Assembly: GCA_025350695.1 (NCBI GenBank)
Contig: JANXXI010000389.1
Coordinates: 1-44,638, forward strand
Origin: Acidobacteriota bacterium
GTDB lineage: Bacteria > Acidobacteriota > Terriglobia > Bryobacterales > Bryobacteraceae
Direction of reading: 5' to 3'
Length of the DNA stretch: 44,638 nt
In this document: positions 1-44,638 of the stretch, piece by piece
Numbering within the stretch: position 1 is the stretch's first letter
Layout of the letters: each line of letters begins with the position of its first letter
Notes under the pieces: generated by a model
The model's input: only the letters and a program-made list of their open reading frames with translations
What the model was told of the DNA's origin: nothing
Databases searched by the model: none
Program-made: the position numbers and the translations under genes

Positions 1-898
1 TCACAAGTACCTTTTCGGCATATTTGTGGAGAATGCGAACCTGGGAATTGGTGAGCGCCGTTCCGCAAGTGGCCACGGCTTCCTTTATCCCCGCGGCATA
101 GGCTCCGATAACGTCCATGTAGCCCTCCACCAATACCGCCCGTCCCGTATTACGGGCGGCTTGCCGAGCCCTATGCAGACTGTAAAGAGTGCGGCTTTTG
201 TCGTATAACCTTGTAGCCGGCGAGTTCATATACTTTGGCTCTTCCCCTGCCTGCAATGCCCGTCCCCCAAAACCAATCACTTTCCCCGATTCGTTCTGAA
301 TGGGAAACATCAGCCGGCCCCGAAAGCGATCATAAAAGGAGCCGTCATCGCGCCGCAGCACCAACCCCGATTCCACCATCTGTTCGGGCGTGAATCCTTG
401 CTGTTGTAAAATGTGTGTGATGCTCGAGCCGTTCCGGTCAGACAGGCCGAGGCTAAATTCAGCGGCCAACTCGGCGGTGACTCCGCGCTTCTTCAAATAG
501 TTGCGGGCCTCCACTCCTTGCTCCGAATAAAGCTGTTTGCGGAAATATTCCACCGCCAAATCCTGCGCAGAAAACAGGCTGGCCCGCAGCTTCGATTCCG
601 GGTCGTTGTAATCGCTCCGTTTTGGCATGGGGATGCCGTTACGTTCCGCAAGTTGCGTCAATGCTTCGTAGAAGGGGATGTTGTCGATCTCCATTACGAA
701 CTTGATTACGTCGCCGCCTTTGCCGCAGCCAAAGCATTTGAAATACTGCTGCGAGGCGTGGACGTTGAATGACGGAGTCTTTTCGTTGTGGAACGGACAC
801 AGGCCCTTAAAGCTTTGCCCAAGCTTGCGCAAGCGCACAACTTCGCCGATAACTTTCACGATGTCGACTTGCGATTTCAGCTGTTCAACGAAGTCCAT
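1..898 (-). CDS. dnaG: DNA primase DnaG, N-terminal part (runs off the window)
   Basis: Primase makes the RNA primers for DNA replication. Reading leftwards from ATG at 898, the frame stays open to the window edge (about 299 residues), so the C-terminal part is missing. The N-terminal CHC2 zinc domain is clear: Cys34 and His37 in CPFH, then Cys55 and Cys58 in CFGCGKGGD. The RNA polymerase-like domain follows, with FGGRAL near residue 218 and the first acidic Toprim motif VEGYMD near residue 263. These are the standard order and spacing of DnaG. The start is chosen because the preceding 17 bases, ending in a GAAAG purine run, are repeated exactly in front of the small paralogue at 955-1236. 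That paralogue lies 56 bases upstream on the same strand. Identification is very secure. Confidence 0.97.
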   Translation of the reverse strand, partial: MDFVEQLKSQVDIVKVIGEVVRLRKLGQSFKGLCPFHNEKTPSFNVHASQQYFKCFGCGKGGDVIKFVMEIDNIPFYEALTQLAERNGIPMPKRSDYNDPESKLRASLFSAQDLAVEYFRKQLYSEQGVEARNYLKKRGVTAELAAEFSLGLSDRNGSSITHILQQQGFTPEQMVESGLVLRRDDGSFYDRFRGRLMFPIQNESGKVIGFGGRALQAGEEPKYMNSPATRLYDKSRTLYSLHRARQAARNTGRAVLVEGYMDVIGAYAAGIKEAVATCGTALTNSQVRILHKYAEKVLV

Positions 899-908
899 GG
901 GCGGGTTA

Positions 909-925
909 CTTTCAGTGTAGAGCTT
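909..925 (-). repeat. 17-bp direct repeat in the dnaG leader (copy 1)
   Basis: On the minus strand this reads aagctctacactgaaag and is identical to 1249-1265. Each copy lies 10 to 13 bases before the ATG of a primase-like gene, so the duplication that produced the small CHC2 gene seems to have carried the leader with it. It includes a purine-rich ribosome-binding-like stretch and a TACACT hexamer that might act as a weak -10 element (inference). Confidence 0.7.
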
Positions 926-954
926 TTGGTCCCCGCCAAATAAGGAATCAGCGA

Positions 955-1236
955 CTATTCCGGCTTGGTGCGTCCCTTGCGTGCGGCTAACTTGGTTACC
1001 GCTTCCTCGAAGGGAATTTTGTCTACCTGCATTACAAACTGGATGACGTCGCCGCCTTTTCCGCAACTGGGGCATTTGAAATATTGCAGCGCGGAGTTGA
1101 CGTTTAAGGCCTCGATTTTTCCCCCATGGAAGGGGCAGACACCCTTGTATGTTTGCCCGAACTTGCGCAGAGGTGTCACCTCGCCGATGACTTCGACGAT
1201 GTCAGTCTTCGATTTTACTTGGTCGGAAAAGTCCAT
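955..1236 (-). CDS. Stand-alone CHC2 zinc-domain protein, paralogue of the DnaG N-terminus
   Basis: This complete 93-residue ORF matches the first 88 residues of the neighbouring DnaG without gaps; by hand count 55 of 88 positions are identical. All four zinc ligands are kept at the same positions (Cys34, His37, Cys55, Cys58; motifs CPFH and CPSCGKGGD). The conserved stretch after the histidine, NEKTPSF in the neighbour, has become GGKIEAL. It stops after the zinc domain with a short basic tail (ARKGRTKPE) and has no polymerase or Toprim domain. In DnaG this domain binds template DNA and helps choose initiation sites, so DNA binding is plausible for the short form, but its role is unknown. 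It lies 56 bases upstream of dnaG and may be co-transcribed. The ORF is intact and well diverged, which argues against a fresh pseudogene. Confidence 0.85.
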   Translation of the reverse strand: MDFSDQVKSKTDIVEVIGEVTPLRKFGQTYKGVCPFHGGKIEALNVNSALQYFKCPSCGKGGDVIQFVMQVDKIPFEEAVTKLAARKGRTKPE

Positions 1237-1248
1237 GGTGTAACCTCG

Positions 1249-1265
1249 CTTTCAGTGTAGAGCTT
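1249..1265 (-). repeat. 17-bp direct repeat in the leader of the CHC2 gene (copy 2)
   Basis: Exact copy of 909-925, ending 12 bases before the ATG at 1236. It marks the upstream limit of the visible tandem duplication of the dnaG start region. Confidence 0.7.
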
Positions 1266-1281
1266 CGCGCAGGTTGCCATT

Positions 1282-1310
1282 TTGACGGAAACGAGTTCCA
1301 CTAGAAGAAT
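1282..1310 (+). promoter_or_regulatory. Candidate sigma-70-type promoter for the DinB-like gene
   Basis: TTGACG at 1282-1287 and AAGAAT at 1305-1310 are separated by exactly 17 bases, in the divergent gap between the CHC2 gene and the secreted DinB-like gene. The predicted transcript would start about 30 bases before the ATG at 1346. The -35 box is good and the -10 box is mediocre. Confidence 0.4.
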
Positions 1311-1345
1311 GAGGCTATGCCTCCACAACATTTATCAGGAGACTT

Positions 1346-1867
1346 ATGAAAAAACTCGTGATCACATTGCTTTGCTTCGCGCCAATATTCGCCCAGGCGC
1401 CGGACTTCACCACCAACTCTTCCTCGGCCCGTAGTTTGCAGGGTAACGTGCGGAGCGTGATCATGCGCTCGGCGGAAAAGATGGACGCGGAAAATTACTC
1501 GTTCAAACCAACACCTGAGGTCCGTTCCTTCGGCCAAATTATTGGCCATATAGCCGATGCCCAATATATGTTCTGCGCCCCCGTGCTCGGTGAAAAGAAG
1601 GCTCCCGCTCCTGGCGTGGAAAAGAGCAAGACCACCAAAGCCGACTTGATAGTAGCCTTGAAGACAGCGTTCGACTATTGTGATCAGGCCTATAAAGCAG
1701 TCACCGAACCTAACGCCGGCGAAAAGGTTTCCTTCTTCGGCGGAGACCGCACCAATCTCAGCGTGCTGTCCTTTAACACCATGCACCTCTACGAGCACTA
1801 CGGCAACCTGGTGACCTACATGCGTCTCAAAGGTGTCGTTCCCCCATCGAGCGAGCCCCGCAAGTAA
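1346..1867 (+). CDS. Secreted DinB-family protein
   Basis: 173 residues with a clear signal peptide (MKKLVITLLCFAPIFAQA). The rest looks like the DinB/YfiT four-helix bundle: a long first helix with Met-Arg-Ser-Ala-Glu-Lys, the typical 'SFKPTPEVRSFGQIIGHIADAQ' region split over residues about 51-72, and a late His in MHLYEHYGNL. DinB-fold proteins often bind a divalent metal through three histidines and act as thiol-dependent transferases, although most are uncharacterised. Secreted copies are frequent in soil Acidobacteriota (family knowledge). A CAGGAG ribosome binding site lies 6 bases before the ATG. The exact activity is unknown. Confidence 0.8.
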   Translation: MKKLVITLLCFAPIFAQAPDFTTNSSSARSLQGNVRSVIMRSAEKMDAENYSFKPTPEVRSFGQIIGHIADAQYMFCAPVLGEKKAPAPGVEKSKTTKADLIVALKTAFDYCDQAYKAVTEPNAGEKVSFFGGDRTNLSVLSFNTMHLYEHYGNLVTYMRLKGVVPPSSEPRK

Positions 1868-1888
1868 GTTATTAAAATTATGCAACTC

Positions 1889-1923
1889 ATCCTCCTGCTT
1901 CGTGTTTTCAGAAGCAGGAGGAT
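1889..1923 (+). promoter_or_regulatory. Perfect 13-bp hairpin that encloses a Shine-Dalgarno site
   Basis: Bases 1889-1901 and 1911-1923 are exact reverse complements around a 9-base loop. The right arm holds AGGAGG (1916-1921), 8 bases before the ATG of the gene at 1930, so the ideal ribosome binding site is fully paired in the hairpin. No T-run follows, so it is a poor intrinsic terminator. It may control translation (thermosensor-like, protein-bound or opened by an antisense RNA) or stabilise the mRNA; this is inference. Confidence 0.6.
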
Positions 1924-1929
1924 ATTGAA

Positions 1930-2325
1930 ATGATCCTGAAGTTTCTAACCAAGTCCGCAGCTGTACTGGCGCTGAGCGGCATGATGTTTGCGGGTTCGAT
2001 TGATGGCCGGTGGAAGCTGGAGCCGTTAGAAGGACAAGCGAAGAAATCAGCCAAGGGCAAGTCCCACACAGCCACTCTTGACCTCAAGAGCTCCGGCAAT
2101 CAACTGGAAGGCACCCTCAGCGCCGGCAAGAAACGCAATGCAACGATCGAAAAAGGGACCGTCGAGGGCAATAACTTTTCGTTTGTCACCAAGACCACGA
2201 CCAAGAAGGGAGAACGGATCCAATATTGGAAGGGTACTGTGGAAGGCGACCAACTAAAAGTGACTCATAGCGCCAAAGAAGGCGCCAAGCGTGGCCAGTC
2301 GCTAATCGCAAAACGCGCCGCCTAA
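1930..2325 (+). CDS. Small secreted beta-rich protein of unknown function
   Basis: 131 residues. A signal peptide (residues about 1-22, ending SGMMFAGS) is followed by alternating strands with a lipocalin/avidin-like rhythm: GRWKLE, SHTATLDLKSSGNQLEGTL, ATIEKGTVEGNNFSFVTKT and KGTVEGDQLKVTHSA. Many small acidobacterial secreted proteins share this 'G.W.......G..L.G......I..G...G..FSF' pattern, but no function is established. The protein is very basic (about 23 Lys). Its ribosome binding site is buried in the hairpin at 1889-1923. Its stop overlaps that of the convergent xylulokinase gene by 4 bases. Confidence 0.75.
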   Translation: MILKFLTKSAAVLALSGMMFAGSIDGRWKLEPLEGQAKKSAKGKSHTATLDLKSSGNQLEGTLSAGKKRNATIEKGTVEGNNFSFVTKTTTKKGERIQYWKGTVEGDQLKVTHSAKEGAKRGQSLIAKRAA

Positions 2326-3809
2326 AGGGATCCGTAAACCGGCCTTAGCGCCGGATAGATGGATTGGTAAACTTTGTGACTCTTGGCGTAGCGCTGTGAA
2401 TCCGCTTCCACCGGCTTTGTTGTGGAAATCTCGCGGATCGTTACCTCGCATGCTTCCGTTACCGTGCCGAAATGGCCGGTTCCAACCGTAGCCAGCAGCG
2501 CTGCGCCGTAAGCTGATCCCTCTTGAGTTTCCAGCGTCACCACTTTCTTATGGAACACATCGGCGAACATTTGCCGCCAGAAGGCGCTCTTCGCCCCTCC
2601 GCCGGAGACCCGCACGTTCTCCACTGTAGTTCCTAATCCCTCAATGATCTCCAGGCCATCCATCTGGGAATAGGCCACACCTTCCAGCACCGAGCGGATC
2701 ATGTGGGCGCGAGTATGCTTAGCCGTCAAACCAACCCACGCCGCACGAGCCGTCGAGTCTAAATGCGGTGTTCGTTCCCCCATCAGGTAAGGGAGCCAGT
2801 ATAGTCCTTCAGAGCCCGCGGGTGCAGTCGCAGCTTCTGCCGTCATGGCGTCGTAATCCGTTCCGGGCATTAGTTGATTCCGCATCCATTGCAAGCTAAG
2901 GCCAGCGCCTTGCGTCACGCCCATTACATGCCACTTGCCATCCACCGCATGGCAGAACGTGTGGACCCGACCTTTGGGATCGTACGCAGGCTGTTCCATG
3001 TGCCCGAATACCACGCCCGAAGTGCCGATAGTGCAGGAGACAATCCCGGCACGGACAATCCCGTTGCCCACGGCGCTTGCCGCCTGGTCACCGCCTCCGC
3101 CAACCACCGGAGTGCCGACGGCAAGCCCGGTAGCCGCGGCGACTTCCTTCGTGACGAATCCCGTAATTCGGCTCGATTCATAACTCTTCGGCAGCATCGA
3201 TTTGTCCACGCCAACGATGCTTGCCAGTTCGTACGACCAGTCGCGCTTCACCACGTCAAACAGCGCGGTGCCCGATGCGTCGGAAACTTCAGTTGCGAAC
3301 TCCCCAGTCAGCTTGTAGCGGATATAATCTTTGGGCAATAGCATCATCCGGCCCCGCTCGTAATTGGCCGGTTCGTTGTCCCGCACCCACAGCAGCTTAG
3401 GTAGAGTGAAGCCGGTCAGCACAGGGTTCGCCGTGCACGCCAGGACAGTGGCCGGCGTCGCCTTCGCATTGATCCAGTCCACCTGCGCCTGACTCCGCTG
3501 GTCGCACCAAATTAGCGACGGCCGGATCACTCTTCCGTTTTCATCCAGTAGAACCAGTCCATGCATCTGGCCAGAAAGCCCTATGCCCTTTATTTCGTTT
3601 GAATTGACTTGAGATTTCTTAAGCACCTGTTGAACTGCATGCTGCGAGGCCGACCACCAATCGTTCGGATCCTGTTCCGCCCACAGCGGCTGCTCCATCG
3701 CCATGTCCTTATGAGGAGATGTGACCGCCGAGACAATGTGTCCTTTTTCGTCGATCAACAGCGCTCTACTGCCGCCGGTACCGATATCAATGCCAAGCCA
3801 ATATGCCAT
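2322..3809 (-). CDS. xylB: Xylulokinase (FGGY carbohydrate kinase)
   Basis: 495 residues; it phosphorylates D-xylulose to xylulose 5-phosphate, feeding the pentose phosphate pathway. N-terminal phosphate-binding motif YWLGIDIGTGGSRALLID, then GIGLSGQMHGLVLLD near residue 80, the central GGGGDQAASAVGNG motif near residue 255, and the C-terminal FGGY-type signature VRVSGGGAKSAFWRQM near residue 420. Length is normal for the family. The frame can be extended upstream to 3872, but that would cover the end of the ROK gene. ATG at 3809 has AGGA at a good distance and begins at the conserved motif. It lies 22 bases after the ROK kinase gene on the same strand, so the two probably form a sugar-kinase operon. 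Another FGGY substrate cannot be excluded. Confidence 0.9.
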   Translation of the reverse strand: MAYWLGIDIGTGGSRALLIDEKGHIVSAVTSPHKDMAMEQPLWAEQDPNDWWSASQHAVQQVLKKSQVNSNEIKGIGLSGQMHGLVLLDENGRVIRPSLIWCDQRSQAQVDWINAKATPATVLACTANPVLTGFTLPKLLWVRDNEPANYERGRMMLLPKDYIRYKLTGEFATEVSDASGTALFDVVKRDWSYELASIVGVDKSMLPKSYESSRITGFVTKEVAAATGLAVGTPVVGGGGDQAASAVGNGIVRAGIVSCTIGTSGVVFGHMEQPAYDPKGRVHTFCHAVDGKWHVMGVTQGAGLSLQWMRNQLMPGTDYDAMTAEAATAPAGSEGLYWLPYLMGERTPHLDSTARAAWVGLTAKHTRAHMIRSVLEGVAYSQMDGLEIIEGLGTTVENVRVSGGGAKSAFWRQMFADVFHKKVVTLETQEGSAYGAALLATVGTGHFGTVTEACEVTIREISTTKPVEADSQRYAKSHKVYQSIYPALRPVYGSL

Positions 3810-3831
3810 GAGTTTGATGTCCTGAATTAAG

Positions 3832-4755
3832 TTAAAGCTTCTGCGATAGGAAAGGTAGGTAAGCTGCTCCAATTAAACCAGCCTGGTTCCCCAACGTTGC
3901 CCGCTCCACTCGAGTCTGAGTATTCCGGAATGTAAAGCTTCTTTTTCGGATTTCCTCCAGCATGGGCGGGGCAAACATGTCCCAAGCCGGGAGCATTCCA
4001 CCACTCAAGAGATACAGCGGATAGTTAAAAATGTTAATTAGATTTGCAATTCCAACACCCAGAGCCCAGCCCATTTGCCGGAAGATCATCTTGGCCTTCT
4101 CGTCACCATCCACAGCCTTTTCGTAAACCTGCAAACTGGTCAGATGAACCCCCACGCTCATCAAGTCAGACATGGCCTCAACGGCGGTCGCCGAGGCGAT
4201 CTTTTCGAGACATCCATAATTTCCGCATCCGCAAGGATTGCCGCTCGGGTCAATGGTGATGTGACCCAATTCGGCGGCCATTCCCACCTCGCCATGCAAC
4301 ACGCGGCCGTCTGAAATAATGCCACCACCGATGCCAGTACCAAGCGTCAGCAGAACCAAGTTGTCGACATCTTTGCCGGCGCCCATCCACTTCTCGCCAA
4401 GCGCGGCCGCATTGGCGTCATTCTCCAGAATGATAGGTGCTCCAAGCCGCCGCTCAATTTCATCTCGAAGTGGGAAGTTTTCGAGGACGGGCAGATTGTT
4501 GGAATTGGTCACGTAGCCCTTTTTTATGAGAATGAATCCAGGTACTCCGATTCCAACGCCCGCTAAACGGCTATTGGACCCGATTTTCTGCCTTACCGTA
4601 TTTATTCCGCTGACGATGTCGTCTATAACCTCGTCCCGCCCCCGAGTCATATCGGTTGACTGGGCGTGTTTTTCAAGAATCTTTCCACTGCGGTCAACTG
4701 CGGCTGCCCGTAGATTTGTACCGCCCAAATCCACACCAATCGAATATTCGTCCAT
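3832..4755 (-). CDS. ROK-family sugar kinase (glucokinase-like)
   Basis: 307 residues. ROK signature: N-terminal ATP-phosphate loop SIGVDLGGTNLRAAAVD, sugar-binding region ENDANAAALGEKWMGAG around residue 107, LTLGTGIGGGIISDGRV near residue 137, and the zinc-binding ROK motif GHITIDPSGNPCGCGNYGCL near residue 165 with His and three Cys. There is no N-terminal helix-turn-helix, so it is a kinase rather than a NagC/XylR-type repressor. It most likely phosphorylates glucose or a related hexose. It is the first gene of the unit with xylulokinase. Confidence 0.88.
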   Translation of the reverse strand: MDEYSIGVDLGGTNLRAAAVDRSGKILEKHAQSTDMTRGRDEVIDDIVSGINTVRQKIGSNSRLAGVGIGVPGFILIKKGYVTNSNNLPVLENFPLRDEIERRLGAPIILENDANAAALGEKWMGAGKDVDNLVLLTLGTGIGGGIISDGRVLHGEVGMAAELGHITIDPSGNPCGCGNYGCLEKIASATAVEAMSDLMSVGVHLTSLQVYEKAVDGDEKAKMIFRQMGWALGVGIANLINIFNYPLYLLSGGMLPAWDMFAPPMLEEIRKRSFTFRNTQTRVERATLGNQAGLIGAAYLPFLSQKL

Positions 4756-4812
4756 TCAGTTATGGATCATAGCATGAGAGGATTCCCGGCGGTTTCCCAC
4801 TAAGAAATTGAC

Positions 4813-5730
4813 GTGCGAAAGCGCTACGACCGGAATTTCAAAGTCTCCGGGCAGAAAGATGCCCGTGGGCAGCTGTACATCTTTGCCGGAGTGCCGCTCG
4901 ATGAATCCATCGAAGTGACTCCTGTGGATAAGGATCTTTCCGTCCCCGGATTTCTAGTCGATGATTGTTATCTGGTCAAACGCGTCTCCGGGACCCGGGT
5001 TATGCACCTGGAAGCGGAACTGCGCTGGCACTCGGGGATACCGCGCGACATGGCTCGATATATTCAGGCGCTTGACCTTAAATTGGAACTTCCCGTGGAG
5101 AGTGTATTGGTCCTGTTGACCTCCGTGGGAGCGCCCGACCCCGTGCCTTCGACCCACGAGATTAGACGCGGGGATGGGTTCAACGCGCACATTCGCTTCG
5201 CTGTCCGGAAGCTTTGGGAAATCGAAGCGGCCGAAGTTCTGGAATTGGGTAGACCCAGTCTTTTACCGTGGGTCGCATTGATGAAATCCACAGATCGAGA
5301 GATGAGGCAGTGTGGCCAATTGGTTGCGGATGACAGCGGCTTAGCGGTGCAGTTCTTTACGCTCGGAAAATTAAATCCGCGATATACTGAAGAAGAATTA
5401 CTTGGACTGCTTGGGAGACGCGCCATGTTGCTAAAAGATTCAATCCTTGAACAATCACCATACCTTCAGGCGTTCATGAACAAAGCTCGCGTCCAAGGTA
5501 TCGAGCAGGGAATCGAACGAGGTCTTGAACAAGGGCTCGAACAAGGGCTCGAACAAGGCCGGAAGAATCTCCTAGACGTACTGCTCAAGTTAGTAGATCT
5601 TCGCTTCAACCGAGTGCCCGTACCTGCCCGAGTCAAACGCGCCGATCTTGAGGAACTGAAGGGCTTGGTCGATCAATTGTTTGCCGCTCCCGACAAAGCC
5701 GCCGCGCGCAAAATCCTCAGCGGAAAATAG
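4813..5730 (+). CDS. Rpn/PD-(D/E)XK nuclease-family-like protein with a Glu-Gln-Gly repeat
   Basis: 305 residues from GTG at 4813. The N-terminal two thirds resemble the Rpn/YhgA-like transposase-associated proteins: a short strand with Asp (VDDCYLV), then the core HLEAELRWHSGIPRDMARYI near residue 67, which resembles the family's E-x-Q plus 'RM..Y' active-site region but with E-x-E. The middle holds a conserved GRRAMLLKDSILEQSPYL segment. Residues about 230-249 are five tandem 4-residue units (IEQG, IERG and three LEQG), a feature common in these proteins, and a helical tail follows. Family members act as DNA endonucleases that promote recombination, or are uncharacterised. No ribosome binding site is evident. 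It starts divergently from the kinase operon. Fold assignment is moderate; nuclease activity is not proved. Confidence 0.65.
   Translation: MRKRYDRNFKVSGQKDARGQLYIFAGVPLDESIEVTPVDKDLSVPGFLVDDCYLVKRVSGTRVMHLEAELRWHSGIPRDMARYIQALDLKLELPVESVLVLLTSVGAPDPVPSTHEIRRGDGFNAHIRFAVRKLWEIEAAEVLELGRPSLLPWVALMKSTDREMRQCGQLVADDSGLAVQFFTLGKLNPRYTEEELLGLLGRRAMLLKDSILEQSPYLQAFMNKARVQGIEQGIERGLEQGLEQGLEQGRKNLLDVLLKLVDLRFNRVPVPARVKRADLEELKGLVDQLFAAPDKAAARKILSGK
5500..5559 (+). repeat. Five tandem 12-bp units inside the Rpn-like gene
   Basis: Units start at 5500, 5512, 5524, 5536 and 5548. The last three are nearly identical (CTCGAACAAGGG with one or two changes), while the first two are diverged. Each keeps the reading frame and encodes Ile/Leu-Glu-Gln/Arg-Gly. 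The unit number can probably change by slippage without a frameshift. Confidence 0.85.
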
Positions 5731-5772
5731 AGTCACAGCCACACCTCCTACGGCTCCATGCATAATTAATCC

Positions 5773-6255
5773 ATGGACCTGAAACTAGTCAATCTGGAAA
5801 TTCCGGAAGGCGCCAACATCATCGTTGGTCAAAGCCACTTCATAAAGACGGTTGAGGACATTTACGAAGCCATCGTGAACGCCGTCCCCCAAATGAAGTT
5901 CGGCGTGGCTTTCAACGAAGCTTCCGGCCCATGCCTCACCCGGTTTGATGGCAACGATTCCGCCCTAATGGCCGCCTCTGTCCGAAACGCCACTGCCATC
6001 GCCGCCGGCCACACTTTCGTAGTCCTAATGAGAGACGGCTTCCCGATCAACGTGCTTGGCCGAATCAAGGACGTCCCCGAGGTTGCCAATATTCTCTGTG
6101 CTACCGCCAACCCAGTCCAAGTCATCGTCGCCGAATCCGAGCAGGGTCGCGGCATCGTCGGCGTAATCGACGGCTCTGCTCCCAAAGGCGTTGAAACTCC
6201 CGACGACCAAGACGCACGCCACAGCTTCCTCCGCAAGATCGGGTACAAACGATGA
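5773..6255 (+). CDS. Adenosine-specific kinase family protein
   Basis: 160 residues, the normal length of the small family called adenosine-specific kinase (DUF355; characterised from Pyrobaculum). Recognisable stretches: IIVGQSHFIKTVEDIYEAIV near residue 16, KFGVAFNEASGPCLTRFDGND near 42 (shown here over its key residues), the strand HTFVVLMRDGFPINVLGRIK near 80, and a late G.GIVGVIDGSAP.GVE. These match the family pattern well. It begins a tightly packed run: its stop overlaps the next gene's ATG (ATGA). The link between a nucleoside kinase and the downstream epimerase and aldolase is not obvious. Confidence 0.85.
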   Translation: MDLKLVNLEIPEGANIIVGQSHFIKTVEDIYEAIVNAVPQMKFGVAFNEASGPCLTRFDGNDSALMAASVRNATAIAAGHTFVVLMRDGFPINVLGRIKDVPEVANILCATANPVQVIVAESEQGRGIVGVIDGSAPKGVETPDDQDARHSFLRKIGYKR

Positions 6256-7253
6256 TCGGCTCTGTTGAACAGCTCGAAGAAATGTTGTCCCGCCCAAGCG
6301 ACGAGGACTTATCCGCACTTAAGGCTCTCGATGGGGACCTCCTCATTCTAGGCGCCGGTGGCAAAATGGGACCCACGCTTACTATGCGCGCAGCTAGAGC
6401 CGGGAAGCGAACCATTGCCGTTTCCCGCTGGAGCGACGTGGCCGCAAAGAGGCGCTTAGAAGCCGCCGGAGTCGAAGTGTTAACCGCCGATCTTCTCGAC
6501 CGCAAACAACTTGCCGCCCTGCCCGACGCCCCCAATGTTCTTTTTATGAGCGGCCGCAAGTTTGGCTCAGCCGCCGACCCGTCGCTCACCTGGGCGATGA
6601 ACGTTTATCTCCCCGCTCTAATCGCCGAACGTTGGAGTTCCTCAAGAATAGTCGCCTTCTCCAGCGGTAACGTCTATCCTCTCCGCCCAATCGCCGAAGG
6701 CGGCGCTCGCGAAGATACACCCATGGATCCGCTCGGCGAGTACGCGCAAACAGGCAGGGGCCGCGAGCGCATCTTCGAATATTTCGCACGCACTCACAAC
6801 GTCCGCACCGCGCTTTTGCGACTCAACTACGCCATCGATCTTCGCTACGGAGTCCTGCTCGACATTGGCGCAAAGGTCTTTGAACGAAAGATGGTGGACG
6901 TTTCCATGGGTGCCGTCAATATCATCTGGCAGGGCGACGCCAATTCAGTGGCTCTACGAATGTTCCCCTTCGCGACGTCCCCGGCAACCATCCTCAATCT
7001 CACGGGCCCCGAAACAATTTCCGTCCGAGCAATCGCCCATCGCTTCGCCGAACACTTCGGAGTAAAACCCCAGTTCACTGGCCAGGAAGCTCCAACAGCG
7101 CTGCTCAACGATGCCAGCAAATGCCACCGCATCTTCGGCTACCCGTCGGTCACTCCCGACGAAATGATTGAGTGGGTGGCCAAGTGGATCGGCATGGCAG
7201 GACACACCTATAACAAACCTACAGGCTTCCAGGTTCGCGACGGGGCGTTCTAA
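6252..7253 (+). CDS. NAD-dependent epimerase/dehydratase-like protein with an altered catalytic motif
   Basis: 333 residues, extended short-chain dehydrogenase (SDR) fold. The Rossmann glycine motif ILGAGGKMGPTL is near residue 32, the strand VLTADLLD near 75 and the SFSSGNVYPL-like segment at about 134-141. The usual YxxxK pair is replaced: Tyr164 is followed by Ala-Gln-Thr-Gly, so Gly168 stands where the catalytic Lys is expected. The C-terminal substrate half includes a typical LNLTGPETISVRAIAHRFAE stretch. It may be a non-catalytic dinucleotide binder or use a different general base. It overlaps the preceding kinase gene (ATGA) and lies 2 bases before the DapA-like gene, so it probably works with them on one small-molecule pathway of unknown substrate. 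Confidence 0.8.
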   Translation: MIGSVEQLEEMLSRPSDEDLSALKALDGDLLILGAGGKMGPTLTMRAARAGKRTIAVSRWSDVAAKRRLEAAGVEVLTADLLDRKQLAALPDAPNVLFMSGRKFGSAADPSLTWAMNVYLPALIAERWSSSRIVAFSSGNVYPLRPIAEGGAREDTPMDPLGEYAQTGRGRERIFEYFARTHNVRTALLRLNYAIDLRYGVLLDIGAKVFERKMVDVSMGAVNIIWQGDANSVALRMFPFATSPATILNLTGPETISVRAIAHRFAEHFGVKPQFTGQEAPTALLNDASKCHRIFGYPSVTPDEMIEWVAKWIGMAGHTYNKPTGFQVRDGAF

Positions 7254-7255
7254 TC

Positions 7256-8266
7256 ATGAAGTTCAATTGGAAGCAGAAACTATTAGACGGGTGCGCTATT
7301 CCCGCCCATCCACTTGCTCTGACTAGCGAACGAAAGCTGGACGAACGGCGCCAGCGGGCCCTTACCCGCTATTACGTCACCGCCGGGGCCGGTGGAGTTG
7401 CCGTCGGCGTCCACACTACACAATTTTCAATCCGTGAATGTGGTCTTTACCGACCAGTATTGGAACTTGCCCAAGAGGAACTGCGCGGTAAGAAAGTTAT
7501 AGCTATCGCCGGTGTCAGCGGCATGACTCTTCAAGCCATCCGCGAAGCGCAAATCGCCCGCGATCTGGGTTACCATGCCGTCCTTCTCAGCATGTCGGCG
7601 CTCCCCAACGCCAACCTACGCAAGCTTATGGAACATACCGAGGAAATTGCCTCAATCCTCCCGGTCATCGGTTTCTACTTGCAACCCTCCGTCGGAGGCC
7701 GGCTGCTTGAATACGAATTCTGGCGCCGCTTCTGCCAGATCAAAAACGTAGTCGCCATCAAGATTGCCCCTTTCAATCGTTACCAAACCCTGGATGTGAT
7801 TCGCGGAGTGGCCGATTCTGGCCGCAAAGATGAAATCGCACTTTATACCGGCAATGACGATTCGATCGTGGTGGATCTCCTCACCCCCTTTGAGTTCGGT
7901 GGCAAGACGTATCGCATTCGCGGCGGATTGCTGGGCCACTGGGCTGTATGGACCAAAAAAGCCGTCGAAATGCGCGACAAACTGGCCAAGCAAAAATTGA
8001 TCACCCACAAGACACTCACTCTTGCCGCCCAGGTGACCGACGCTAACGCCGCATTTTTCGACGCCGCCAACCAATTCCGCGGCTGCATCGCAGGCATTCA
8101 CGAGGTTCTGCGCCGTCAAGGTTTGCTCGAAGGAATCTGGTGCCTCGATCCTCACGAATCCCTCTCTCCAGGTCAATTTGAAGAGATCGACCGTGTCCGC
8201 AAAGCCTATCCCCATTTGAACGACGATAATTTTGTCAGCGAGCATCTCGACGATTGGTTAAAATAG
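7256..8266 (+). CDS. DapA/NanA-family (dihydrodipicolinate synthase-like) aldolase
   Basis: 336 residues, a little longer than typical DapA. TIM-barrel class I aldolase features: GAGGVAVGVHTTQFS near residue 44 (the position of the family's G-T-T-G region), Tyr141 in GFYLQPS and the Schiff-base Lys169 in VVAIKIAPFNRY, with the 28-residue Tyr-Lys spacing of the superfamily. The C-terminal half is atypical and long. The context (epimerase-like gene upstream, no lysine genes) suggests a sugar-acid or other 2-keto-acid aldolase rather than lysine synthesis. It is 2 bases after the epimerase gene and 6 bases before the next gene. Confidence 0.85.
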   Translation: MKFNWKQKLLDGCAIPAHPLALTSERKLDERRQRALTRYYVTAGAGGVAVGVHTTQFSIRECGLYRPVLELAQEELRGKKVIAIAGVSGMTLQAIREAQIARDLGYHAVLLSMSALPNANLRKLMEHTEEIASILPVIGFYLQPSVGGRLLEYEFWRRFCQIKNVVAIKIAPFNRYQTLDVIRGVADSGRKDEIALYTGNDDSIVVDLLTPFEFGGKTYRIRGGLLGHWAVWTKKAVEMRDKLAKQKLITHKTLTLAAQVTDANAAFFDAANQFRGCIAGIHEVLRRQGLLEGIWCLDPHESLSPGQFEEIDRVRKAYPHLNDDNFVSEHLDDWLK

Positions 8267-9565
<1,299 letters not shown>

Positions 9566-9594
9566 CCGAGTTTTATCAAGAAGGTCAAATCTTG

Positions 9595-9625
9595 CGGCGC
9601 TGGCCGCACAAAGCGGTCAGCGCCG
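9595..9625. other. 13-bp hairpin after metY
   Basis: Arms 9595-9607 and 9613-9625 pair over 13 positions with a single G-T wobble and a 5-base loop (ACAAA). It is GC-rich and stable but is not followed by a T-run, so it is either a non-classical terminator, an mRNA 3' stabiliser or a protein site. It lies in the gap between metY and the secreted protein gene. Confidence 0.55.
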
Positions 9626-9665
9626 TAACATTTCGAAGGCCGAAGCGTTTATAAAGGTAATGGAC

Positions 9666-11339
9666 ATGCGAATCGTAATATTTCTGGCCGCAACTTCCCT
9701 TTTTGCGCAACAACAGAAGACGGTTGCTCCGGCGACTGCGCGCTTGGAAGGGCAGGTAGTCAATTCCCAGACCATGGAGCCGCTACGAAAAGTCAGCGTC
9801 ACGATTAGTTCCTTGAGCCGCGGCGCTGGAACTTCGCGTCAACTCTCCACTAGCGTCGACGGTAAGTTCGCCTTCGATCTGCTGCCTGCTGGTAGCTATC
9901 AGATCTCGATCGAAAGAAATGGATTTATCCCTCAGCGCTACAGCCCCCCCGGCCGCTCTTCGACGATCGAAATTATTGCTGGGCAAGCCGTCACCGGCAT
10001 CGACGTAAAATTGGTTCCGCAAGGAGCCATTGCAGGCAAAGTGCTGGATACGGATAACGAGCCAATGCAGCGCGTCCAAGTTAGCGTTCTGAAGGTCACC
10101 GCTATCGGTGGCCGGCGTCGCGCATCCATCACCTCTTCAGCCACCACCAACGACTTAGGCGATTTCCGCATCTTCAATTTACCTGCTGGCAACTACATAG
10201 TTATGGCCACCGCTTCTGGTGGCAGAGGCGGACCAGGAGGCGGATTTCGTGGCCCAGGCGGTTTTGGCGGAGGCCCCCCGCGCGGGCAAGTAGAGAAGAT
10301 GGCCCCCGACGATTATGTCCCCACCTTCTATCCAGGCTCGATCGATTCAACCACTGCTTCATTAATTCAACTCCCGGCTGGAGGCGAGATCACAGGTCTC
10401 AGCTTTCAATTAGGCCGCTCCGCCACTTTCCGAGTGCGTGGCAAGGTGTCTGGTGTGGCGGCGACCGAGGAGGCAAAGAAACGCGGTATGCGCGTCAGTC
10501 TACTTCCCGCCGACCGTAACGCCGTCCTGATGAACAACGGCATGGGCCTTTCTACTTCGGTCCGCAGCGACGGCACTTTCGAATTGCTGAACGTCCAACC
10601 AGCCGCCTATCAGGCCGTTATTATCCGCTCCGACAAAAGGAACGAAGCCGTCCTGGGAAAAAGCCTCGTAACCGTATCCAGCGGGCACATGGATAACGTC
10701 AATATTCTTTGCGCCGAACCGGTGACACTCACTGGAATCGTGAAGACTGAGTCCGGCAAGGAAGCCGACCTAGGGCGAGTTTTGCTGACTCTCAGGCCGC
10801 TAAGTGGTCTCCCAATGGCCGAAGTGGAAGCTGAAGTAAACGACGATTGGAGCTTCAAACTGGAAGGCGCCTCGCGCGAACCGTTTACTTTGAGGATGTC
10901 TGGTCTCGGCGATACCTACATCAAGTCAGTCCGGCTTGACGCCCAAGATGTTACCTTAACCGGCGTCGACTTGAGCAGCGCCGCAACGGGCTCAAAACTC
11001 GAAATCATTCTTGGTGAAAAAGCAGGTTCGGTTGACGGCACGGTAAAGGAAGGCGAAAAAGCAGCTGTTGGCCGCCCCGTGACAATTCTGCCCGACCCCG
11101 CACAGCCCATGCAGCCTTACTTAATCAAAACTGCAACCACCGATGCCGACGGAAAATTCCATGTAGCAGGTCTGGCCCCAGGTAAGTATCGTGTCTATGC
11201 CTGGACGGAAATCATGGCAGACAATTATACCGACCCCGATTTCATGCGCCGCTTCCAAAATGATGGCGGAAGAGTTGAAGTAAAGGAAGGCTCCTCGGAA
11301 CAGGTAACGATACCTGTGATCAAAGTCGACCCGAACTAA
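9666..11339 (+). CDS. Secreted carboxypeptidase-regulatory-like (beta-sandwich repeat) protein
   Basis: About 557 residues. The signal peptide RIVIFLAATSLFAQQ leads into several beta-sandwich units of the CarboxypepD_reg/CNA-B type: LEGQVVNSQTMEPLRKVSVT near residue 27, GAIAGKVLDTDNEPMQRVQV near 118, the GSVDGTVKEGEKAAVGRPVT unit near 455, and a last one with DADGKFHVAGLAPGKYRVYA. A Gly/Pro-rich linker lies near residues 183-205. Such proteins are abundant in the Bryobacterales envelope and have no known enzymatic role. Two ATGs compete (9660 and 9666); AAAGGT at 9653-9658 is 7 bases before 9666 but only 1 base before 9660, so 9666 is preferred. Confidence 0.8.
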   Translation: MRIVIFLAATSLFAQQQKTVAPATARLEGQVVNSQTMEPLRKVSVTISSLSRGAGTSRQLSTSVDGKFAFDLLPAGSYQISIERNGFIPQRYSPPGRSSTIEIIAGQAVTGIDVKLVPQGAIAGKVLDTDNEPMQRVQVSVLKVTAIGGRRRASITSSATTNDLGDFRIFNLPAGNYIVMATASGGRGGPGGGFRGPGGFGGGPPRGQVEKMAPDDYVPTFYPGSIDSTTASLIQLPAGGEITGLSFQLGRSATFRVRGKVSGVAATEEAKKRGMRVSLLPADRNAVLMNNGMGLSTSVRSDGTFELLNVQPAAYQAVIIRSDKRNEAVLGKSLVTVSSGHMDNVNILCAEPVTLTGIVKTESGKEADLGRVLLTLRPLSGLPMAEVEAEVNDDWSFKLEGASREPFTLRMSGLGDTYIKSVRLDAQDVTLTGVDLSSAATGSKLEIILGEKAGSVDGTVKEGEKAAVGRPVTILPDPAQPMQPYLIKTATTDADGKFHVAGLAPGKYRVYAWTEIMADNYTDPDFMRRFQNDGGRVEVKEGSSEQVTIPVIKVDPN

Positions 11340-11353
11340 CTGATTAAACTAAC

Positions 11354-13420
11354 TCATCGCTTTAATATTCCAAACATGTTGGAGAACCCGTCCGTCCAAG
11401 TTCGGAAGTTTGGGTCGGGTTTTAGGAACTCGCCCTGCCGCACTAAATTAGGCAGACTGTCCGCAGTCTCCTCGGCCATCACAAGCACCCAGGTGGAACC
11501 GAAGCAAACCTCACCCGGATCGTCCGATTCATCGTACTCAATCACCAAACCCTTCTTCCCAACGCTCTCCGCGCTGGCCGCGACCACTGGCTTCAACTCT
11601 AAATACTTGTTGGAAATATGCACTGCCAGCACGCCGTTCGGCTTCATGTGCTTCCAGTAAAGACCGAATGCTTCCTTGGTCAGTAAGTGCACAGGTACGG
11701 CATCGCCCGAGAAGGCATCAATCGTCAACACATCGAAATTCTGAATCGGCTCACGTTCAAGCGAAAGCCGTGCATCGCCCAGCGCGATTTCCACTGGCGC
11801 CTCAGCGTCCTTCAAATAACTGAACTCCGAATTAGCCAGCTCAATTACCTGCGGATTGATTTCGTAAACACGATACGAATCCCCTTTCTTCCCGTACGCC
11901 GTCAGGTTTCCAGTGCCCAGTCCCACAATCCCAACGCGCTGCGCCACACCAGACTTGCGTGAAAGCATCAGCTTGCCAACGCCCGATTCGGTGCAATAGT
12001 AGTTAGTGATCAGCCGACGCTTGTCAGGAGCCAAAAACTGCTGCCCATGGTTGATCACTCCATGCATCAACTTGCGGACGCCATTCTCTTCCTCCGTGCG
12101 AATCTGCCCGTAGAAATTCCGCATAACCACGCGATAGCCGACAAGTTCATAACGCACTACGCGCCCTAGTTGCACCATAAAAGCGCCCAAAAAAAGAACG
12201 ATCACCGCAAGACCAGCCATACGCAGCTTGCTTTGTTCTATCCATTCTTCCTCGCCACGAACCATCGCCAGGCAGAGTAGAATTGCCGTCAATGCCAGTC
12301 CGCCAGGGAACTCGTAATAGGCGTTGAAAAGGTTAGGCGCGATCAATCCGACAAATGTGCCACCCACCGCTCCACCAACCGAAAGCATGAAATAGAAGCT
12401 TGTCAAATAGCGCGGGTGCGGCTTCAACCGCGCCAGTTCTCCATGGCAAGCCAATGCCATGAAAAACATCGCGGCTGAATATCCGGCAATCATCCTCGGC
12501 ATGCCCCAATCCGACGGGTCCATGAACCAAGCCGGCAGCCAACTGGCTCGATCCGGTTTCAACATCCAGGAAACCAGACCCAGCGATAAGAATGCCAACG
12601 GCAGAAACACCGGCCGGTAGTAAAACTTCGAAGTCTCAAATGCAAGGATAAACGTCAGCAAATAGAGGACCAGCGGAATCAACCAAAGGAACGGAATGGC
12701 CGCCACGTCCTGGGTCAAGTGCGTGGTGATCGTCAGTAGCAGAATCGAGGCGCATGCCGCCAGCCCCGTCCACATCAACTGGTCGCCAATTGAAGGCGGC
12801 GCGGCATTGGCATAGCCTTCGTCGTTATGACTTTCGTAGACCGCATCTTTGCTTTTCCAAGCCGTGAAGATGCAGAGCGCCACAAACACGGCATACGCGG
12901 CAGACCATCCGTAGGCCTGCACTTTTGCACTGAAGTTCGGTTCCACCAGCGGCGGGTAGCTCAGCAGCGCGAGCAACGAGGAAAAGTTTGAAAGCGCAAA
13001 TAGACGATAAGGAATCGCCCCTTGAAACTGTCGCGTGTACCAAGCCTGCAACAGCGGGCTTGTTGTCGATAGAAGGAAATAAGGCAATCCGATGGTGGCC
13101 AACAGAAGCACCAAAATGGCGATGGATGGATTTTCCGTCCCGCTCGGTTTCCAATTGTTGCCCGGCAGAATGGGCAGCGCCAGCACACTCACGGCGAGCA
13201 GTATGCTGTGAATCTTGATCTGTCGTTCTGTGCGCTGCTTCTGAACGATCCAATGAGCATACCCGTAGCCCGCTAACAGCGCGGCTTGGAAGAACAGCAT
13301 GCAAGTATTCCAGACGGCCGCCGACCCGCCGAACCACGGCAGAATGATCTTGGCGATCATCGGTTGAACCTGGAAAAGTAGGAAGGCGGAGAGGAAGATG
13401 GTTATGGCGTAAAGGAGCAT
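11354..13420 (-). CDS. Fused membrane transporter-like / spermidine synthase-like protein
   Basis: 688 residues. The N-terminal about 420 residues contain many hydrophobic helices (for example ITIFLSAFLLFQVQPMIAK, which opens this family, and LLLATIGLPYFLLSTTSPLL). The soluble C-terminal part is a SAM-dependent methyltransferase/aminopropyltransferase fold: VGIVGLGTGNLTAYGKKGDS near residue 492, the acidic loop YEINPQVIELA, IALGDARLSLE, and FDVLTIDAFSGDAVPVHLLT near 565. This matches the widespread 'fused MFS/spermidine synthase' proteins, whose substrate is uncertain. It is convergent with the upstream secreted protein gene, with 14 bases between stops. A perfect TATAAT lies 25 bases before the ATG. 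Confidence 0.88.
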   Translation of the reverse strand: MLLYAITIFLSAFLLFQVQPMIAKIILPWFGGSAAVWNTCMLFFQAALLAGYGYAHWIVQKQRTERQIKIHSILLAVSVLALPILPGNNWKPSGTENPSIAILVLLLATIGLPYFLLSTTSPLLQAWYTRQFQGAIPYRLFALSNFSSLLALLSYPPLVEPNFSAKVQAYGWSAAYAVFVALCIFTAWKSKDAVYESHNDEGYANAAPPSIGDQLMWTGLAACASILLLTITTHLTQDVAAIPFLWLIPLVLYLLTFILAFETSKFYYRPVFLPLAFLSLGLVSWMLKPDRASWLPAWFMDPSDWGMPRMIAGYSAAMFFMALACHGELARLKPHPRYLTSFYFMLSVGGAVGGTFVGLIAPNLFNAYYEFPGGLALTAILLCLAMVRGEEEWIEQSKLRMAGLAVIVLFLGAFMVQLGRVVRYELVGYRVVMRNFYGQIRTEEENGVRKLMHGVINHGQQFLAPDKRRLITNYYCTESGVGKLMLSRKSGVAQRVGIVGLGTGNLTAYGKKGDSYRVYEINPQVIELANSEFSYLKDAEAPVEIALGDARLSLEREPIQNFDVLTIDAFSGDAVPVHLLTKEAFGLYWKHMKPNGVLAVHISNKYLELKPVVAASAESVGKKGLVIEYDESDDPGEVCFGSTWVLVMAEETADSLPNLVRQGEFLKPDPNFRTWTDGFSNMFGILKR

Positions 13421-13444
13421 TTCAAGTTTTTAGGGGAAAAGGGC

Positions 13445-13450
13445 ATTATA
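13445..13450 (-). promoter_or_regulatory. Candidate -10 element for the fused membrane protein gene
   Basis: A perfect TATAAT reads on the minus strand 25 bases before the start at 13420, implying a short 5' leader of about 18 bases. No convincing -35 box is seen at the expected distance. Confidence 0.35.
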
Positions 13451-13568
13451 AAGGGTTCAACGGCGTAGGGCCAGTGTGTGCGCGGATTTTTTAATCCAGG
13501 CCTGTTTCGTGACGACCCGTTATCCATTCGGTTTCGCGATATCCTAATAACTAAACGACGCTCTCCCA

Positions 13569-13874
13569 GTGACACTCATAGTTCAAGCCAACGGAAGAAT
13601 CACGATTCCTCCACGTCTCCGCTCGAAGATCGGGATCAAGGAAGGTGTTGTTCTCGATGCAAGGATTTCGAGCGGCACCCTTGTTCTCAACCCCAAAGCT
13701 CCAGTAGTAGAGGATGATGAATACACGCCAGAACAGCGCCGATACATCGAACAGCGATTTGCGGAGGCGGACGAAGACAGAAAGAATGGTCGAGTTTATG
13801 GACCTTTCACCGGTCCGGAAGCTGTCAAGTTTTTGAAGCGAGAGCTCAAAGCAAGAGCAAAGCAGCAGAAATAG
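13569..13874 (+). CDS. AbrB/MazE-type antitoxin-like DNA-binding protein
   Basis: 101 residues from GTG at 13569. The N-terminal swapped-hairpin domain is typical: IVQANGRITIPPRLRSKIGI, then KEGVVLDARISSGTLVLNP. The C-terminal half is helical and charged (YTPEQRRYIEQRFAEADEDR and a later GPFTGPEAVKFLKRELK), which is the usual toxin-binding tail. The gene ends with TAG at 13872, and an open frame for a RelE-type toxin continues in the same frame. Antitoxins of this class bind their own promoter; the 13440-13568 gap would hold it, but no clear operator palindrome was found. No good ribosome binding site is present. Confidence 0.8.
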   Translation: MTLIVQANGRITIPPRLRSKIGIKEGVVLDARISSGTLVLNPKAPVVEDDEYTPEQRRYIEQRFAEADEDRKNGRVYGPFTGPEAVKFLKRELKARAKQQK

Positions 13875-13877
13875 CCG

Positions 13878-14126
13878 ATCACGCGGGTTGAGCTCACGGA
13901 ACGTGCTATTGATGAATTAGCAGCTGCGCCGCTCGCGGTCCAAAGGGCTTTAATCAAACAAATGAGCTTACTATCGCGAGACGTTCGGCATCCATCGCTT
14001 CGTGCAAAAAAGTTTGACGGACGGTCAGAGAGGTGGCAAGCTCGGGTTAACGACGATTGGCGCTTCTACTTCGATCATCTCAATGGAACTTATTCAATCG
14101 ACAGCATTATCCCCTACCCGAAATGA
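13878..14126 (+). CDS. RelE/ParE-superfamily toxin-like ORF without a standard start codon
   Basis: From ATC at 13878 the frame encodes 82 residues to TGA at 14124-14126. It reads ITRVELTERAIDELAAAP, a KQMSLLSRDVRHPSLRAKKF middle, then DGRSERWQARVNDDWRFYF and the end DSIIPYPK. This is the RelE/HigB layout: an early helix pair, a basic 'lrakk..g....w..Rv...wR..f' core and a short final strand. It directly follows the antitoxin stop in the same frame, separated only by TAG and CCG. There is no ATG, GTG or TTG before Met29, so a full toxin would need an ATC start or UAG read-through, or the gene is broken. The coding pattern is intact to the end, which favours recent or residual function. Confidence 0.65.
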   Translation: MTRVELTERAIDELAAAPLAVQRALIKQMSLLSRDVRHPSLRAKKFDGRSERWQARVNDDWRFYFDHLNGTYSIDSIIPYPK

Positions 14127-14185
14127 TCCCCCACCCGCCTGTGATACCCTAATTCTTTAGACTCCAATTTCAGGCTCAAGTCCCG

Positions 14186-14827
14186 TTGCCAGCACGGTCC
14201 AGCGAAGCCTTCACTTTACGAACGTATCCCTTTGGGGAAGCCGACCTCATCGTCAGCTTTTTCACCAAGGATGAAGGCAAAATGCGCGGTGTCGCCAAGC
14301 GCGCCCGTAAACCGAAAAGCCCCTTTGGAGCAGGTCTGGAAAGGCTCTCGTTAGTCCGCATGGAATACTATCAGCGGGAAAACGCAGAGCTTGCACGGTT
14401 GAACAGTTGTGAGATGCTTGCCAGTCCCTTCGGCCTGGCAGGAGATTATGCAATGAGTGTGGCGCTTGATTTTTTGGCTGAAGTTTCAGAGCACCTGCTG
14501 CCGCCTCATGAAGAGAATGAGAAGTTTTTCCGGTTGCTTAGCGCGGTGGTAACTCAACTGCGCACCCACCCGGCCAATGGGCCCTGGCTGGCAGTGAACT
14601 ACTTCAGCTTCTGGGCCGTCAAACTTTCCGGATTTCTTCCGGAATTGCGAGTGAGTGAGGATTCCTTGAACTTGGCGCGGGAAATGGCGCGGAAGCCGAT
14701 TGTTGAGATTGTCCCCATTGACGCAAGCCGCGCGCTTGGCGCCGACCTTCGCCGTCAAATGGTGCGGTCGATTGAAAGCCACGCTGAACGCCGTTTAATC
14801 ACCGTTCCGATTCTGGAATCCCTGTAG
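14186..14827 (+). CDS. recO: DNA repair protein RecO
   Basis: 213 residues from TTG at 14186. RecO loads RecA on gapped DNA together with RecR. The N-terminal OB fold is clear (SSEAFTLRTYPFGEADLIVS, then GKMRGVAKRARKPKSPFGAG). The helical C-terminal part holds LDFLAEVSEHLLPPHEENEK and YFSFWAVKLSGFLPEL. The cysteine-rich zinc loop that many RecO proteins carry after GFLPEL is absent; the sequence goes directly into a short helix. The TTG start is supported because the conserved N-terminal motif begins there, but its ribosome binding site is weak. It is 9 bases before glyQ and probably co-transcribed with it. Confidence 0.9.
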   Translation: MPARSSEAFTLRTYPFGEADLIVSFFTKDEGKMRGVAKRARKPKSPFGAGLERLSLVRMEYYQRENAELARLNSCEMLASPFGLAGDYAMSVALDFLAEVSEHLLPPHEENEKFFRLLSAVVTQLRTHPANGPWLAVNYFSFWAVKLSGFLPELRVSEDSLNLAREMARKPIVEIVPIDASRALGADLRRQMVRSIESHAERRLITVPILESL

Positions 14828-14836
14828 ATTTTTGCA

Positions 14837-15715
14837 ATGGACCTATACCAACAAACGCTGTTCAAGCTAAAACAATATTGGGCCGAACGCGGGGCCATTA
14901 TTCAAGAACCTTACGACATGGAAGTGGGCGCCGGAACCATGTGCCCGGAAACATTCCTTCGCGTGCTGGGGCCGAAGCCGTACAAAGTGGCCTACGTGCA
15001 GCCCAGCCGCAGGCCCGCCGATGGCCGCTATGGCGACAATCCTAACCGCTTATACAAGCACCAGCAATTGCAGGTGATACTGAAGCCAACTCCGGTCGAC
15101 GTGTTGGAGCAATACATGGGCAGCTTGGAAGCCATCGGCATCGATCTCTCCAAACACGACTTGAAACTGGAAGAAGACAACTGGGAATCGCCGACTTTGG
15201 GCGCCTGGGGTATCGGTTGGCAGGTGATGCTGGACGGTATGGAAGTGACGCAGTTCACCTATTTCCAACAGTGCGGCGGCGTGGATCTGGAACTTGTGCC
15301 GGCGGAAATAACCTATGGTTTGGAACGCTTAACTGCATTCCTGCAAGGCGTGGAAAGCGTTTACGATATTGCCTGGGCGCCTGGGTTTGCTTATCGCGAC
15401 GTTCGGTACAACGACGAATTGCAGAGCTCGGTTTACAACTTCGAGATGGCCGATGTGGACATGCTGTGGAAGCTGTTCGCCCTTCATGAAAAGGAGAGCC
15501 AGCGTCTGATTGACGGATTTGCCGATTATGAAGACAAGCGGCGCTATCCACTGCTGCCAGCTTACGAGCATGTTTTGAAATGCTCGAACAACTTTAACTT
15601 GCTCGATGCTCGCGGCGCGATCTCGGTGACGGAGCGGGTCGGAGTGATTGCCCGGGTAAGGAAGTTGGCTGTTGGCGTTGCGCAGGCTTGGGTTGCGCAG
15701 GAGGCCGTCCGATGA
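14837..15715 (+). CDS. glyQ: Glycine--tRNA ligase alpha subunit
   Basis: 292 residues, normal for bacterial GlyQ; with GlyS it charges tRNA-Gly. Signatures: the N-terminal [39 protein letters not shown] near residue 30, [20 protein letters not shown] near 54, [20 protein letters not shown] near 114 and [20 protein letters not shown] near 140. Its stop overlaps the glyS start (ATGA). Confidence 0.97.
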
Positions 15716-17673
15716 ACTTCCTGCTCGAAATTGGCGCCGAAGAAATTCCTGATTGGATGATTGAGCCCGCGCTGGAACAACTCAGTAAGGATTTTTCGGC
15801 TTTGCTTGCGGCCAGCAAACTCGGCGGTTCGGTGCAAGCGGTTGACGCTTCGCCGCGTCGTTTGGTGCTGTGGGCTGAAGGCTTGCCCGCAGGGCAGAGT
15901 GATGGTGAAGAGCTAGTAACAGGTCCACCGAAGTCGGCTGGAGCCGGGGCCGCTGGTGGCTTCGCCAAGAAGAATGGCGTCACGGTCGACGCCCTTGAAA
16001 CCCTGACCACGGATAAGGGCGAATACTTCGGCTATCGTAAGAAAACCGTTGGTCGCGCCACCGCTCCCGTGCTGGCCGAAGCGTTGCCTGATCTGATTTT
16101 GAAGCTCTACTTCCCGAAGACGATGTATTGGACAGGGAAGGGAGGTCCACGCTTCATTCGTCCCATTCGCTGGATCGTCGCATTGCTTGGCGGCGAAGTT
16201 GTTAACTTCGAATTGGCCGGCGTCAAGACGGGGAACGTCACGTACGGTCATCGGCGTCTGGGCTCGAAGGCTGCTATTCCGCTCACCTATGAAAACTATG
16301 AACGAAGCTTACAAGAAAACTTCGTGCTGGTACGCGCCGCTGAACGCAAGCAGCGTATTCTGGACGGCATCGCCAAATTAGGCGCCAACGTCAAGACCGA
16401 CGAAAAGTTGCTTCACGTTCTGACCTACATCACGGAATGGCCGACGCCCATTATGGGCAGTTTCGATGAAAGCTTCCTTCAATTACCCAAAGAAGTGCTG
16501 GTGATGGTGATGCGCCACCACCAGAAGAACTTCTCCGTCGAAAGGGCTGACGGCGAGTTGTCGAACCAGTTTGTCGCGGTGATGAACATCGACAACGACA
16601 ACGAGCGCATCGTGCAGCGCGGTAACGAACGCGTGCTTCGCGCCCGCTTCAACGATGCGAAATTCTTCTGGGACGTTGATCAGCGGAAAAAGCTTGCCGA
16701 TCGTGTCAATGATTTGAGCAAGGTCACTTTTCAGGCCAAACTTGGCTCGTATCTCGAAAAGACAAATCGCATGATTGACCTCGCCCGCGAACTCGGCGGT
16801 GACGATGCCGCTCGCGCCGCGCACCTGGCTAAGGCCGATTTGACCACGGAGATGGTGAAGGAATTCACCGACCTGCAAGGCATCGTTGGCGGCCTGTACG
16901 CCAAAGCCCAAGGCGAAAAAGAAGCAGTTTGCACGGCCATCTACGAGCATTACAAGCCGCTCAGCATGGATGATTCCATTCCTGCCACCAAGACCGGTCA
17001 GGCTCTGGGTTTAGCCGATAAGCTAGACACATTGCGCGGATGTTTCAGCGTCGGCATGATGCCCACCGGATCGAAGGATCCCTTCGCGTTGCGCCGCGCC
17101 GCTCAGGGCGTTGTTAAGATCCTCATCGAAGGCGGCTGGAGCGTTTCGCTTAAGAAGATCCTTGGTGGCGACGCTCAACTGGAAGAATTCTTCCTTGACC
17201 GGCTGAAATATTACTTCCGCGAAATTCAAGGCTTCAAGTACGACGAAGTGAATGCCGTGCTAGCCGCTGGGTCCGACGACGTGGTAGATGCGCACGAGCG
17301 CCTGAAAGCGATCCAGGCCGTTCGTCCCACCGAAAATTTCGAGCCCCTGGCCGCCAGCTTTAAGCGCATGAAAAACATTGTGACGCAGGCGAACTTCACT
17401 GGCGGAATATTCAACGCCGCTTTGATGACCGAAGATGCTGAGAAGCACTTACACGCGGCCGCCGAGTCATTGCGCGGTAAACTGAAAGGTCTGCCATATC
17501 AAGCTTCGCTTGAAACCATCGCCGGGCTTCGTCCCGCCGTGGATCAGTTTTTTGACAAGGTCATGGTGAACGCGCAGGACCAATCCGTGCGCAACAACCG
17601 TCTGGCCATGCTTGCCGGATTGTTGAGTGAGTTTTCCTCGATCGCCGATTTTTCGGAGATCGTGACGGGCTGA
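15712..17673 (+). CDS. glyS: Glycine--tRNA ligase beta subunit
   Basis: 653 residues. It begins [20 protein letters not shown], the hallmark of GlyS. Further typical segments: [20 protein letters not shown] near residue 138, the [16 protein letters not shown] region near 262, [20 protein letters not shown] near 430 and [15 protein letters not shown] near 454. The start at 15712 has GGAGG 7 bases upstream and overlaps the glyQ stop. A longer frame from 15688 is possible but not supported by the family start. The two-subunit (alpha2beta2) enzyme is thus complete. Confidence 0.97.
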
Positions 17674-17707
17674 TTTTTTCTTTTTAACCTCACAGGAGAG
17701 ATGCTGG

Positions 17708-20431
17708 ATGAAGAAACACGTTTTTAGCTGGGGCGCAGGTACGGCCGACGGCAATGGTTCAATGAAGGAAGTTCTAGGCGGCAAGGGCGCTGGCCTTGCC
17801 GAGATGAGTTTGGCCGGAATTCCACTGCCTCCAGGCTTCACGATTTCCACCGAAGTTTGCACGATTTACTTCGAGAATGGAAACAAAGTTCCCCAAGAAA
17901 TCGAAGATCAAATGGACGTCGCACTTCGCCTTTTGGAAGAGCGCACGGGCAAGAAACTGGGCAGCGCCACTGATCCACTTTTGCTGAGCGTTCGCAGCGG
18001 AGCGAAGTTCTCCATGCCCGGCATGATGAACACCATTCTGAATCTGGGCATGAACGACGTCACGGTTCAGGTGTTGGCTCAAAAATCCAACAATCCCCGC
18101 TTTGCCAACGATTGCTATCGCCGCTTCCTGCAAATGTTCGGCGAAGTGGCCTTGGACATCCACATGGAAAAGTTCAACCACATCTTCGACGCAATGAAGA
18201 AGAAGCGCAAGGTAAAGTTGGATACCGACCTGAACGCCGACGACTTGGCTTCGATCATCCTCGATTACAAGAAGTTGGTGAAGAAGGAAACCGGCAAGGA
18301 ATTCCCGCAGGATCCGCACGTTCAATTGAAGATGTCGCGTGATGCCGTGTTCCGTTCCTGGTGGAATCCCAAGGCTGGCTACTATCGCAAGATGGAAAAA
18401 ATTCCAGACGAAATCGGCACGGCTGCAAATGTTCAGGCGATGGTGTTCGGCAACCTCGGCGAATCGTCGGCCACAGGGGTCGGTTTCACGCGTGATCCTG
18501 CTTCCGGCGAAAAGGTGTTTTACGGCGAATTCCTGATCAACGCCCAAGGCGAAGACGTGGTCGCCGGAATCCGCACCCCTAGCCCGATTGCCGAATTGGC
18601 GAAGGCAATGCCCGCTGTCTATAAACAGCTGCGCGATATCACCAACAGCCTTGAAAAGCATTACAAAGACATGCAGGACTTCGAGTTCACCGTCGAAGAC
18701 AACACCCTGTACATGCTGCAAACCCGTAATGGAAAGCGCACCGGTCCGGCCGCTTTGCGGCTTGCCGTTGAAATGCATAAGGAAGGGTTGATCAACAAAC
18801 AGGAAGCCGTTATGCGCGTGGCTCCGGCTCAGTTGGATCAGCTGTTGCACCCTGTGTTTGACGGGCCGTCTTTGAAGACCTTGAAGAACCTGACCACCGG
18901 CATTGCTGCTTCGCCTGGAGCCGCCGTGGGCCGTTGCTACTTCTCGGCTGAAGACGTTGTGGCTGCCTCTGCTAAGTCTCCCGTCATCCTGGTCCGTAAG
19001 GAAACAACGCCGAACGACATCGCGGGCATGGATGCGGCGAAGGGTATTCTTACCGCAATCGGCGGCAAGTCTTCGCACGCCGCGGTGGTGGCCCGTGGTA
19101 TGGGTCGGCCCTGCATCGTGGGCGCGGGTGAAATCCGCATCGACGAAGCCAAGAAAGTGTTTACTTGCGCCGGCGTCACGGTTAAGGAAGGCGATTGGAT
19201 TTCGATGGACGGCACTACCGGCATTGTTTATCTGGGCCAAGCCAAGACCAACGAACCCGACCCAAGCAGTGGCGTGTTTGCTGAATTCATGAGCTGGGCC
19301 GATGAGTTCCGCGGCAAGTTTGGCGTCCGCGCCAATGCCGACATTCCGCATGATGCAAAGGTTGCGCGCAAGTTCGGCGCTGAAGGCATCGGGCTGTGCC
19401 GCACAGAGCACATGTTCTTCGCCGAAGACCGCTTGCCGCACGTTGTGGCGATGATTCTGACCGACAACGTGAAGGATCGCAAGAAGGCGTTGACGAAGTT
19501 GCTGGGCATGCAACGTTCCGATTTCGCCGGCTTGTTCAAGGCGATGGACGGCTTCCCGGTTGTGATCCGTACGCTTGATCCTCCGCTGCACGAGTTCCTT
19601 CCCAAGCGTGAGCACTTGATGGTGGACGTGGCGAAGTTGCCGCATGCCACTGCCAAGGAAAAGAAGGAAATGGCGGCCACCTACGGCTGTGCTGTGGGCG
19701 AGTTGAAGAAGAAAATGCCAGAACTGCTGGCGCGCGTCGAAGAACTCCACGAGTTCAACCCGATGCTGGGCCACCGCGGTTGCCGCCTGGGTATCACGTA
19801 TCCGGAAATCACGGAAATGCAGGCCCGGGCAATCTTCGAGGCGGTGGCGCAAGTGGCCAAGAAGGGCGTGAAGGTAATTCCCGAAGTGATGATTCCGCTG
19901 GTGGGTTCGGTGAAGGAACTGGCGCATCAGAAGGCTATCGTGAAAGCGATCGCCGAGGAAGTTCTTGGCAAGGCCGGCTTGAAAGATCAGCACTACATGA
20001 TCGGCACGATGATCGAAATTCCGCGCGCGGCAATTACGGCGGATGAGATTGCAACCGAGGCGGAATTCTTCAGCTTCGGCACCAACGATTTGACGCAGAC
20101 GACAATGGGCCTGTCCCGCGACGACTACACTAAGTTCTCGAAAGAGTATGAGAACTTGAAGATCTTCGCGGCGGATCCGTTCGGCGTGCTGGATCAAGGC
20201 GGCGTGGGCAAGCTGGTGGAGATGGCGGTGAAGTTGGGCCGCCAGACTAAGCCGGACTTGGAAGTCGGCATCTGCGGCGAGCATGGCGGGGAGCCTTCGT
20301 CGGTGGAGTTCTGCTACCGGGTTGGGATGGATTACGTGAGCTGTTCGCCGTATCGTGTGCCGATCGCACGGTTGGCGGCGGCGCAGGCGGCTCTTGTGGG
20401 CCTGAAAGGCGAAGCGAACCGCACGGCATAG
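17708..20431 (+). CDS. ppdK: Pyruvate, phosphate dikinase
   Basis: 907 residues; it interconverts pyruvate + ATP + Pi with phosphoenolpyruvate + AMP + PPi. N-terminal ATP-grasp domain (GGKGAGLAEMSLAGIPLPPG near residue 23; SVRSGAKFSMPGMMNTILNL near 97). Central swivelling His domain with catalytic His457 in GGKSSHAAVVARGMGRPC. C-terminal PEP/pyruvate barrel with GEGIGLCRTEHMFF-like residues near 560, NPMLGHRGCRLGITYPE near 685 and Cys856 in EVGICGEHGGEPSS. Members usually read GGMTSHAAV at the His domain; here Lys454 and Ser455 replace Met and the Thr that is the regulatory phosphorylation site in plants. AGGAGA lies 8 bases before the ATG. The gene follows glyS after 34 bases and ends before a terminator. 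Confidence 0.96.
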   Translation: MKKHVFSWGAGTADGNGSMKEVLGGKGAGLAEMSLAGIPLPPGFTISTEVCTIYFENGNKVPQEIEDQMDVALRLLEERTGKKLGSATDPLLLSVRSGAKFSMPGMMNTILNLGMNDVTVQVLAQKSNNPRFANDCYRRFLQMFGEVALDIHMEKFNHIFDAMKKKRKVKLDTDLNADDLASIILDYKKLVKKETGKEFPQDPHVQLKMSRDAVFRSWWNPKAGYYRKMEKIPDEIGTAANVQAMVFGNLGESSATGVGFTRDPASGEKVFYGEFLINAQGEDVVAGIRTPSPIAELAKAMPAVYKQLRDITNSLEKHYKDMQDFEFTVEDNTLYMLQTRNGKRTGPAALRLAVEMHKEGLINKQEAVMRVAPAQLDQLLHPVFDGPSLKTLKNLTTGIAASPGAAVGRCYFSAEDVVAASAKSPVILVRKETTPNDIAGMDAAKGILTAIGGKSSHAAVVARGMGRPCIVGAGEIRIDEAKKVFTCAGVTVKEGDWISMDGTTGIVYLGQAKTNEPDPSSGVFAEFMSWADEFRGKFGVRANADIPHDAKVARKFGAEGIGLCRTEHMFFAEDRLPHVVAMILTDNVKDRKKALTKLLGMQRSDFAGLFKAMDGFPVVIRTLDPPLHEFLPKREHLMVDVAKLPHATAKEKKEMAATYGCAVGELKKKMPELLARVEELHEFNPMLGHRGCRLGITYPEITEMQARAIFEAVAQVAKKGVKVIPEVMIPLVGSVKELAHQKAIVKAIAEEVLGKAGLKDQHYMIGTMIEIPRAAITADEIATEAEFFSFGTNDLTQTTMGLSRDDYTKFSKEYENLKIFAADPFGVLDQGGVGKLVEMAVKLGRQTKPDLEVGICGEHGGEPSSVEFCYRVGMDYVSCSPYRVPIARLAAAQAALVGLKGEANRTA

Positions 20432-20460
20432 TTCCGGTTCATTGGTCGAGTTGTTGGAAG

Positions 20461-20490
20461 AGCCTTCCCTTCGGGGAGGGCTTTTTCGTT
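20461..20490 (+). terminator. Rho-independent terminator after ppdK
   Basis: A 9-bp stem (AGCCTTCCC paired with GGGAGGGCT, one wobble) closes a UUCG-type tetraloop (TTCG) and is followed by TTTTCGTTTT. It starts 29 bases after the ppdK stop and closes the recO-glyQS-ppdK unit. Confidence 0.88.
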
Positions 20491-20510
20491 TTGTGTTGTC
20501 GTGCATGAGC

Positions 20511-20610
20511 ACTTCGGCGTCCTCCTTGACCGCTCTGTTTGCGAACCTAAACAAACCGCTTGGATTCCAACTTTTGGCCAATCCACTACGGTCGATTGAA
20601 GTATGGCACA
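20511..20610. repeat. Intergenic repeat A (compact copy)
   Basis: This stretch shares two exact blocks with the region after the TonB-dependent receptor: 19 bases (20554-20572 = 29027-29045) and 37 bases (20574-20610 = 29261-29297), plus a looser match to CTTCGGCGTCC.TCCTTG. Here the two blocks are 1 base apart; in the other copy they are 215 bases apart. It contains the near-palindrome TTGGATTCCAA, the palindrome TTGGCCAA and a small stem-loop (CAATC...GATTG). The 20432-20806 gap holds this repeat and the terminator. Downstream of 20620 the similarity fades and I see nothing else there. Confidence 0.75.
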
Positions 20611-20806
20611 CAGGTTTTTTGTTCTGATGGTTTGGGCCGTTCGCCGTGCGACGGCTAAGGTTTAGATTCAATGGTATTTGTATGGATCTCGGGAAAGGTC
20701 GAATCGGTTGTGATTCGAGCTTAGGTATGAGTCAATGGAGTTACATCGCCTATATTTATCTTTTTTGGTTTGACATAAAATGGGACGAATCTGCAAGGAG
20801 ACTAGC

Positions 20807-22132
20807 GTGAACTCAAATGGTTTCGCGATATACCCGTTTTTTCTTACGTGTGCAGCGATTAGTCAGTACATCGCACTGGCTGGTCCGGGCTTCAGCACTC
20901 TCCACAAGAAAACAATTCACCTTGAGGTGCGAAAGCCGGCTTTGGTCAGGCTGGCGAACACATCAGTGGCGTTTCAAGGCGCCGCTACTAATCACGAATA
21001 TCAGCCCGTGTTGGTGAGCCTTCTGACCATGCTGGGCACGGAAATCGTCAAGAATGAGAAGACACTGGTGTTGAAATCAAATATTAGAGACGCTGATTGG
21101 ACGCTCTATATGAACGTTACCGGCTATTCCGCTCCCAATCCCACCAAAGCAACGCAACACGCTGGAAACGCCACTACCGTGACCGATCATTGGACGGGAT
21201 CGTTGAACGTTGCCTACCGTGTTCTTGACCGGCAGGGAAGGGTTCACGATGCTGACAACGTCAGAGTAAGTTACGACAAAACCTCCGTGGAAGGCGCCGG
21301 TAAGGGAACCAACATGCTCACGGGCTTGAAGAACAAGATTCCCGGAATGAAAGGATCGACCGATTCTGTTCCCACCAGCACGGAGGACCTGAAGCAAATT
21401 CTGATTCGAAAAGCGGTCGAGGATATCAGCGCGAAATTGGGAAATACTAGCTTGCCGCTTCAGGTAAGAGTCGCCAACGGCGAAGATCGTCTGAATCGGG
21501 CAGCGGTGCTGATGGACCAGAAGTTGTGGGCGCGCGCGCTTCAGGAACTTGAATCGGCCGGTGCGTTTCCTGGTGCTGAGGATGAATCTTATCGGCTGTA
21601 CGACTTGGGCCTTGTTTACGAGGCTATATCGTACGAGGCCAAGGGATATAAAGATCAGCGGACAAATCTTTTTCTAGCTCAGGAAATGTACGACAAGGCG
21701 ATGGAGTCTAACCGCAAAGAGAAATATTTCGTTGAGACGGTTGCGCGGTTAAGAGACTCGATTGCCAGATACAAGACGCTTGACGATCAGCAAAAGGCGG
21801 ATGGGAAGTTGCCGCCCGCCGTTAAATCCTCTCCTTCGGTTACGCAGGTTGCTACTCCCCGCAGTGGGGGAACTGGAAAGGCAAATTCGGTGTCGGATAT
21901 CATCAAACTGCACAAAGCGGATATCCCCAAAGAGCAGATCATCGAGATCATCAAAAGCGCGCCGCTCGATTTTAATCCGGTAGATGTACAGACCGTACTG
22001 GCAATCAAAGAGGCTAATCTACCCATTGAAGTGCAGAATGAAATGCGCAAGAAAGTGGGGGCGGCTCCGATTCGTCCCGTAGCCCGGCCTGCGACCCCGC
22101 CGGCTGCTCCCAAAAAACAGACAACCAAATAG
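20807..22132 (+). CDS. Secreted protein with TPR-like region and C-terminal helical repeat domain
   Basis: About 441 residues from GTG at 20807, chosen because AAGGAG lies 6 bases upstream; the ATG at 20780 has none. A hydrophobic signal segment (IYPFFLTCAAISQYIALAG) is followed by a beta-rich region (residues about 40-200) and a helical part that resembles TPR units (NRAAVLMDQKLWARALQELE, then YRLYDLGLVYEAISYEAKGY). A linker rich in Ser/Pro/Gly leads to a C-terminal domain SVSDIIKLHKADIPKEQIIE ... FNPVDVQTVLAIKEANLPIE, a helical repeat I have seen described in many secreted acidobacterial proteins without a function. The tail is Pro/Ala/Lys-rich. It lies 20 bases before the caspase-like gene, so the two are probably one unit. 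Function unknown. Confidence 0.75.
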   Translation: MNSNGFAIYPFFLTCAAISQYIALAGPGFSTLHKKTIHLEVRKPALVRLANTSVAFQGAATNHEYQPVLVSLLTMLGTEIVKNEKTLVLKSNIRDADWTLYMNVTGYSAPNPTKATQHAGNATTVTDHWTGSLNVAYRVLDRQGRVHDADNVRVSYDKTSVEGAGKGTNMLTGLKNKIPGMKGSTDSVPTSTEDLKQILIRKAVEDISAKLGNTSLPLQVRVANGEDRLNRAAVLMDQKLWARALQELESAGAFPGAEDESYRLYDLGLVYEAISYEAKGYKDQRTNLFLAQEMYDKAMESNRKEKYFVETVARLRDSIARYKTLDDQQKADGKLPPAVKSSPSVTQVATPRSGGTGKANSVSDIIKLHKADIPKEQIIEIIKSAPLDFNPVDVQTVLAIKEANLPIEVQNEMRKKVGAAPIRPVARPATPPAAPKKQTTK

Positions 22133-22152
22133 TCACAATTCTAAAAACTTCC

Positions 22153-23295
22153 ATGACACGGCGAAAATGGTTGGCAATCGCGGCGGCGGCTTCAGTCTGT
22201 GCCCAGGACAGGGACGGGCTCAACAAGCGCGGCGCGGCGCGGGACAGGTTGACTCAAGTCTTGGAACAGTTGCCGGTGAACCCTTCAGCCAAGGCGGTAG
22301 ATTCCGCTTTGAGCGGCATCCGTGGCGCCCTTGATTTGGATATCAGCCTGGGAGATGCCTATTATTTGAGACAACTTTGTCTCAAGCGTCTGAAGAAGGA
22401 TGAGGCGCAGCAGAGTAGAGATCTGGCGGCGGCCAAACGGTACGGATCAGAAGCACTGGCGGAAGGGTTGGACCCTTTCCACTTGGCCGTGCCGAAACTC
22501 AACGCCGATCTGGGTCTTGTGGAGCAGAAGTGGGCGCTGGTAGTTGGAGCCAGCAAGTTCAATCCTGAAACTGGCGCCTCTCCTTTGCACTACGCCGACG
22601 CCGATGCCACTGCTTTTGCCGAGTTGCTGTGCGACCCGAAAGTGGGCCGCTTCCCGCCGGCACACGTTTTTCTTTTGACGAACGGCCAGGCGACTACCGC
22701 GCAAATCAAGGCGCGGCTAAACACCATTGCCCGGCGGGCGGGGAGCAGGGATGTGGTGGTGGTGTACTTTTCCACCCACGGATCTTCGCGGGCTGACGAT
22801 CATCGAGGCGTCAGTTATTTGTACACATATGATACGGATGTTTCCAGCCGTGACTCCATTTTTGGGAGTGCTCTTCCTATGGTGGACATATCCGGAATCC
22901 TTGTGAATCGTTGTCTGGCGCAAAGAACTGTCAGTATTTTTGACACCTGCCACAGTGGCGCGGCTAATCCAGGACAGTCGCTATCGGACGAGGACATGAA
23001 GCGGCTGCGTGAAGGAGCGGGGAGGTATGTGCTCAGTTCCTGTCAGGCGGATCAATTGGCATATGAGGCGGATGGTCATGGTTATTTCACTGGCGCCTTG
23101 ATTCGCAAACTTCGGGAATCGAAGGGATGCGTCCAGCTTAAAGATTTATTCCAAGTTGTGCAAGCAGAAGTTGGGGCCACCGTGCTTAGAAAGCATGGCA
23201 AGAAACAAACTCCGACAATGCTGAAAAGTGATAGCGCCGCGGAGATTGTTTTGGGCATCGCTCCTGGGCAGACGGCCGAAAAATGCAACGGCTAA
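22153..23295 (+). CDS. Caspase-like (peptidase C14) protein with an export signal
   Basis: 380 residues. The caspase/metacaspase dyad is present: His209 in VVVYFSTHGSS and Cys266 in SIFDTCHSGAA, each after a hydrophobic strand as in clan CD peptidases. The domain begins with WALVVGASKFNPETGASPLH near residue 126, where the ALLVG.......LP.A.nDA pattern of caspases is expected. It starts MTRRKWLAIAAAASVCAQD, a twin-arginine-like export signal, so the peptidase probably acts outside the cytoplasm. A helical region (residues about 25-115) lies between the signal and the domain. Metacaspases usually cut after Arg or Lys; the target is unknown. Its stop overlaps the convergent CHASE2 gene by 4 bases. 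Confidence 0.88.
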   Translation: MTRRKWLAIAAAASVCAQDRDGLNKRGAARDRLTQVLEQLPVNPSAKAVDSALSGIRGALDLDISLGDAYYLRQLCLKRLKKDEAQQSRDLAAAKRYGSEALAEGLDPFHLAVPKLNADLGLVEQKWALVVGASKFNPETGASPLHYADADATAFAELLCDPKVGRFPPAHVFLLTNGQATTAQIKARLNTIARRAGSRDVVVVYFSTHGSSRADDHRGVSYLYTYDTDVSSRDSIFGSALPMVDISGILVNRCLAQRTVSIFDTCHSGAANPGQSLSDEDMKRLREGAGRYVLSSCQADQLAYEADGHGYFTGALIRKLRESKGCVQLKDLFQVVQAEVGATVLRKHGKKQTPTMLKSDSAAEIVLGIAPGQTAEKCNG

Positions 23296-24521
23296 TTGGA
23301 ATGGTGTTCGTTCATTTTTGGGTTTTCGACATTTAGTTCAATAATCAATACAACGAGCATGCCTAGGAGGAGTCCGTTCCAACCCAACCAAAGAATGTTG
23401 AAATACATCATTCCGGCGCTTATTAAGAAGAGAACAAACGCTGCGATGGCAACGTGGATGAACTTGTCCCGAACCGTTTTTGCAGGAGATCTGATTTCAA
23501 AAAATAGCAAGATCACACCAACCAGGACGTCGAGTATGAACATTTTCCAGCGTGGCCATTCGCGGAGGAAGTCGCCGGAAAGTTCAGCTTCCACTGCCGC
23601 GGCATTGAGGGCGATGCCAGAAATCTCACCCGCTGGTCCCAGGTGTTCGTCCTTATGGTGGAATGATCCACCAATGAGGACGATTTGGTTTTCTAATACC
23701 TTGGAGATTTCCTGATCGTTGAGGGTTAACTTTTCGCCCAATCTTGTTAAAGGGTTGTCGGAATGGCTGCCTGCTTCCTTGGGAGGCTTGCAGGCATCGA
23801 GAAAACTTCGCGCCGGAATCCATCGAACGTTTTTTCTGTGCATAAGGAAGACCTGTTCGGGGCCATGGTCCAGTTCGCTCCCCACTGGCCGACGGTATTC
23901 TTCGGCCACCGCCCTAGCCCAGGTCTTCACAACCAAAGGTTCCGAAGCACCCGTGGAAAGGGCGAAGTTCCTGGGATAGCGCCGCACATGAGCATCTCCT
24001 TCCTGGGGATAAATGGGAGGGGCCCATTTCAATTCCGGGGGAGGTGCTCTTACGTTGAATCCCAGAACAAATGACGACTTGTTAAGTCGCTCGTGCCCTG
24101 ATTCATCTCCACTTTTGAAGGAATCCACCGCCCAAATCTTCGATGGCTGGTTGTCTCGCAGAGGATTGAATTTATTCAGATATAGGCCCGCGTATTTCTT
24201 TGATTCCGTTAGAAGATCAATTCCCACGACTGACGGTTTGCGGCTCGCCACTTCCTTTACGAGCTCCAGAACCCTCTCCTCGTTTAGTGGAGCAACGCCA
24301 TCGAAGCAGTTCGTATAAGAGTCTTCGTCGATGTCCACTATGATGATCCTGTTCGAGATTTCTTTTTCCGATCCGGGCGTCACCATGGAATGCAGAAAAT
24401 CAAAAGCAACTCCTTCTAAACTATCGAACCAACCCCTATACTCCAGAACCCAAGTAAGGGCTGCCGCTGCGATGATAATAGCCACGCCGCGCCAGAAATG
24501 GAAGCTCAGAAATGGATTCAT
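23292..24521 (-). CDS. CHASE2-domain membrane protein without an output domain
   Basis: 409 residues from ATG at 24521. One N-terminal membrane helix (FWRGVAIIIAAAALTWVLEY), a large extracytoplasmic CHASE2 domain, and three closely spaced C-terminal helices (MFILDVLVGVILLFFEI, FIHVAIAAFVLFLISAGMMY, WNGLLLGMLVVLIIELN). CHASE2 hallmarks: RIIIVDIDEDSY near residue 59, KPSVVGIDLL near 91, and NQIVLIGGSFHHKDEHLGPA with ISGIALNAAAVEAEL near 290-320. CHASE2 is normally the sensor of kinases, cyclases or caspase/CHAT proteins; here nothing follows the last helix, so signalling must use a partner. The frame opens further upstream but a signal-free cytosolic extension overlapping the next gene is unlikely. 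Confidence 0.87.
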   Translation of the reverse strand: MNPFLSFHFWRGVAIIIAAAALTWVLEYRGWFDSLEGVAFDFLHSMVTPGSEKEISNRIIIVDIDEDSYTNCFDGVAPLNEERVLELVKEVASRKPSVVGIDLLTESKKYAGLYLNKFNPLRDNQPSKIWAVDSFKSGDESGHERLNKSSFVLGFNVRAPPPELKWAPPIYPQEGDAHVRRYPRNFALSTGASEPLVVKTWARAVAEEYRRPVGSELDHGPEQVFLMHRKNVRWIPARSFLDACKPPKEAGSHSDNPLTRLGEKLTLNDQEISKVLENQIVLIGGSFHHKDEHLGPAGEISGIALNAAAVEAELSGDFLREWPRWKMFILDVLVGVILLFFEIRSPAKTVRDKFIHVAIAAFVLFLISAGMMYFNILWLGWNGLLLGMLVVLIIELNVENPKMNEHHSN

Positions 24522-24528
24522 CGTCCCA

Positions 24529-25359
24529 TTACCTCTTGGTGCTTTGCTGTTCAACAATTTCGGCCATGCTTGCCATGAAAGCATGGCGCGCGGCCGCAAC
24601 AGTGCTCAAAGTTGAGACTTCAGACAGCTTGTCCAGCGAGGTGACGGTCCGCGACCAATCGCCATTCAGCTTTTTGAACTCGCCTTCAGGGGCGATGACA
24701 ACCCAGGCTGGTACGGACTCCGGGTCGGCCCTGCAGTTTTCGACGGCGCCTTTTTCAAGTCGGTATCCACCTGGCGCAAGTCCAGAAGCCGGCGTGATGC
24801 CTTGAGGATCCACCGCGGAGTCCCAGTTGATGAGGAACGTCTTTGCCGCCTGTTGCTTTCCAAGATGCTGCACGATGAGGCAATAGTGTCCTTCAAGAAT
24901 ACGGCGTAAAGCCGGTCCCCAGTGAATACCGCGAGAGTCCGAAAGTAACAGCGCGTCGGTTGGACTTCCACCGGCTCGCGCGGCGGCCGTCACGTAATTC
25001 TTAGGCTCCCGCTCCTCAAATAGTGCTGAAATCCGCTTCATCGGGCCGTGGGCACTCTCCTCGGAAAGCTTTAAAACTCCATCCGCTTTGTCACCACAGA
25101 TCGAAGGCTTACAAGATCCGGTTGGACAAGAGTAGAAATGAATTCCTTCCCCTGGGCAATCAAGTACGAGGGCCGAAGCTTTGCCATTAGTGGGCTTCTT
25201 GAATGTGACGATGGCGGACGCCGGGAGTTCTCGGCCTCGGATCAACTTCTTTGAATCGGCCGTCCATCCATCATCCGCGCTTATGACCTTTGGCTGCGCT
25301 TGCAGTCCCATGGTTGTTGCAGTAGGAATCAATAAAGCGAGAACGAGGTTACGACGCAT
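24529..25359 (-). CDS. Secreted protein with a small cysteine cluster, function unknown
   Basis: 276 residues. A signal peptide (RRNLVLALLIPTATTMGLQA) precedes a mature part with four closely spaced cysteines near residues 68-88 (LDCPGEGIHFYSCPTGSCKP, then SICGD), suggesting disulfides or a metal site. Later strands include HYCLIVQHLGKQQAAKTFLI near 158. I do not recognise a family. GGAGG lies 5-9 bases before the ATG. It is 7 bases upstream of the CHASE2 start on the same strand, so the two are almost surely co-transcribed; a ligand-binding or accessory role for the CHASE2 protein is an inference from context. Confidence 0.7.
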   Translation of the reverse strand: MRRNLVLALLIPTATTMGLQAQPKVISADDGWTADSKKLIRGRELPASAIVTFKKPTNGKASALVLDCPGEGIHFYSCPTGSCKPSICGDKADGVLKLSEESAHGPMKRISALFEEREPKNYVTAAARAGGSPTDALLLSDSRGIHWGPALRRILEGHYCLIVQHLGKQQAAKTFLINWDSAVDPQGITPASGLAPGGYRLEKGAVENCRADPESVPAWVVIAPEGEFKKLNGDWSRTVTSLDKLSEVSTLSTVAAARHAFMASMAEIVEQQSTKR

Positions 25360-25494
25360 GGGAATCCTCCAGCTAGAAAATATTAGTTTAATCTAACCAC
25401 AAAAAGGGGAGGCGAGAATTCTTAGCGCGCCATGCAATCGTCCTAAACAGGGTGTAGAATTGTCCCAATACTTCGTACAGGAAGATCTATCTTT

Positions 25495-28400
25495 ATGCTC
25501 AAACCCATGTTCGCTGTCCTATTGTTGATCTCCAGCGCCGGAGCACAGGAATTTCGTGCCTCTCTCTCTGGTGAAATTACGGACCCTAGCGGAGCCGCAA
25601 TCTCGGGCGCTACCATTACTGTCACCAATGTGGATCGGAATAGTGATTCGGTTGAGACGTCCAATAGTCTTGGCCGGTATGTGGTCAACTTTCTTTCTCC
25701 GGGAACCTACAAGGTAACTGTGGATAAGCCGGGCTTTAAGAAATTGGTTCGCCAAGGCATTCGGTTGAGCTCTTCCGATAAATTTGATGTCGATCTGCGC
25801 CTTGAGGTCGGGTCCATTTCCGAGGCTGTCACTGTTATGGGAGAGCCGCCACAGTTGCAAACGGAATCGGCGTCACGTTCGGCACTGATCGAAAATCGCG
25901 TGATTGAAAGCGTTCCCACTAATGGACGCAATTTGTATCAACTTCAATATACTCTCCCCGGCGTGATCAAGACGAGCACCTACTGGGGTTCGATGGAACT
26001 TTATGCATCGGGCAACATAAACGGGGTGGCCATCAGCGGGGGACGACAGGGCGAGAATGAAACACTGATCGACGGTGTTACCAGCACGCGGCCGGATCGG
26101 GGTATTGCCTTCGCGCCGTCGCTTAACGCCACTCAGGAATTCACCGTTCTCACCAACAATTACGATGCCCAGTATGGGCGCGTCAGCGGTGGAACAACCT
26201 CGATTGTGACGAAGTCAGGTGGCAACCGGCTTCATGGGCAACTGTTTGAATTCCTGAAGAACGAAAAGCTGAACGCCAACGACTGGATTGCCAACAAGAA
26301 CGGGCTACGCCGCGTACCGTTCAAGCAGAACACCTTCGGCTTTGAAGTGGACGGGCCGGTAGTGATTCCCAAAGTGTTCGATGGCCGCAATCGGATGTTC
26401 TTTATGTTGTCGCTGGAAGGCCTAAGGGAACATAATCCTGGGAGTCAGATCACGACGTTGCCGGATGCGAGTCTGCTGCAAGGCGATTTTTCAGGGCTTC
26501 GGAATAACTCGAATGTCGCCGTGGCTGTTTACGATCCGATCACGACGGTGTTAGGCGCGGACGGCAAAATTTACACTCGGCAGCCGTTTGCGGGGAATAA
26601 GATTCCCGCTTCACGCATCAATCCCATTGCGGCGAAAGTGGCTTCGTTTTACCCGAAGCCGACTGGGCTCGGCGACGGGGCCGATCATCAGAATAATTAT
26701 GCGGTGGTGACTCCTTCCACCAACAGCTACGATTCCTGGCTTGGCAAAATGGACATTCGCACGTCGAGCAAAAGCAATCTCTCGTTCCGCTACGGCCAAA
26801 CGCCGTGGGGCAATTTTTCCCAGCTGGTGTGGGGAACCAATGCGGCAGAGCCCAGCGGACAAGCTCCTTCAACTCGGGTCTTCCGGAATTGGGGCGCCGA
26901 CTGGGTGGCGACGATTGCGCCAAATTTGGTCTTCAATCTGCGTGGTGGATTGGCCCGCTACGAGGGGTTTGGCGGCAACGTATACGCAAAAGGGTTCGAT
27001 CCTAGATCTCTGGGTTTTCCCTCCAGCCTTGTAAACCAGTTCACGGCGTTGCAGTTTCCACGCTTCAACCTAGGGGTCTATTCGCCACTTGGCGCGGCCA
27101 CTGTCACCAGCTACGAAACTCACGATAGTTACAGCATTCAACCCAGTATTAACTACGTGCGTGGCCGGCATTCGCTTAAAGCAGGTGCGGAATTGCGGCG
27201 GTACAATCGGAATCAGATTGCTCCCGGGGCGGCAAGCGGAAATTACACTTTTAATAAAGGCTGGACGCAGGCTGATCCTCAGCGCGCCGACGCGGCATCG
27301 GGCAACGAGTTTGCTTCTTTCCTGTTGGGCTACCCGGCTTCAGGGTCCGTGGACCGCAACATTGACACGGCCTATCGCAACAATTATGCGGCGTTGTTCT
27401 TCCAGGATGACTTCAAGCTCACCTCAAAGTTGTCTCTGAATTTGGGCCTGCGGTGGGATATGGAAACACCGCGCAAGGAAAGGTATGACCGCATGGTGGC
27501 TGGGTTTGCTTTCAACCAGGCCAGCCCCATTGCTTCTAAAGTTTCCGGCCTAGATTTGAAGGGTGGTCTTCAATTCGCCGGCGTTGGCGGAAGCCCGACG
27601 AGTGCGTTTGAACCTGCTCGCAATCAATGGCAGCCCCGCGTGGGCATAGCCTGGCAATTTCTGCCCACTTGGGTTTTGCGCGCGGGCTATGGGCTTTCCT
27701 ACCTTGGACAAGCGGAAAACGGTCCGGCAACCGGTTTCAGCCAACCGACGACTTTAATTGCAGCCGCATCCGGCAGCTTTGTTCCAGGCGTTACGTTAAG
27801 CGACCCTTACCCAACGAACTTTTTTCCCAGCGGCCTGCTAACTCCAATTGGAAGTTCGCAGGGTTTGTCGACGAACCTGGGCCAGGGCATTTCGGCGCAG
27901 TATCGAAACCGTCCGTTGCCTTACTCGCATCAATATTCCTTCGGCTTCCAGCACACTGTGCGGGGTTGGCTGATTGATTCTTCATACGTCGGCAATCAAA
28001 CGGCGAGATTGCCTGTTGGTCTGAACTTAAATTTCATCCCAACTGGTGCATTGACGAACCTCCCTGTGGATCAACGGCAAGCCTACTTCAGCCAACAAGT
28101 GAACAATCCGATGGCAGGACTTCTGCCTAATTCCAGCATTAACGGGGCTACCGTGGCCCGCCAGCAGTTGCTGTTTGCTTATCCGCAATTTTCGCAAGTT
28201 TCCATCAGCAATGTGCCGATCGGCAAGCAACGGTACGACGCGCTTCAGATGAAGGCTGCCCGCCGCTTCGCCAACGGTTTTAGCGGGCAAGTTTCCTACA
28301 CATGGTCGAAGACTTTGGAGCAGACTTCGTTGCTGAATGCTCAGGACGTGAACACCTCCAGCCTGCTGAACACGCCGCTTGAAAAGCGGTTGATTCAGTA

Positions 28401-28974
28401 CGACATTCCGAGCAAGGTGGCCGTTGTGGTGACTTACGAATTGCCATTCGGTAATGGCAAGCGATGGGGGAACGACCTGCATCCAGTGGTCAGAACTATC
28501 GCTGGGAATTGGAATCTGAGCGTGCAGACGGTTGCCCAGAGCGGATTCATTTTCGATTTCCCGTCGGCGGGGAACCTTGAGGCTCGGTCGGCTAAGTTGA
28601 CCGATGGCCAGCGCGATGAGGCGGCGCGCAAATTGGGACGCGATCAGTTCGACGTGAGCGTGGACAAATGGTACGACGCGACTTTGTTTCCCAAACAGGC
28701 GCAAGCTCCTTTTACATTGCGCAACTTTCCGACGCGATTTTCTGACGTGCGCAGCCGCGGCTTGAAGAGCTCGGAGATTTCTGTCTACAAGGAAGTTCTG
28801 GTGAAGGAACTATTTCGGATTCAATTCCGAACCGATTTCCAGAATGCTTTCAACTATCCATTGTTCGGGAAGCAGCAGAGCAACAATGTGACGGACTCGA
28901 GGTTTGGACAATTGCTGGCGGATATCTCGAATGAGAAACGGATCATTGTCGCGGTGATGAAGATTGTGTTTTAG
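25495..28974 (+). CDS. TonB-dependent receptor, Oar-like, with N-terminal carboxypeptidase-regulatory domain
   Basis: 1159 residues, outer membrane. Signal peptide MFAVLLLISSAGAQ; a beta-sandwich CarboxypepD_reg domain at about residues 20-100 (LSGEITDPSGAAISGATITV ... VNFLSPGTYKVTVDKPGFKK); a plug-like region at about 115-240 (ENRVIESVPTNGRNLYQLQY, the ETLIDGVTS motif, NNYDAQYGRVSGGTTSIVTK); then a long barrel ending in an aromatic residue (AVMKIVF), as in outer-membrane beta barrels. This is the type found in large numbers in Solibacter-like genomes and thought to import oligosaccharides or peptides. The start is ATG at 25495 with AGGAAG somewhat far upstream; ATG at 25507 is an alternative. 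No substrate gene is next to it. Confidence 0.92.
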   Translation: MLKPMFAVLLLISSAGAQEFRASLSGEITDPSGAAISGATITVTNVDRNSDSVETSNSLGRYVVNFLSPGTYKVTVDKPGFKKLVRQGIRLSSSDKFDVDLRLEVGSISEAVTVMGEPPQLQTESASRSALIENRVIESVPTNGRNLYQLQYTLPGVIKTSTYWGSMELYASGNINGVAISGGRQGENETLIDGVTSTRPDRGIAFAPSLNATQEFTVLTNNYDAQYGRVSGGTTSIVTKSGGNRLHGQLFEFLKNEKLNANDWIANKNGLRRVPFKQNTFGFEVDGPVVIPKVFDGRNRMFFMLSLEGLREHNPGSQITTLPDASLLQGDFSGLRNNSNVAVAVYDPITTVLGADGKIYTRQPFAGNKIPASRINPIAAKVASFYPKPTGLGDGADHQNNYAVVTPSTNSYDSWLGKMDIRTSSKSNLSFRYGQTPWGNFSQLVWGTNAAEPSGQAPSTRVFRNWGADWVATIAPNLVFNLRGGLARYEGFGGNVYAKGFDPRSLGFPSSLVNQFTALQFPRFNLGVYSPLGAATVTSYETHDSYSIQPSINYVRGRHSLKAGAELRRYNRNQIAPGAASGNYTFNKGWTQADPQRADAASGNEFASFLLGYPASGSVDRNIDTAYRNNYAALFFQDDFKLTSKLSLNLGLRWDMETPRKERYDRMVAGFAFNQASPIASKVSGLDLKGGLQFAGVGGSPTSAFEPARNQWQPRVGIAWQFLPTWVLRAGYGLSYLGQAENGPATGFSQPTTLIAAASGSFVPGVTLSDPYPTNFFPSGLLTPIGSSQGLSTNLGQGISAQYRNRPLPYSHQYSFGFQHTVRGWLIDSSYVGNQTARLPVGLNLNFIPTGALTNLPVDQRQAYFSQQVNNPMAGLLPNSSINGATVARQQLLFAYPQFSQVSISNVPIGKQRYDALQMKAARRFANGFSGQVSYTWSKTLEQTSLLNAQDVNTSSLLNTPLEKRLIQYDIPSKVAVVVTYELPFGNGKRWGNDLHPVVRTIAGNWNLSVQTVAQSGFIFDFPSAGNLEARSAKLTDGQRDEAARKLGRDQFDVSVDKWYDATLFPKQAQAPFTLRNFPTRFSDVRSRGLKSSEISVYKEVLVKELFRIQFRTDFQNAFNYPLFGKQQSNNVTDSRFGQLLADISNEKRIIVAVMKIVF

Positions 28975-28990
28975 CTTTGCGAGCAGGCAC

Positions 28991-29045
28991 ACTTCGGCGT
29001 CCCTCCTTGTCCTTTCGAAAATAACGAACCGCTTGGATTCCAACT
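28991..29045. repeat. Intergenic repeat B, first block
   Basis: Contains the exact 19-base block 29027-29045 shared with 20554-20572, preceded by a looser match (ACTTCGGCGTCC.TCCTTG). It starts 17 bases after the receptor stop codon, a position like that of copy A after ppdK. The 28975-29425 gap holds this block, a 215-base stretch with hairpins, and the second block. Confidence 0.7.
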
Positions 29046-29209
29046 AGTCTGAGCTTCGCGACTTGGAACTCCCGGGTTTGCCGGTAGTTTGGAGGTTGCT
29101 AGCTCTTGTGCTGGAACCCTTGCGGTTCAATTGATAAATAATTGACGTGAGATCCCACGCGTCCGCCCAGAGTTGTTGAGACTCCAGACGAACATTTAAC
29201 CCTGTAGTT

Positions 29210-29258
29210 CGTGAGCGAAACCGGGCGCCTTTTGAGGGGCGGAGCGTTTCGCGTCACG
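29210..29258. other. Nested hairpin inside the gap of repeat B
   Basis: CGTGAGCGAAAC (29210-29221) pairs with GTTTCGCGTCACG (29246-29258) with one bulged base; a CGCC/GGCG stem can form inside. Just upstream ACGAAC (29188-29193) pairs with GTTCGT (29207-29212). It lies in the 215 bases (29046-29260) that separate the two repeat blocks here but are absent from copy A. A structured RNA or inserted palindromic element is possible. Confidence 0.45.
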
Positions 29259-29260
29259 GA

Positions 29261-29297
29261 TTGGCCAATCCACTACGGTCGATTGAAGTATGGCACA
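29261..29297. repeat. Intergenic repeat B, second block (37 bases, exact)
   Basis: Identical over 37 bases to 20574-20610, beginning TTGGCCAATCCACTACGG and ending in GTATGGCACA, and followed in both places by a T-run (GGTTTTT). It lies 129 bases before the antitoxin-like gene. Confidence 0.8.
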
Positions 29298-29425
29298 TGG
29301 GTTTTTGGATATGACGTTGCGGGTTTGCGGGCATGGCTGCAAGTATAAGAGGTGAAACCGGTTATGAGTTTTCTGCAAACCAGGAACCGGTCGTGATTGA
29401 AATTTTCACGTGAGATACTTTGTCC

Positions 29426-29806
29426 ATGAGCGTCACGATTACCTTGCCTGAAGAGATAGAGCACCGTCTCCGGGAAGACGCGCTCCGCCAGGGACTGCCG
29501 GTGGAGGAATTGGTGAGTCGCGAGGTCACGAACCTCTGGGCCGCCAAATCGGATTCCGAAACCTCACTGCTTGCGGAAATCAACGATGGCTTCCCGGAAA
29601 GTTTCTGGGAACGGTACAAGTTCCTACGCGTAAAACTAGACGAGCACACTTTGGCGAGCGCCGACCGTGATGAATTTCTTAAAATGGTCGAGCAGGTAGA
29701 GCGTAAACAAAACCTCCGCCTTGGGGCGATTGCTCAACTAGCCAAGCTACGAGGCGCCAGCCTATCGGAAACGATTGGGGCTCTGGGACTTGAACCAGTT
29801 TCATGA
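29426..29806 (+). CDS. Antitoxin-like small protein (predicted toxin-antitoxin partner)
   Basis: 126 residues from ATG at 29426 (a TTG two codons upstream is also possible). The N-terminus SVTITLPEEIEHRLREDALR resembles the ribbon-helix-helix segment of antitoxins, followed by helices (LPVEELVSREVTNLWAAK; LDEHTLASADRDEFLKMVEQ; LRLGAIAQLAKLRGASLSET). Proteins of this build are common in Acidobacteriota and cyanobacteria, usually overlapping a PIN or HNH-type toxin gene. Here the overlapping downstream ORF (ATGA) is cut to 24 codons, so the gene seems to be an orphan. Family assignment is by layout and motif only. Confidence 0.65.
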   Translation: MSVTITLPEEIEHRLREDALRQGLPVEELVSREVTNLWAAKSDSETSLLAEINDGFPESFWERYKFLRVKLDEHTLASADRDEFLKMVEQVERKQNLRLGAIAQLAKLRGASLSETIGALGLEPVS

Positions 29807-29877
29807 GTGTTACACGGCGCTCCGCACATCCCAGGCGGGAGAATTTATCGAATTTCGTGATGTCTCCAAACACCTGA
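29803..29877 (+). pseudogene. Truncated ORF overlapping the antitoxin-like gene
   Basis: ATG at 29803 overlaps the preceding stop as ATGA, the classical arrangement of a toxin-antitoxin pair. The frame reads MSVTRRSAHPRRENL, then runs into repeat copy 1 at 29845 and stops at 29875 after 24 codons. The MS-x-x-RR start is like that of several HNH/toxin partners, but too little is left to name it. I infer that the repeat, or a deletion ending at it, removed the rest of the gene. Confidence 0.45.
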
Positions 29878-29923
29878 GCAGGGCGTCCTTGAGGGCCGCC
29901 CGCCGAAGGAGCTTCGGCCCCAC
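29845..29923. repeat. Palindromic repeat, copy 1
   Basis: About 79 bases, matching 31297-31374 in the same orientation: 40 of 43 bases agree in the core (29881-29923) and about 28 of 36 in the flank. The core contains the hairpin GCCGAAG/CTTCGGC and GGGC/GCCC pairs, as in REP-type elements. The minus strand reads GAEAPSAGGPQGRPA. It ends 30 bases before the larA stop. Confidence 0.8.
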
Positions 29924-29952
29924 CGTTCACTGATTTATTACGATCTCAATAG

Positions 29953-31239
29953 CTAGCCTGCTACAGCTAACTCGCCCGCCCGAGCCAGCACGTATGGCCC
30001 CTCGGGAATTACCGCGATCTTTGCACGCTTCGCCATCCCTTCGGTTAACCCGGCCACTGCGTCAGCCATTGAGCCGTAAACGGGGCCCCACATCGAATCA
30101 CGATACTTTTCCGGCAAGCCTGGGACATAAAACAACAGCTGCTTGGTCTGGCACACCAGCGCTAACTTCTCAAGCTGCCACTGATCCACTTCCACCGGCT
30201 GCTTCAAAATCGCATCGAGGAAATCCTGGTGCGACGGGTAGGCGGCCAACATTTCGCAGAACTCTTCGGCCCCGGCGCCTTCCGAACAGGCTGCCACCAA
30301 CAGGATCTTGCCGCCCGGTTTCACCACATGGCTTGCGGCGGTCACTCCCTTCACAGCCTGATAAAATGTCATGTCCAACGGATGGCCGGCTGAGGTTGTG
30401 ATCACCGCATCGGCCAGGCTGTCCAGTTCTTCCAGCAGCACCTTCCCAACGAATTTGGCGCCTTCGCGGTGGGCCAGCTCGGGGTCTCCGGCGAACACTT
30501 TGGCCACGCGGCGGTCTCTGGTTAGGGACACATCCACCAGGAAATCGTGACGGGCCATTCTGGCGATTTCGAGCAGTTCCTTATGGAGGGGATTGTTTTC
30601 GATTGAGCCTTCCACCGACCGGGCATCGCGCATGAACTTTGGCGAATGGATCACCTTGATAGTTTCCTGCGCGGCAAGACCGGGGGCGATCAACTTGCGG
30701 CCGCCTGAGAAGCCCAGCATCAGGTGCGGCTCAATGAAACCGAGGGTTATGTGCAGGTCGGCGGCCATGAATCGCTCGTCGATCAGAACGGGAATGCCGG
30801 AGGCGGTTGTCCCAAGGTCGCGGTGTTGGTGCAGATTCCTCGCGTAATGATTTTCGACGCGAATCTTGCCGTAAAGATCGGGGCCGACGATTTCGCGGAT
30901 TTCATCGTCAGAGGCTGGGCGGTGGAGGCCTGTGGCGATCAGGACGGTTACGTTTTCGAAAGGGATTCCTGCGTTGTGGAGGCGCTTTAGAACAGGGGGC
31001 AGGACGAGGCGGTTGGGCGCGGGGCGAGTGATATCGCATACGGAGATTGCCGCTGTTTTTTTACCTTTCGCCAGCTCTGACAGGGGCGGCTTGCCGATGG
31101 GGTTGTCGAGTGCGTGTTCGATGGCGGCGATCTGATCGTCCAAAGCCTGAGCGGATCTCGCCTCCAAAATCTGGTACTCAAAGCCGTCTGGGAGCTCAAC
31201 TAAGAGTCCTGTTTTTCCAAATGCCAAATCCACACGCAT
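29953..31239 (-). CDS. larA: LarA-family nickel-dependent lactate racemase-like protein
   Basis: 428 residues from ATG at 31239. LarA interconverts L- and D-lactate (relatives act on other 2-hydroxy acids) with a nickel-pincer nucleotide. Recognisable: VLIATGLHRPASDDEIREIV near residue 106, ENHYARNLHQHRDLGTTASG near 134, ADLHITLGFIEPHLMLGFSG then GRKLIAPGLA near 165-195 (region of the cofactor Lys and metal His), and SAGHPLDMTFYQAVKGVTAA near 290. No larB, larC or larE cofactor genes are in the window, so the cofactor must be made elsewhere or the substrate differs. The gene sits between two direct repeat copies. The start lacks a clear ribosome binding site; ATG at 31257 is an alternative. 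Confidence 0.85.
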   Translation of the reverse strand: MRVDLAFGKTGLLVELPDGFEYQILEARSAQALDDQIAAIEHALDNPIGKPPLSELAKGKKTAAISVCDITRPAPNRLVLPPVLKRLHNAGIPFENVTVLIATGLHRPASDDEIREIVGPDLYGKIRVENHYARNLHQHRDLGTTASGIPVLIDERFMAADLHITLGFIEPHLMLGFSGGRKLIAPGLAAQETIKVIHSPKFMRDARSVEGSIENNPLHKELLEIARMARHDFLVDVSLTRDRRVAKVFAGDPELAHREGAKFVGKVLLEELDSLADAVITTSAGHPLDMTFYQAVKGVTAASHVVKPGGKILLVAACSEGAGAEEFCEMLAAYPSHQDFLDAILKQPVEVDQWQLEKLALVCQTKQLLFYVPGLPEKYRDSMWGPVYGSMADAVAGLTEGMAKRAKIAVIPEGPYVLARAGELAVAG

Positions 31240-31296
31240 AGAAAAAACGTAGCACACTGTGAGCCTCGATAGAAATGTTTGGAGCTCAGAAGAGGA

Positions 31297-31374
31297 TTAT
31301 TGAATTTCGTTAGGTCTACAAGACCTAAGCGGGGCGTCCTTGTGGGCCGCCCGCCGAAGTCGCTTCGGCCCCAC
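31297..31374. repeat. Palindromic repeat, copy 2, read as the end of a gene
   Basis: Same element as 29845-29923. This copy is more symmetrical: TAGGTCT/AGACCTA form a 7-bp stem at 31310-31326 with a 3-base loop, and CCTAAG.GGGG pairs with CCCC.CTTAGG across the core. Its right part (31328-31374) is translated on the minus strand as the last about 15 residues of the membrane protein at 31325-31897, including the stop codon. Confidence 0.8.
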
Positions 31375-31897
31375 TTAGGCCAGGCTGCAACGCTGCTGCC
31401 GCCATCATCCCGAGCAGCATTCCGAGCAGCATCAACCCATGATGGAGCCATACTAAGCGAGGATCGTCGCTGGACAGCAGAGCGGCCGGAATATGGCTCA
31501 GCAGCATTCCTACTTGCATTCCTACCGCATCCAGCGCGAGGGTCTTTATGCCGCGCCCCTCAAGCCTCGCTTGCAAAATGCATCGCGCAAGCCACCAGGA
31601 TAACGGTGCAGAGGCCGATAGCATGCCGATCGTCATCAAACTGAGCGCCAGCCAGGTTCCATTGTGACAGGCAGGCCCCGCTTGCCACCCTCCCAGCAAC
31701 ATCCCCAACCCGCCAGGACCCAACATCAGCAAGAACATATCCAAATGCGAGTTCCAGCGCAGGCGGGTCCACGCGAATAGCAGAGCGATCGACAAGAGTA
31801 CGGCGGTCGCCGCCGCGCCTTCGCCCCAAGGCGCACGCTGATACAGCAGCGCGATTTGAGCGAGGCCGGAGAGTAGCGTCAGTGCCGGAAATAACAT
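31325..31897 (-). CDS. Integral membrane protein at the end of the cbb3 operon, C-terminus from a repeat
   Basis: 190 residues from ATG at 31897 (GGGAG 8 bases upstream; a TTG at 31912 is less likely). Five or six hydrophobic helices (for example LFPALTLLSGLAQIALLYQ, LDMFLLMLGPGGLGMLLGGW, HGLMLLGMLLGMMAAAALQP). His and Cys residues lie near the membrane (ACHNG, LSHIP, WLHHG), which would suit a metal or haem role, but I do not recognise a family. It starts directly after the ccoI stop, so it is translated with it; a function in oxidase assembly or copper handling is inference. The last 15 residues, GAEATSAGGPQGRPA, come from repeat copy 2, so the original C-terminus is probably lost or extended. 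Confidence 0.7.
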   Translation of the reverse strand: MLFPALTLLSGLAQIALLYQRAPWGEGAAATAVLLSIALLFAWTRLRWNSHLDMFLLMLGPGGLGMLLGGWQAGPACHNGTWLALSLMTIGMLSASAPLSWWLARCILQARLEGRGIKTLALDAVGMQVGMLLSHIPAALLSSDDPRLVWLHHGLMLLGMLLGMMAAAALQPGLSGAEATSAGGPQGRPA

Positions 31898-31899
31898 CC

Positions 31900-33798
31900 T
31901 CAGGACTCCCAATCCGCAAGGTGCATTGAATAGATGATCACCGTTAGGCTGGAGGCGGTCATCAACAGCGCCGCCGCTACCGGATGCAGCCAGCCCACTG
32001 CGGCGAAAGTCATGCCGATCAAGTTATAGGCCAGCGAGAAGACGATGTTCCAACGCACCACTTGCCGAACCTTGCGGGCGATTCGGATGGCATGCGCCAA
32101 CTGAATCCAGTCGCGATGCAGAAAGACGAGCCCGCTCAAATCGCGAACCAATTCCGCCGATTCGGGTGCGGCACAGGCCACGTGGCTCCAGGCCATCGCG
32201 GCGGAATCGTTCAATCCGTCGCCGGCGAAGAGCACCTTGCGTCCCTGCGAAGCCAGGTCGCGCAATAGCGCCTGTTTATCGGCTGGACTCTGGCGCGACA
32301 TGCGCGTCTTAACCGGGATATCGGCGGCGCGCTCGGCCGCATCCCCCGTGGCGAGGACTACATCAATGCCCATTGCTTCCAATGCTTGCACCGCGGGACT
32401 TAACGCAGAGGCCTGGGTCTCGGTCAAATCAATGGTCGCGGCCAATTGGCGATCTACGTTTACCACCAGGCAGCCGCTGGCGCGCTCGTCCATGCCGGCG
32501 AACAGTTCGCGCCCATCTTGAAACTCGGCGACGATGCCTGCACCGGGCAAAAGCCGGATGCCGCGCAGGCCCGCAAATTCCAATTGAGGGAGGCCATTGA
32601 TCCATAGCGGCGCGAGGATCTTCGCGAGTGGATGACGGCTGGCAAGTTCGGCTTCGCGCAGCATGCCGCTGAGTTCACGCTCGCGGCTGCGCCACGCTCC
32701 GGCCAAGCGCCACGAGACGCCGTACTGTTCAGGGAGCGTCAGCGTTCCAGTCTTATCAAAGACTACCGTGTCGATCTCGGCGAGCTTTTCGACAGCCTCT
32801 CCGGAGCGCGCGAGAATGCCTAACTCACGAAGACGGCCGATGCCAATCCAGACGGCGAGTGGCGTTGCGAATCCCAAGGCGCAGGGGCAGGCGATGACCA
32901 GCACGGAGAGGGCCGTAAACACAGCTTGATCCCAGGTCTTGGATTGCAGTTGCGAAAAGAAGGTGGCGCCGCTAACCAGCAGCACTAAGGGTACAAACCA
33001 GCGCAAGGCTTTAATCGCCATGCCCTGTTCCGTGCCGGGGCGCGCCAAGCCGGCTTCGATCATGGCGCGGACTTCGTCGAGACTTGTCTCACTTCCTTTT
33101 GCGACGGCGACGCCATCAATGGAACAATCGAGCGGAAACGACCCTGCCTTAACGTGGTCGCCTTGGGACCTGCGCGTGGCCAGACTCTCGCCGGTGATGG
33201 AGGCTTCGTGCAAAAGCGCTGCGTTAGAAATGAGCCGGAGATCAACGGGTACGGCCTCGCCGGGCAACACGCGAAGCTCGTCTCCTGGCTGGATATCCGA
33301 GGCGGTGACGAATTCGCCAGACCGGCGGCGAGCTTGTCGATTCCGTGGCGATAGTTGTTGCAGTGAACTGAGAACGCGTTGTTTGCCGTAGGCGCCGATC
33401 TGGCGGCCGAGAGCATAGATCACCAGCAGCATGGCGGCGACATCAGCATAGCCGTTGCCGGTGCGATTGACGAAGTAGTTCACTGAGGCGCCTAGACACG
33501 CGGAGATTCCGATTAAGAACAGCAGTTCAATCGAAAGACGGAAATGCCGGATGGCCCGCCAGGTGGCTTGGATGAACTCGAAAGATAGGAGAAAGAAAAC
33601 GGGCATCGAGAGGCAGAGGATGGCCAGTTCTAACGTGTAGCGTTCCTCGGCGGTGACATCTGACGATCCGTTGGCGGAGATGCTGAGCACCATGGCGTTC
33701 ATCGCCAGAAAGGCGCTACCGCCAATTCGCCACCAAAGAGACGCGGGCGCTTGATCGTCGCACTCGCATCCTTCCAGTTGGATTCTCTCTTCCGCCAT
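31900..33798 (-). CDS. ccoI: Copper-type P1B ATPase of the CcoI/CopA2 group
   Basis: 632 residues from ATG at 33798. P1B-ATPase signatures: SITGES near residue 220, the copper-binding intramembrane CPC in VIACPCALGFATP near 310, phosphorylation site DKTGTLT near 350, HP in ASRHPLAKIL near 390 and GDGLNDSAAM near 520. The N-terminus lacks the usual HMA domain with CxxC; only a short CEC motif is seen at residue 11. In cbb3 operons this pump (CcoI/FixI) supplies copper for the CuB site. It lies 4 bases downstream of the cytochrome c gene. The frame is open to 33870, but that would overlap the cytochrome gene. Confidence 0.87.
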   Translation of the reverse strand: MAEERIQLEGCECDDQAPASLWWRIGGSAFLAMNAMVLSISANGSSDVTAEERYTLELAILCLSMPVFFLLSFEFIQATWRAIRHFRLSIELLFLIGISACLGASVNYFVNRTGNGYADVAAMLLVIYALGRQIGAYGKQRVLSSLQQLSPRNRQARRRSGEFVTASDIQPGDELRVLPGEAVPVDLRLISNAALLHEASITGESLATRRSQGDHVKAGSFPLDCSIDGVAVAKGSETSLDEVRAMIEAGLARPGTEQGMAIKALRWFVPLVLLVSGATFFSQLQSKTWDQAVFTALSVLVIACPCALGFATPLAVWIGIGRLRELGILARSGEAVEKLAEIDTVVFDKTGTLTLPEQYGVSWRLAGAWRSRERELSGMLREAELASRHPLAKILAPLWINGLPQLEFAGLRGIRLLPGAGIVAEFQDGRELFAGMDERASGCLVVNVDRQLAATIDLTETQASALSPAVQALEAMGIDVVLATGDAAERAADIPVKTRMSRQSPADKQALLRDLASQGRKVLFAGDGLNDSAAMAWSHVACAAPESAELVRDLSGLVFLHRDWIQLAHAIRIARKVRQVVRWNIVFSLAYNLIGMTFAAVGWLHPVAAALLMTASSLTVIIYSMHLADWES

Positions 33799-33802
33799 AG
33801 CG

Positions 33803-34483
33803 CTACTTTTTCGGAGCTCCTGGGGGAGGGACTGCGGCAGCAGGAGGCGCGGTGGCGGCAAATTCAGCAAGCGTTGCGGACTTCCACTCGCCTTTGCCGT
33901 CGACCTCCTTGCGGACGGACTTCACCAGGTCAATTGGCATTGTGTCAGCCCTGTTCCCCCAAGTGTTGCGAACATAGGTTGCAACCGCGGCGATTTCTTC
34001 ATCCTCCAACATGGCCCAGGAGGGCATTTTACTGTTATACGTTTGCCCCTTCACCACAAAATCGCCGTTAATGCCGTTCATCAAGATCGCCGCCAAACGA
34101 CGCTTGTCGCCCAGCACATATTCGGAACCGGCCAATGGAGGATAACTGCCGGGCACCCCGAGTCCTGATTCCTGATGGCATTGCATGCAGGAATTGAATA
34201 TCTCGCGGCCCAGCTTCATTGGATCCTGGGGAGGAGCCACAACTGCTGGTCCGCCGATGGGGCGCTCGGCCAAGCCATCTCCTTTCCAAGTGCCGCCATA
34301 GTAGCCCATGTAAAAACCGCCACACAGTAAGTAGAGGAAGCAGGTGATGATATAGGAAACCGGCGTTGGGCTGATGCCATCCCGCGGCTCCTCCATTTCC
34401 CGCATCGCCGCCGTATGGATCCGAAAGACCGAATCCTCATCGGGATGCATCTGAATTGGATCGCTGTTTTTCTGATCGCTCAT
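33803..34483 (-). CDS. Membrane-anchored monohaem cytochrome c, CcoP-like
   Basis: 226 residues from ATG at 34483, overlapping the ccoO stop (ATGA). One N-terminal membrane helix (PVSYIITCFLYLLCGGFYMG), then a single class I cytochrome c domain with CMQCH near residue 108 and distal Met in NSKMPSWAMLEDEEIAAVAT near 160, and a Pro/Ala-rich tail. True CcoP has two CxxCH motifs; only one is present here. By position it should replace CcoP in electron entry to CcoN. An upstream extension to 34726 exists but overlaps ccoO. Confidence 0.82.
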   Translation of the reverse strand: MSDQKNSDPIQMHPDEDSVFRIHTAAMREMEEPRDGISPTPVSYIITCFLYLLCGGFYMGYYGGTWKGDGLAERPIGGPAVVAPPQDPMKLGREIFNSCMQCHQESGLGVPGSYPPLAGSEYVLGDKRRLAAILMNGINGDFVVKGQTYNSKMPSWAMLEDEEIAAVATYVRNTWGNRADTMPIDLVKSVRKEVDGKGEWKSATLAEFAATAPPAAAVPPPGAPKK

Positions 34484-35094
34484 TGCTGGGCCTCGGGCAA
34501 GGGGAAGGATTGATTCAACCACTTGAGATAAGCGATCAACTGCTCGCCGCGTTCGTTTGGAACGATGGCGACCACCGAGCCACGATTGGGGTATCCATCC
34601 GGCACTTTGATCGCGCCGGCGCGCGGCGACTCGCCCTGCTTTACCTCGTCGAACAGGTAATAGAAGCGGGGCATCACCGAACCCGGGGATGTGATCTGCG
34701 GATCGTACAGATGTAGAGAATGCCAATCGCGGGATGGTTGCCTTGCGCCAATGTTGGCGAGGTCGGGGCCGGTGCGCATGGTGCCCAACTGGTGCGGGTA
34801 GTCATAGATGTAATCCCGCGGTACGCTGCGCCGGGTGCCCCAACCGCGACGGATATCGGCGCCATAACCTTTCATGCGGACTTGCTGCGAATGGCAGTAA
34901 ATACAGCCGTGCGAGATGTACTCGGCGCGTCCTTTATGGTTGTCGCCGAAGTAAGGCATCGGATACTTCACACCATCTTTTTTGGTAACGGGTTTCAGCC
35001 CTTGAAATTGCCAATTCGGTAGGATTACCAATCCGGTGACAGAGCAGGCAATCGTCAAAAAGATGCCGAGTGCGAGGAAGAGTGTACGTCCCAT
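34480..35094 (-). CDS. ccoO: cbb3-type oxidase subunit II (membrane cytochrome c)
   Basis: 204 residues. N-terminal anchor (RTLFLALGIFLTIACSVTGL), haem-binding CIYCHSQQVR near residue 63, RRGWGTRRSVPRDYIYDYPH near 82, MRTGPDLANIGAR near 104 and the distal Met in SPGSVMPRFYYLF near 140; all are CcoO features. The start is placed at ATG 35094, one base after the ccoN stop. Confidence 0.9.
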   Translation of the reverse strand: MGRTLFLALGIFLTIACSVTGLVILPNWQFQGLKPVTKKDGVKYPMPYFGDNHKGRAEYISHGCIYCHSQQVRMKGYGADIRRGWGTRRSVPRDYIYDYPHQLGTMRTGPDLANIGARQPSRDWHSLHLYDPQITSPGSVMPRFYYLFDEVKQGESPRAGAIKVPDGYPNRGSVVAIVPNERGEQLIAYLKWLNQSFPLPEAQQ

Positions 35095-35095
35095 A

Positions 35096-36553
35096 TTAAA
35101 CCTTCTGCTCCTCCTCGAGTAGCGCATCCCAATTACGTTCGGAGGTGAATAGCGTCGGATCGGCAAACGTCAGCTTGTGGCGCGCCATCATGCGCCCGAA
35201 GTTTATGAGGAACGCCATGGTGCCGGACAACAGGATCAGGCCGGCTAAGGTGCGCAACTGCAGGAAGGGAATGGTGAATTCAACCACCTTGAGGAACGGG
35301 ATCGCCGGGTCGTTCATCATGAGTCCCTGCTTGACGCCGGCAAAGCACATTGCGCCGCCATAGAGCGCGGTGCCGACGAGAGTGCACCAGAAGTGAATGC
35401 GGATGAGTCTCGCGCTGCTCCACTCTTGGCGCATCAAGCGCGGCATGGCATAGTACATCATGGCGAACATCAGCGGGGCGAAGAAGCCGTACATGCCAAG
35501 ATGCACGTGGCCGATTGTATAATGCGTGAAATGCGTCACCTCCTGATGGGTGCGCAGCGCTTCAAGCGAACCCTGGAAGCTGGCCACCGTGTACATCATG
35601 GAGCCCATGACAGCGAAGCGAAGCGTCGGACTTGTCTTCAGTAGATGGAAGCTGCCGAGCATTGTCATGTGATGGTTAATGCCAATGGTGATAACCGGAA
35701 TAAACATCATCATGCTGCCAACCACCCCGACCGTGATGGTCCAAGCCGGCAACGGGCCGCCGGTCAAGTGGTGTGTCCCTGCCCAGTTATAGAAGATGGC
35801 GTTGGTCCAGAAGCCGACCAGTGAAAGGTGGTAGCTGTGAATTGGTTTGCCGATCACCTTGGGGATTAAGTAGTAAGCTGCCGCGATGCCCGTTGGTGTG
35901 GCGAACAATCCCACGACGTTGTGGCCGTACCACCAGTTGGCGATAGCCTGGGCAACGCCATCCACGGCTCCGAAATTAATGCAAGCTTCGGCCGAAAGCA
36001 CTAGCACCGGAAACCATACTGTGACTGCCATCAGATACCACTGCGAAACGTAGGTATGTTGTGTCTTCTTGCGCGCGTACATCGTGAAGTTCGCAATTAC
36101 GATTACGACGAACGGCAGCACCAGGAACGTCATGGCCCACACTGGGAATTCCAACGTTTCAACGCCCGTGGAATAACCAGCTAGCACGGCAATGACACCA
36201 AGCACCATGCCGAGGTTATAAAGGATTCCGCCTATGATTAGCGGCCCCCGGAAGGGTAATTTCACCTGGCAAAGGCGCGCTTGTAACCAGAGCAGGGTTC
36301 CTGAAGCGGCGAGGCCTCCGAATCCGTAGATTGCCGTATCCCAGTGCACGGGCCGTATGCGGCCGAAAGTCAGCCATTCGTAGTTTAGGAAGTCAGGAGA
36401 GTGTAATTTGATGGAGCTGATGAGCCCGGCGAGTGTGGCAAACGTCAGCCAGAAGAGCGCGGAGGCCCAATAGAGAGTCACGACGACGCGAGCCGAAGAA
36501 TCGGCCTCAATCCTTGCGCGGATTTCCTCCGTCGGCGAATTTACGACGTTCAT
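35096..36553 (-). CDS. ccoN: cbb3-type cytochrome c oxidase subunit I
   Basis: 485 residues, 12 or more membrane helices. It reduces oxygen to water and pumps protons. Conserved histidines: RPVHWDTAIYGFGG near residue 65 (low-spin haem), ANWWYGHNVVGLFATPTG near 207 (CuB), NWAGTHHLTGGPLPAW near 252 (CuB), TIGINHHMT near 287, and YTIGHVHLGMYGFFAPL near 340 (high- and low-spin haem). The spacing is that of CcoN and not of aa3 oxidases. Its ATG overlaps the end of the CcoS-like gene. cbb3 oxidases work at low oxygen. Confidence 0.94.
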   Translation of the reverse strand: MNVVNSPTEEIRARIEADSSARVVVTLYWASALFWLTFATLAGLISSIKLHSPDFLNYEWLTFGRIRPVHWDTAIYGFGGLAASGTLLWLQARLCQVKLPFRGPLIIGGILYNLGMVLGVIAVLAGYSTGVETLEFPVWAMTFLVLPFVVIVIANFTMYARKKTQHTYVSQWYLMAVTVWFPVLVLSAEACINFGAVDGVAQAIANWWYGHNVVGLFATPTGIAAAYYLIPKVIGKPIHSYHLSLVGFWTNAIFYNWAGTHHLTGGPLPAWTITVGVVGSMMMFIPVITIGINHHMTMLGSFHLLKTSPTLRFAVMGSMMYTVASFQGSLEALRTHQEVTHFTHYTIGHVHLGMYGFFAPLMFAMMYYAMPRLMRQEWSSARLIRIHFWCTLVGTALYGGAMCFAGVKQGLMMNDPAIPFLKVVEFTIPFLQLRTLAGLILLSGTMAFLINFGRMMARHKLTFADPTLFTSERNWDALLEEEQKV

Positions 36554-36756
36554 CGACCTTCACCACTCGCTTTGATGGATTCCGGAAAGCGGTCGGTGAC
36601 CTCACCGATAGGCTCGCCATCGTCGAAAATCATGCGGGATGCATCGCGGAGATTTTGGAACTCGCCGCGGCGGACAGCCCAGGCGAGCAGCCAGACCATC
36701 GTGATCCCAGCGAAGAGGGCAAAAGACCAAATGAAAATGAAGACAAAGAACATGCT
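36550..36756 (-). CDS. ccoS: CcoS-like cbb3 oxidase assembly protein
   Basis: 68 residues from ATG at 36756; a TTG at 36804 would add 16 residues before the membrane helix. One helix (FFVFIFIWSFALFAGITMVW) is followed by LLAWAVRRGEFQNLRDASRM and IFDDGEP, which matches the C-terminal half of CcoS (WAVRSGQFDDL.....ILFDD). CcoS is needed for haem/copper insertion in CcoN. Its stop overlaps the ccoN start (ATGA). Having ccoS first and ccoI late, with no ccoG, ccoH or ccoQ, is unusual. The start choice is uncertain because no good ribosome binding site is seen. Confidence 0.75.
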   Translation of the reverse strand, partial: SMFFVFIFIWSFALFAGITMVWLLAWAVRRGEFQNLRDASRMIFDDGEPIGEVTDRFPESIKASGEGR

Positions 36757-36914
36757 TGCGCGCGAAAGCGCCTCCCCCAATTGTGGAGGCAGGTTGTGCG
36801 CCAAAAGCGACTACCGAGTATTCAACGGTTTAGGCCTTCTTTACTGTGGGTTGACCCATCCGAATTGGACCCAGAGTGGGGCAAATCACCCAGTTGGATC
36901 TGCGCCGGGGTGCG

Positions 36915-37379
36915 TTATTTGGCCGGGTAACGCGGCAGGGGTGCGGGGTAATGCTGATCCGCGTATGGTTGTTGATCGGTTTGCGGATTGGTCCCGTAAA
37001 GTTGCTCATAGCGGGAGCGCTTGGCTTGCGCCTGATCTAACAGCAATGTAGCTACGCCCCCGGCAACGGCCCCAATAACAGCTGCCTTGCCTCGATCATT
37101 CTGATTAGCCACCAACGCGCCTATGGCCGCTCCTATTGCAACGCCCGTGGTCACTTTGGTGTTGCGTTCCCTGCGCCGTTGTTCCTGATAGGCCACCGAC
37201 TGCGGAGTGGCTGGTAGTTGCGGCCGGTTGGCCTGATAATTGGCATAAAGGTCCATCAGCGCGCCCACCAAAGGCGCCGGGATGGCGTCAAGCGGCGAAG
37301 GCGAGGCGTAGATGGGTTGTTGCGACTGAGCCAGAGCGGTTCCGATGGCGAGCGAGGCAAGGGCAAGTAATTTTTTCAA
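36915..37379 (-). CDS. Secreted glycine-zipper protein
   Basis: 154 residues from TTG at 37379, supported by GGAG 8 bases upstream. Signal peptide KKLLALASLAIGTALAQSQ; then a region with Tyr, Pro and Gln; and a central glycine-zipper segment TTGVAIGAAIGALVANQ with a second AAVIGAVAGGVATLLL, the pattern that lets helices pack in or on membranes. The tail is rich in Gln, Tyr and Pro. Such proteins (Rick_17kDa-like) may sit in the outer membrane, but the function is unknown. It stands alone between the cbb3 operon and the DUF1080 gene. Confidence 0.7.
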   Translation of the reverse strand: MKKLLALASLAIGTALAQSQQPIYASPSPLDAIPAPLVGALMDLYANYQANRPQLPATPQSVAYQEQRRRERNTKVTTGVAIGAAIGALVANQNDRGKAAVIGAVAGGVATLLLDQAQAKRSRYEQLYGTNPQTDQQPYADQHYPAPLPRYPAK

Positions 37380-37526
37380 ACTCGAATCTCCACGATGTTG
37401 CGACGCGGGAGCCGGAATTGGGTTTCAATTAATTGTTGTTAATACTGTCGGAGCCAGTAGCAAGGGTGGTTTCGACGAATACGTTGGGTGCACGGACCGC
37501 CATTTCTGATAAGCTAACCAATCAGT

Positions 37527-38372
37527 ATGAAGCAAAGAGTTTTCTTCCTATTCATCTTTGCGGTTAGCAATACCGCAATCCAGTCCCAGCAACCGAATAA
37601 ATCCAATTATCGAACGTCGCCAACTGGGTATTCGGATACTCCCTACCTGCCCGACGGAAAGTGGCGGGTTCACGACATTGCCCGTCCTAAACCGCCCGTA
37701 GTGACACCAGGCACTTTCAGCAATGACGACAAACCAGGTACCCCCCCTTCGGACGCGATTGTACTTTTTGACGGCAAGGATCTTTCAAAATGGACTGGTG
37801 GCATGACCCGCGACGGCAAGGCGCGGCCTGCTGGTTGGAAGCTGGAAAACGGTTACGTGGAGAGCAATCATGACACCGGCGATCTTGTGAGTAAGGAAAA
37901 GTTCGGCGATATGCAACTGCACCTGGAATTCGCCGCCCCCACTGAAATTGACGGGGACAGCCAATGGCGCGGCAACAGCGGCGTGTTGCTGATGAGCAAT
38001 TACGAAATCCAAGTACTGGATTCCTACAACAACGTCACTTATGCCGATGGGCAGGTTGGGGCGATCTATGGGCAATATCCGCCGCTTGTGAATCCCGCGC
38101 GGCCTCCCGGCAAGTGGCAGATGTACGATATCTTTTTTGAAGCTCCGAAGTTTGAAGGCGGGAAGTTGGTCAAGCCCGCTTATGTCACCGTAATGTTGAA
38201 CGGCGTGATGCTGCACCATCATCAACAAATTATCGGACGAATGGCGCACAAAGTGGTTGGGCTTTACGCGCCGCATGGCGATGAAGAACCATTGGCCTTA
38301 CAAAATCACGATACCAAGGTGCGCTACCGCAATATTTGGGTACGCCGATTGAAAGGATACGATCAGCAATGA
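37527..38372 (+). CDS. Secreted DUF1080 (3-keto-disaccharide hydrolase-like) protein
   Basis: 281 residues with a signal peptide (QRVFFLFIFAVSNTAIQSQ). The concanavalin-like DUF1080 domain starts near residue 75 with AIVLFDGKDLSKWTGG and continues with YVESNHDTGDLVSKEKFGDM, QLHLEFAAP, WRGNSGVLLMSNYEIQVLDS near 150 and PPGKWQMYDIFFEAPKFEGG near 193. DUF1080 proteins hydrolyse 3-keto sugars or glycosides in the periplasm (shown for a few members). Its stop overlaps the start of the SMP-30-like gene (ATGA), so the two proteins are made together. Confidence 0.88.
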   Translation: MKQRVFFLFIFAVSNTAIQSQQPNKSNYRTSPTGYSDTPYLPDGKWRVHDIARPKPPVVTPGTFSNDDKPGTPPSDAIVLFDGKDLSKWTGGMTRDGKARPAGWKLENGYVESNHDTGDLVSKEKFGDMQLHLEFAAPTEIDGDSQWRGNSGVLLMSNYEIQVLDSYNNVTYADGQVGAIYGQYPPLVNPARPPGKWQMYDIFFEAPKFEGGKLVKPAYVTVMLNGVMLHHHQQIIGRMAHKVVGLYAPHGDEEPLALQNHDTKVRYRNIWVRRLKGYDQQ

Positions 38373-39430
38373 ATCGAAGAAATTTCTTGAGCACGGCCGC
38401 ATTAGGCGCGGCGAGCGCGGCGGCGCAGACGCAACGGGATTGGACGGGCAAGAATCCTGTTCGGTATCCGGAACCGGACGTGGTGGTTCTGGATAAACGC
38501 TTCGCCAAATATAAGATTGGTAACACACCCATTCAGCGTCATTGGGTTGGCGCGATGTGGGCTGAAGGGCCGGCTTGGAACGGCGTTGGGCGTTACGTGA
38601 TTTTCAGCGACATTCCCAATGACCGGCAGATGCGTTTTCTCGAGGACGATGGCGGCAAGGTCACTGTTTTCCGGAAGCCGGTAGGATACACGAACGGGAA
38701 CACCTTCGATTATGAGGGCCGACTGATTTCCTGTGAGCACGGCAACCGACGCGTGACTCGTCAGGAATACAACGGTACGACCACGGTCTTGGGTGACAAG
38801 GTTGGCGGAAAGCGATTTAATGCTCCAAACGATGTCATTGTGGCTCCGGATGGCGCGATTTGGTTTACCGATCCAGGCTATGGCAGTCTTGGCGAGTATG
38901 AAGGCAACAAGGGGACGCTTGAGATCAAGGAAGCTGTCTATCGAATCGACAAGTCAGGCAAGTTGGATAAAGTGACCGATGATCTGTACAAGCCCAATGG
39001 ACTGTGCTTTTCTCCGGACTACAAGAAACTGTACATCGCAGATACTGGTGCGACGCACTACGATCAAGCTCCACGGAATGTGCGAGTCTACGACGTGGTG
39101 AATGGTACTTCGCTGAAAGGCGGCAAAGAGTTCACGAACATGAAGCGACAGTATGACAACGGCAAGGCCGTTGTTAATGGCGCAGGCTTGGCGGATGGCA
39201 TTCGTTGTGATACGGACGGTAACGTTTGGATTGGCGCCGGGTGGGTTGGCCCTGGCTATGACGGGGTCCACATCGTCTCTCCGGATGGAACGCTCATCGG
39301 GCAAATCTTGTTACCGGAGATTTGCTCTAACCTTTGTTTTGGCGGGGCGAAGCGGAACCGGCTGTTCATGACTGGTAGCCAGTCCCTTTATTCGGTTTAT
39401 ACCGAGGCCATAGGGGCGGGAATCGCCTAA
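38369..39430 (+). CDS. SMP-30/gluconolactonase-family protein with Tat signal
   Basis: 353 residues. Twin-arginine signal MNRRNFLSTAALGAASAAA, hence folded export. Six-bladed propeller pattern of SMP-30/gluconolactonase: WAEGPAWNGVGRYVIFSDIP near residue 64 (metal-binding Glu), NTFDYEGRLISCEHGNRRV near 109, FNAPNDVIVAPDGAIWFTDP near 148 (metal-binding Asn and the family's ND.....G..w.TD), KPNGLCFSPDYKKLYIADTG near 207 and ADGIRCDTDGNVWIG near 276. It probably opens a sugar lactone. Together with the DUF1080 protein and the receptor that follows after 18 bases, it suggests a pathway for an oxidised sugar. Confidence 0.88.
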   Translation: MNRRNFLSTAALGAASAAAQTQRDWTGKNPVRYPEPDVVVLDKRFAKYKIGNTPIQRHWVGAMWAEGPAWNGVGRYVIFSDIPNDRQMRFLEDDGGKVTVFRKPVGYTNGNTFDYEGRLISCEHGNRRVTRQEYNGTTTVLGDKVGGKRFNAPNDVIVAPDGAIWFTDPGYGSLGEYEGNKGTLEIKEAVYRIDKSGKLDKVTDDLYKPNGLCFSPDYKKLYIADTGATHYDQAPRNVRVYDVVNGTSLKGGKEFTNMKRQYDNGKAVVNGAGLADGIRCDTDGNVWIGAGWVGPGYDGVHIVSPDGTLIGQILLPEICSNLCFGGAKRNRLFMTGSQSLYSVYTEAIGAGIA

Positions 39431-39448
39431 GGGGACCTGTAACGATTT

Positions 39449-42331
39449 ATGAACAGGGTGCGCCTACTTTCTTTGCGTACCCTTCCCCTTTTCCTAATCC
39501 TTTTGCCCTGCTTTTCGCAGACCGCCACCGTCAGAGGGCTCGTGGCTGACGAGAGCGCGGCGATCATTCCCGGAGCCAAAGTGGTTCTTGTCAGTCCCAG
39601 CGGCAGATCTCAAACCAAAACGGCCGGAAATGACGCGACCTACACCTTCACAGGTCTTGCGCCCGGCGAATATACGTTGGCGGCGACGGCTCCTGAAATG
39701 GCTTTGGCCCCTCTTAAAGTCGTTCTGAAAGCCGGCGTGCAGTCAATCGATCTTAAGTTGAAGGTCATGGCTGCATCGCAAAAAGTGACAGTGAACGACA
39801 GCAACGGTGGCGCGGCCGTTGGCACCGATCCTTCGGCAAACGCAGGCGCGTTGATTTTACGGGGTCAGGATTTGGAAGCATTGGCGGATAATCCGGAAGA
39901 TTTGGCGGCCGACCTTGCCGCACTTGCTGGGCCGTCTGCTGGACCGAATGGCGGAGCGATTTTCATTGACGGTTTTAGTGGGGGACAGCTGCCGTCGAAA
40001 GACTCCATTCGTGAAATCCGCATCAATCAAAATCCTTTTTCGCCCGAGTACGACAAACTGGGGTTTGGGCGTATTGAGATTTTCACAAAGCCAGGGTCCG
40101 ACAAATTTCGCGGGACTGTTTTCTATAACATTGGTCTGGACGAGTTGAATTCGCGTAACCCGTATGCGGCGCAAAAGGCTCCCTTCTTTTTGCAAGAAGG
40201 CGGTGGAAATATCAGCGGGCCGATTGGTAAGCGGGCGTCTTTCTTTCTGGATCTGCAGGAGCATGCCATCGACAACGGGGCTATCATCAACGGTGTCACT
40301 CTCGATACCGCGACGCTGGCGATTATTGATCCCTACAGCAATGTGCTTTCGATTCCGCAGCGGCGTTTCATGTTCAATCCTCGGTTCGACTATCAGATCA
40401 ATCAGAAGAATACGCTGACCGCTCGATATGCTTATTCGGCTGCCGATGTGCAGGATTCGGGAGTCGGAAGTCTGAACCTAATTTCGCGCGGGGTGCACTC
40501 GAACGACAAGAACCATACTCTCCAATTGACTGAGACGGCTGTGCTGGGTGGCAGCGCGGTGAACGAGACGCGGTTCCAGTATTTGAGGTTGGATGGATCT
40601 AGGGTGTCGAAAGACTTGTCGCCGGCGGTGCAGGTGCTGGGCGCGTTCAATGGCGGTGGCGCACAAACGGGTTTGGGTATCGGACAAGATAATTATGAAT
40701 TGCAGAACTACACTTCAATCGCGCGGGGAAAGCATACTTGGCGCTTTGGGGTGCGGTTGCGGACGGAGCGGTTGTCGAATGATTCGTCGTCGAATTTTGG
40801 GGGCACTTATACGTTCTCAGGAAATGGAAGCTTGTCCTCGATTGAGAGCTACCGCCGGACACTGCAATTACAGAAGGCTGGACTTGGATGGGCACAGATT
40901 CGAGCGCAGGGCGGCGGCGCGAGTCAGTTCACCATCAATAGTGGGCAGACGAAGCTGATTTTGAATCAAGTGGATGCCGGGATTTTCGCTGGGGATGACT
41001 TTCGGTGGCGGCCGAATATAACGGTCAGCTACGGGGTGAGGTATGAAGCGCAGACGAACTTGGGCGACCATACCAATGTGGCGCCGCGAGTGGGAATTGC
41101 TTGGGCGCCTGGGGGCGCGAAGGGTAAATCAAAGACAGTAATTCGGGCTGGTTTTGGTATGTTCCACGATCGCTTTGTTTTGACCAATACTCTGACGGCG
41201 ACGCGGTATAACGGCGTGACTCAGCAGCAGTCTGTGTTCGTGAATCCTGACTTCTTTAAGGTGATTTCTTCGGGTGGCGATTTCGCTCAAGCAGACCTTA
41301 TTCCGCCGATTCCGCCGATTCAGACGATTCAACAAATCAGCGGAAGTTTGCGGTCGCCGTACATTATGCAATCGGCGCTTGGAGTGGAGCGGCAGCTGCC
41401 GCGCAACACGACCTTAGCGGTCACTTACGCTGATGCGCACGGCGTGCATTTTCTGCGGTCGGAAGCAATCAATGCGCCGATTGGCGGCGTCTATCCGTTA
41501 GGCAGGCCCTCAGCAGTATTTCTGATGGGATCGTCCGGTATCTACAACCAGCACCAATTGATCACCAACGTGACATCGAAGGTGAATTCCAGTTTTACGA
41601 TCTTTTCCTATTACGTGATCAACCGCGCGAAGAGTAATACAGAGGGCCTTGGGACGTTTCGCGCCAATCCTTATAGTGACGTTGGTGAGTACGGGCCCGC
41701 GTCCACCGATATTCACCAGCGTGTGTCGTTCGGTGGAACGCTCATCCCGAAGTATGGTGTGCGGTTGAGTCCGCTGTTGACGGTGGAATCGGGGTCGCCG
41801 TTTGACATTACAGCAGGGAGAGATATTTATGGGGACACGCTGTTCAACGGCCGGCCGGGGTTTGCCACGAACGCGAACAAAGCCGGAGTTGTGCAGACTT
41901 CTTATGGGCTGCTTGATCCCAACCCTACACCGGATCAGCGGCTGGTTCCTCGTAATTACGGCCGTGGACCGGGGGCGATTCTGTTCAACCTTCGAATCGC
42001 GAAAACATTGACGTTTGGCGCCGCGCCGGAAGTAGGTGGCCCGCAGACGACTCGATTGCCCGGCGACGGTCAGCGGCAAACTGGCGGCGTATTTAGTTCC
42101 GGGTCATCCAGCGGTCCAGGCTCTGTTGGAACGCGTTATAGCGTGGTGCTGCAACTTTCTATCAGAAACTTGTTGAATCACAATAATCCTGGGCCGATCA
42201 ACGGAAACATTACGTCGCCCTTGTTTGGGCGGGCGAACCAAGGGGCAGGGGCGGGCGTTCCTGGTGGCACTGGATTTTCAGAGGCTGCCAACAACCGTCG
42301 TCTGGAAATTCAAATGCGTTTTACGTTTTGA
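39449..42331 (+). CDS. TonB-dependent receptor-like outer membrane protein with carboxypeptidase-regulatory domain
   Basis: 960 residues. Signal peptide (TLPLFLILLPCFSQT), a CarboxypepD_reg domain at residues about 25-110 (ATVRGLVADESAAIIPGAKV ... YTFTGLAPGEYTLAATAPE), a degenerate plug with GGAIFIDGFSGGQLPSKDSI near 170 and FSPEYDKLGFGRIEIFTKPG near 195, then a barrel ending RLEIQMRFTF. The last residues are aromatic, as needed for outer-membrane assembly. The plug is shorter and more divergent than in the receptor at 25495. It follows the SMP-30-like gene on the same strand, so it may import the product or substrate of those two enzymes. Its end overlaps the convergent SRPBCC-like gene by 11 bases. 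Confidence 0.88.
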   Translation: MNRVRLLSLRTLPLFLILLPCFSQTATVRGLVADESAAIIPGAKVVLVSPSGRSQTKTAGNDATYTFTGLAPGEYTLAATAPEMALAPLKVVLKAGVQSIDLKLKVMAASQKVTVNDSNGGAAVGTDPSANAGALILRGQDLEALADNPEDLAADLAALAGPSAGPNGGAIFIDGFSGGQLPSKDSIREIRINQNPFSPEYDKLGFGRIEIFTKPGSDKFRGTVFYNIGLDELNSRNPYAAQKAPFFLQEGGGNISGPIGKRASFFLDLQEHAIDNGAIINGVTLDTATLAIIDPYSNVLSIPQRRFMFNPRFDYQINQKNTLTARYAYSAADVQDSGVGSLNLISRGVHSNDKNHTLQLTETAVLGGSAVNETRFQYLRLDGSRVSKDLSPAVQVLGAFNGGGAQTGLGIGQDNYELQNYTSIARGKHTWRFGVRLRTERLSNDSSSNFGGTYTFSGNGSLSSIESYRRTLQLQKAGLGWAQIRAQGGGASQFTINSGQTKLILNQVDAGIFAGDDFRWRPNITVSYGVRYEAQTNLGDHTNVAPRVGIAWAPGGAKGKSKTVIRAGFGMFHDRFVLTNTLTATRYNGVTQQQSVFVNPDFFKVISSGGDFAQADLIPPIPPIQTIQQISGSLRSPYIMQSALGVERQLPRNTTLAVTYADAHGVHFLRSEAINAPIGGVYPLGRPSAVFLMGSSGIYNQHQLITNVTSKVNSSFTIFSYYVINRAKSNTEGLGTFRANPYSDVGEYGPASTDIHQRVSFGGTLIPKYGVRLSPLLTVESGSPFDITAGRDIYGDTLFNGRPGFATNANKAGVVQTSYGLLDPNPTPDQRLVPRNYGRGPGAILFNLRIAKTLTFGAAPEVGGPQTTRLPGDGQRQTGGVFSSGSSSGPGSVGTRYSVVLQLSIRNLLNHNNPGPINGNITSPLFGRANQGAGAGVPGGTGFSEAANNRRLEIQMRFTF

Positions 42332-42857
42332 TGTCTTGCGACTCGCAAGCTGTTTTGATCTGACGCAGCATCTCTTTACGGATCAGTCCACTGAAGGGCC
42401 GGATCACGGTCCAGTAGCAACGGAAGAAAATGCGCTCCGGATTGCGGAAGCATTTTACGCGCGTCTCTGTAGTGAGCAGGCTTCCCGACGTATGGTCATG
42501 GATCAAGAAGTTGAATGCGGATTTTGCATAACCAGGGTCTTTGAAGGAAACGAACTGGCTGGGTGGAATTTCCTGAAGGCAACCAGTGGGCGTCCAGAAA
42601 CGACCCACCAAGCCAATCAGTACTTCGATGTTCGGGACGTCGGAGAGCAATAGAAATCCACGCTGCCAAAAAGTTTCGAGCGTGACGGCCTTGGCCTTAC
42701 GCCCTCCGGAGCGGATCAAGAGCAGCGCCCGTACGATCACCGAGGCGCGGAAATCCATCGTCTTCATGGTTCGATAAACCTCTTCCCTGGATGCGTTGAT
42801 TACGGTTTGATGGTACTCTCGTACATCGTAGTCCGGCATGGCTTCGTGAAGAGTCAT
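42321..42857 (-). CDS. SRPBCC-fold-like protein of unknown function
   Basis: 178 residues. The beginning (HQTVINASREEVYRTMKTMD) is the usual 'v..s.eeVw..l' opening of START/SRPBCC ligand-binding domains. The middle has strands (LQEIPPSQFVSFKDPGYAKS, HDHTSGSLLTTETRVKCF) and the last helix starts near WTVIRPFSGLIRKEMLRQIK, as expected for this fold. It is related to small uncharacterised bacterial proteins, with no enzyme motif. The start at 42857 is the first ATG; 42839 is an alternative. It faces the secreted GlcG-like gene head-to-head with 37 bases between starts. Confidence 0.65.
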   Translation of the reverse strand: MTLHEAMPDYDVREYHQTVINASREEVYRTMKTMDFRASVIVRALLLIRSGGRKAKAVTLETFWQRGFLLLSDVPNIEVLIGLVGRFWTPTGCLQEIPPSQFVSFKDPGYAKSAFNFLIHDHTSGSLLTTETRVKCFRNPERIFFRCYWTVIRPFSGLIRKEMLRQIKTACESQDIKT

Positions 42858-42894
42858 TGCCTACACAATTCCTGCTTGGAGAGGAGATTTTCGA

Positions 42895-43365
42895 ATGCGT
42901 TTGGGAACCATGATGATGTTGGCTTTGTTGGGGATTATGCCCATGTTTGCACAGTTTACTACTAAGAAAGCAATGACCTTGGCGGCTGCCAAGGAAATCG
43001 CATCGGCCGCGGAAGCCGAAGCGCGGAAGAATAACTGGACGATGGTTATTGTTGTTGTAGATGATGGCGGAAATCTGGTCTATCTGGAAAAAATGGACGG
43101 AACTCAGATTGGCAGCATCGAGGTGGCGCAGGCCAAGGCGAAGTCGGCAATCAATTTCAAACGGCCGACGAAGGCGTTTGAGGATGGATTAGTGGGCGGG
43201 CGGCAAGCGCTGTTGAAGTTGCCCGGCGCGATGCCAATTGAGGGCGGCGTGCTCATCATGGCCGGCGATCAAATCGTGGGGGCGATTGGAGTGAGTGGCG
43301 CGCAATCCAAAGAAGACGGCGTAGTTGCCGCGGCGGGTGTGGCCGCAGCCGCTAAAATCAAGTAG
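42895..43365 (+). CDS. Secreted GlcG/HbpS-family protein
   Basis: 156 residues. Signal peptide (RLGTMMMLALLGIMPMFAQ), then the compact GlcG/HbpS domain: LAAAKEIASAAEAEARKNNW, VIVVVDDGGNLVYLEKMDGT near residue 60, SIEVAQAKAKSAINFKRPT near 82 and GAMPIEGGVLIMAGDQIVGA near 112 with the final GVSGAQSKEDGVVAAAGVAA. Family members bind haem or cobalamin derivatives, or are of unknown role near glycolate genes. GAGGAG lies 8 bases before the ATG. The next gene follows after 54 bases. Confidence 0.88.
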   Translation: MRLGTMMMLALLGIMPMFAQFTTKKAMTLAAAKEIASAAEAEARKNNWTMVIVVVDDGGNLVYLEKMDGTQIGSIEVAQAKAKSAINFKRPTKAFEDGLVGGRQALLKLPGAMPIEGGVLIMAGDQIVGAIGVSGAQSKEDGVVAAAGVAAAAKIK

Positions 43366-43419
43366 TTTTTTTGTTTCGCGGGCACCGTGCCATGCCGCAT
43401 CTTTTGCGACAATGGAACG

Positions 43420-44484
43420 GTGTCCGAAACAAGAATTTTAGATGTTGCTCTGCTGCCAGGCGATGGCATTGGTCCTGATGTCATTGCAGAGGCCGTGAAA
43501 GTCCTACGAGCCGCCGAAGCGCGGATGAGCGGCTACAAGTTCGCTTTCACCGAATATTCCGTCGGCGCCGGTGAATTCCTTAAGAGCGGCGACCCCCTTC
43601 CCGAGGCCACCTTTGAAAAAATTCGAAAGCATGAAGTGATCCTGCTAGGGGCTATGGGTCTGCCTGGAATTCGCTGGCCCAATGGCAACGAGATGGTTCC
43701 GCAAATCGACTTACGCGATAAGCTGGATACCTATTTCGGACTGCGTCCCATCAAACTGTATCATCCACTGGACTCCCCACTTCGTACACCTGGAGCCATT
43801 GATTTCGCGATTGTGCGTGAAAATTGCGAGGGTCTTTTCGCTTCCCGCAAACAGACCTTCGACTTGAACGGTCCTGAAGTCCGCGACACCCTGCTAATCA
43901 CGCGTGCAGGCTCTGAACGCTTGTTTCGAAGGTCTTTCAAACTGGCGAGTGCGCGCCGCAAAAAGGTGACGCTGGTAGATAAGGCCAACGTACTGCCAAC
44001 TATGAGCTACTTCCGCGGCATTTTCGACGGGGTGGCCAAAGAGTTTCCCGACGTTGAGACAGACCGCGTTTACGTGGATGCGGTCACTCTCTATTTGTTG
44101 AGCCGGCCGACGTCTTACGATGTGCTGGTGACGGAGAATATGTTCGGCGATATTCTGTCAGACATGGCGGCGGGAATTGTTGGAGGGATGGGCATGGCTC
44201 CCTCCGGTGACATCGGCGACACGCATGCCATATTCCAGCCATCGCACGGATCCGCGCCCGACATTGCGGGGAAGGGAATTGCCAACCCCGCCGCTACGAT
44301 TCTCTCAGCGGCAATGATGCTGGAGTGGTATGAATTGCCCGAAACGAAGAAGGCTGCCCGTTGGATTTACCAGGCGGTGGAAACTTTGTTTACTGATCGG
44401 GCCAACCGCTGCCCTGATCTGGGCGGATCTTTAAAGACGTGGGAGATGGGCGACAAGATTGCCAGCTTAGTTGCGCGGGGATAA
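43420..44484 (+). CDS. Isocitrate/isopropylmalate dehydrogenase-family enzyme
   Basis: 354 residues from GTG at 43420; another GTG at 43387 would add 11 residues, with no good ribosome binding site for either. Family motifs: VALLPGDGIGPDVIAEAVKV at the N-terminus, the substrate loop with DLRDKLDTYFGLRPIKLYHP near residue 94, IVRENCEGLF near 129, DKANVLPTMSYFRGIF near 187 and the metal/NAD site LVTENMFGDILSDMAAGIVG near 236 plus QPSHGSAPDIAGKGIANPAA near 277. The R.....DLR...d.y.nlRP pattern fits beta-decarboxylating dehydrogenases. Absence of leu genes nearby and the atypical LGAMGLPGIRWPNGNEM loop suggest tartrate/malate-type or another substrate rather than LeuB. It is convergent with the last gene, 5 bases apart. 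Confidence 0.85.
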   Translation: MSETRILDVALLPGDGIGPDVIAEAVKVLRAAEARMSGYKFAFTEYSVGAGEFLKSGDPLPEATFEKIRKHEVILLGAMGLPGIRWPNGNEMVPQIDLRDKLDTYFGLRPIKLYHPLDSPLRTPGAIDFAIVRENCEGLFASRKQTFDLNGPEVRDTLLITRAGSERLFRRSFKLASARRKKVTLVDKANVLPTMSYFRGIFDGVAKEFPDVETDRVYVDAVTLYLLSRPTSYDVLVTENMFGDILSDMAAGIVGGMGMAPSGDIGDTHAIFQPSHGSAPDIAGKGIANPAATILSAAMMLEWYELPETKKAARWIYQAVETLFTDRANRCPDLGGSLKTWEMGDKIASLVARG

Positions 44485-44489
44485 ATGGC

Positions 44490-44638
44490 TTACGGCAGCC
44501 GCAAGTGATGCTGCGCGCAAAACTCCGTCAAGTCGGCGGGGAATGGGGCATCAAACACCCGCAGTCCGCTAGGCAAATCGAATGCAAGTCTTGAGGCGTG
44601 CAACGCGTGTCTTCGGAGTTCCAATTCTTTGCCTAATT
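44490..44638 (-). CDS. RluA-family pseudouridine synthase, C-terminal end (runs off the window)
   Basis: The minus strand reads LGKELELRRHALHASRLAFD then LPSGLRVFDAPFPADLTEF and ends HLRLP at TAA 44490. The 'R.ALHA.rL.F..P..g....f.aPlP.Dl' pattern is the C-terminal signature of RluA/RluC/RluD proteins, which turn uridine into pseudouridine in rRNA or tRNA. Only the last 48 residues are in the window; the catalytic Asp motif lies outside. Which subfamily it is cannot be told from this piece. Confidence 0.8.
   Translation of the reverse strand, partial: LGKELELRRHALHASRLAFDLPSGLRVFDAPFPADLTEFCAQHHLRLP

What the first reader, a model, noticed from the sequence alone, without database searches (positions are those of the whole stretch)
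20807..25359. Envelope caspase-CHASE2 cluster split over four exported or membrane proteins
A secreted TPR-like protein and a caspase-like peptidase (His209/Cys266, Tat-like signal) face a CHASE2 membrane protein without output domain and a secreted Cys-containing protein; the two units touch by a 4-base overlap of stops. CHASE2 and caspase-type (C14/CHAT) domains are known to occur together in large single proteins of cyanobacteria and other bacteria. Here sensor, protease and accessory parts are separate and directed out of the cytoplasm, suggesting an envelope stress or death-control system of a new layout.
Basis: partly seen in the sequence, partly recalled or inferred. Interest (0 to 1): 0.65.

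Follow-up and report, generated by a model that had tools for sequence, protein, structure and literature searches.

The report
Exported caspase with output-less CHASE2 sensor
Four neighbouring genes of a soil acidobacterium encode a caspase-like protease that carries an export signal, together with a membrane sensor that has no inner signalling part, and the same set recurs in related bacteria, suggesting a protease signalling unit that works in the cell envelope.

Summary
They form two modules. Module A is an LptE/PelC-like + TPR protein followed by an exported C14 caspase, found in 24 of 25 Acidobacteriota caspase loci. Module B is a CHASE2 membrane protein without output domain plus a secreted Cys-rich two-domain protein. 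CHASE2 lies within 1.1 kb of the caspase in 10 of those 25 loci (an 11th at 7.1 kb), in convergent and co-directional layouts, far above chance. All four genes occur together in the window and four close relatives. Export is supported by a pattern: 21 of 26 caspases have Sec-like signals and a Cys pair in the mature N-domain; the five of the window's clade have Tat-like TRR signals, lack that pair and carry extra Cys. Dyad and S1 aspartates are conserved, so an Arg/Lys protease is predicted. In four CHASE2 loci without the Cys-rich protein, a disordered secreted protein with one R-G-[LF] motif lies beside CHASE2: a candidate substrate. Caspase-CHASE2 fusions are known; this split layout outside the cytoplasm is a new variant. 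Death control is unsupported; activity and contacts are untested.

The parts
20807..22132 (+). Scaffold-like secreted protein (441 aa from GTG 20807; 450 aa from ATG 20780): signal sequence, LptE/PelC/CsgG-type domain (model residues 54-222 of the 450-aa form), TPR (about 234-340), C-terminal helical domain (371-425)
22153..22206 (+). Tat-like signal MTRRKWLAIAAAASVCAQ of the caspase (end of signal estimated by eye)
   Evidence: TRR motif in 5 of 5 of its clade; TatC in own genome
22153..23295 (+). Exported C14 caspase, 380 aa; His209 (22777-22779), Cys266 (22948-22950), S1 aspartates Asp151 and Asp264
23292..23295 (.). 4-base overlap of the convergent stop codons (TAA on +, TAG on -)
   Evidence: the same 4-base overlap in L137 and L138, 44 bases in L140, 59 in L141
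23292..24521 (-). CHASE2 membrane protein without output domain, 409 aa (ATG 24521); CHASE2 domain 23508-24461
24529..25359 (-). Secreted Cys-rich two-domain protein (SEC), 276 aa, six Cys; low-confidence linker 99-129 with Arg128 (24976-24978)

Best explanation
The cluster is a protease-signalling unit that works outside the cytoplasm. An exported caspase-type protease, predicted to cut after Arg/Lys, is made with an LptE/PelC-like TPR protein that probably holds it in the envelope or docks its substrates. An inner-membrane CHASE2 protein, with its secreted partner SEC, senses an envelope condition and gates or recruits the protease on the periplasmic face, since it has no cytoplasmic part able to signal. 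The output would be cleavage of an envelope protein. Shown: the genes, domains, conserved linkage and pattern of export signals. Inferred: physical contact, gating, protease activity, the signal and the substrate.
For: All four genes occur together in the window and in L137, L138, L139, L140; flanks of these five and L141 share no orthologues (four weak alignments over three gene pairs, all under 30% identity). In L139 the SEC-CHASE2 pair is turned round yet still adjacent. CHASE2 lies within 1.1 kb of the caspase in 10 of 25 Acidobacteriota loci, an 11th at 7.1 kb; chance about 0.0017 per locus for 10 kb either side. The adjacency label needs 4 changes on the caspase tree. Among 201 relatives, 8 of 14 genomes with TPR protein and exported caspase have an output-less CHASE2 against 1 of 187 others, including G020 where the two modules lie on separate contigs (counts assigned by hand, tested). 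CHASE2 ends 15 aa after its last TM. Export: Cys/signal pattern, one Tat-like clade at 100/100, TatC in own genome. Asp151, Asp264 and Cys266 in 26 of 26 caspases, His209 in 25 of 26, the other a gap. TPR model N-domain matches PelC Z 12.5, rmsd 2.3 over 118 residues.
Against: 14 of 25 TPR-caspase loci have no CHASE2 in the fetched stretch, so the caspase does not always have it beside it. SEC-CHASE2 also occurs with no C14 or CHAT gene in an 18 kb stretch (L082) and in a 19 kb stretch (L210). No interaction, activity or localisation was measured. Loss of the Cys pair and gain of Cys in the Tat-like clade would also fit a return to the cytoplasm. Signals were judged by eye and hydropathy, not by a trained predictor.
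Confidence: 0.5

Rival explanations
1. The caspase is a processing protease for one dedicated secreted neighbour (SEC, or the disordered R-G-[LF] protein), and CHASE2 is an anchor or receptor for that product rather than a sensor that gates the protease.
For: Of five CHASE2-adjacent loci without a SEC match (L142, L144, L145, L147, L154), four have beside CHASE2 a small disordered secreted protein with a single R-G-[LF]; SEC has an Arg at the position of Arg128 in 6 of 7 rows, in a low-confidence linker of the model; S1 aspartates predict Arg/Lys specificity.
Against: The motif rests on 4 sequences, three of them from one caspase clade; no cleavage shown; L147 has a larger gene that looks SEC-like by eye instead.
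Confidence: 0.22
2. A death or defence system in which the caspase acts in the cytoplasm, like the EACC/TRADD-N conflict systems and caspase-CHASE2 fusions.
For: Similarity to caspase_w_EACC1 below its cut-off (112.1 bits, cut-off 140) and a match to PADLOC's generic caspase model (46 bits); known caspase-CHASE2 fusions, one with the caspase predicted inside.
Against: Export signals of two kinds in relatives; below the EACC1 cut-off; no EAD, TRADD-N or NTPase domain reached significance in the four proteins.
Confidence: 0.08
3. In the window's clade the caspase has returned to the cytoplasm or stays tethered inside by an uncleaved N-terminus.
For: The five lack the Cys pair and carry 5-7 Cys (catalytic one included) in the catalytic half, as in cytoplasmic enzymes; long stem branch of 1.02.
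Against: TRR plus a hydrophobic core is kept in 5 of 5, the other four being 53-61% identical to the window protein; Tat substrates fold in the cytoplasm and need no disulfide (general knowledge); TatC present; partner proteins have signal-like starts.
Confidence: 0.13
4. The CHASE2-caspase neighbourhood is coincidental or inherited synteny without a functional link.
For: In 14 of 25 loci CHASE2 is not in the fetched stretch.
Against: Unrelated flanks, changed orientations, chance far lower.
Confidence: 0.03

Closest known systems
Metacaspase-CHASE2 fusion of Trichodesmium (PMC3501461, passages read; PMC2853523, passages read)
   Different: One polypeptide with the caspase predicted in the cytoplasm; here separate proteins with the caspase carrying an export signal
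EACC2-caspase proteins with variable C-termini incl. CHASE2, and EACC1 systems (PMC8195603, passages read)
   Same: Caspase linked to an extracellular sensor; some systems have a separate TPR gene
   Different: No EACC, TRADD-N, NTPase or ECF sigma component recognised in the four genes; caspase exported
BiofilmReg operon of Burkholderia: LysM/FecR protein predicted outside the cytoplasm + CHASE2 histidine kinase + response regulator (PMC5192318, passages read)
   Same: A secreted protein encoded next to a CHASE2 membrane protein
   Different: CHASE2 there carries a kinase; here no output, a caspase beside it, and no FecR or LysM match in SEC
Cyanobacterial YS pseudo-orthocaspases with a Tat-like N-terminus (PMC6426788, section 17 and passages read)
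   Same: Caspase-fold protein with a twin-arginine-like leader and conserved S1 aspartates
   Different: Catalytic dyad replaced there; intact His-Cys here
LptE/PelC/CsgG/TraT-type outer-membrane-associated proteins
   Same: Fold of the N-terminal domain of the TPR protein
   Different: No lipobox seen by eye; extra TPR and C-terminal domain

Membership tests
Peptidase C14 / orthocaspase | PF00656 caspase domain over cut-off | tested here: met
   84.1 bits, cut-off 21.4
Peptidase C14 / orthocaspase | His-Cys catalytic dyad | tested here: met
   H209, C266; C266 in 26 of 26, H209 in 25 of 26 with a gap in L162
Peptidase C14 / orthocaspase | Two acidic S1 residues (Asp95, Asp211 of TbMC2) for basic P1 | tested here: met
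   Asp151 and Asp264 in 26 of 26; matched through motifs aligned with Metacaspase-1 to residues named; the correspondence of numbers is my inference
Peptidase C14 / orthocaspase | Proteolytic activity after Arg/Lys | not testable with these tools
   needs biochemistry
CHASE2 sensor proteins | PF05226 over cut-off with N-terminal TM and C-terminal TM block | tested here: met
CHASE2 sensor proteins | Cytoplasmic output domain (kinase, cyclase, etc.) | tested here: not met
   ends 15 aa after last TM; only a few residues before TM1 in the ATG form
EACC1 caspase conflict systems | NF047832 caspase_w_EACC1 over cut-off | tested here: not met
   112.1 bits, cut-off 140
Caspase-CHASE2 fusion proteins | Both domains in one polypeptide | tested here: not met
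   separate convergent genes
FecR/LysM-CHASE2 (BiofilmReg-like) operons | Secreted partner with FecR/LysM domain | tested here: not met
   no FecR or LysM match in the window protein or six relatives
DUF928 proteins | PF06051 match or profile similarity | tested here: not met
   none in SEC; hhalign with one DUF928 member probability 0.2%
LptE/PelC/CsgG-type fold (TPR protein N-domain) | Fold similarity to solved members | tested here: met
   Foldseek E down to 2e-5 (HpaA) and 9.4e-5 (LptE), VIA Z 12.5 to PelC
LptE/PelC-type lipoproteins | Lipobox cysteine | tested here: not met
   no lipobox seen in the window protein (by eye)
Tat substrates | S/T-R-R-x-hydrophobic motif (recalled) plus hydrophobic core; Tat-dependent export | tested here: inconclusive
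   motif in 5 of 5 of the clade, TatC present (TatA/B not searched); export itself not testable here

The most novel reading that the evidence does not exclude
A caspase-type proteolytic signalling pathway that runs wholly outside the bacterial cytoplasm: an output-less CHASE2 protein switches an exported Arg-specific caspase on the periplasmic face, and a dedicated secreted protein (SEC, or a disordered protein with an R-G-[LF] site) is its substrate or released messenger. CHAT and WD40-caspase proteins with signal-like starts beside CHASE2 genes in other Acidobacteriota would be further forms of the same principle.
Probability: 0.2. Interest if true: 0.82.

Novelty: new variant of a known kind. 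Interest (0 to 1): 0.58.

Why it matters
Bacterial caspase homologues are mostly discussed as death or defence effectors, and what CHASE2 senses is unknown (stated in PMC5192318). A conserved cassette in which an intact caspase with an export signal is linked to a CHASE2 protein with no cytoplasmic output gives a testable system for both: the output should lie in the envelope, the protease is predicted to cut after Arg/Lys, and candidate substrates sit next door. The apparent Sec-to-Tat change with loss of a Cys pair is also a clean case of a protein changing export route.

Tried and rejected
FecR-like identity of SEC: first thought from reading relatives; no Pfam match, so dropped. DUF928 identity: no profile match, though a DUF928 gene lies between CHASE2 and CHAT in L118. 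SEC fold: model pLDDT 74, no Foldseek match under 0.001; VIA best Z 7.1 to a helical piece, Z 6.5 for residues 22-91 with 5ix9, about Z 5 FN3-like for 124-225, too weak to name. PDB by single sequence: none at E 0.01; by profile, metacaspases and GSU0716. Genome-contig scan with the CHASE2 protein: no relative. Test whether output-less CHASE2 genes more often have a C14/CHAT gene within 8 kb: 7 of 12 against 6 of 36, p 0.009; rows not independent, and two of the 12 (L103, L136) are short only because the contig ends. Papers: no description of this cassette seen in the listings of searches (open-licence PMC only; others listed 15 of 21, 12 of 17 and 15 of 212). PMC10907252: passages seen, not relevant.

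A small disordered secreted protein was sought within 6 kb of the caspase in 25 loci: 5 hits, 4 with the motif, the fifth (L152) 5 kb away and probably spurious.
Full report
WHAT IS THERE. The window is one whole contig of a 7.19 Mb, 391-contig genome; the caspase's nearest named relatives are an uncultured acidobacterium and Bryobacterales, Acidobacteriota. Between a rightward PEP-utilising kinase-like gene and a rightward TonB/Oar-like gene (both named by eye) lie two tail-to-tail gene pairs: TPR protein > caspase, and SEC > CHASE2 on the other strand. The ends of the caspase and CHASE2 genes overlap by 4 bases. The genome search found one other CHASE2 gene and one other C14 gene, both elsewhere, and no second SEC.

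THE FOUR PROTEINS. Caspase: PF00656 84.1 bits; a profile of 11 relatives matches metacaspases in the PDB. Asp151, Asp264 and Cys266 are in 26 of 26 caspases and His209 in 25 of 26, with a gap in L162. The two aspartates correspond, by the motifs aligned, to those said to hold basic substrate residues in TbMC2 (PMC6426788, section 17). CHASE2: PF05226 61.7 bits, one TM, the CHASE2 region, then a TM block and 15 residues. TPR protein: AlphaFold model pLDDT 81; residues 54-222 have the LptE/PelC/CsgG/TraT fold (PelC Z 12.5, rmsd 2.3, 118 aligned), then TPRs and a small helical domain. SEC: six Cys, two beta regions joined by a low-confidence linker and a helical end; fold not identified.

CONSERVED NEIGHBOURHOOD. 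In 201 relatives, SEC was found by single sequence only in the window, G014 and G088, and these carry the whole set. The genome-contig scan with the caspase alignment gave 68 loci. I counted 25 as Acidobacteriota: L137-L159, L161, L162. L141 is titled Nevskia soli but its contig length equals G083:C254, which genome search places in the window's family; I kept it. The other 43 (mostly Obscuribacterales/Melainabacteria) share the caspase domain: none has the TPR gene and one (L164) has a CHASE2 gene. In the 25, the TPR gene precedes the caspase in 24 (not L141; in L149 and L161 it is broken over two ORFs). A CHASE2 gene is within 1.1 kb in 10 (L137-L142, L144, L145, L147, L154) and at 7.1 kb in L158. 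Layouts differ: convergent in L137, L138, L140, L141, L147, L154; co-directional in L139, L142, L144, L145. Some of the 14 without CHASE2 are short stretches; on the contig of L159 a CHASE2 gene lies 12.5 kb away (L080). A further case outside the 25 is G059, TPR > caspase > CHASE2 on one strand. Flanking genes of six loci have nothing in common beyond weak alignments between three gene pairs. With 112 CHASE2 places in 297 phylum genomes and an assumed 4.5 Mb genome, chance for one locus is about 0.0017; 11 of 25 would be 1e-24 and even 4 of 25 1e-7 if independent, which they are not. On the caspase tree the adjacency needs 4 changes.

TWO MODULES. TPR-caspase occurs without CHASE2 in the fetched stretch in 14 of 25 loci. 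SEC-CHASE2 occurs with a caspase 7 kb off (L079), 12.5 kb off (L080), with a CHAT gene upstream (L081), or with neither in the fetched stretch (L082, L210). Among 399 genomes of the class, SEC matched 5, one of them weakly and without CHASE2 beside it (G712). In 201 relatives, 8 of 14 genomes with the TPR protein and the exported caspase have an output-less CHASE2, against 1 of 187 others (Fisher 5e-10). These assignments were made by hand. G083 is counted although its two genes lie on different contigs. Genomes with only a weak TPR match (G044, G058, G102, G110, G165) or with this caspase but no TPR match (G087, G117) were counted among the others, and short-frame weak CHASE2 hits in G076, G149 and G165 were not counted.

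EXPORT. In 26 caspases (window + 25), 21 start with a Sec-like sequence by eye and have a Cys pair in the mature N-domain, 37 apart in 19, 36 in L151 and 43 in L161; in 19 of the 21 the catalytic half holds a single Cys, two in L147 and L159. The other five (window, L137-L140) start with TRRx + hydrophobic core, lack that pair (they have one Cys at another place, L140 two) and have 5-7 Cys, the catalytic one included, in the catalytic half. They form one clade, 100/100, in a tree built from the catalytic half only. The simplest reading is a change from Sec to Tat export: a Sec substrate oxidised outside keeps its disulfide, a Tat substrate folds inside. A return to the cytoplasm is the rival. 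TatC is present.

A CANDIDATE SUBSTRATE. Of the five CHASE2-adjacent loci without a SEC match, four (L142, L144, L145, L154) have beside CHASE2 a secreted, Lys-rich, disordered protein of about 110 residues with one R-G-[LF]; L147 has instead a 352-residue gene that looks SEC-like by eye. SEC has an Arg at the position of Arg128 in 6 of 7 rows; in L158 the Arg is two positions earlier; the model's linker there has low confidence. Given the acidic S1 pocket this is a sensible cleavage-site hypothesis, no more.

WIDER PATTERN. Other CHASE2 genes of the phylum also lie near caspase-fold genes, and most of those whose N-termini I inspected begin with a signal-like sequence: CHAT proteins in L098, L118, L127, L133, L134 (weaker in L124) and C14 proteins in L097 and L128 (by eye and hydropathy).

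MECHANISM. A CHASE2 protein with nothing inside, next to an exported protease, suggests that sensing and response both happen in the periplasm, with the LptE/PelC-like TPR protein as scaffold. Linkage, domains and predicted topology are shown; gating, contacts, activity and substrate are inferred.

NOVELTY. Caspase-CHASE2 in one protein is known, in one case with the caspase predicted inside; a FecR/LysM + CHASE2 kinase operon is known, and a Tat-like leader is known on cyanobacterial homologues with a replaced dyad. The split, exported, output-less arrangement was not seen in the paper listings searched. I call it a new variant of a known kind.

Noticed in passing
L097 (G269:C51) 2080-17640: Four caspase-family genes (two scanned, both with WD40 repeats; N-termini signal-like) surround an output-less CHASE2 gene at 7706-9190.
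   Followed up: partly
L118 (G181:C67) 4749-10763: CHAT protein with signal-like start, DUF928 protein (36.5 bits) and CHASE2 protein in a row.
   Followed up: partly
L124, L127, L133: CHASE2 proteins with a large N-terminal part (protein kinase in L124 and L133 by Pfam; L127 not scanned) beside CHAT genes.
   Followed up: partly
L132 (G363:C1048) 8199-9992: TIR-CHASE2 protein: a TIR domain in front of a CHASE2 domain.
   Followed up: no
L149, L152, L153, L157: Acidobacteriaceae loci in which the TPR-caspase pair has a second, larger C14 gene upstream (4 of 4) and a CHAT-like gene downstream (not in L152), with no CHASE2 in the stretch.
   Followed up: partly
L142, L144, L145, L154: Small disordered secreted Lys-rich proteins with a single R-G-[LF] motif beside CHASE2.
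   Followed up: yes
L141: Record titled Nevskia soli, but the contig equals in length one in a genome grouped with the window's family; the title may be wrong.
   Followed up: partly
G000:C119:27725-28597 and G000:C182:11444-12133: The only other CHASE2 and C14 genes found in the own genome; both in longer open frames (643 and 705 residues).
   Followed up: partly
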